Source of the DNA: an uncultured Verrucomicrobiales bacterium
GTDB taxonomy: Bacteria; Verrucomicrobiota; Verrucomicrobiia; Verrucomicrobiales; DEV007
Length of the DNA stretch: 35,265 bases
Assembly: GCA_913058215.1 (NCBI GenBank)
Contig: CAJXQE010000029.1
Span: 1-35,265 of the forward strand
Direction: 5' to 3'
Of the stretch, positions 1 to 35,265 are shown in pieces (positions within the stretch are counted from its first letter, which is position 1; each line of letters starts with the position of its first letter). The notes beneath the pieces are model-generated. The model worked only from the letters and a program-made list of their open reading frames with translations, was not told the origin of the DNA and made no database searches. The position numbers and the translations under genes were made by a program.

Positions 1-42
1 CTATCCTCTTCGTCGGCAGCGTCAGATGTGTATAAGAGACAG
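1..42 (+). other. Illumina Nextera adapter remnant with i5 index (technical sequence)
   Basis: Positions 10-42 match the Nextera read-1 transposase adapter. The 19-nt mosaic end AGATGTGTATAAGAGACAG lies at 24-42, preceded by TCGTCGGCAGCGTC at 10-23. Positions 2-9 read TATCCTCT, which I recall as the Nextera i5 index S503/N503, and the C at position 1 fits the end of the P5 primer. This is library sequence, not genome. It creates a false start: the ATG at 26 reads MCIRDS into the following gene, a known artefact peptide. Real sequence begins at about 43. Confidence 0.97.
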
Positions 43-2227
43 CGCCTTTTCTGAGGACGGGGCCTCTCTCCTCTCCGGATCGGCGGATGGTTCGGTGCGC
101 TTACGGACAGTGGCTGATCCTGCCAAGTCAAAGGTGCACAAGCCGGGGTTTGTCCCCACTGCGGTTGCCATGTTCGGGGGTGAGATTTTTTCAGCTTCTC
201 CTGATAACAAAATTTATCGCAGCAAATTGAGCGTGTTTGATCCCAAGCCTGCTCCCGCGGCAGCAGCAGCCGCCCCGACACCTGCGCCTGAACCAAAACC
301 TGCGCCAGCGAAACCTGCGGCAACTCCAGCCCCAGCTCCCAAGCCAGCAGCAAAACCCGCGACAACACCAGCTCCGGCCCCCAAACCAGCTGCGAAACCC
401 GCGACACCTCCAGCTCCGGTTCCCAAACCAGCAGCGAAGCCTGCGACACCTCCAGCGCCGGCTCCCAAGCCAGCGGCGAAACCCGCGACAACTCCAGCGC
501 CGGCTCCCAAGCCAGCAGCGAAGCCTGCTCCGAAGCCTGCACCAGCGCCCGATCCGGCAACATTGCCTTTGGCGGGGCACACCAAGGCTATCAAGCATCT
601 GGCTCCCATGCCCGGACAAAAAGGACAGCTCATTTCTGCCAGCGAAGATGGCACCGTCATTATTTGGAATCTTGCTGACGGAAAGCAGATTCGGAAAATT
701 CAGAGCGGTGGCCCTGTGTCGCTTTTCTCGGTCTCTCCGGATGGACAGCGGATCGCGACCAGTCCCGGCAAAGGAAGCCTTGCGCTCTGGAATGCGGCTG
801 ATGGTGCAAAGATACTGGATCTCTCTGCAACGACGGAACTTGAGCGGAAGAAAGCACTGCTCACCAAGCGAATGGCTCAGGCGAAGGGACTCGTCCCCGG
901 ATTTAAAAACCTGGTAACTGCGGCTGATAAGAAAGCGGCTGACGAGAAAGCGGCTGCGACTACATCCACTGCGGCTCTCGTCGAAAAACGAGCTGGATAT
1001 GAATTGGCGTTAGTTGCTGTCCGCTCGGCGCAGTCTGCAGAAGCAGCTGCGAAACAGAAGCAGGCGTCGCTCGGCGAAAAAGATCCTCTTCGCGGTGCGG
1101 CAGACAAGGCTCTGGCAGATGCAACAAAGGCGGTAGAGACCGGGAAAGATACTTTCGAGAAAGCGGAACGCGAGTGGCAGGTGGCGGCCCGGAACAAAGA
1201 CCATGCAGCGATCATTTCCGGCAAAGCGGTTGAAGAGGCGACCGCAGCATTGCAGCAGCAGCAGGTGGCTGAAGCGCAAGAGAAGCAGTTTCAGAAAGAG
1301 ATCGAGGCACTGGATGCTGAAATCAAGAAGGTGGCCGAAGCATTTGTCGCTCAGACGATTGAATTTTCTGCAGACTCGAAGTATCTCACGGTTTCTCTCC
1401 CCACCGGGGACACGCAGATTCATGATGGAAAAAGCGGGGCCTATCTGGAAACTCTGAAACTCGCTGAACCACTTCTGGCGAGTCAAAATCTGGCCGGACA
1501 GGCCTGCGCTGTTATTTCAAAATCAAATCGTCTGGGGATCTTTGATTACGCTCCGCGCTGGAGCTTAAGCGGAACAATCGGAGACGGGGAGAATCCGGAG
1601 CAACTTCCTGACCGGGTGACTTCGCTCGACTATTCGCCCGATGGCTTCACTCTTGCCACGGGTTGCGGAGTTCCGTCCCGGGCCGGTGAGTTGAAGTTGT
1701 GGAGCACTCTCGATGGGGCGCTTCTTTCAGAAAAAGTGGATGCTCATCGCGACACTGTTACCTGCGTTCGCTATTCTCCGGATGGAGACCGCATCGCCAC
1801 TGCTGCAAGTGATAATCTAATTCGGATCTGGGATGCGAAGACTCTGGAACGGGTCGGGAATCTGGAAGGGCATTCCGGTCATGTTCTGAGTATTGCCTGG
1901 CACAGTGATCAATTGCAAATCGCTTCAGGAAGCGCCGACAAATCGGTGAAGATCTGGAATATTGCTGAGGCCAGTGAAAAATCGAAAGTAGTCGGTTTTG
2001 AGAAAGAAGTCACTGCGGTCGCCTATCAACCCTGGACCAACAGCCTTCTCACTGGAGCGGGAGACAAGACGGTCAAATTTGCCAACGCCCCATTGCCGAG
2101 CGTGGCCGCCTTTGTGCATTGCGCAACGGTTAGCCCTGATGGTCTCCACTTCGTCGCAGGCGATGCGGTGGGAAATCTGTACCACTGGGACAGTGCCAAA
2201 AAATTGATCAAGCAGGTCACGGACTAG
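43..2227 (+). CDS. WD40 repeat protein with Pro/Ala-rich repeat linker and coiled coil, 5'-truncated
   Basis: The gene is open at the contig start and ends at TAG 2225-2227; its true start is missing. The reading frame first shows the end of a WD-like blade (SADGSVRL). A Pro/Ala/Lys-rich linker follows (about 238-560) with five copies of a 14-residue unit. Next come two WD-like blades (about 575-825, with IWNLADG and LWNAADG) and a long Ala/Glu/Lys/Gln-rich coiled coil (about 830-1345). More blades follow to the end (LWSTLDG, IWDAKTLE, IWNIAEA). WD40 propellers are scaffolds, so no catalysis is predicted. In planctomycetes and verrucomicrobia such proteins often carry an N-terminal c-type cytochrome domain; that part would lie beyond the contig edge and cannot be checked. 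The next gene begins 37 bp downstream on the same strand and may be co-transcribed. Confidence 0.88.
324..533 (+). repeat. 42-bp in-frame tandem repeat (about 5 copies) coding for PAPAPKPAAKPATT-type units
   Basis: The sequence CCCAA(G/A)CCAGC recurs at 338, 380, 422, 464 and 506, an exact 42-bp period. Each unit codes for 14 residues close to PAPAPKPAAKPATT. Copies differ mainly at synonymous sites and a few T/P/V swaps, so the repeat is old enough to have diverged slightly but kept its length. It forms a flexible, positively charged linker between propeller parts. The same repeat gives long spurious open frames on the opposite strand. Confidence 0.9.
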
Positions 2228-2264
2228 GTGTTCCTCAGTCGATCTGGATGTGAGCTTGTTTTAA

Positions 2265-4124
2265 ATGAAGAAGGAACGCTCACGAATTGAGTTGAACTGC
2301 GATATTCTCGTTGCTGGAGGTGGCGCTGCAGGTGTTCCCTGTGCCCTGGCGGCGGCGCGGAATGGAGCCCGTGTAATTCTGATTCAGGACCGACCGGTTC
2401 TTGGTGGAAATGCATCGAGTGAAGTCCGCATGCATATCGTCGGGGCGAACGGCACCGGGCGATTCGATCGCGGGGAGGAGTTGGTGACAGAAGCGAGAGA
2501 GTCGGGAATTATTGAAGAAATCCGCCTGGAGAATTGCGTTCGGAATCCGCAGCGATCGGCCTCGATGTTCGACTTGATTCTCTATGATCTGTGCAGAACC
2601 GAGCCCAATCTCGAGTTGATTCTCAACACTTCGATAAGCGGTGCGGAAATCGCAGAGGACGGTTCAATCTTCGCGGCCCTGGCGGAACGACCATCGACCG
2701 AAGATTCCTTTCGGGTAAAAGCGAAGACCTTCATCGACTGCACCGGTGATGGGCGGCTCGGGTATGAGGCGGACGCTCCCTTCATAGAAGGGCGTGAGAG
2801 TTGCGAGACATTTGGAGAAACTCTGGCTCAGGCGGTTTCAGACAAAAAGCGTTTGGGATCGACGATTCTGCTGACGGCAAAAAAATATTCTGAGGCGATG
2901 CCGTTCCAGGCGCCGGAATGGGCCAGGCATTTTTTGGAAGAGGATTTGGAGCTCCGACTTTATGCAAATCCAGGGGAAGAGGATTTCTCCCACGAGTACG
3001 GATACTGGTGGGCCGAGTGGGGTGGCGAACTGGATACCATCCAGGACAACGAGAAGATCCGCGATGAGCTGCTGTCGGTCACTCTGGGGATTTGGGATCA
3101 TGTAAAAAACAGTGAAGGCGATCCCTTCGATGCTTCTCACTGGGCGCTCGACTGGATTGGTTTTCTGCCGGGAAAACGAGAGAGCCGTCGTTTCATCGGT
3201 CAGCACATTCTATCGGAGAAAGATCTGATGGCTTCGCGCGAGTTTCCCGATGCGATTGCCTATGGGGGCTGGTCGATTGATTTGCATCCACCGGAAGGGG
3301 TCGACGCTCCGAAGCTGGAGCCGTGCGTTCAGCATCCGCTTCCTTATCTTTTCGATATACCGCTGCGAAGCTGTGTCTCCCGCGATATTTCAAATCTCAT
3401 GTTCGCCGGTCGAAATCATTCCGCCAGCCACGTCGCCTTTGCCTCGACCCGGGTCATGGCAACGTGCGCCGCGATGGGGCAGGGAGTCGGAACGGCGGCG
3501 GCTCTCGGGATTGAGAAAGGGATACCGCCTAAGGATTTGTCTGACCATTCCGGGCTGATACAGCGTCAATTGCTGAAAGACGATGGGTATCTGATAGGTC
3601 GGGCTGATGCGGGGAATTGCCCCCTCGTTTCAAAAGCAGAAATATGCGCGAGCAGCGAAACTGAGGGCGGCGAGGCCGCCAATGTGAACAGTGGACAAAA
3701 CCGAACTGTCGTTGGTGAACTCGGCGCCCCCAGAGGTCGCGAAGTGCCTGGCTTACATCGTTGGATTTCGGTTGGTCTACCAGCTTGGCTGCAGTTCGAT
3801 TGGAACGATCCCGTGGAAATCTCCGGGATCCAACTGATTCTCGATACTGGACTGCACCGGCACCTGACATTGAGCCATCACGATGGATACACGGAGTCCA
3901 AAATGCTCTGGGGGAAGCCACAGCCGGAGACGGTGAAAGCCTACTCCGTGGAGGGAATGAACGCCGAAGGTGAATGGGAAACTCTGGTAGATGTGACTGA
4001 AAATTACCAAAGACTACGGCGTCACGTTTTCGTGAAACGGTTTCAGCTTATCGCCGTGAGAATCACTGTTTCGGAGACCAATGGGATTGATCAGGCAAGA
4101 ATCGTCGGAGCCAGATTCGACTGA
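2265..4124 (+). CDS. FAD-dependent oxidoreductase with C-terminal discoidin-like domain
   Basis: This 619-residue protein opens with a Rossmann FAD-binding motif, GGGAAG (residues 18-23), followed by the LGGNASSEVRMH stretch (about 47-57) typical of the FAD_oxidored (PF12831) group. The middle part contains the second FAD region (LMFAGRNHSASHVAF). The C-terminal segment (about 495-619) has the pattern of a galactose-binding or F5/8-type C domain: LQFDW, a V..Y.V.G..  core and a closing V.I.V..T.G motif. No signal peptide is visible, so it is probably cytoplasmic. The substrate is unknown; relatives occur in carbohydrate-degradation loci of PVC bacteria. It starts 37 bp after the WD40 gene with only a weak ribosome binding site and converges on the epimerase gene, 6 bp away. 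Confidence 0.88.
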   Translation: MKKERSRIELNCDILVAGGGAAGVPCALAAARNGARVILIQDRPVLGGNASSEVRMHIVGANGTGRFDRGEELVTEARESGIIEEIRLENCVRNPQRSASMFDLILYDLCRTEPNLELILNTSISGAEIAEDGSIFAALAERPSTEDSFRVKAKTFIDCTGDGRLGYEADAPFIEGRESCETFGETLAQAVSDKKRLGSTILLTAKKYSEAMPFQAPEWARHFLEEDLELRLYANPGEEDFSHEYGYWWAEWGGELDTIQDNEKIRDELLSVTLGIWDHVKNSEGDPFDASHWALDWIGFLPGKRESRRFIGQHILSEKDLMASREFPDAIAYGGWSIDLHPPEGVDAPKLEPCVQHPLPYLFDIPLRSCVSRDISNLMFAGRNHSASHVAFASTRVMATCAAMGQGVGTAAALGIEKGIPPKDLSDHSGLIQRQLLKDDGYLIGRADAGNCPLVSKAEICASSETEGGEAANVNSGQNRTVVGELGAPRGREVPGLHRWISVGLPAWLQFDWNDPVEISGIQLILDTGLHRHLTLSHHDGYTESKMLWGKPQPETVKAYSVEGMNAEGEWETLVDVTENYQRLRRHVFVKRFQLIAVRITVSETNGIDQARIVGARFD

Positions 4125-4147
4125 AAAGGCTCAGAGCTTCACCTTTT
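4124..4147. terminator. Possible weak bidirectional terminator between convergent genes
   Basis: AAAAGG at 4124-4129 and CCTTTT at 4142-4147 form a short inverted repeat with a 12-nt loop. It spans the junction where the FAD oxidoreductase and epimerase genes converge and overlaps the end of the epimerase gene. The A-rich and T-rich arms suit termination in both directions, but the stem is only 6 bp with two GC pairs, so this is weak support. Confidence 0.3.
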
Positions 4148-5111
4148 CCGCCCAATCCAGATTATCGAGGTACCAGCCTACCGTCTGATCGAGACCTTCT
4201 TCAAGGTCGACTTCCGGTTCCCAGTCAAACATCTGTTTAGCCTTGGAAATATCAGCGGCGGTATCTTTCATCTCGGAGGCGTTCAGTTCTTCCCAGACAA
4301 TTTCCGCTTTCTTCCCGAGTCGGTCTTCGATCATTTTGATGAAGTCGAGCAGGGCGATGGGTTTTTTCCCTCCGCCGAGATTCACGATCTCGAAGCCGGT
4401 GGGTTTGGCGGCAGCGATGGTGCCACGGGCTATGTCATCGACAAAAGTGAAATCACGGGTCTGTGATCCGTCACCAAAAACCGTGATCGGAGTCCCTTCA
4501 TGAATCCATTTGATGAATCGGAACGGTGCCATGTCGGGACGACCGGCCGGACCGTAAACGGTAAAATAGCGAAGGATGGAAACGTCGATCCCGTAGAGGT
4601 GATGATAAGTGTAGCACATCACCTCGGCGGCCTTTTTGGAGGCGGCATAAGGCGAGAGAGGTCTATCGACCGGGACCGATTCGGTAAAAGGCATCGGTTG
4701 CCCGGCGTAGAGCGAGGAGGTGGATGCCTGCACGATCTTTTTCGTGCCGAACTCCCGCATCAGTTCGAGGATATTGAGAACACCCTGGGCATTCGAGGTC
4801 ATGTAGACATGAGGATTCTCCATGCTGTATCGCACTCCCGCCCGGGCTGCGAGATTGAACACAGCATCAAACTCCTGCTTTTCGTAGATCGGGCGAAGAG
4901 CGTAGAGATTCTCGATGTCGGCTTCAAAAAAGGCGAAACCTTCCCGATCATTGATCGAGTCGAGCCGGTGGTTCTTCACCTTGATATCGTAGGCATCGTT
5001 GCAGTTGTCGACGCCCACCACTTCGACGCCAGCGTCGAGCAACTGATGCGCGACGCGGTTTCCGATAAAACCGGCGACTCCGGTTACAAGGACTTTCGAA
5101 AGCTGGGACAT
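4131..5111 (-). CDS. NAD-dependent sugar epimerase, UDP-glucuronate 4-epimerase-like
   Basis: This 326-residue extended short-chain dehydrogenase has the NAD motif TGVAGFIG (residues 10-17). The catalytic YxxxK is Y155-K159 in PYAASKK, with a preceding STSSLY at about 131-135. The segments DNCNDAYD (36-43) and AARAGVRYSMENP (88-100) resemble the signatures of UDP-glucuronate 4-epimerases, which interconvert UDP-glucuronate and UDP-galacturonate for surface polysaccharide. Other UDP-sugar 4-epimerases or dehydratases of the same fold are possible. It is the last gene of the four-gene operon that begins with the Nramp-like transporter; 18 bp separate it from the propeller gene upstream. Confidence 0.9.
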   Translation of the reverse strand: MSQLSKVLVTGVAGFIGNRVAHQLLDAGVEVVGVDNCNDAYDIKVKNHRLDSINDREGFAFFEADIENLYALRPIYEKQEFDAVFNLAARAGVRYSMENPHVYMTSNAQGVLNILELMREFGTKKIVQASTSSLYAGQPMPFTESVPVDRPLSPYAASKKAAEVMCYTYHHLYGIDVSILRYFTVYGPAGRPDMAPFRFIKWIHEGTPITVFGDGSQTRDFTFVDDIARGTIAAAKPTGFEIVNLGGGKKPIALLDFIKMIEDRLGKKAEIVWEELNASEMKDTAADISKAKQMFDWEPEVDLEEGLDQTVGWYLDNLDWAEKVKL

Positions 5112-5129
5112 AGATTATGGAGCGGAACG

Positions 5130-5987
5130 CTAGGACGTTTCAGGATAAATGATAGCTCCCTTTATCGCTTTGATCTCGCTGTTTTCATACTTCTCAATCA
5201 GCGAGAAGTCGTTTCGATCAAGAATAAACACCATGGCGCTGGAGAATTTCCGCATTTTCCGCTCCATTTTCCGCCCGCCACAGAGGTAAATACGTTTCTC
5301 ATCGTAACACATCCCTTTGCAGAACGCTTCATCAGCGTCGTGTTCAAATACAAGTTCGTCTTCGACAAAAAACCCGGAGCGGTAGGGATGTTTGACCCGC
5401 TTACCCTTGCTGGAGGTCGCGCAGATCGCGACCCTTTTGCCATCGATGAACTGAAAGTCGTGAGTTTCCCAACCGAATTCGAATCGTTCGATCTCGTTCA
5501 GTTCGCCATCGGTCACAAGAACTCCGCTGCAACGAAATTGAATTTTCGTCAGCCAGTTGAGGCCGATGTAAAATTTCCCTTCGTGGCGGATAATGTTGTT
5601 GAGGTGGTTGTAATTCTTTTTGTACTTCGGTCGCCGCCTTGGGTTGGGAGGCACCACTTGATGCATTCTTTCCAGATTCAGCTTTTCATCATAAATCCAG
5701 ATTTGATTCAGCTTTGTCGCCGTGATGTAGATTTTCCCATCGTAGTACTGCATCTGATGGAAATCAGGCGTTGGGTCATATAGCTCCGTTTCGTCAACTT
5801 TCTCGAAAGAGGGAAGCGAGAGTTTGTAGATCTGGCTGAGGCTGGCGACAAACAAATGATCGCCCACGATTTCAATGCCCATCATTGCCTCGTCGGCAGA
5901 GCATCGAAAGACGACCTCATGATCCTTCGTATCCGTGTCAAACGTGACAACCTGACCTCCTTCGGTCGCTAAGAGCAGCCGGGGCAT
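5130..5987 (-). CDS. Unknown beta-propeller-like protein
   Basis: The protein has about 285 residues from the ATG at 5985-5987 (MPRLLLATEGG). A longer frame reaches 6050 but overlaps the preceding oxidoreductase and adds residues without propeller character, so the inner start is preferred. The sequence alternates short beta strands with repeated patterns such as GDHLFVASLSQIYKL, DGKIYITATKLNQIW, EGKFYIGLNWLTKI and DEKRIYLCGG, which suggests a six- or seven-bladed propeller. There is no signal peptide and I recognise no catalytic motif. Its place between a Gfo/Idh/MocA oxidoreductase (13 bp upstream) and a nucleotide-sugar epimerase suggests a role in sugar or polysaccharide metabolism. A lactonase-like role is possible but unsupported. 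Confidence 0.75.
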   Translation of the reverse strand: MPRLLLATEGGQVVTFDTDTKDHEVVFRCSADEAMMGIEIVGDHLFVASLSQIYKLSLPSFEKVDETELYDPTPDFHQMQYYDGKIYITATKLNQIWIYDEKLNLERMHQVVPPNPRRRPKYKKNYNHLNNIIRHEGKFYIGLNWLTKIQFRCSGVLVTDGELNEIERFEFGWETHDFQFIDGKRVAICATSSKGKRVKHPYRSGFFVEDELVFEHDADEAFCKGMCYDEKRIYLCGGRKMERKMRKFSSAMVFILDRNDFSLIEKYENSEIKAIKGAIIYPETS

Positions 5988-6000
5988 AAGCCGTAAATCC

Positions 6001-7047
6001 CTACAACTCGACTCTCTTGCCGCCGTTGCGGGCACTTTCGTAGATCGCACAGATCAGTGAAACGGCGCGACGGGCTTCGTGGCCATCCACCCGGGGAGGG
6101 CGACCTTCATTGATCGATCGGACGACATCTTCAAAATTGAGTTGGTGGCCGGTAAAATTGATCGCTGAGGGATCGTTCGCTCCCAATCCTTTGGTTTCCG
6201 TTCCCTGCATTAGGGTTGAACGAATTTCCTCGTCCTCCGGCTTTCCTTCAGCGAAATCCCAGACCCGAAATTTTTCATCGGCGAGGAAAGCGGAACCTTG
6301 ATCGCCACATAAATTCACTTCGGCCGGGTGACCGGTGGAGGACCAGCATGCGGTCGATCCCTGAATGATTCCACGGGCTCCGTTCTTGAATTCCAGGGCA
6401 GCGACAGCGGTGTCTTCCACTTCGATTCCTTCGTGAGCAAGGCAGGCCATTGAGGCTGTTACCGCAGCAACATCACCCGCTAAATAAATCAGCTGATCGA
6501 TGAGGTGAATCGACTGATTCATCAGGGCGCCACCTCCGTCGAGAGCCCAGGTCCCGCGCCAGGCTCCGGAATCGTAGTAAGCCTGATCGCGATACCATTT
6601 GATCACCGCATCGCACATGGTCAGCTTTCCAAAGCGCCCTTCATCGACCGCATTCTTGAAAACGTCCATGGCCGGGTGAAATCTGCGGTTGAAGATCCCC
6701 GACAAAGTCACACCCGCTTCGTCGCAGGCGGCAATCATTTGGTCAATCCGCTCAGGGGTCACTTCCAAAGGCTTTTCGCAAACAACGTGCTTGCCTGCCT
6801 TTGCCGCCGCAACAGCAGGCTCCAAATGGGCACCGCTCGGTGTGGCGATCGTCACAATATCGAGTTCCGGATCAGCGAGGAACTCTTCAAGATTGGTGTA
6901 TCCCTTCCCGCCGTTCTCCTCGACCATTTCGTCGACGGCCTCCTTGCGGCGTCCGTAAAAAGAATGCAGCTCGCCGCCTTCCATCGCCTGAATGGCTTTG
7001 GCGTGGAAGTTGGCGATCATGCCGGCTCCGATGATTCCGAATTTCAT
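6001..7047 (-). CDS. Gfo/Idh/MocA family NAD(P)-dependent oxidoreductase
   Basis: This 348-residue protein has the N-terminal Rossmann motif GAGMIA (residues 7-12) and the family hallmark EKP (91-93, in CEKPL). The C-terminal catalytic region GGGALMNQSIHLID (171-184) contains H181 and D184. The family oxidises or epimerises sugars, inositols and related polyols using a tightly bound or exchangeable NAD(P). The particular substrate cannot be read from sequence. It has no Tat signal, unlike many PVC paralogues, so it is cytoplasmic. It lies 41 bp behind the Nramp-like gene and 13 bp ahead of the propeller gene, which supports one transcript. Confidence 0.93.
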   Translation of the reverse strand: MKFGIIGAGMIANFHAKAIQAMEGGELHSFYGRRKEAVDEMVEENGGKGYTNLEEFLADPELDIVTIATPSGAHLEPAVAAAKAGKHVVCEKPLEVTPERIDQMIAACDEAGVTLSGIFNRRFHPAMDVFKNAVDEGRFGKLTMCDAVIKWYRDQAYYDSGAWRGTWALDGGGALMNQSIHLIDQLIYLAGDVAAVTASMACLAHEGIEVEDTAVAALEFKNGARGIIQGSTACWSSTGHPAEVNLCGDQGSAFLADEKFRVWDFAEGKPEDEEIRSTLMQGTETKGLGANDPSAINFTGHQLNFEDVVRSINEGRPPRVDGHEARRAVSLICAIYESARNGGKRVEL

Positions 7048-7088
7048 TGCTTAGAATTTAAAAGTTGGAAGTGAACGGTGAAACGATC

Positions 7089-8789
7089 TCAGGCTGCAGA
7101 CTTCTTGTTTTTGCTGATAAAGCCGATCAGTCCGAGGATGAATAGAAGGATAATAAAACCGATTCCGATTTTCCCTACAGGAAGGCCCCAGGCTTCTTTG
7201 CTCTTCAATGCCCAGACCGTGCCGAAAGTAGCGGCACCAGTGGCAACCAGCATAGCGACGTTCCAGGCGATACGTTTGCCTCCAGTCGGCATGGCATCTC
7301 CGAGGAGCCGTTTCGAATTCATGAGAAGCAGAAAGGTGAAGTAAGCGATCGGAAGAAGCGAACTGCCGATCACCGAAGTTGGAATCGCGAGGGCGGCTTT
7401 GGATTCACCGGTCCAGACAAGAGGGAAACAGATTCCGAGGAGCCCCGGAATGAGACTTCCGAGGAAGTGCAGCTTCTTGTCATCGGGCCGTCCCATTGCC
7501 TCGCAGAGACAGAAGCCATTGATCAGCATGAGAATAATAATTGTTGAAATCGCCATCCCCAGAACACCGACACCAAAGACGATTTTCCCGAATCCTTCAC
7601 CGGCAAGAGCGGAAAGGGATTTCGCAAGATCGCTGTCCTTCCTGTCGACCTGCATTGCTGCGATTCTTCTGTTTTCAATGGAGAGGCCATTGCGGAGTTC
7701 TTCGACTTTGGCGGTCTGAGCGTCCCCTTCGAGCCCGTCCAACTCGGCGGTGTAATATTTACTTACAAATTTGTCGGCAACGGAATTGAAGCTGCCTTCT
7801 TTTCCGGCAATCACGGAGCCATCCGGGTTGATGATATCTTCCGATTTGCCGTGAAACTGACTTGCCGCAGCGATGACGATACAGCTGGTAGCCACGATAA
7901 AAGGAATGATCAATCCGGTGGAAAGATCGAAAGTCGCCAGTCCGCGATGCTCTTTTCCCCACCCTTTGCGAAGCATCGAATACGGGAGGAGAAAGGTCAT
8001 GTTAATACCGACAGCGGTTCCGAAAGCGGCAATGATTTTGTCGGTCTGAACTTTCGAGATCAGCTCGGTCCATATAGGTGCGGCGTCTCCGGTCGCAGAT
8101 ATGGCCGCGGCGACATCAGGTGCCGGCTGGTTGAGGTAGGCAAAATTAGGAATGAAGCCTTTGAAGATTTTTCCCCACTCGAGAGTGCCGGCGAAAGTCA
8201 GTTTTGCGACGACGATGAAGAAAGAAACCACCACGATTCCGACCATGATTTTAAGGATAGTCTCAAAGAGTTTTACCCCCTTGGAATTGCTGTCGTAGGC
8301 TTTCACGATCGTGGCCCCGATTGCCAGCAGCACGACACCGATGGCCCAGGGGGCCCAGGATTTCCCTTCAAATATTCCCGGCAGTAAATTCTGCTGAATC
8401 GCTCCGGTTCCGAGAGCAAACTGAGGAAGACACCAGACGATATTGGCCATCATTGCCGCGATGAGCCAGGCCCAGCCGAGCACCGGGCTGACGTATTCTT
8501 TAATTGCGCCGAAAGGTCGTTTTCCGCTCGAAAGAGTCACATAGGCAATGGCGCTCAGCATGATTACTCCCAAAATCATTGCGAGCGGCTGAAGCCACAT
8601 CAGATTGTATTCGAGAATCACACCGAGAAACAAGGCGCTGGCGAGAGAGCCCCCTCCGAGGGTAATTGCGGCCTGAAGCCAGCCGGGGCCGGACTTCTTC
8701 GAGTAATAGCCGAGGCGCTTGGCGAATGGCTTTTTATTTACTTCTGCCAATTCGGCGGTTTCTTCGGCGTTGGGTGTAGGATCACTCAT
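7089..8789 (-). CDS. Nramp-like (APC-fold) transporter lacking the canonical metal-binding motifs
   Basis: This 566-residue membrane protein has about 11 hydrophobic segments. The start GPGWLQAA (34-41) aligns with the conserved TM1 entry of Nramp proteins. Where typical Nramps have DPGN, it reads LGGGS (44-48). Where TM6 should carry MPH, it reads LLPYS (267-271). The residues that coordinate manganese or iron in classical Nramps are therefore absent. A large hydrophilic insertion at about 313-396 lies between TM segments. I recall related proteins, annotated as divalent metal transporters, in planctomycetes and verrucomicrobia. Given the missing ligands and the downstream sugar-type enzymes, another substrate is plausible. 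A promoter sits just upstream. Confidence 0.85.
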   Translation of the reverse strand: MSDPTPNAEETAELAEVNKKPFAKRLGYYSKKSGPGWLQAAITLGGGSLASALFLGVILEYNLMWLQPLAMILGVIMLSAIAYVTLSSGKRPFGAIKEYVSPVLGWAWLIAAMMANIVWCLPQFALGTGAIQQNLLPGIFEGKSWAPWAIGVVLLAIGATIVKAYDSNSKGVKLFETILKIMVGIVVVSFFIVVAKLTFAGTLEWGKIFKGFIPNFAYLNQPAPDVAAAISATGDAAPIWTELISKVQTDKIIAAFGTAVGINMTFLLPYSMLRKGWGKEHRGLATFDLSTGLIIPFIVATSCIVIAAASQFHGKSEDIINPDGSVIAGKEGSFNSVADKFVSKYYTAELDGLEGDAQTAKVEELRNGLSIENRRIAAMQVDRKDSDLAKSLSALAGEGFGKIVFGVGVLGMAISTIIILMLINGFCLCEAMGRPDDKKLHFLGSLIPGLLGICFPLVWTGESKAALAIPTSVIGSSLLPIAYFTFLLLMNSKRLLGDAMPTGGKRIAWNVAMLVATGAATFGTVWALKSKEAWGLPVGKIGIGFIILLFILGLIGFISKNKKSAA

Positions 8790-8840
8790 AGTTCGATCAA
8801 AAATGGATAGCGGTTGGTTCCTTTCTTAAAGGGACACGCG

Positions 8841-8868
8841 ATTCTAGCGGATGGCCCCGTCGCGTCAA
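8841..8868 (-). promoter_or_regulatory. Sigma70-type promoter for the Nramp-like operon
   Basis: Read on the - strand, TTGACG (8868-8863) is followed after 16 bp by TAGAAT (8846-8841). Each box matches five of six consensus bases. The predicted transcription start would be near 8834, leaving a leader of about 45 nt before the ATG at 8789. Position and orientation suit the four-gene operon 8789-4131 and suggest it is transcribed separately from the VOC gene upstream. Confidence 0.65.
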
Positions 8869-8900
8869 GGTCCGCTTGCGACTTCATAGGGCGACCGGAT

Positions 8901-9284
8901 TTATTGTTTCAACTCTTCCGGCACGAAGCAGAACTCCACGACATGTTCGTCGGGATCTTCGATGAAAATCTGGCGGGCTCCATCGGGCCGGAGATTCACA
9001 TTGACGATCTTTGCACCAGCTCTTTCGAGATGCTCCTGACATCCTTCAAAATCACCGATCTCAATGGCAAAGTGATTCCCCCTGGGATGTTCATGAACGG
9101 GAGTGTTGAGCCCCTCCAGCAAATGGAGTTCCCGAGTGTCACCGAGCGCAAACCAGGCACCGTCAAAATCGAAGGCGGGGCGTGGTTTCTGTTTCAGGCA
9201 AACGACTTCTTCATAAAATCGAATACTGCGCGGGACATCGCTGACACCAAGCGCGACATGATTGAGATCGAGAATTTTGATCAT
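8901..9284 (-). CDS. VOC (glyoxalase/bleomycin-resistance fold) protein
   Basis: This 127-residue single-domain protein is close to the usual length for one VOC module pair. The metal-site positions appear conserved: H9 in LDLNHVAL, a histidine in RELHLLEG, H71 in GNHFAIE and the glutamate in HVVEFCF near the C terminus. This pattern fits a dioxygenase, lyase or isomerase acting on small molecules, but the substrate cannot be told. It lies 86 bp downstream of the response regulator on the same strand and 111 bp before the Nramp-like gene, which has its own promoter, so it may be the tail of the regulatory operon or a single gene. Confidence 0.88.
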   Translation of the reverse strand: MIKILDLNHVALGVSDVPRSIRFYEEVVCLKQKPRPAFDFDGAWFALGDTRELHLLEGLNTPVHEHPRGNHFAIEIGDFEGCQEHLERAGAKIVNVNLRPDGARQIFIEDPDEHVVEFCFVPEELKQ

Positions 9285-9370
9285 GGAAGAGAAGACAACC
9301 GGACGGCGGCCCGATCAACCGATTTCGCGGCTCAACCCTCTTGAACCGATCACATTACCCTACTGAATCG

Positions 9371-10060
9371 TCAGGGGATGCGATACCCAATTCCTCTCAC
9401 TGTCTCGATTAATTCCGGGTTGGAAGGGTCAACTTCGATTCGTTTCCGCAGCCGGACGATATGTTGATCGAGTGTTCGGGACTCGGGGAAATAATCCAGC
9501 CCCCAGCACTCATCGAAGATTCTGTCGCGATGAACAGCGTCTCCCGTGTGCTGGTGCAGAAGGCTCAAAATGGCAACCTCGCGGGGCGACAGGTCAATTT
9601 TGTCACCGGTCGATTCCCGGACGGCGCGAAGCTGAGCCGGATACACCGTAAGTTGATCACGGATTGCAAAACTATCGGGTCTTTCCGGATTCGCTGCGAG
9701 ATCTGCTCTACGGAGTGCGGATCGAATCCGCGCGATGAGTTCGTGTTTCCCGAAGGGTTTGCGGATGAAATCGTCGGCACCGAGTTCGAGGCCCACTACG
9801 ATATCGATCTCTTCGTTTTTTGCGGAGAGAAAAAGAATCGGAAGCGACTGGTTCAATGCCCGGATATGACGGCACACCTCGAAGCCATCCATTTGCGGCA
9901 TCATGATGTCGAGGCAGACGAGGTCGGGCTTCTCGCGTTCCCAGAGGGTGACCGCCTCCTTTCCATTCCGGGCCAGGACGGTGGTGAAACCTTCATCAAG
10001 AAGGCACTCCTCGATGGTGTCGAGAGAAACAGGGTCGTCTTCGGCGATGAGTATCTTCAT
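9371..10060 (-). CDS. OmpR/PhoB-family response regulator
   Basis: The protein has 229 residues from the ATG at 10060 (MKILIAEDD). An upstream in-frame start at 10084 lies inside the kinase gene and adds residues foreign to receiver domains; AGGA ahead of 10060 supports the inner start. The receiver domain has acidic D8-D9, phospho-acceptor D51 (CLDIMMP), S79 and K101 (RKPF). The C-terminal half is a winged-helix DNA-binding domain ending in ESRTLDQHIVRLRKRIE and GIGYRIP. It starts 4 bp after the kinase stop, a typical translationally coupled pair. It is the natural candidate to bind the TTTACA direct repeat upstream of the operon. Confidence 0.95.
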   Translation of the reverse strand: MKILIAEDDPVSLDTIEECLLDEGFTTVLARNGKEAVTLWEREKPDLVCLDIMMPQMDGFEVCRHIRALNQSLPILFLSAKNEEIDIVVGLELGADDFIRKPFGKHELIARIRSALRRADLAANPERPDSFAIRDQLTVYPAQLRAVRESTGDKIDLSPREVAILSLLHQHTGDAVHRDRIFDECWGLDYFPESRTLDQHIVRLRKRIEVDPSNPELIETVRGIGYRIP

Positions 10061-10064
10061 TCGT

Positions 10065-11681
10065 TCATCCTGCCATTTCCACAATGTTGTCTGCTGCCCG
10101 CGGTAGAGTCAGGACAAAGCGGGCTCCCTGATCGGTCCTTTTCCCGGGAGAATCGAGTTCGAGTGTTCCGTCCAGGCTTTCGGTGAGATCCCGGGCGATA
10201 GCAAGGCCAAGTCCGGTGCCGGAAACACCATCGGATGTGGAGTCGCTGATTCTTACAAAAGGTCGAAATATTCGGGAGGCTTCTGACCTCGGAATGCCCG
10301 GTCCGAAATCGGTTACCGCGAGAGTGACATGGTTGCCGTCATTCGAAGATTCCGCGGAGATCTCGAACCGTTCTCCCTCAGCAGCGTATTTTTCCACGTT
10401 GGAAACTAAATTGCCGAGGACCTGGGAGAAAGCGTCGGGGTCGGCGAGAATAGACAGGGGAGGGTCCGGCATTTTCCGAATAACCTCGATTCCTTTTCGC
10501 TCCAGGGTTGTTGCAAAATGAGAAAGGACCTCGTCGACCAGCGGTTCGAGCGGACAGGGTTGAATTCTCAAGTCCTGTCCAACATTGCCTTCGTCGGTTC
10601 TAATTTTCTCACGCCTCGAAAACGACAACACATTCTCAAGGAGTCGGCTGAGCCTGTTTGCTTCTTCGCGAATCAGACCGAGTCGTTTTGTTCGTTTTTT
10701 TGGATTCCCGTCTCCATATGCCGGGTCGGAGAGAAGGTCGACGTTGAGGAGAATATTCAACATCGGTGTGCGCAGTTCGTGCGAGACGCGATTGACGAAA
10801 GACACTCTTTGCTCTGCGAGTCGCAGAGCCCGGTTTTGTTGGGCGAAACCAAAAAGCCCGGCGAGAACCAAAATGATGGCGAGGACCGAGGACCCAATCA
10901 TGATGGGATAGCGATAGGTGGTGACAATCTTTGTTTGCATCGGCGATGACACTTTCCACGTTCCAAAAACCGAGGAAATCGGCAGATGAAAATCCAGTCG
11001 ATCACCGGGTTCGGAGCCAACAGTGGAAGCAATGATCCTGCCGCGTGGATTCTCGAGGACGGCGGGAACTCCGGCAGTCTCCACCGTGGAGAAATGTTTG
11101 GGAACCCACTCCTCAAGCCACGAGTCTGCAGCCTTCGCCGCCAGAGTCGGGTTAATCCGCAGAAGCAGGTAGGAATCAAAATCAATCTTGGTGAGAAAAT
11201 GAGGCGGATGTCCGGGCGGCTTTTGCCATTGAAAAGGGACGCTCCGGTCGCTGCGCTCGAATCGCTCGATATCGACGAGCAAACCTTCGCCGGAGACGGT
11301 TTCATTGATCCGTCGGGGAAGTGGCAAGGGGATTGAACGGTCTGTTTCCCGAAGGTCGACATGTATTGGTGGTTTTCGCACGGGAAAGACCGTGGCCTGT
11401 TCGATCCCTACCATTTCCCGGCATGCAGCCGCGATCGCGATTTCCGAAGCGTCAATACCTATCCGGTTTCGAGTTTCGAGGAGTCTATCCTGATAGAGGA
11501 CTTCGAGCGACTCGATCTCCTTGAGTAGTTGGGTAGCGAATTTCACCAGAGGAGCGCGGTCCTGCTCGACCACTACTTCGTTCCTTTCTTTGGCGAAATG
11601 GAATCCCAGAAAGAGAACCGCCAGCGCTGATAGAAGAATCAACGCTAGAATCCAGACAGGGGTTTGTCGGAGAGACGGCAT
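10065..11681 (-). CDS. Membrane sensor histidine kinase
   Basis: This 538-residue protein has a first membrane helix at about 9-27, a periplasmic sensing region of roughly 225 residues (about 30-256) and a second helix at about 259-280. The cytoplasmic kinase core shows the H-box VSHELRTP with H301, the N-box NLVSNVEKY (424-432), the G1 box DFGPGI (458-463) and the G2 box GTGLGLAIA (488-496). There is no obvious HAMP or PAS domain between TM2 and the H-box. The sensing domain is not one I recognise. It is cotranscribed with two secreted secretin-like proteins upstream (23 bp gap), which could share its periplasmic environment and affect its signal. Confidence 0.94.
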   Translation of the reverse strand: MPSLRQTPVWILALILLSALAVLFLGFHFAKERNEVVVEQDRAPLVKFATQLLKEIESLEVLYQDRLLETRNRIGIDASEIAIAAACREMVGIEQATVFPVRKPPIHVDLRETDRSIPLPLPRRINETVSGEGLLVDIERFERSDRSVPFQWQKPPGHPPHFLTKIDFDSYLLLRINPTLAAKAADSWLEEWVPKHFSTVETAGVPAVLENPRGRIIASTVGSEPGDRLDFHLPISSVFGTWKVSSPMQTKIVTTYRYPIMIGSSVLAIILVLAGLFGFAQQNRALRLAEQRVSFVNRVSHELRTPMLNILLNVDLLSDPAYGDGNPKKRTKRLGLIREEANRLSRLLENVLSFSRREKIRTDEGNVGQDLRIQPCPLEPLVDEVLSHFATTLERKGIEVIRKMPDPPLSILADPDAFSQVLGNLVSNVEKYAAEGERFEISAESSNDGNHVTLAVTDFGPGIPRSEASRIFRPFVRISDSTSDGVSGTGLGLAIARDLTESLDGTLELDSPGKRTDQGARFVLTLPRAADNIVEMAG

Positions 11682-11704
11682 TCGCTTTCAAACTAACACC
11701 TGGC

Positions 11705-12511
11705 TTACTCGAAAGAAATCAAATCTGCCCGGATAAAAATGAGTACCCGTTTTTTCGGATCATCGTGGGGAGTGTGGATAGCAAGCAGATTGTAACTGCC
11801 GTCAGCCACTTCGATCTGATGCGTCTCTCTCCAGGTGTAAAAGATGGGCATAGAAATGTGATCCACCCCTCTCGCGGTATGTTCGCGCCCTTCACGGAAC
11901 ACATAGTTTTCGCCGAGATACTTCACGATTTCCGGAGCTAGATTTAGATTAATATGTGTTTGGTCTGCTCCAATGACCGGGTCCACTTCCAGAGTGATTC
12001 CAACATTTCGAGTTTCAAATGCGGCAGGGTTTCCGTGGGTCATATGGATGGTCGGGTCCCCTTTTTTCAGCGGAACTGCTCTGCCAATATTTCCGATCAG
12101 ATTTGGAATTTCAGGTGGATCATATTCGGTAGGGTAGATCTTTTCGAGTACCGATAATGTTTTCGCTCTCTGTCCCGAGCGGGAACGCACCCATGCTGTT
12201 TCCAACAGTTCCGCATCTCCTCTGTCGATCATCCCGTCGAGTTGTTTCCGTGTGTCCCCGGCATCGGTAGCTTTTGTTCCGATCTTGCGTAGCAGTTCAT
12301 TGGCGGTCGTGTGGCTGAGAGAGATGTATTCGATGAGAATACCCACTCCGGGCTGGATATCCTTGAGCTGGTCATTGGACTCTTCCGTTTTGCTGAAGAC
12401 ATTTTCTTTCTTTACTTTTTTATCGTCGGCTTTCGGCTTTTCTTGTGCCGAAACACTTCCGACGAGAGTTAGAGCGATGAGGATTGGAAATAAAGTTCTG
12501 ATTGGATTCAT
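11705..12511 (-). CDS. Secreted secretin-C-domain-like protein (paralogue 2)
   Basis: This 268-residue protein has a signal peptide ending near SVSAQ (residues 18-23). After a charged linker, the core follows the strand order of the secretin C-terminal domain. GDAELLETAW (98-107) matches the strand that in secretins reads like G.A.ILS.P. FETRNVGITLEVDPVIG (165-181) matches the VG..L.V.P.I segment. HQIEVADGSYNLLAIHTP (231-248) corresponds to the T.V.V.DGQT...GGL strand, and KKRVLIFIRADLI (254-266) to the LLIFLTP.I end. It lacks N0/N1 domains, so it is not a complete secretin. It is a clear paralogue of the gene 42 bp upstream. Whether it forms a ring or pore is unknown. Confidence 0.75.
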   Translation of the reverse strand: MNPIRTLFPILIALTLVGSVSAQEKPKADDKKVKKENVFSKTEESNDQLKDIQPGVGILIEYISLSHTTANELLRKIGTKATDAGDTRKQLDGMIDRGDAELLETAWVRSRSGQRAKTLSVLEKIYPTEYDPPEIPNLIGNIGRAVPLKKGDPTIHMTHGNPAAFETRNVGITLEVDPVIGADQTHINLNLAPEIVKYLGENYVFREGREHTARGVDHISMPIFYTWRETHQIEVADGSYNLLAIHTPHDDPKKRVLIFIRADLISFE

Positions 12512-12553
12512 AGGTTGATGAAATGGTAAAATTTGATGGTTGAAACAATTCGC

Positions 12554-13402
12554 TTACTTCGTTTTGGCGAGGATGAGTTCAGTAGTGACCAGGCAGAGAA
12601 TTCTCCGGTCGGGATCTTGATAGGGAGTATGGAACCCAACGAGGTTGGACCTTCCGGGAATGCAGGTGAACTGGATCGTGTTGGTCATCGTATAGAAATT
12701 AGGCATGCTTATATGGTCGATTCCATGGGCGGTATCTTCTGAATCGGGACGGGTGAAATAGCGGTCGTCAATTCGTTCGGTTCGTTCAATCGCAGCGTTC
12801 ACCTCGAGTGAGTGGCGGTTTTCAGAAATGACGACGTCCGCCTCGATGGTCAGGCCAAGGTGTCGTGTTTCGAAGGCGCTGGGGTTTGCTGATGTGATAT
12901 GAATAGCGGGGCCATCGGGGGAACCGGCATTCGGTGGCAGTGGAGCAGCGACAGCCTTCCCCTTTTTCTTATCGCCCGCAGCTTGGTCGGATAGGTTTCC
13001 TCCGACGGTATTGGGAATCTCGGCCGGATCGTACTCCGTTGCGTAGATATGCTCGTGAATCGATTCCAATTTTACGCGGTTCCCGGAGAGGCCGCGGAGC
13101 CAGCCGGTTTCGACGAGTTCGGCATCCCCCTGTTTTACTTTTGCATCGAGAATATTCCGAAGCTCCCCGGCATCGGCGGCGCGTGGCGCGAACTGGCTGA
13201 CCAGCTTGTTGGCAGAGCGGTGGTCGAGTTCGAAAAATTCGACCAACAAACTGAATTGCGGCATGCTCTCCGACTTGACCTCTTTCCCTTCGAAGCCCGC
13301 AGCGGGTCGAGGAGAATCTTTTTTCTCCTGAGCGGAGACAGGCGCATTGTAAAATAATGCAGCGGCGAGTAGCGGTATTAGTAGGCGTGATTCTAATCTC
13401 AT
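12554..13402 (-). CDS. Secreted secretin-C-domain-like protein (paralogue 1)
   Basis: This 282-residue protein has a signal peptide ending near PVSAQ (residues 21-25). It shares the whole core with the next gene: QGDAELVETGW (91-101), IYATEYDPAEIPN (119-131), FETRHLGLTIEADVVI (178-192), HGIDHISMPNFYT (226-238), a hydrophobic strand before FHTP (257-260) and DPDRRILCLVTTELIL (263-278). These match successive strands of the secretin domain but without N-terminal secretin modules. A Lys/Ala/Pro-rich insert (about 138-162) distinguishes it from the paralogue. It is the first gene of the operon and carries the direct-repeat operator candidate in its 74-bp upstream gap. The function is unknown; a periplasmic or outer-membrane sensor partner for the kinase is one inference. 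Confidence 0.75.
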   Translation of the reverse strand: MRLESRLLIPLLAAALFYNAPVSAQEKKDSPRPAAGFEGKEVKSESMPQFSLLVEFFELDHRSANKLVSQFAPRAADAGELRNILDAKVKQGDAELVETGWLRGLSGNRVKLESIHEHIYATEYDPAEIPNTVGGNLSDQAAGDKKKGKAVAAPLPPNAGSPDGPAIHITSANPSAFETRHLGLTIEADVVISENRHSLEVNAAIERTERIDDRYFTRPDSEDTAHGIDHISMPNFYTMTNTIQFTCIPGRSNLVGFHTPYQDPDRRILCLVTTELILAKTK

Positions 13403-13444
13403 GAATTCACCCTAAGCGCCCGCTGGCAGAATGAGTGACATCCC

Positions 13445-13472
13445 TGCAACATCTCTGTAAAATTCGTGTAAA
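13445..13472 (-). promoter_or_regulatory. Direct-repeat operator candidate (TTTACA-N5-TTTACA) for an OmpR/PhoB-family regulator
   Basis: On the - strand two perfect TTTACA copies (13472-13467 and 13461-13456) are separated by 5 bp, giving an 11-bp period. A third, degenerate copy GTTGCA (13450-13445) keeps the same spacing. OmpR/PhoB-family regulators bind head-to-tail hexamers with about one helical turn between them; Bacillus PhoP boxes have nearly this sequence. The site lies between the sulfatase stop and the first secretin-like gene, whose operon encodes such a regulator, so autoregulation is likely. No convincing -10 box was found. Confidence 0.6.
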
Positions 13473-13476
13473 AAGA

Positions 13477-14865
13477 TCAATCCGCAGCCTTCCAGAAATT
13501 CTCGAGGGACTCGTGAAGATTCTGCAGGATGTGTTTCAGCGTGGGGTCGCCGATACGATTAATCTTTTCCCCGGGGTCTTTGGCGATGTGATAAAGCGCG
13601 GGTCCGTCGAGGTAGTTATTCCACGGTTGTTTCCCAACAGGCTGGATGAGTTTGTATTCACCCTGCCGGACAAAGCGGTAGGCGAGGTCCTGCTTCGGGT
13701 TGTTGAGACTGGTGGAATCACCGGGATAAATCTCGCCGAAGACAGCACGATCAGGGTCGAGTCTTCCGAGCAGGTCGTCGCCGGGAAGTTCAGGTGATTC
13801 CGCTCCGACTGCTTTCAACAGCGACGGGACAATATCGATGCTGCTCACGAGCTCCTCGTGAGTCACCGGTTTGATCACTCCATCCCAGCGGATCAGAATC
13901 GGACTGCGGACACCTTCATCGAAAGGAGCGCGTTTGCTGGTTTTGGTATGAGCGAATTCCTGTGGGCGATTCTTCTCAGGCCTGGTGCCCGGACTCCATC
14001 CGTTGTCGGACACAAACACGAAGATTGTATTCGCCTCGGCCGCTGTTTTTTCGACGAAGGAAATGAGTTCGCCTACAGTGTCATCAAACTGGGCGATGGA
14101 GGCGAAGTAAGGAATTTCGTGAGCTTTCACGCCGGGCTTTGCTTTTGCGATTTCGTAAAACTTTTCAGGAGAGTCATGCGGCTGATGCGGGAGGTAGGGC
14201 GCATACCAGACCAACCAGGGCCCCCCGGATTTTTCGCAGCTGGTGATGAAGTCTTTGATCGGCCGCATTGTTTCCCTGCCAATCTGGAGACCCCAATCCC
14301 CGTTGCCGTGTGCAACGCGGTCTCCGCTTTTCAGTTTTCGGATTCCTCCGTAGGTTTGCTCTTCAGGAGGAGCGGTGAAGGTTGTCATTCCTTCGGTGAA
14401 TCCGCCATTCCGCCAATGCCCTTCCCAGAATTTTCCAGTTTGCAAAGAACGATAGTTTAACTGGTCACGAAGAATTTGAGGGAGGGTGGGGACTTTCTTG
14501 ATGAGCTCAAATTCGCGATTCCTGGTCTCTTCATATTCTGCCACCGAGCTCATCCGGTTGTACCCCGAATTTCCGGGAGGACCATGATTAAAATGCACCC
14601 CGTGTTGATGCGGATAGAGCCCCGTGAGCAGTGTTACCAGAGAAGGGCGGCAGACACTGGTGGGCAGGTAGCCGTTGGGAAATTGTGCAGACTGCGAAGC
14701 GAGTCGGTCAAGATTGGGTGTGTGGACGCGTTCATTTCCCATGAACCCGAAATCACTCCAGGTCTGATCGTCGGAAATGATGTAGACAATATTTGGCGGG
14801 CGTTCTGCGGAAAATGCCTTAGCGCAAAGGACGAGAACCAACACTCCCAGGCAAAACTTGATCAC
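13477..14865 (-). CDS. Sulfatase (alkaline-phosphatase superfamily) with atypical CRPSL active-site motif
   Basis: This 462-residue type I sulfatase starts at GTG 14865 and overlaps the upstream stop by 4 nt (GTGA). A signal peptide ends near AFSA (residues 17-20), so it is exported. Metal ligands appear in ISDDQ (D32, D33) and FVFVSDNGW. The formylglycine motif reads C72-R-P-S-L-V-T-L-L-T-G; in classical sulfatases it is CxPSR, so the arginine four residues after the cysteine is a leucine here. The codons at 14652-14638 confirm this. The PHQHGVHFN segment and overall length resemble heparan N-sulfatase-like or polysaccharide sulfatases. The substrate is probably a sulfated sugar, but the motif leaves maturation by formylglycine-generating enzyme open. 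It is the last gene of the operon. Confidence 0.9.
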   Translation of the reverse strand: MIKFCLGVLVLVLCAKAFSAERPPNIVYIISDDQTWSDFGFMGNERVHTPNLDRLASQSAQFPNGYLPTSVCRPSLVTLLTGLYPHQHGVHFNHGPPGNSGYNRMSSVAEYEETRNREFELIKKVPTLPQILRDQLNYRSLQTGKFWEGHWRNGGFTEGMTTFTAPPEEQTYGGIRKLKSGDRVAHGNGDWGLQIGRETMRPIKDFITSCEKSGGPWLVWYAPYLPHQPHDSPEKFYEIAKAKPGVKAHEIPYFASIAQFDDTVGELISFVEKTAAEANTIFVFVSDNGWSPGTRPEKNRPQEFAHTKTSKRAPFDEGVRSPILIRWDGVIKPVTHEELVSSIDIVPSLLKAVGAESPELPGDDLLGRLDPDRAVFGEIYPGDSTSLNNPKQDLAYRFVRQGEYKLIQPVGKQPWNNYLDGPALYHIAKDPGEKINRIGDPTLKHILQNLHESLENFWKAAD

Positions 14866-16355
14866 TTCGGAATTCTGTTGAGAGTGTAGTAGGCATTCGA
14901 ATGTTCCAGAGGAACGCCGTCTGCAGATTTGATTCCGGTGGTTTGCAATTCGAAGACATGCAATTCGCGCAAATTGTCGACTTGGAATTGAACCTTGAGG
15001 CCATCGTCTGAAACTGAGATCTTCGAGACCTTGTGTTTCTTTGTGTCCATTTCTTCGCCGCCATACTTCGACGAATACTCATAGGTGTAGCTGCTCAGGC
15101 TCAAGGCGGACTCACTGATAGTCTTCGCGTCGATTGCTTTGGTGAAGACGAGTTCGAATCCGTCCGGCTTTGCCCGCATTTCCTGAATTTCCAGCGGAGT
15201 GTCTCCCGTAAAGCTGACCCTCTCCAATCCATAGGATCGGTTCCCGAGCGATGACCAACCGCGATTGGTCATCCCGACCATGAGTGACCCGTCCGGGGAA
15301 AAACTCAAGCGAACTACGGCCGCAGGGAATCCGTCGAGGAAGGGAAAGCAGGCACCCTGATACTCGCCATTCACTTTCTCCAGAAACACGCGATTTACTG
15401 AGGAGTTGGTAAATTCTCCGATCAGCATTTGCCCATCGAAGGGACCGAATTTTCCATTTTCATCGATCACTTGAATGTCTGTCGCTGAGCGCCCCATTTT
15501 GTTGTAGGGGAGCCAAACTGCCGGAGCGGTAAATTCAGGAGAGCTTTTCACTGCATCCGGATAGGGTTGATTGGGCTCCGGTATTTTCGACATTTTGAAA
15601 GGAGCATCCGCTAACTCGAGACTCGGTAGCGATTCCTGATTTCCAAAAAATACACCGGGCCTCAGATGATAAATCGGCGTGGCCGGAATCCAGGTTCCCT
15701 GCTGGTCAGAGTAAAACATGTCGCCATCGCGATTCGCACCCATTCCGCTGGGGGATCGCATCCCGAGGGATTTGGGAACGAACTCACCGTCCTTGCCAAT
15801 GACGCCGCCCCAGCCTCGCCAGCCAATCTTGTTGTTGGCAAGATCACCCATTCCAAGATTCAAAGTGACCCAGAGATTACCCTGTCCATCTTTCTCGGGT
15901 CCGTAGGCATAAGCATGGTAATTCCCTGAGACATTCCAGCCATCGCATTCAGTGAGAAAGGCGTCGGCGAGACCGTCTCCATCATTGTCCTGAAGCCGCG
16001 TGATCTCCGACCTTTGCGAAACGAGAATGTCTTTCCCGTCGCGGTGAAGTCCAAGTGGCTCGTGGAGCCCGGAGGCGAAACGATTGAATTTGATTTTGTC
16101 CCGGTCATCCGACAGAGGGTTTTCGACCATCCAGACGTCGCCCTTACGGGTGCAGACGGCGAGCTTGTCGTCCATCCAGGCCATCCCGCTGACTTCAAGT
16201 GTGATGCCATCGCCCGGCTTCCATTCGGCAGAGCGGGAATGGCTCGTTTCACTGGCGGTGATCAACTCGAAGCGGCTGTAGGAACTCCCGGACTTGTCCT
16301 CTGCGAATACATAGGAAAAGAGGAGTGCTGAAGTGATGTAGATAATTTTTCTCAT
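14862..16355 (-). CDS. Secreted PQQ/sorbosone-dehydrogenase-like beta-propeller protein
   Basis: The protein has 497 residues from ATG 16355, which overlaps the upstream cytochrome stop by 4 nt (ATGA). A longer frame to 16454 is rejected because it lies inside the cytochrome gene and would bury the signal peptide (residues 1-18, ending near YVFAED). The body has propeller-type repeats (DDKLAVCTRKGDVWMVEN, GLHEPLGLHRDGKDILVSQ, RLQDNDGDGLADAF) typical of the membrane-bound-dehydrogenase or glucose/sorbosone dehydrogenase group of PVC bacteria. DNDGDG resembles a calcium-binding loop. The C-terminal third (about from 400) is an Ig-like region. Being next to a multiheme cytochrome suggests electron delivery from an oxidised sugar, though PQQ binding cannot be proved from sequence. 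Confidence 0.85.
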   Translation of the reverse strand: MRKIIYITSALLFSYVFAEDKSGSSYSRFELITASETSHSRSAEWKPGDGITLEVSGMAWMDDKLAVCTRKGDVWMVENPLSDDRDKIKFNRFASGLHEPLGLHRDGKDILVSQRSEITRLQDNDGDGLADAFLTECDGWNVSGNYHAYAYGPEKDGQGNLWVTLNLGMGDLANNKIGWRGWGGVIGKDGEFVPKSLGMRSPSGMGANRDGDMFYSDQQGTWIPATPIYHLRPGVFFGNQESLPSLELADAPFKMSKIPEPNQPYPDAVKSSPEFTAPAVWLPYNKMGRSATDIQVIDENGKFGPFDGQMLIGEFTNSSVNRVFLEKVNGEYQGACFPFLDGFPAAVVRLSFSPDGSLMVGMTNRGWSSLGNRSYGLERVSFTGDTPLEIQEMRAKPDGFELVFTKAIDAKTISESALSLSSYTYEYSSKYGGEEMDTKKHKVSKISVSDDGLKVQFQVDNLRELHVFELQTTGIKSADGVPLEHSNAYYTLNRIPK

Positions 16356-18466
16356 TTCCAGCTGTAGGTAAAAGTTACGGACGCCTGATCCTTTTTCTCT
16401 TCGATCGAGACTCCTTTCGGATGGGTCACTGTCGGAGCTTCGCCTGGCTTCCATGTCAGTGTTCTGATGAGGGTCTTCTCTGCCACACGAAAGCTGTCTT
16501 CAATATCCTGACCTTCTTTGCTGATCAGAAAAGTGGGATTTCCTTTCCCGTCGGTCTTGTATCCGCGGAATCTTCCGCTCTCTTCGCTGGAAGCTTCAAA
16601 CTCGTAGACGTCATCGCTCAAGGGATTCTCGAAAGGGGCGGAGCGGACAAACCAAGTGTTGTAGGCATCGAAAAACTTCCCGCGCCACACCAGGGCCGGC
16701 CGGCCTTTCGAGCCGTCGTATGCCAGATGAATCTCACCCGGGAAACCGACGAGGATGGCTTTGGTTCCCGTTTTCTCAAGGAAGGTTCGCTGAATGATAG
16801 GGCGAACAATAGGAGTCAATTCGAATTGGCCGGGCATATGGTCGGGGAATCCCTCTGGTTTGCCTTCTCCTTCTTTGATAAATCCCCAGATGGCTGCGAT
16901 CTGTCTTTCTGCATTGCCGTCCAGAACATCCGGGACCATGGATTTCCCCTGTGGCCAAAGAGGGGGCATTAATGTTCCCGGGCGATAGGATGCCGGGTTA
17001 AGCAGATACTCGCGAAACCAATGAGGACGAAGCCGCTGGTCGAGTGAACTGATGTCGAGGGCGGGAATCCCGAGCGATTTCTGTTCTCCCCAATTGTGGC
17101 AGGTGATGCAATTCACACCGCCCTGAATTCCGAGGAGTTTTTTACCCACCTCAATATCGTCAGGGCGGATTGTGATTGGTGGGGAATCCGTTTTCAGATC
17201 TTCTTTTACAAACCAGTCGGCGAGGACCTTGGCATGCTTCGCGTAGGCAGGCATGCTGGTTTTCATGTAGGGCCGAACCCGGTTTTTCGGCTTTCCGGTG
17301 AGCACACCCTCGAGCCATTCCGTCTGCAGTTTGTCGCCGATTCCAGTGAGAGGCGGAGGTAGCCGACCGGAATCTCCGAGGCTTTCCAGTCCGTGGAAGA
17401 AGGGGTTGGTATTGATGGTGGGGCCACCGATTCCGTTCCGGTCGTGGCAGGCGTAGCAATTCATTGCCGCGAGCGATAGATCCTCCCGGGATCCCGGCTC
17501 CTTTGGTTGATCATCCTTTAGAAATGCGACAAGAGCTGATCTTTGTGCCTCTGTTAGCTTGTAGCTTGGAATTCCGGCTGTGGGTGATGCAGAAAGACAA
17601 TGGCCAGCGTCCTTTTCGGGAGGAGCGGATAAGGAAATCAAAGTGTCAGCCTTTTTCCCGGGAATGGCGTGGCAGGCGATACAATTCAGTTTGGCGACGA
17701 GGCTTTTTCCCTTTTGGACGGATGGTTCGCCAGCTTTTGGCCAGGCCTTATGAGCGTCGGCTTCGCGGGGGTCACTCGCTTGAAAATCAAGAAGGTGGGC
17801 CGCAATGTCGAGCGACTCCTGTTTATCGAGGGCGATGTGAGGCATGCGTCCGTCAGTTCGATAGCGCGCCGGGTTTGATAGGAAATAGTCGAGAGCGGTC
17901 AGTGTTGTCTTCTTCTTCAGATCTGGATGAGAAATGGCGAGAGGTGAGGTGAGGCTTTCTCCACTTCCTGCGGGACCGCGGTAATCAGCCGTCGGGGCAT
18001 GACAGGCGACGCACCCTTTTTCGTGGTAGAGAGCACTTCCGTTTTCCGCGTTTGCGTGGCGCCCGGGCCTCAGTTTCAGGCCTTTGCCAAGTGTGCCAAG
18101 GTAGTTGGTGACCGACTCCACTTCTTCATCAGAAAGTCCGTGAGCCAGGTTCGGCATGGTGGATCCTTTCCGTCGTGATTCCGGATCTTTCAGGAATTCG
18201 ACGACCCAGTCGCGGGACACGCGGTCCGAGATGTCATTCAAGGAAGGTCCGGAACGTGGCACGGCGACATCGGAACCCCCGTGGCAATTTGCGCAGCCAA
18301 GTTCGGAGAAGAGAATGGCTCCCCCTGCTGCATTGGGGCTGTCGACATGGAAGCGTTCATACCCAACCACGTGAGGGGAGGCGTGTGAAATGTCCCGGGA
18401 CAAAAGGACGCCTATGAAAAGGAACGCAAATGCCCACGATTGAGCTCGAAAAATGGGGACACTCAT
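16352..18466 (-). CDS. Pentaheme c-type cytochrome, secreted
   Basis: This 704-residue protein has a signal peptide (about 1-30) and five CXXCH heme c sites: CANCH 58-62, CVACH 152-156, CIACH 262-266, CYACH 337-341 and CITCH 453-457. Methionines in GSTMPN, GRMPH, KTSMPAY and GTLMPP are likely distal ligands, as in mono-heme cytochrome c modules. The C-terminal part (about 540-704) has no heme motif and looks like a separate beta-rich domain. It probably carries electrons in the periplasm from the downstream dehydrogenase-like propeller. It overlaps both neighbours by 4 nt: the ATGA at 18466-18463 with the TIM-barrel gene and the ATGA at 16355-16352 with the propeller gene. Confidence 0.92.
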   Translation of the reverse strand: MSVPIFRAQSWAFAFLFIGVLLSRDISHASPHVVGYERFHVDSPNAAGGAILFSELGCANCHGGSDVAVPRSGPSLNDISDRVSRDWVVEFLKDPESRRKGSTMPNLAHGLSDEEVESVTNYLGTLGKGLKLRPGRHANAENGSALYHEKGCVACHAPTADYRGPAGSGESLTSPLAISHPDLKKKTTLTALDYFLSNPARYRTDGRMPHIALDKQESLDIAAHLLDFQASDPREADAHKAWPKAGEPSVQKGKSLVAKLNCIACHAIPGKKADTLISLSAPPEKDAGHCLSASPTAGIPSYKLTEAQRSALVAFLKDDQPKEPGSREDLSLAAMNCYACHDRNGIGGPTINTNPFFHGLESLGDSGRLPPPLTGIGDKLQTEWLEGVLTGKPKNRVRPYMKTSMPAYAKHAKVLADWFVKEDLKTDSPPITIRPDDIEVGKKLLGIQGGVNCITCHNWGEQKSLGIPALDISSLDQRLRPHWFREYLLNPASYRPGTLMPPLWPQGKSMVPDVLDGNAERQIAAIWGFIKEGEGKPEGFPDHMPGQFELTPIVRPIIQRTFLEKTGTKAILVGFPGEIHLAYDGSKGRPALVWRGKFFDAYNTWFVRSAPFENPLSDDVYEFEASSEESGRFRGYKTDGKGNPTFLISKEGQDIEDSFRVAEKTLIRTLTWKPGEAPTVTHPKGVSIEEKKDQASVTFTYSWK

Positions 18467-19377
18467 ATCTTCTTCAAGCAGTCACTGATGTATTCTCTTG
18501 AAGTATTGATCGCGGCAGTGATTTCACCGGCAGTGCCCAACATGGGAATGCCCCGGGGTACGGGATGACCAAAGATCTCGGCAAGTCCGTCGAACTTGAT
18601 GTCGCGGAGGGCTGCGAGGATGGGAACGTAGTCGAGAGACCCATGTCCGGGCAACTGTTTGAGCTGTTCCTGTTCGGACATTTTTTCTTTCGAGGATTTG
18701 TGATGCTCCTGAAAGTAGATGAACGGGATATTCTCTTTACCGCAGTCTTTGATGAGTGTGGGAATGTCATCGACGACGTCGTGAAGATGGTGCGGTGCAA
18801 AAGCGATGCCGATGTTCTTCGAGGGATTCAGTTCAGAGAAGTAGCGAATCGAGTCCGGGGACGACAGCATTGAGTTCTTGTGGTTCTCGATCACCATGGT
18901 GATGCCTTTCGATTCGGCCAGCTCGTAGTGAGGTTTCAATTTTTCGAAAAAGGCTTTCACCTGTTTCTTTGCCTCTTCGCCGACAGGGTCTCTTTTACCC
19001 ATGCCTCCTGAACCGCAGAGAGTCATTGTCCCTCCGTTTTTCTTTGCCCAGGATATCTCTTCATCCTGTTTGAAGGGGCCGAGCGGATAGCAGGTTGAGA
19101 TTGCCATTTTCGTGCCGCGCTTTTTCAAGAGCGTTTGAAAAGCTTCGTCTCCCATTTCCGTAATCTGCTCACGATGGGTGGCGTGTCCTTTTCTCCAAAT
19201 ATCCACTGACTCGCAGCCGGCCCTGGCGACTTCACCGAGAACAGTATCGAGCGGCATGTCCCCATACATTGCCGAGGACAAAACATAGCGAACGCTAAAG
19301 GCATCCTCTGCTTTTGAAATTGAAGGCACCGCAAGTGCTGCGGAACCTGATAACTGGCAAAAACGTCTACGATTCAT
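18463..19377 (-). CDS. Secreted sugar phosphate isomerase/epimerase-like TIM-barrel protein
   Basis: The protein has 304 residues from ATG 19377. An upstream frame extending to 19512 is rejected because it overlaps the DJ-1 gene and hides the signal. The N terminus MNRRRFCQLSGSAAL is a Tat-like twin-arginine signal. The barrel belongs to the xylose-isomerase-like (AP endonuclease 2) superfamily: IENHKN (E164, H166), APHHLHD (195-200), GHGSLDY (244-250) and EIFGHP (267-272) sit at positions expected for metal ligands. The reaction is unknown; relatives isomerise or epimerise sugars and inositols. It starts 34 bp after the DJ-1 gene and ends in a 4-nt overlap with the cytochrome. Confidence 0.9.
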   Translation of the reverse strand: MNRRRFCQLSGSAALAVPSISKAEDAFSVRYVLSSAMYGDMPLDTVLGEVARAGCESVDIWRKGHATHREQITEMGDEAFQTLLKKRGTKMAISTCYPLGPFKQDEEISWAKKNGGTMTLCGSGGMGKRDPVGEEAKKQVKAFFEKLKPHYELAESKGITMVIENHKNSMLSSPDSIRYFSELNPSKNIGIAFAPHHLHDVVDDIPTLIKDCGKENIPFIYFQEHHKSSKEKMSEQEQLKQLPGHGSLDYVPILAALRDIKFDGLAEIFGHPVPRGIPMLGTAGEITAAINTSREYISDCLKKI

Positions 19378-19411
19378 AGTATTAAAAAATTGAAATTGAT
19401 TGCTCTTGAAT

Positions 19412-19993
19412 TCAGGCGCTCTTCGCTGCTGCAGCTTCCTCCAGCATTTTGATCCACGGCCCAAGGTAGTGCCCGTTGTCGTGAAAAGTTCTTCCGGATA
19501 CGAGGTTCCCATCGATTACGCAGGGCTCGTTAACGTAGATTCCGCCACACACTTCGAGATCGAACTGACACTTTGCCACGGTCGCCATTTTGCGACCTTT
19601 GACCCGATCGGCCCGGGCCGGAATCTCAACGCCGTGACAGACGCTGGCGATGGGTTTGTCATTGTCGAAAAACCACTGCGTCATACTGATCAAATCAGGA
19701 TCTTCACGGATGTATTCCGGAGCGCGTCCGCCTGAAAAGAAAATGCCGAGATACTCATCCGGATTCACTTCGGAAAACGCCAGGTCGGCCTGCAGCTGAT
19801 AGCCTTCCCACTCCCGGGTGATGGTCCAACCGGGACGCACTTCGTGCATGACCATTTGATAGAGCCGTTTCTCCGGAGCAATCACCACGGGCTGAATGTT
19901 TGCTTCCTGCAAACGATAGAAAGGATAGAGGGTGTCGACGGTTTCGGTGGCGTCTCCGATTACGATCAATGCTTTTCCTATGAATTCTGACAT
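19412..19993 (-). CDS. DJ-1/PfpI family protein
   Basis: This 193-residue protein has the class I glutamine-amidotransferase-like fold. The nucleophile elbow SVCHGVE places the catalytic cysteine at C119 followed by H120. The conserved FSGGRAPEYIR (86-96) and the early acidic residue E17 complete the usual site. Members act as deglycases, chaperones, isocyanide hydratases or peptidases; sequence alone does not decide. No signal peptide is seen. It is the first gene of the operon running to 13477 and is divergent from the XylR-type regulator, so it would be the first product made on induction. Confidence 0.92.
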   Translation of the reverse strand: MSEFIGKALIVIGDATETVDTLYPFYRLQEANIQPVVIAPEKRLYQMVMHEVRPGWTITREWEGYQLQADLAFSEVNPDEYLGIFFSGGRAPEYIREDPDLISMTQWFFDNDKPIASVCHGVEIPARADRVKGRKMATVAKCQFDLEVCGGIYVNEPCVIDGNLVSGRTFHDNGHYLGPWIKMLEEAAAAKSA

Positions 19994-20065
19994 GAGGCCA
20001 CTCTACGCCTCTTGATCTGCTTGGCTATTCGCTTACGGTTCAGTAAACATCAGGTTTTTCGTCAT
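19994..20065. promoter_or_regulatory. Divergent intergenic region between the DJ-1-led operon and the XylR-type regulator
   Basis: This 72-bp gap lies between the DJ-1 start and the preferred regulator start and must hold the control signals for one or both units. It contains a short inverted repeat GAGGC-N8-GCCTC (19994-20011) right next to the DJ-1 start. I could not identify convincing -35/-10 pairs. Regulators of this class usually bind next to the operon they control, so the region is a candidate operator, but the exact site is not resolved. Confidence 0.4.
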
Positions 20066-21238
20066 TTGGAAAAATTACCGACATCCCCTGTTCGCCGGGT
20101 TGCTATTCTGGTCGAAACGACCCGGTCTTATACGCGTGATCTGCTTCTCGGAGTCAGGCAGTATATGGAAACGAACGGACCGTGGTCGACATTTCTGGAG
20201 TTGAGGGCATTGGAATCTTCGGTTCCCCCGTGGTTGGAGCAATGGGACGGTGACGGCATTTTAACACGGACTTATAGCAAAGAAATGGCGGACGCGATTG
20301 CTGCGACGGGAGTTGCTGCGGTGGAATTGCGATCAACGAATTTTAATCGGGAACTCCCTTTTGTAGGGATGGACAATGCCCTGGTCGGACAGATGGTGGC
20401 TGATCACTTTCTCAACCGTGGCTATCGACGGTTTGCGGCCTACACTCTCGATACCGAGTCGTTTTTTCGGGAAAGAGTCAGAAATTTCGTCAGCCATATT
20501 GAAAGGGCGGGAGCTACCTGCACTTTGCTTCCTTCTCAAGGTGAGGCAGGTCCGGAAAACTGGGAGGAACATCAGCGGGAAATGATCAGCTGGCTTGCGT
20601 CTCTTGAGAAGCCTGTCGGTATCTTTGCGACGAATGATCAGTTGGCGTCGCGTCTTCTCGACGCCTGTAGTCGGGCCGGTATTTCTGTCCCCGATGAGGT
20701 GGCTGTAGTCGGCTGCGAAAATGAAAAGACCCTCTGTGAGTTTGCGAACCCGACTCTGACGAGTGTTCAGTTTGATGGGCAGGCGGTTGGTTATTGGGCT
20801 GCGGAAGTTCTCGACGGCCTGATGCGTGGCGAGCAGATCGAAGAGTCCATCTCATTGATCCCGCCGAGAGGGATTGAGATCCGCGCTTCTTCGGATGAAT
20901 TCGTGATTGAAGATCCGGTAGTGCTGCGGGCCGTGAGGCTGATCAGGGAGCGTGCTTTTTCAGGACTGACCGTTGCCGATATTTGCCGGGACTTGTCAGT
21001 GTCGAGGAGCACTTTGGAGCGGCGGATGAATGCATCTCTGAAACGAGGTTCGAAGGAGGAACTCCAGCGATTTCGATTTCGTGAAGTGAACCGTCTCCTT
21101 CGCAATACGGATCTCACCATCGAGACGATTGCCGACATGACCGGGTTTACTCACCCGCACTATTTGCAGACCTGTTACCGCGAGAGGTTCGATCAAACTC
21201 CCGGTCAGTATCGGAAAGAAAGCCGCAAGCGAAGTTAA
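20066..21238 (+). CDS. XylR-type transcriptional regulator (LacI-like sensor plus AraC HTH)
   Basis: This protein has about 390 residues. The TTG at 20066 is preferred (EKLPTSPVRRVAILVE), leaving eight residues before the first strand, as in E. coli XylR. TTG 20012 is a longer alternative but would leave only 18 bp to the divergent gene. The N-terminal two thirds form a periplasmic-binding-type sugar sensor (VAILVETTRSYTRDLLLGVRQYM, GIFATNDQLASRLLDACSRAGISVPDEVAVVG). The C-terminal third has two AraC helix-turn-helix units: VADICRDLSVSRSTLERR and IETIADMTGFTHPHYLQTCYRERF. It probably senses a sugar-like inducer and controls the adjacent operon 19993-13477. It converges on the SHD1 protease gene with a 1-bp gap. 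Confidence 0.92.
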   Translation: MEKLPTSPVRRVAILVETTRSYTRDLLLGVRQYMETNGPWSTFLELRALESSVPPWLEQWDGDGILTRTYSKEMADAIAATGVAAVELRSTNFNRELPFVGMDNALVGQMVADHFLNRGYRRFAAYTLDTESFFRERVRNFVSHIERAGATCTLLPSQGEAGPENWEEHQREMISWLASLEKPVGIFATNDQLASRLLDACSRAGISVPDEVAVVGCENEKTLCEFANPTLTSVQFDGQAVGYWAAEVLDGLMRGEQIEESISLIPPRGIEIRASSDEFVIEDPVVLRAVRLIRERAFSGLTVADICRDLSVSRSTLERRMNASLKRGSKEELQRFRFREVNRLLRNTDLTIETIADMTGFTHPHYLQTCYRERFDQTPGQYRKESRKRS

Positions 21239-21239
21239 A

Positions 21240-22412
21240 TTACCCGAAGTTGATGCGGATGCCGCGGGAGCGCCAGGATTTAGTAATATCCGCCTCCAGC
21301 TCATCAAAACTTCTGCTGTCGAGGAGCGGCTCGAAAGCCTCATCGCCTTTCTTTCCATCTTTAAGCCCCTTCAGGAAACTCTTAATTCGGGCGGCGTCTT
21401 TTTCGCCATCCATGTGGAAGAAATAATAGGCAACCAATAAGCCCATGCCGTAATTGAAATTGGCATTGGAGGTAAAAGATTCGTAGGGCTGTGTCATGAA
21501 ATCTTTCAGGGCTGGAGCATTGATTTCCTCGCCAAGATTCCGGCCACCGCTGTTCTTCTCCCCGTAAGCCGTGACGTATTCTTTGATCTTGTTGATATCG
21601 TCGACATTGAACTTCCCGGAACGGTAACCACTCTGAGCAATGTATTCCGCCATTCCTTCGGTGAACCATCCTCTGGATCCGGGGGCGTAATATTCGTAGT
21701 CGGTAATTTGGTGAGCGATCTCGTGGGAAAGGGTCGAATTCTCTTTGTCGTAATCCACGCTGAAATTGCTTCCGACTTTTTTCACGCCAAGGCTGGTCAG
21801 TGGAACAAGAATGTCGCCTTCGCCGCCGCGGCTGATGTAAACCCCGCCACTGCCCTGGGGCCCGCCTTTGGAATGGTAGGTGTCCTTCAGTTCGAAAAGA
21901 TGAATTTTGTGTCGCTCTTCGCGGAAGGGTTTGGTCATTCCCAGGGGAAGTTCACGAACGTATTGGTTGGTTGCTTCAAAGAGAAGGGAAAATCGTTTTA
22001 CCACTGAGGTGTTCAGTTTTACGTCGCAGATGAACTCATAGTGATCGCTGGCGTAGATGTATTCGCTGGTCGACTCGTCTTCTTTGATGACTTCGATTTC
22101 CTGGCTGATATCTGCAGATATCGCTTTGGGCCATTCAGCATCCCAGTTGGCTTCCACATCCGCGGCTGGAGAACTTGCTTTGTCTCCGCTGTTCTTCTTT
22201 CCCCAGTCAGTGAGGAATTCCCGATCTTCTTTCGACAGAGAGGAAATGGGGACATTGAAATTTTTGGCTCCCATTTTCAGAACCACCTCGTCACCGGAAA
22301 TTTCGACGACTTCGGCTTCGATCGCTTTACCGGAGGAGTTTGTAAACGTTCTCGCTTCGACATTCGCAAGAGCGAGGATAAGCAGGACGATCACGGGGGA
22401 CAGAAACTTCAT
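21240..22412 (-). CDS. Secreted metalloprotease-like protein with N-terminal SHD1 domain
   Basis: This 390-residue protein has a signal peptide (1-20, ending NVEA). Residues 21-65 (RTFTNSSGKAIEAEVVEISG, then VVLKMG and PISSLSKEDREF) match the SLA1 homology domain 1-like module common in planctomycetes and verrucomicrobia. A gluzincin-type zinc site follows: HEIAH at 230-234 and the third ligand region WFTEGMAEY at 249-257, with E252. The C-terminal part is helical. It is probably a periplasmic or extracellular peptidase, or a DUF1570-like inactive relative, although the HExxH is intact. The gene is divergent from recQ, with a 107-bp gap that presumably holds both promoters. Confidence 0.87.
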   Translation of the reverse strand: MKFLSPVIVLLILALANVEARTFTNSSGKAIEAEVVEISGDEVVLKMGAKNFNVPISSLSKEDREFLTDWGKKNSGDKASSPAADVEANWDAEWPKAISADISQEIEVIKEDESTSEYIYASDHYEFICDVKLNTSVVKRFSLLFEATNQYVRELPLGMTKPFREERHKIHLFELKDTYHSKGGPQGSGGVYISRGGEGDILVPLTSLGVKKVGSNFSVDYDKENSTLSHEIAHQITDYEYYAPGSRGWFTEGMAEYIAQSGYRSGKFNVDDINKIKEYVTAYGEKNSGGRNLGEEINAPALKDFMTQPYESFTSNANFNYGMGLLVAYYFFHMDGEKDAARIKSFLKGLKDGKKGDEAFEPLLDSRSFDELEADITKSWRSRGIRINFG

Positions 22413-22519
22413 GCAGCAAGGATAATGTTTATCGGCGATGGGGCAAGAAATATAGGGAGGGCAATGGTCTCTGAGTTTTTCCGTGAAAATCCCGGTAGAA
22501 ATGGAAGAGTCAGCCTCTG

Positions 22520-24445
22520 ATGAATCTCGAAGAATCCCTCCAGTCTATGTTCGGTCACGGGCAGTTCCGTGATGGTCAGCGCGAGGCGATTGAGGTTTTG
22601 ATGGAAGGGCGGTCTGTTTTGGCGGTCTTTCCGACAGGAGGAGGAAAAAGCCTTTGTTATCAGCTTCCGGCGATGCTTTTCGAAGGGATGACCCTGGTTG
22701 TTTCCCCGCTGATTGCCCTGATGAAGGATCAGGTCGAAGCGATGCACCGAAAGAACCTTTCGGCAGCCCGGCTGGATTCAACTCTCGAAGCAGATGAGGT
22801 TCAGGAAATCTACCGGCAAATGGCAGCCGGCGAGCTGAAGCTTCTCTACGTCGCCCCGGAACGTTTGGCGAACGAAGGCTTCATGCGGCGTTTGCGGGGT
22901 GTGAATATTTCGATGCTGGCAGTCGATGAGGCTCATTGTATTTCAGAATGGGGACACAACTTCCGGCCCGATTATTTGAAGCTCGCTCTTACTGCTGAGG
23001 AATTGAAAGTTGAGAGGATTCTCGCGCTGACAGCCACGGCAACGCCCCGTGTTTCAGCCGATATCCGGAAGCGTTTTTCGATCGCCGAATCGGATCACAT
23101 TCAAACAGGATTCACCCGGGCGAATCTATCCTTTCATGTGACTCCCTGTTCGCTGGAGGAAAAGGAGGAGGTGTTGGTGAATCGTCTCCGCGAGCACGAA
23201 GGGGGAGCGGCGGTTGTCTATGTCACTCTGCAACGGACGGCAGAAGAAGTCGCCGGTGCCCTTTCCCGAAACGGAATTCCGTCGCGCGCCTACCATGCCG
23301 GAATGAGGGATGATCATCGCTCCGAAGTTCAGGATGGGTTCATGGATGGAAGCATTCAAACCGTAGTGGCGACGATTGCTTTCGGAATGGGAATCGATAA
23401 GTCGGACATCCGATCCGTCTTTCACTACAACCTTCCCAAATCGCTCGAGAACTATGTGCAGGAGTCCGGGCGGTCCGGGCGCGATGGGCAGCCCGCTCAC
23501 TGCGAAATTCTGGCCTGCCTCGATGATCTGATCGTGCTGGAGAATTTTGTCTACGGCGATACGCCATCGCCGACAGCCTTGAAATCGCTCGTCGAAAATG
23601 TCGTTCTCCAGGGGAGTCGGTTCAGCGTTTCCCGATATGATCTTTCGATCTCCAAAGACATGCGGCCGCTCGTGATTTCGACTGCGCTCACTTATCTGGA
23701 GTTGGATGGCGTCCTCATCCCGCGCGGGCCGTTTTATGCGGGATATCGTTTCAAATTCATTGAGCCGGTTGAGCGAATCCTGGGAGGACATGAACCGGAA
23801 AGGCGCGACTTCCTGAAAAAGATTTTCGATGCCTGCGAGAAGAAGCGAATCTGGTACACGATCGATATTACCGAAGTCGCTCTTAAGATCGGCGAGGATG
23901 AAAGCAGGATCCGGAAAGCCTTCGGGCATCTCGAGAAAATGGGAGAGGTGCAGCTTCGGCCCTCAGGCTTGCGTCATGGCTATGAGCTGAACGAAAAAGC
24001 GGAGCAGTCCGTGAGTGTGTTGACGGATCGACTGGTGGAGTTGTTTCAGTCCCGGGAAAGCGGGGAGATTGATCGTCTCGGCCTGGTCGTGAATTTGTGC
24101 GAATCCGGTGAGTGTATCCCGCAACAGATCCTTTCCTATTTCGGGGAGAAGAGTGAGCCCTGCGGAACTTGCAGTTCGTGCCTTGGAACCCGGGGGGCAG
24201 ATACCTTGCCGAGAACAAGGCGTGGAGAAATTACGCCGGAACACATTGAGACGATGCAGGAAATTATTCGTGAGAAACATTCGGCTCTCCGTCAACCGAG
24301 GCAGTTGGCAAGGTTCGTCTGCGGACTTTCCAGCCCGGCAACCACCCGGAAACGCATGAGCCGCGATGAACGGTTCGGAATCGTCGCTGAGGTGCCGTTT
24401 CAGGATGTGCTGACGCAGGCAGAATCGATGCTGTCCAGTTGGTGA
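22520..24445 (+). CDS. recQ: RecQ family ATP-dependent DNA helicase
   Basis: This 641-residue SF2 helicase unwinds DNA 3' to 5' in recombination and fork repair. Motif 0 is at FRDGQREAI (16-24), Walker A at PTGGGKS (38-44), and the RecQ version of motif II is DEAHCISEWGHNFRP (136-150). Motif VI is QESGRSGRDGQ. The RecQ zinc-binding region has C532, C548, C551 and C554 (GECIPQQILSYFGE and CGTCSSC). A winged-helix region lies between the helicase core and the zinc site in this layout (residues about 420-510), which differs from the E. coli order and should be checked by modelling. There is no recognisable HRDC domain; the C-terminal 85 residues are basic and helical. Confidence 0.94.
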   Translation: MNLEESLQSMFGHGQFRDGQREAIEVLMEGRSVLAVFPTGGGKSLCYQLPAMLFEGMTLVVSPLIALMKDQVEAMHRKNLSAARLDSTLEADEVQEIYRQMAAGELKLLYVAPERLANEGFMRRLRGVNISMLAVDEAHCISEWGHNFRPDYLKLALTAEELKVERILALTATATPRVSADIRKRFSIAESDHIQTGFTRANLSFHVTPCSLEEKEEVLVNRLREHEGGAAVVYVTLQRTAEEVAGALSRNGIPSRAYHAGMRDDHRSEVQDGFMDGSIQTVVATIAFGMGIDKSDIRSVFHYNLPKSLENYVQESGRSGRDGQPAHCEILACLDDLIVLENFVYGDTPSPTALKSLVENVVLQGSRFSVSRYDLSISKDMRPLVISTALTYLELDGVLIPRGPFYAGYRFKFIEPVERILGGHEPERRDFLKKIFDACEKKRIWYTIDITEVALKIGEDESRIRKAFGHLEKMGEVQLRPSGLRHGYELNEKAEQSVSVLTDRLVELFQSRESGEIDRLGLVVNLCESGECIPQQILSYFGEKSEPCGTCSSCLGTRGADTLPRTRRGEITPEHIETMQEIIREKHSALRQPRQLARFVCGLSSPATTRKRMSRDERFGIVAEVPFQDVLTQAESMLSSW

Positions 24446-24486
24446 TGTGAGATGGTATTGATATCCATTTTTATTCTGCAAACCGA

Positions 24487-24501
24487 ACTGGAGAGTCCAG
24501 T
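24487..24501. terminator. Perfect inverted repeat between convergent genes, possible terminator
   Basis: ACTGGA (24487-24492) and TCCAGT (24496-24501) form a perfect 6-bp stem with loop GAG, 42 bp after the recQ stop and 4 bp before the end of the DUF5916 gene. Its position between two convergent genes suits a bidirectional terminator. There is no T-tract directly after the stem on either strand, so intrinsic termination is uncertain and a protein-binding palindrome is possible. Confidence 0.4.
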
Positions 24502-24504
24502 AAC

Positions 24505-26667
24505 TCAATACCGAAACGTCCACCCAAGCTTCGCAGTTCCTTCTACGGAATCCTGCCGGAAGGTTCTCTCGTCGGTGTAGTTGAACCCCTGGTTCATCAC
24601 CAGAAAAATATCGCTGCCGGGAGAAACGATGTAACGGATCCGGCTGTTGATTCCGACGTCGTTGGAGACCGAGTCCCACTGGACAATCGTGTTCCAGGAA
24701 ACTCTGGGATTGGGCGTATAACGAAAGCCTGCGCTACCTACCAGAACTTCGAACTCGCCCCCTTCCAGATCTATCGTGCTGAAATCCACTTCGGCGTCCA
24801 TTCCCCAGTACTTCGACGGACGCCAATCCACCTCGGAACCGAATCCGTGTCGAGTGCCGTTGTAGAAGTTACCGGCTTTGCCAAAAACCTCTACGCTGAC
24901 CGGACGGTGATTGCTGGTTTCAAATCCGGCGACGATTCTCCCAAAGTCGTAGCTTCCTTCCGGGATGGTCACGTTCTCTGAAATATCGAAAGGCTCGAAC
25001 AGCACTTCGCGGTTCCACTCCGGGACGATGTAGAGTTCATCTCCGGAATCCAGTTCCATCTCAAATTCAAAAGGGTTGAACTCAACGCTTTCCACCATGT
25101 TGTCGAGATTGGTGTAGAGCAGGGCTGAGAACTCAAAAGAGTATTCTCGAATCCAGGGAGAGTTTGCGGGATAGAATTCGTAGCCGATTCCTCCTGAGGC
25201 TCGCCTTGTTCCCGGTCTCCTCACAAATCCCTGGGCCGGTTCAAAGAGTTCATCGATTTGCCGGACAGACAAACGATAGCCAAGAGGTTCGTTGGGATAG
25301 CGAAGTTCGGCACCGAAAGAATGGGCGAGGTCAAAATTTTCATTTCGGCTCATGAGTTCGAACATCTTGAGTTCGACAAGATTGTTCTTTGCGCCGGCAT
25401 GGCTGTTTCTGATGTCAAAGTCGATCCCGCCCACCTGATTCTGGGCATTGGACTGCGGTGATCCATAACTGAAAAATGTTCCGACCCGGGACTCCTCTCC
25501 CAGATCGTGGGTCAGTCGCAGCACGCCCACTTCGTCCTCGCGAAGATTGGTTGTTTCGCCGAGACGGGTCGCCAACATTCCGACTCCGAGCTTCCCTATT
25601 CTCCCAGTAAGTTTCGCGCCGCTGTCGATGGCCACCTTGGTGCTTTCGTCGGAAAGTCCGATGGTCCGCGAATGAAAAGGTCGAAGGCTTTTGCTGATAG
25701 GGCCGAACTCGAAATACTCCTGACCTTCGAGGAAGAAGTCCCGCTTCTCAGGAAAGAAAACGGGAAAGCGCGTCAGGTTCACGACTCGATCATCGACCTC
25801 ACTTTCGGCAAAGTCGGTGTTCCAGGTCAGGGTGGTTTTCAGATTGGGGGTGACCTGCCAGAAAACATCCGCTCCATATTCTTCATAACTCCCTTCGCGG
25901 ACCGGGCTCGATTCGTGCCGGCTCAAAAAGTAGGGCTTGAAGTCGATGCCAATCCCCTGTTCGAGGTCACTAAGGCCGCTGATGATACCGGCATCTTCGA
26001 GTTTGAGGAAGTGACGTTGGCGGTCTGCACCCGACCATCGATTCCGTTCCTGAAGCCGGGGAAGCCATCTGCCGAAGTTCGCATTCCAGTCACCCTTCGC
26101 CGGATCAAAAGAAATGCTGCGGAAGGGGATTTCGAATTCGACTTCCCAACCGGTTTCGGTAATGCGACCGGCTCCGTTCCAGATCGCGTCCCAATCCATG
26201 TTGGGGCTGTTTGTGAAGCCGCTTACCTTTCCGTCGCCCATGGCCCCGTTGGCGTTGAGTCGAAAGTAGTATCCTTCCCGTCCGGTCTGGTAGGGATCGA
26301 GAATGATGAAGACGTAGTCATCCGGACCTACCGACTGGTCACGCTGCATAATAGACGCATTGATTTCCTCCGGAGTTTCGTCAAAACAACGAAAGGAGAC
26401 GTAGAGATTTTTTGAATCAAAACAGAGGCGAACTTCCGTTTTTTCCGATGGCGCTGATTGCCCGATTGGATGCATCTGGGTGAGATTGTCGATGAGGGCC
26501 GCTTTTTCCCACGCTTCATCAGATAAATCACCGTCAATAAGGGGCGCCGATTCGCTTTCAATCCGAACTGCCTGCAAGGATTCAGCTGCAATTACCCGAC
26601 CCTGACAGACGGATAACAGCACTGCCGTCAGAGCGACTGCTCTAACGCTCACAATAAGCGGTTCCAT
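24505..26667 (-). CDS. DUF5916 outer-membrane beta-barrel protein with CBM9-like N-terminal domain
   Basis: The protein has about 720 residues from ATG 26667 (MEPLIVSVRAVAL), where a signal peptide begins and ends near VIAAES. A longer frame to 26757 would put 30 polar residues ahead of the signal. The N-terminal domain (about 35-220) is CBM9-like: APLIDGDLSDEAWEKA, LYVSFRCFDETP, DDYVFIILDPYQTGR. The rest (about 250-720) is rich in alternating strands with RFPVFFPEKRDFFLEGQEYF, the DUF5916 signature, and ends in a C-terminal aromatic (WTFRY) as expected for a BAM-inserted barrel. It may bind glycans at the surface, but this is inference. It ends 59 bp from recQ. Confidence 0.9.
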   Translation of the reverse strand: MEPLIVSVRAVALTAVLLSVCQGRVIAAESLQAVRIESESAPLIDGDLSDEAWEKAALIDNLTQMHPIGQSAPSEKTEVRLCFDSKNLYVSFRCFDETPEEINASIMQRDQSVGPDDYVFIILDPYQTGREGYYFRLNANGAMGDGKVSGFTNSPNMDWDAIWNGAGRITETGWEVEFEIPFRSISFDPAKGDWNANFGRWLPRLQERNRWSGADRQRHFLKLEDAGIISGLSDLEQGIGIDFKPYFLSRHESSPVREGSYEEYGADVFWQVTPNLKTTLTWNTDFAESEVDDRVVNLTRFPVFFPEKRDFFLEGQEYFEFGPISKSLRPFHSRTIGLSDESTKVAIDSGAKLTGRIGKLGVGMLATRLGETTNLREDEVGVLRLTHDLGEESRVGTFFSYGSPQSNAQNQVGGIDFDIRNSHAGAKNNLVELKMFELMSRNENFDLAHSFGAELRYPNEPLGYRLSVRQIDELFEPAQGFVRRPGTRRASGGIGYEFYPANSPWIREYSFEFSALLYTNLDNMVESVEFNPFEFEMELDSGDELYIVPEWNREVLFEPFDISENVTIPEGSYDFGRIVAGFETSNHRPVSVEVFGKAGNFYNGTRHGFGSEVDWRPSKYWGMDAEVDFSTIDLEGGEFEVLVGSAGFRYTPNPRVSWNTIVQWDSVSNDVGINSRIRYIVSPGSDIFLVMNQGFNYTDERTFRQDSVEGTAKLGWTFRY

Positions 26668-26871
26668 TGCCTGTTCAAAACCAGCAAACGGGCAGTGGGT
26701 CAAGTTGCCACCTCGCCGTGATGCTGGCTTAATTTTTCTCCGGGTGAAATACGGCAAGGTTTCCCGGAATGATTTTTGATATCTGAAATAGATACTTTAC
26801 TGCAGCATCGAAATTTTCTTCAATAGCTCCTGATCCGAAGGACTTAACTTAACTATAAAATAATTGGAGCT
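26668..26871. promoter_or_regulatory. Divergent 204-bp intergenic region
   Basis: The region separates the DUF5916 gene (- strand) and the small membrane protein (+ strand). It is AT-rich from about 26750 to 26870 and must contain promoters for both, but no consensus pair or clear inverted repeat stood out on reading. No further coding frame with sensible composition was found. Confidence 0.3.
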
Positions 26872-27174
26872 ATGCTGGAAATTTTTGTCATCGTTTATGG
26901 AATCATCGTGATGGTTCGGGGGAAGAGTACCATGTCGAAGAATCAGGAACTGCTTGGTTGGCGGGCCCGTGTGATCGGGGCGATCCTTCTCGCTTATCTT
27001 CCCGTCAGTTTTGGAATCGGACTGGTCATGGGGCTGTCTTCCGGGGGGAATCTCAACCAGGGCGCAGTTCTTGGAGCCTCCGTGGTTGTTTTGATTCTAG
27101 TGCTTGTTGCCGCTTATTTCGTTTCCAAAAGCCTCTATCGCGGCCAAGTTGAAGAGCAGAACCAGCAGCCGTAG
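26872..27174 (+). CDS. Small membrane protein of unknown function
   Basis: This 100-residue protein shows three hydrophobic stretches: LEIFVIVYGIIVMV (2-15), VIGAILLAYLPVSFGIGLVMG (about 34-54) and a C-terminal helix of hydrophobic residues (about 66-86), followed by a charged tail. The ATG at 26872 follows GGAG at short spacing. An inner ATG at 26932 would remove the first helix. Similar small proteins beginning MLEI and containing a first helix then VRGK-type loops are common in verrucomicrobial genomes as I recall, but I know no function. It converges on the kinase-like gene with a 1-bp gap. Confidence 0.7.
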   Translation: MLEIFVIVYGIIVMVRGKSTMSKNQELLGWRARVIGAILLAYLPVSFGIGLVMGLSSGGNLNQGAVLGASVVVLILVLVAAYFVSKSLYRGQVEEQNQQP

Positions 27175-27175
27175 C

Positions 27176-28165
27176 TCATTCTTTTTCGACCAGACATTTT
27201 TCCAAAACGGGAAGCACGCCTCGATCGACCGCAATTGCTTTCAAGCGAGAGACCGCAGTGGGAATGTGTTGAAGGAATTCTTCCTTCCCTTTGACCAGTC
27301 CCAGAAATCCATAGGCTCCCAGCGCCTGCATCAGTCGTTGAATGGCACAGCGATCAAGTCGGGTTCGGAAGGTTTCGAAATCTTCCTCCCGACCATTTCG
27401 TCGGGCGAGTTCATAGTAGAATTTCGTGAGGCTGTCCTGTTCCGATTCCGCAAATTCGCTGTAAGGATCGTAGATCATTGAGGCCAGGTCATATTCGGGC
27501 AATCCCCACCGAAGGCCCTGGTAATCGATAAGAAAACTTTTCCCCATACGGATCATCACGTTGGTGCACTGAAAGTCGCGATGCACAAGGAATCGGGGTT
27601 CACCACCAAGGACCTCACACAATCCTGAAAGTGATTTGTCGTCCCGGATGGAGACCGATCCATCCGGTCCAAAATTGGAAACGTAATGATCGAAGAAGTA
27701 ATTCTGCTCCCACTGATACAATTCCGAGTCGAATCCATTTTCCAGCTCAGGTAAATAATTCGGTGGGTCACTTTCGGATACCTTGTGAACAGTGAACACC
27801 GTTTCCAGTGCAGATTCGTAAGCTATACGGCGGGCTGGTTCCCAGGGTTCGCCGGCGAGATTTCCGAGATCTTCCTCTCCGAGATCTTCCACCCATAACA
27901 GGCCCTGCTCTTCGCGACGCTCGATGATGGCGGGAGCATGAACCCCGTGCTCTAAAAGAAAATCGGTGATCGAGGCGAAACGGGCATTGTCCGGGCGATC
28001 ATTTGTAAAATGCATCGCGATCATGGAATCGCCGCCCCGTTCTTTTTCCACGCGAACGAAAATTCGTCCGGATCCCCCTTTTTCAACGGGAAAGAATCGG
28101 AGCGCGGGAGAATCCCAATCAGGAAAAATCTTGCGGGTCTGTTGTTCTATTTCACCGAATTTCAT
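27176..28165 (-). CDS. Aminoglycoside phosphotransferase-fold kinase, AmgK-like
   Basis: The protein has 329 residues from ATG 28165 (MKFGEIEQQTRK). An extension to 28186 adds seven residues without support. The APH-fold catalytic loop is HRDFQCTNVM and the metal-binding motif is LIDYQGLRWG, followed by YDLASMIYDPY. The same arrangement occurs in AmgK, which phosphorylates N-acetylmuramate and N-acetylglucosamine at C1 in cell-wall recycling. Homoserine, choline or other small-alcohol kinases share the fold. No MurU partner is present in the window. An aminoglycoside-resistance role is not suggested by context. It is divergent from the metallo-beta-lactamase-fold gene across 117 bp. Confidence 0.82.
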   Translation of the reverse strand: MKFGEIEQQTRKIFPDWDSPALRFFPVEKGGSGRIFVRVEKERGGDSMIAMHFTNDRPDNARFASITDFLLEHGVHAPAIIERREEQGLLWVEDLGEEDLGNLAGEPWEPARRIAYESALETVFTVHKVSESDPPNYLPELENGFDSELYQWEQNYFFDHYVSNFGPDGSVSIRDDKSLSGLCEVLGGEPRFLVHRDFQCTNVMIRMGKSFLIDYQGLRWGLPEYDLASMIYDPYSEFAESEQDSLTKFYYELARRNGREEDFETFRTRLDRCAIQRLMQALGAYGFLGLVKGKEEFLQHIPTAVSRLKAIAVDRGVLPVLEKCLVEKE

Positions 28166-28257
28166 GCGTGTCGGGCAAAGAACCACGGTTCTGTTTTCTG
28201 GAAAGTAATTTTAATTCCTTTACGATTTGAGAACATTGCTTTTATTCTCCGTCTTAC

Positions 28258-28271
28258 AGGACGCGTGTCCT
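28258..28271. repeat. Short inverted repeat upstream of the MBL-fold gene
   Basis: AGGAC (28258-28262) and GTCCT (28267-28271) flank GCGT, 11 bp before the ATG at 28283. It could be an operator half-site or a small leader hairpin near the start codon. With 5-bp arms it could also be chance. Confidence 0.3.
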
Positions 28272-28282
28272 TTACCAACTTG

Positions 28283-29257
28283 ATGGAATCTTCTAAGGAA
28301 AAAAGCAGCCGACAGTCTCGATTTAAGACCGAGGGGCGTCGTGTCGGCCTCAAACCTGAGAAAGGCTGGGCGCGTCGAAATTATAATTATCTGAGCGGCC
28401 GTCTCCTGCCCGCGATGGTGAAAAAGCGCGACAAAACCGGTACAGACGGTCCTCTTGAGTATCCTCCGCTTGCTCCGGGAGAAGTCGAAATTGTCTGGAT
28501 CGGACACGCGAGTTTTCTAGTGAGAACTCCGACGTTCAACGCCTTGATTGATCCTGTCTGGGCAAAGTGGGTGGGGCCGATTAAGAGAAATCGCGATCCG
28601 GGCGTAGACATTGAGCATCTGCCGAAGATCGATCTGATTCTGATTACCCACGCTCATTTCGATCACCTCTGTCGAATGACCCTGCGGAAAATTGTCGACG
28701 GTTCGCAAATGGTTCTGGTTCCTGAAGGCGTCGGAAAAGTGGTCCGGAAACTGAATATCAAAGGCTTCCAGGAAATGCACGACTGGGACTCTTTCAATTT
28801 CAAGGATACCGAGATTCATTTTACTCCGGCGCATCACTGGGGAGCGCGATATATCCACGACACTCACCGCGGTTTCGGAGGGTATTTATTGAAGACTCCG
28901 GAGCACAATGTCTACCATTCCGGCGATTCGGCTTATTTTGACGGCTTTGTGGAGATCGGAAAACGTCACCGCATTGATACCGCACTTTTGCCTATCGGTG
29001 CTTATGACTGCCCGAGTGGCCGCGAAGTTCACATGAATCCTGAAGAGGCCGTGAAAGCGTTCTTTGATCTCGATGCCAGACGCATGCTGCCAATGCACTA
29101 CGCGACTTTTGCGATTAGTAACGAGAAACTCTGTGAGCCTTTACGCCGACTCAAGTCCGCCGTTGAAGAGCATGAGCTCGATGATCAGGTTTTTGCTCCC
29201 GAAGAAGGGGAGCAGATTGTGTTTTCATCTGAGGCGTTTGCCTCCTCAGACGAATAA
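28283..29257 (+). CDS. Metallo-beta-lactamase-fold hydrolase, NAPE-PLD/UlaG-like
   Basis: The protein has 324 residues from ATG 28283 (MESSKEKSSRQSRF). The longer frame from 28010 runs antisense through the kinase gene and is not credible. The dinuclear zinc motif is HAHFDHL (HxHxDH), preceded by WIGHASFLVRTPTFNALIDP and followed by AHHWGARY, HSGDSAYFDGF and LPMHYATF. These match the N-acyl-phosphatidylethanolamine phospholipase D-like group of bacterial MBL-fold enzymes. The substrate may be a phospholipid-like diester or a lactone. No signal peptide is present, so the enzyme is probably cytoplasmic. It converges on the O-antigen-ligase-like gene, 18 bp away. Confidence 0.9.
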   Translation: MESSKEKSSRQSRFKTEGRRVGLKPEKGWARRNYNYLSGRLLPAMVKKRDKTGTDGPLEYPPLAPGEVEIVWIGHASFLVRTPTFNALIDPVWAKWVGPIKRNRDPGVDIEHLPKIDLILITHAHFDHLCRMTLRKIVDGSQMVLVPEGVGKVVRKLNIKGFQEMHDWDSFNFKDTEIHFTPAHHWGARYIHDTHRGFGGYLLKTPEHNVYHSGDSAYFDGFVEIGKRHRIDTALLPIGAYDCPSGREVHMNPEEAVKAFFDLDARRMLPMHYATFAISNEKLCEPLRRLKSAVEEHELDDQVFAPEEGEQIVFSSEAFASSDE

Positions 29258-29275
29258 TTCGAAAGAACGGATTGA

Positions 29276-31345
29276 TCAGGGCGACTCTTTCGGAGCGTCC
29301 TCTTTCTTCACTTCTTCTTTTGGTCGAAGGTCTTCTTTTTCTGCTTTTGCTCCGACGGCGACTTCCTTAACCTTCGCATCAGGCAATGGAATAGTAGTCT
29401 CAGCCGTACGACTGCCAGTGCCTCCGGGATTCTGAGTTGCCGCCATCTTTCTCCAGTCATCGATAGTCTGAAGGCCACGTTCTATGGACCGGTTGTCTCT
29501 CAGGACGGGAGCTTTATCTGCCGAGGTATACAATTCCTCTGCGCTGGCAAGATCGCCAATGCGGAGGAAATGCTCTGCTTCAGCCAGCATCAGATTTCCA
29601 TAAAGAGGCGCCCACTGTCTGGCGAAAGCGATTCTTTCGGCGGCGGCATCGTGTCGCCCGAGAGCGTCAAGAACTGCACTGTGACCGATCGCTGAGTAAA
29701 TGTCCTGGGGATAGAGTACGCGGGACGCTGTGAAATATTCGTCTGCTTTCCGGAGGGCTTCCACTCTCTCGGCATCTGCCATATCGGAACGGACGGCGGC
29801 CGCATGAGCATGACCGCTCAGACTCATTACAAATGGATTCTTTGGATCGAGTCGGCGGGCAAATTGAAGATGACGGAAGTGTTTGTAGTTTCGCTGATCT
29901 CCTTGAAACGAGAGCCGAGCCATTTCGTATTGCCATTCGCTCTGAGTGAAGATTACGCCAAAGATTGCAATCGCGAGTCCACTGGCGAAGCAGGTTGCCC
30001 GGTTGATGAAAAGAACACTGCCGCCGGGAAGATAGTTCCTTTTCGTCTTGCGATGAGCAGTCGACATCGGATCTGGGCAGGCAAGAATTGCGAGAAGGAT
30101 AGCTGCGAGCGTTGCGATGAGAGGCAGATGCATGACAAAGTCAAAGCAACAAAGCGTTCCAATGACCGTGAGGGCTCCGATTGCTCCCATCGTTAAACCG
30201 AGATGGTCAGATTGCGGAACAGGTGGGCCATTTACCGGACGAAAACCGGAGTAGGCACGGATGAATCGTAATCCGCTGCCGAAGTGTAAGGCGAGGAGAG
30301 CGAGAATCATGACTAAGCCCACAATTCCGTAATCACCCAGCATTTGCAGATACTCGTTGTGCGCGAATTCGGCTTCCCGAAGGTTGCCGGTGTCGCCTGC
30401 AGGCCGGAAGTATCTGCTGTAAAAATAAAAGCTGCGGCTTCCGGTTCCTGATATCGGAGATTCAAGAAACTGTTTGGCCGCCGATTTCCAGACAGGGATC
30501 AGAGCCATTTCCCCATCGCGGGCGAGCACCTGTTGTTTGGCATGATAACTCACGCCAACGCGATTCACATACACTACCGTCGATCCTATTACAGCGAGGG
30601 CGACAAAGCCACCGATCAGAGTTGTTTTCACCATTGGAAGGAGATTTGGCCAAATGATGAAAAGCGAAATCGCACCAAAGGTAAAGATTCCAACCGCAGC
30701 GGAAATCATCCCGATCGCACTCTGAGATGCGATTATTGCAGCGAGGGACATGATGGAAAGAGTCACGAGTATGGTTCTGGCGTAGGGGCCCCGTTTGCTG
30801 AATGAAGCCATGGCGAGCATCAAGGGGATCCCCAGGGCGAGAAATCCGGCGAAGTGATCCGGATGATTAAACAGGCCGCCCACACGATCCGTAAAAGTTC
30901 GCTCGTAGCCGGGAATCAACCAGATCGAAGGAGAAATAAGCCGTTGAGCCATCGCGAGAATCAGGTTTACCCCGATCAAGGAGACTACGGTCCAGAGAAA
31001 TGCGTTTCGCCAACGGCCTTCAGTGAACAGGGTGAGGAAAATGCTGTAGCAGAGAAAGCATACGATCAGCAGCGCAGCGTCCTCTCTTGAAAAATAGGCT
31101 ACAGGGGAATCCGCGGCCCGGATCAGGAGGTAGCAGAGCAGCGCAAACACTGCCCCGAAGCAGAAATGCGGCACCCGGAAATGGGTTTCCCTGAAAAGGC
31201 AGATGATGGAGAATACTCCGGCCAGACCGAGGATGGAATATCCCGGCCAGATAAAGGTCATTGCTGTGGATGTCCCCAGCAGGCCGGTGACAAAAAAACC
31301 GACCAGAAAGAGAGTCACCACAAGAAATAACCAGCGAGATTTCAT
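29276..31345 (-). CDS. O-antigen ligase/polymerase-like (Wzy_C) membrane protein with C-terminal TPR-like region
   Basis: This 689-residue protein has about 11-12 membrane segments between residues 5 and 480. A large periplasmic loop holds GTGSRSFYFYSRYF and the conserved FAHNEYLQMLGDYGIVGL, typical of the Wzy_C/O-antigen ligase family (PF04932). The C-terminal soluble part (about 490-640) is helical and TPR-like (ADEYFTASRVLYPQDIYSAIG, AEEHF-type pairs). It ends in a Lys/Glu-rich tail (KEDLRPKEEVKKEDAPKESP). It would join or polymerise surface glycan on a lipid carrier. The UDP-glucuronate epimerase-like enzyme near 4.1-5.1 kb could feed such a pathway but is not adjacent. A 231-bp gap separates it from the divergent secreted protein. 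Confidence 0.88.
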   Translation of the reverse strand: MKSRWLFLVVTLFLVGFFVTGLLGTSTAMTFIWPGYSILGLAGVFSIICLFRETHFRVPHFCFGAVFALLCYLLIRAADSPVAYFSREDAALLIVCFLCYSIFLTLFTEGRWRNAFLWTVVSLIGVNLILAMAQRLISPSIWLIPGYERTFTDRVGGLFNHPDHFAGFLALGIPLMLAMASFSKRGPYARTILVTLSIMSLAAIIASQSAIGMISAAVGIFTFGAISLFIIWPNLLPMVKTTLIGGFVALAVIGSTVVYVNRVGVSYHAKQQVLARDGEMALIPVWKSAAKQFLESPISGTGSRSFYFYSRYFRPAGDTGNLREAEFAHNEYLQMLGDYGIVGLVMILALLALHFGSGLRFIRAYSGFRPVNGPPVPQSDHLGLTMGAIGALTVIGTLCCFDFVMHLPLIATLAAILLAILACPDPMSTAHRKTKRNYLPGGSVLFINRATCFASGLAIAIFGVIFTQSEWQYEMARLSFQGDQRNYKHFRHLQFARRLDPKNPFVMSLSGHAHAAAVRSDMADAERVEALRKADEYFTASRVLYPQDIYSAIGHSAVLDALGRHDAAAERIAFARQWAPLYGNLMLAEAEHFLRIGDLASAEELYTSADKAPVLRDNRSIERGLQTIDDWRKMAATQNPGGTGSRTAETTIPLPDAKVKEVAVGAKAEKEDLRPKEEVKKEDAPKESP

Positions 31346-31576
31346 AATTCCAATACTTAAAACTACGTAATACTACTCAAAAAATCAGAAAAACCAAAAC
31401 TTAATTTATGTTTATTATCAGATTTCCCATATAAAATAGCAGGAATGAGTAGTGTTCCATTGATTCGACTTTTGATTTGCCTGCATCGATTCAAGAGGGT
31501 TATCTTATCGGATGAACAGGGTTCGGCCTGAAGAGCGGGGCCTGTGGCATTTTCAAGAGAACAAGGCAGGAAGATG
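31346..31576. promoter_or_regulatory. Divergent intergenic region, AT-rich
   Basis: This gap separates the O-antigen-ligase-like gene from the secreted protein. About 31350-31440 is strikingly AT-rich against its surroundings and probably holds the divergent promoters. No matched -35/-10 pair or long inverted repeat was clear. A 21-codon frame from ATG 31512 ends overlapping the start of the next gene and is not supported as a gene. Confidence 0.35.
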
Positions 31577-32485
31577 ATGGAGCAGAAATCACACGGGAAA
31601 AAATGGAAGTTCGTTCTGGCCGCAGCAGTTTTGCTGATTTGTGGAAACTCGGCATTCGCTCAGATTCAGGTGTCCTTAAAGCTGGATCGGGCGCTTTACG
31701 TTCTGCACGAGCCCGTTACCGGAGTGCTTACTATTTCCAACCGGGCGGGGCGTGATCTGGTGTTTGGCGAGAGCGGGGGACTGAGTTGGCTTGATTTCAC
31801 CATTCACGATGGTTCAGGAAATATGCTCACGCCGGTTCAGGGTATGCCCAAAGAATCGTCTTTGGTGCTTCGCTCAGGTCAGACACTCGAGCACAAAGTG
31901 CACATCAATAAATATTACCCGATGGGGAAGATCGGAATTTACCGAATCAAGGCTTCTGTAAATTTCCCGCAGATCCGCCGCGTATTTCAATCGCAGCAGG
32001 TTTCAGCTCAGATCACCGAAGGTCAGCCGATGTGGAGCCAGATCGTCGGGGTTCCCAAGGGGCACCCGCGTGCCGGAACTTACCGGGAATATTCGCTCAT
32101 GACTTATTACCACGGGGCCAGAAACAAGGCCTTGTATTTCCGGATGAAAGACAGCGACTCCGGGCGGATTTATAAAACTTATCCTCTGGGAGATTACATG
32201 ACTTTGAGACAACCGGCCCATGCGATCGATAGCCAGAACAAGCTGCATGTTCTCCACATGTCGGCTCCGCAAAAATACACCTACACGGTGATCGACATTG
32301 ATGGGAACCCACTTTTCCAGAGGGAATACGTCGAGCGGAATACCAACCGGCCTGAGCTTGTTAGCACGGACTTTGGTGAAGTCAGCGTAAAAGGGGGATT
32401 GACGATGGAAGAGGCCTCGAAATCCTACGAGGACACCCAGTTCCGCCGCCTTTCCGAGCGTCCGCCGGGAATGCCGATGTTCTAA
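31577..32485 (+). CDS. Secreted protein of unknown function
   Basis: The protein has 302 residues from ATG 31577. AGGAAG (31568-31573) lies at good spacing, while GTG 31544 would add an unlikely polar extension; ATG 31574 is one codon upstream. A signal peptide (KWKFVLAAAVLLICGNSAFAQ) ends near residue 30. Residues about 30-140 look like an Ig-type beta sandwich (VSLKLDRALYVLHEPVTGVL, ITEGQP), a pattern seen in secreted adhesion or inhibitor-like domains. The rest is beta-rich with HVLHMSAPQKYTYTVIDIDG. No enzyme motif is visible and I do not recognise the family. A rho-independent terminator follows, so it is probably a single-gene transcript. Confidence 0.8.
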   Translation: MEQKSHGKKWKFVLAAAVLLICGNSAFAQIQVSLKLDRALYVLHEPVTGVLTISNRAGRDLVFGESGGLSWLDFTIHDGSGNMLTPVQGMPKESSLVLRSGQTLEHKVHINKYYPMGKIGIYRIKASVNFPQIRRVFQSQQVSAQITEGQPMWSQIVGVPKGHPRAGTYREYSLMTYYHGARNKALYFRMKDSDSGRIYKTYPLGDYMTLRQPAHAIDSQNKLHVLHMSAPQKYTYTVIDIDGNPLFQREYVERNTNRPELVSTDFGEVSVKGGLTMEEASKSYEDTQFRRLSERPPGMPMF

Positions 32486-32540
32486 TTCGAGCTCTTTCTA
32501 AGCTCTCAGATTCCAAGTGATAAGCATCTTGGAAGTGATC

Positions 32541-32569
32541 AAAAGGCCTCCATAAACGGGGGCTTTTTT
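32541..32569 (+). terminator. Rho-independent terminator after the secreted protein gene
   Basis: AAAAGGCCTCC (32541-32551) pairs with GGGGGCTTTTTT (32558-32569) around the loop ATAAAC, with two G-T wobbles. The 3' arm ends in a run of six T, so the stem leads directly into a U-tract. It lies 55 bp after the stop of the gene at 31577-32485 and reads on the + strand. Confidence 0.75.
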
Positions 32570-32682
32570 CGTTTCAGTGAAAAGAAAATTGAATTTTCTT
32601 TGAACAAAAGCGTCTAAAATCATACAGATATATTAACTACTTGAATTACTGAAAGTTTAAGTAATGTTTATTTGACCACTCA
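32570..32682 (+). promoter_or_regulatory. AT-rich probable promoter region of the receiver-domain gene
   Basis: The stretch between the terminator and the ATG at 32683 is AT-rich. A candidate is TTGAAC (32601-32606) and TACAGA (32624-32629) 17 bp apart, a poor -10 box. The gene must have its own promoter because a terminator lies just upstream, but the exact site is uncertain. Confidence 0.35.
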
Positions 32683-33189
32683 ATGACCCAGCAAAGACAT
32701 CACACCTTGCCTGTCGAGGTGCCTCCGGCAAACCGGTTCACCGTAATGGTGATCGACGATTTGCCTGCGAACCGTACTTTGCTGTCTAAAGTTTTGCAGG
32801 GCTCGGGGTACAATGTGTTGGATGCTTCGAACGGGATCGAAGCGCTCGACATGCTGATGAGCAAAGGGGTGCGGCCGGATCTCATCATTACCGACGTGGA
32901 AATGCCGGTGATGGATGGAGTCACAATGGTCCAACAGATTCGACTTCTGGAGAATACTGTTGCCGGTGTGCCAATCATTACCGCCTCAGGAAATCCGGAT
33001 GTGGAAATGGAGCGCCAGGCAATTGAAGCGGGTTCTGACTCCTTTTTGACCAAGCCTTTTGATCTTCGGCTACTTCGCCGCGAGATCGCCAGCCTGCTCC
33101 GGACGCGAGCAAGTCGCAGCAAACTTTCCGGAAAAAGGGAATCGCAGGATGCGAACCGCCTCCGGGCCCGGGCGGAAAAGATTGCCTAA
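32683..33189 (+). CDS. Receiver-only response regulator with basic C-terminal tail
   Basis: This 168-residue protein has one CheY-like receiver domain (about 19-140). Acidic D25-D26 precede phospho-acceptor D71 (IITDVEMPVMDG), with T100 and K124 (LTKPF) completing the site. There is no DNA-binding or enzymatic output domain. The tail (about 140-168, RTRASRSKLSGKRESQDANR) is strongly basic and could bind nucleic acid or a partner. No kinase is adjacent, so it is an orphan regulator whose cognate sensor lies elsewhere. Single-domain regulators commonly act by protein binding. The next gene, a DEAD-box helicase, begins 93 bp downstream and may or may not share the transcript. Confidence 0.93.
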   Translation: MTQQRHHTLPVEVPPANRFTVMVIDDLPANRTLLSKVLQGSGYNVLDASNGIEALDMLMSKGVRPDLIITDVEMPVMDGVTMVQQIRLLENTVAGVPIITASGNPDVEMERQAIEAGSDSFLTKPFDLRLLRREIASLLRTRASRSKLSGKRESQDANRLRARAEKIA

Positions 33190-33282
33190 GCCAATCTGCC
33201 CGACTGAAAGTTCGCCTTTCGCTTTTGTTTATCCGGCGTATTCTCCCGGCCACCTAATCGGTTTCTTTCTTTTCCGATAGGA

Positions 33283-35254
33283 ATGGGGGAATCTACAACG
33301 TCTTTCGTTTTGAACACAGGAAATTTTTCTGATCTGGGCCTGCCACAAGAACTTCTCGACGCGGTCGCGAAGCTTGGGTTTGAGGCACCATCGGCCATTC
33401 AGACGGCCACCATTCCAGCTGCCCTGGCGGGTAAGGATATCGTAGGGCTTTCCGAAACCGGCTCCGGGAAAACGGCAGCTTTCGGTCTGCCCTCCCTCGC
33501 CAAAATTGATTTCGACAATCCTTCTCCGCAGGTCCTCGTGCTTTGTCCAACCCGTGAGTTGGCGGTTCAGGTATGCGGCGAACTGCAAACGCTCGGCTCT
33601 TGTCTCCCGCGGCTTCACGCTCTCGCTGTTTATGGGGGCGCACCGATTGACCGCCAGTTGCGGGCTTTGCGTCAGGGAACTCATCTCATCGTAGGAACTC
33701 CGGGTCGGATCATTGATCACGTGAAACGTGGATCGCTCGATTTGTCCGGTGTGAAAACCGCGATTCTCGACGAAGCCGATCGTATGCTCGACATGGGGTT
33801 CATCGACGAAATGGAATCCATTCTCCGGGCACTTCCCGACGAACGTCAGACCCTCTTCTTTTCTGCCACGATGAATGGTGGAGTTTCCCGTCTCATCGAA
33901 AGTTTCGGTGCCGATCCGGAAACCATTCAGATCGAGCGGAAAGCGTTGACGGTGGAATCGATCGAACAGATTTCCTACGAAGTTCGCCAGCGTTCCAAAA
34001 TCGAAGTGCTTTCCCGTATCATCGATATGGAGCAGCCACGGCTGGCCATCATTTTTTGTAATACGAAGCGGAACGTTGACGAGTGCACAGAAGCCCTGCT
34101 TTCGCGCGGTTATTCGGCGGATCGACTTCACGGAGATATTGCTCAAAATTTACGGGAACGTGTTTTGCGGATGTTCCGCGAAGGAACTGTTGAGATTCTC
34201 GTCGCGACGGATGTTGCCGCACGGGGAATTGATGTTGATGATATTGACATCGTCTTTAACTACGATCTTCCCCAGGATCCCGAAGATTACGTTCACCGGG
34301 TTGGACGGACTGGTCGCGCGGGGCGTTCCGGAAAAGCGGTTTCTTTTCTCTTCGGCCGGGACAATTACCGGATCAAAACTATTGAGCGATACATCAAGGA
34401 TAGGATTCCGAGAGCGAAAATTCCAACTCAGGAAGAAGTCGACGGAAAACTGGCCGAAACGCTGATCGAAGGCGTACGCGTAAGACTCAAGGCAGAAGAT
34501 TTTGCCGACAGCACAGAGGAACTAGATTTGTTGCGCGCCGATGGATTTTCCACGGAACAGATTGCAGGAGCGCTGCTTTCGCTACTTTCTGAAGAAACCG
34601 GGCGCGAGGGCGAAGAAATTATTGAAGACCGTCCCGAACAGGAGCGTCCCCGCGAACGAAGAGAACGCCGGGATGATCGTGGTGATCGACCGGATCGTGG
34701 AAATGATCGGCGCGAAGGAAGTTTCAATGACCGGCGCCCGCAGCGTCGTGAGCTAGGTGAAGTCGAGGAGGGGATGACCCGCCTTTTTCTTAATCTGGGC
34801 AAAGCTGAGAGAATCAGCCCCGGTGATATTGCCGGGATGATGCACAACGAACTGAACATTCCGAACGGTTCCGTTGGAAAGATCAGTCTTTTTCCCAAGC
34901 ACACTCTGATCGACGTAAGCAACGATTACGCCGATACCGCAATCGATGCAGCCCGAAGCGCAAAACTGCGCGGCAAAAATTTCATCATGGACCGTGACCG
35001 TGGTCACGGAGGTGGTGGAGGAGAACGCCGTGGCGGCGGCGGCGGCGAAAGTCGCGGCGGCGGCGGTGGATACAAGGGTAGAGGCGGCGGCGGCGGTGAT
35101 AGTCGCAGTGGCGGATATCAGGGTAGAGGCGGCGGTGGCGGTGAAAGTCGCGGTGGCGGATATCAGGGTAGAGGCGGCGGCGGCGGTGATAGTCGCGGCG
35201 GCGGATACCAGGGTAGAGGCGGCGGCGGCGGTGATAGTCGCGGCGGCGGATACC
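33283..35254 (+). CDS. DEAD-box RNA helicase with DbpA-type RNA-binding domain and RGG repeats, 3'-truncated
   Basis: The frame from ATG 33283 stays open to the contig end, at least 657 codons, so its stop is missing. The helicase core has SETGSGKT (57-64), PTRELAVQV, TPGRIIDH, DEAD (163-166), SAT (194-196), ATDVAARGID and HRVGRTGR (338-345). It resembles DeaD/CsdA-type helicases that remodel RNA and assist ribosome assembly or cold adaptation. A basic Arg/Asp-rich linker (about 445-490) leads to a DbpA-like RNA-binding domain (about 499-568, TRLFLNLGKAERISPGDIAG). Beyond that, Gly-rich RGG-type 15-residue units run to the end. The adapter begins at 35255, one base into a codon after the tyrosine of the last repeat. 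AGG precedes the start. Confidence 0.95.
35035..35254 (+). repeat. 45-bp in-frame tandem repeat coding for Gly-rich RGG units
   Basis: GGTAGA recurs at 35077, 35122, 35167 and 35212, an exact 45-bp period, with a fifth unit partly present and a first, 51-bp variant before it. Each unit codes for about GGGGGDSRGGGYQGR, with D/E and S/G swaps and K/Q once. Such RGG tracts bind RNA. The near-identical units probably stopped the assembler, which explains why the contig ends here. Confidence 0.93.
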
Positions 35255-35265
35255 CTGTCTCTTAT
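35255..35265 (+). other. Illumina Nextera mosaic-end remnant (technical sequence)
   Basis: CTGTCTCTTAT is the start of the reverse complement of the Nextera mosaic end (CTGTCTCTTATACACATCT). It follows the last real base of the helicase repeat. Together with the adapter at 1-42 it shows that neither contig end is a natural boundary. Confidence 0.9.

Follow-up and report, generated by a model that had tools for sequence, protein, structure and literature searches.

Reduced secretin cores encoded together with a conserved two-component system in Verrucomicrobiota

Introduction

Secretins have been described as giant pores of the outer membrane, and the locus described here raises the defined question of what role the secretin fold has when it is not a pore. 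In the window (the whole stretch of 35,265 nucleotides from an uncultured Verrucomicrobiales bacterium that was analysed), two secreted proteins with secretin core strands, P1 and P2, are encoded next to a histidine kinase (HK) and a response regulator (RR), and a secretin core that lacks the pore-forming parts proves to be a constant genetic companion of one family of kinases. To our knowledge, few sensory systems have been characterised in Verrucomicrobiota, and the module gives a handle on signalling in this phylum.

The module is real and conserved, and as far as searched it is undescribed; it has the makeup of an accessory-protein two-component system with a secretin-derived partner. A sequence-only reading of this DNA had already remarked that no described system of this form was known, and our literature search, incomplete in its coverage, likewise found no description of a system of secretin core, kinase and regulator; none of the accessory-protein kinases that it did find has a partner with a secretin fold.

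An operon of four genes

The sequence-only reading had described two paralogues with signal peptides followed by a kinase and a regulator, and all four ORFs were confirmed (Table 1). According to the ORF listing, they are separated by gaps of 42, 23 and 4 bp in the order P1-P2-HK-RR, a spacing that suggests co-transcription. P1 and P2 share 44% identity in pairwise alignment and begin with type-I-like signal peptides (..APVSA/QEKK for P1 and ..GSVSA/QEKP for P2), while the adjacent HK and RR genes make up a complete kinase (HisKA, HATPase_c) with its cognate regulator (receiver, Trans_reg_C). A role as a defence system was considered and rejected, as PADLOC recognises neither secretin protein and matches the kinase through its catalytic region alone.

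Table 1. Features of the operon and their positions in the window
Feature	Position	Strand	Evidence
P1, secreted secretin-core protein, 282 aa	12554-13402	-	ORF, NCBIfam match, BLAST, orthologues
P1 residues 106-209 against Amuc_1098 profile 601-691, secretin core	12776-13087	-	NCBIfam
P2, secreted secretin-core protein, 268 aa, P1 paralogue	11705-12511	-	ORF, NCBIfam, BLAST
P2 residues 99-239 against Amuc_1098 profile 588-743, secretin core	11795-12217	-	NCBIfam
HK, histidine kinase, 538 aa: TM, periplasmic sensor, TM, HisKA, HATPase_c	10065-11681	-	ORF, domain matches
HK periplasmic sensor, residues about 31-256, predicted dCache/tandem-PDC	10914-11591	-	model, structural matches
RR, OmpR/PhoB-family response regulator, 229 aa, ATG at 10060	9371-10060	-	ORF, domain matches
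Promoter box, tandem 7-mers, 11-bp period	13434-13473	-	sequence reading, genome scan

P1 and P2: secretin cores in reduced form

Sequence evidence identifies P1 and P2 as reduced secretin cores related to the pilus secretin Amuc_1098/PilQ of Verrucomicrobia, which is an abundant outer-membrane protein in Akkermansia (PMC4960237). Both match the NCBIfam family Amuc_1098_fam (NF042912; E 2.8e-29 for P2 and 2.1e-17 for P1), with a score for P2 of 101.8 bits that lies below the curated cut-off of 750, and the Pfam Secretin family (PF00263) gives 19.3 bits on P2, again below its cut-off of 27.5. The Pfam cut-off is passed by some other members of the module (39.8 bits at locus L013 and 41.4 bits at L195), and PF00263 is matched at E<=0.01 by 32 of 49 relatives. 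The genome of the window itself encodes a full Amuc_1098 secretin of 888 aa (989 bits) beside PilM/N/O-like genes (L011). Against the full-length secretin of their own genome, P2 aligns by BLAST at 43% over 152 aa (E 2e-28) and P1 at 31% over 161 aa (E 4e-16), and the family profile reaches 99.9% in hhalign (E 2.8e-32); these matches bear out the resemblance to the secretin C-terminal domain seen in the sequence-only reading. The core-strand motifs common to the family and Amuc_1098 are RSGQRAK..E.IYPTEYDPPEIPN, FETRNvGiTLEVDPV, LNLAPE and MP.F...TTQ..DG; the core-only proteins have diverged (20-45% identity).

A search of PDB sequences with the secretin family profile gave a weak match alone, to the secretin RcpA (E 0.066). 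We modelled a relative in which two cores are fused in one chain (L131, 444 aa; pLDDT 88.6, pTM 0.84), and its predicted fold is that of a secretin: secretins take all of the first 28 places among its structural matches, including f1 pIV (Z 10.3, 2.7 A over 128 residues), GspD (Z 10.1) and V. cholerae PilQ (Z 9.6), and Foldseek agrees. The structure prediction thus shows no different fold for this relative.

Compared to Amuc_1098, P1 and P2 share the secretin core strands and are a third of its length, without TPR, without pilus gene neighbours and, judging by gene spacing, co-transcribed with a two-component system. Alignment with the full-length secretins of the same genome shows that the N-terminal domains (N0/N1/N3) are absent from both proteins, as had been proposed for N0/N1 from the sequence, and that both also lack about 80 residues behind the first core strand. 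Furthermore, the stretch GGLIRE..DKVPFMGDLPVIGRLFR, which in secretins contains the amphipathic helix lip (AHL), shows as a gap for P1 and P2 as well as for the further reduced relatives in the alignment. This lip is needed for the insertion of secretins into the outer membrane (PMC7545093).

These features bear directly on the idea that P1 and P2 build a multimeric, secretin-like ring in the outer membrane. The secretin fold predicted for the fused relative, with its similarity to pIV and GspD, would suit such a ring, but P1 and P2 have neither the N-domains nor the lip signature, nor the segment that follows the first core strand, and the fusions known from relatives comprise exactly two cores, which suggests a dimer and not a large ring. 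We therefore regard a ring as highly improbable. The kinase-coupled periplasmic or outer-membrane assembly proposed in the sequence-only reading stands with regard to its coupling to kinase and regulator, and finds no support with regard to the ring.

The gene module is conserved around one kinase family

Among 289 relatives, the sensor part of the kinase found matches in 62 genomes and P2 in 245, the latter count including full-length secretins. Nearly all of the kinase loci were analysed, with a few of the weakest matches left out, and an unrelated kinase (L122, 1059-4181) and five kinases at contig ends were excluded from the count. A secretin-core gene lies directly upstream of 65 of the 66 testable kinases in these relatives (two of the 65 loci, with over-called or broken ORFs, were read by hand), and the same arrangement occurs in another family of the phylum outside the order (L195 in genome G414), so that 66 of 67 testable kinases of this sensor family sit directly behind one or more secretin-core proteins. 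The spacing from secretin gene to kinase is often -4 or -1 nt, and an RR gene follows directly downstream of the kinase wherever the contig allows. Gene neighbourhoods thus indicate that the module is kept in several families belonging to one order of the Verrucomicrobiota, with a single case outside that order. The gene order is hence conserved in relatives and, together with a common promoter box (see below), upholds, far more strongly than a single sequence could, the coupling to kinase and regulator that was first proposed for the window alone.

In many relatives one two-core protein replaces P1 and P2. Trees place orthologues of both in the same operon order in G052 and G038, and orthologues of P2 in the same operon position in G006 and G023. 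The secretin-core tree has little resolution in its deep part, with 64 of its 153 inner branches open, and we therefore make no claim on how many times the coupling arose. Within the genome of the window, the sensor has two matches only, both behind secretin-core genes; the second belongs to another module (contig C502) with a two-core protein that the kinase gene overlaps by 4 bp. A phylum-wide sensor search, in which up to six candidates per genome were scored, found matches in at least 10 of 388 genomes, and a contig scan with a narrower sensor alignment found six named Verrucomicrobiales/Verrucomicrobia MAGs.

Across the loci examined, the kinase family always comes with a secretin piece, whereas secretin cores often occur without the kinase; such solo proteins are common and are paired with other envelope proteins. 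With secretin-core genes so much more frequent than the kinase, the dependence appears to run from the kinase to the secretin gene and not the reverse, and a need for the partner fits this asymmetry better than mere regulation.

The single exception to the gene order is L123, where the protein upstream of the kinase (368 aa) matches residues 251-353 of Amuc_1098 (NF042912, E 9.2e-23) with its C-terminal part, that is, the N-domain region of the secretin. With a core in most loci and an N-domain at L123, it would seem that 2 different parts of a single machine supply one family of kinases. Pieces of the pilus secretin could accordingly have become periplasmic mimics of its subunits that dock by homotypic contacts onto or into the secretin ring and report its assembly state to the dedicated dCache-like kinase. 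This idea gains from the derivation of P1 and P2 from an Amuc_1098-type secretin that the genome also encodes beside PilM/N/O-like genes, but several observations speak against it: of the box matches read, none was recognised as lying at a pilus gene, the core-only proteins are as diverged as described above, and putative Akkermansia-like genomes (group g19) have the secretin without any match to this sensor. Taken together, we consider mimicry of the pilus secretin rather unlikely.

A sensor predicted to be dCache-like and a putative periplasmic partner

The periplasmic part of HK matched no Pfam family above cut-off and no Cache family at E<=0.01, and no convincing match came from sequence searches of PDB and Pfam, so we predicted its fold instead. 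In the resulting model (pLDDT 93.3), dCache structures dominate the top matches at moderate Z values of 7-9.4 (8w7p, 9.4; KinD 4jgp, 8.3; the dCache diguanylate cyclase 7k5n, 8.2; LuxQ 2hj9, 7.2). Given these moderate values, we call the sensor dCache-like as a prediction.

Two known systems offer parallels for a kinase with a co-encoded exported partner: LuxQ senses via the periplasmic protein LuxP (PMC8534201), and the accessory protein QseG activates the kinase QseE (PMC12691602). The likeness to LuxP-LuxQ lies in the dCache-like sensor and the exported partner, but LuxP is a periplasmic sugar-binding-type protein, whereas P1 and P2 are secretin cores and putative kinase partners known from their genes, and LuxQ, unlike HK, is a hybrid kinase that feeds a phosphorelay. 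With QseG-QseE-QseF the module shares an envelope accessory protein encoded together with kinase and regulator; QseG, however, is an unrelated outer-membrane lipoprotein, while P1 and P2 carry type I signal peptides.

By this logic of LuxPQ and QseGE, we find it narrowly probable that the operon encodes a dedicated, autoregulated system of three components, with secretin-derived proteins of the periplasm feeding a dCache-like kinase. P1 and P2 would be exported to the periplasm, would no longer form a secretion pore and would act as a pair on the dCache-like domain, supplying or modulating the signal of the kinase in the manner of LuxP with LuxQ or QseG with QseE. Action as a pair is suggested by the 2 cores fused in one chain in many relatives, and candidate cues range from surface glycans and envelope state to the pilus secretin itself. 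While homology, conserved gene order, fusions and the conserved box are consistent with such a system, three observations weigh against this reading: no direct fusion of secretin core and kinase was found, the Z values of the sensor (7-9) are moderate, and the last two repeats of the promoter box in the window are degenerate.

A conserved promoter box in front of the secretin genes

The first secretin gene is preceded by a box of the form TTTTRCA-N4-TTTTRCA, followed by two weaker repeats at an 11-bp period, the last being TTTGACGCA (four-repeat consensus tTTTtACAgAAcTTTTACA.a....tcA....g.tTTGaCgCaa). The box of the window reads TTTTACA-CGAA-TTTTACA-GAGA-TGTTGCA-GGGA-TGTCACT, with the third and fourth repeats degenerate. 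With up to one mismatch, TTTTRCA-N4-TTTTRCA is found at 39 of 61 modules, compared to 0.04 expected from Markov-simulated sequences of the same composition, and it is also present at L195 outside the order and at the N-domain module L123. An exact TTTTACA-N4-TTTTACA occurs only once in the 7.67-Mb genome of the window, just upstream of P1 (13456-13473), and allowing one mismatch gives eight sites in this genome, including the second module at C502. In 40 relatives, 25 box sites compare with 2 for a reversed control pattern, and about half of the sites in these relatives are located at modules.

Direct repeats spaced by 11 bp are typical of PhoB/OmpR-type regulators, and on this geometry RR probably binds the box and autoregulates the operon; once phosphorylated, it would activate its own genes. 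The arrangement of an OmpR/PhoB regulator and an 11-bp direct-repeat box adjoining a -35-like TTGAC element resembles autoregulated systems of the PhoB/PhoP type, but the putative target here is a secretin-core operon and not phosphate genes. Phosphate regulation was rejected, given that the sole exact box in the genome is at this operon and not at pst/pho genes, and none of the box sites examined had phosphate genes.

The same promoter can be read in a different way, with P1 and P2 as the output of the system: the dCache-like kinase would sense a small ligand directly, and RR would switch on P1 and P2 for a job in the envelope, e.g., a small outer-membrane assembly or the binding of surface polymers. 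A box that stands before the secretin genes and is nearly absent elsewhere in the genome would make P1 and P2 the main target of RR, and dCache domains usually bind their ligands directly. The many solo secretin-core proteins suggest that the family has roles outside signalling, and the whole-chain model of the fused relative is weakly similar to the small barrels CymA and FadL (Z about 5). Adjacency and autoregulation are, moreover, equally expected if P1 and P2 are the output. Yet an output gene should stand apart from the kinase in some of the 67 loci, which is never the case, and an autoregulated operon for a kinase with its accessory proteins accounts for the same promoter. We thus take P1 and P2 as output to be a serious rival, if an unlikely one, and continue to prefer their role as partners of the kinase.

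The module offers a clear set of deletions, and the box promoter is a ready reporter. Eight of the 25 box sites in the 40 relatives lack a clear target in common. A DUF4838 gene with a near-perfect box on another contig of the window's genome (C205) may be a second target, as may a MoxR gene found in G158 and G122 and a gene for a small secreted protein shared by G006 and G023.

Secretin-core proteins without the kinase

Secretin-core genes, which encode reduced relatives of the PilQ-type pilus secretin, also occur without a kinase, and several of these solo genes are followed by a gene for a secreted protein of 354-366 aa. The pairs at L149 and L154 suggest that a secretin-core protein with a partner protein is a reusable theme; the one partner protein of this set that was scanned gave no Pfam match. 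At three other loci (L146, L147 and L148) a VIT-domain protein of 1067-1076 aa is encoded directly 3' of the solo gene, frequently with a 4-bp overlap, and in L146 and L147 this pair is preceded by vWA/DUF58-type genes resembling a Bat-like cluster.

The three tandem secretin-core proteins at L009, a set without a kinase, retain one secretin N-domain. The relative at L010 carries a lipoprotein-like signal (LSAC), unlike kinase-linked members with their type I signals. Of the kinases in this family, only the one at L123 lacks a secretin-core partner; in its stead the locus encodes a secretin N-domain protein that stands alone, and it bears the same promoter box (direct repeats at 11-bp period) as the secretin-core modules.

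The promoter box and neighboring genes

In the window, the genes immediately upstream of P1, the first secretin-core gene, lie on the same strand, and the box falls within the 74 bp between the sulfatase gene end and P1. Elsewhere in the same genome, a near-perfect four-repeat box precedes a DUF4838 gene (L217) whose 5' leader is similar to the beginning of a secretin-core gene; this promoter may have come from a module that has since been lost. Within the window's genus, two genomes (L174, L176) share a gene for a small secreted protein with an exact box in front of it, and in two genomes of one genus (L163, L165) a MoxR ATPase gene begins about 57 bp after the box.

Coordinates of solo and variant secretin-derived genes, upstream genes and box copies
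Feature	Location	Strand	Genome
Solo secretin-core gene + VIT-domain protein gene	L146:5005-9177; L147:5189-9189; L148:4798-8816		
Solo secretin-core genes, then 354-366 aa secreted protein	L149:4882-6773; L154:3694-5603 and 7062-8985		
Sulfatase, DUF7133-like, cytochrome c, TIM-barrel genes	window 13477-19512	-	
Four-repeat box + DUF4838 gene	L217 (contig C205), about 716-2960		own
Exact box + small secreted protein gene	L174 and L176, around 1000-1520		
Box + MoxR ATPase gene	L163 and L165, around 450-1520		
Stand-alone secretin N-domain protein	L123:5012-6118	-	
Three tandem secretin-core proteins, 339-396 aa	L009:5843-9134		own
Secretin-core relative, lipoprotein-like signal	L010:1812-2732	-
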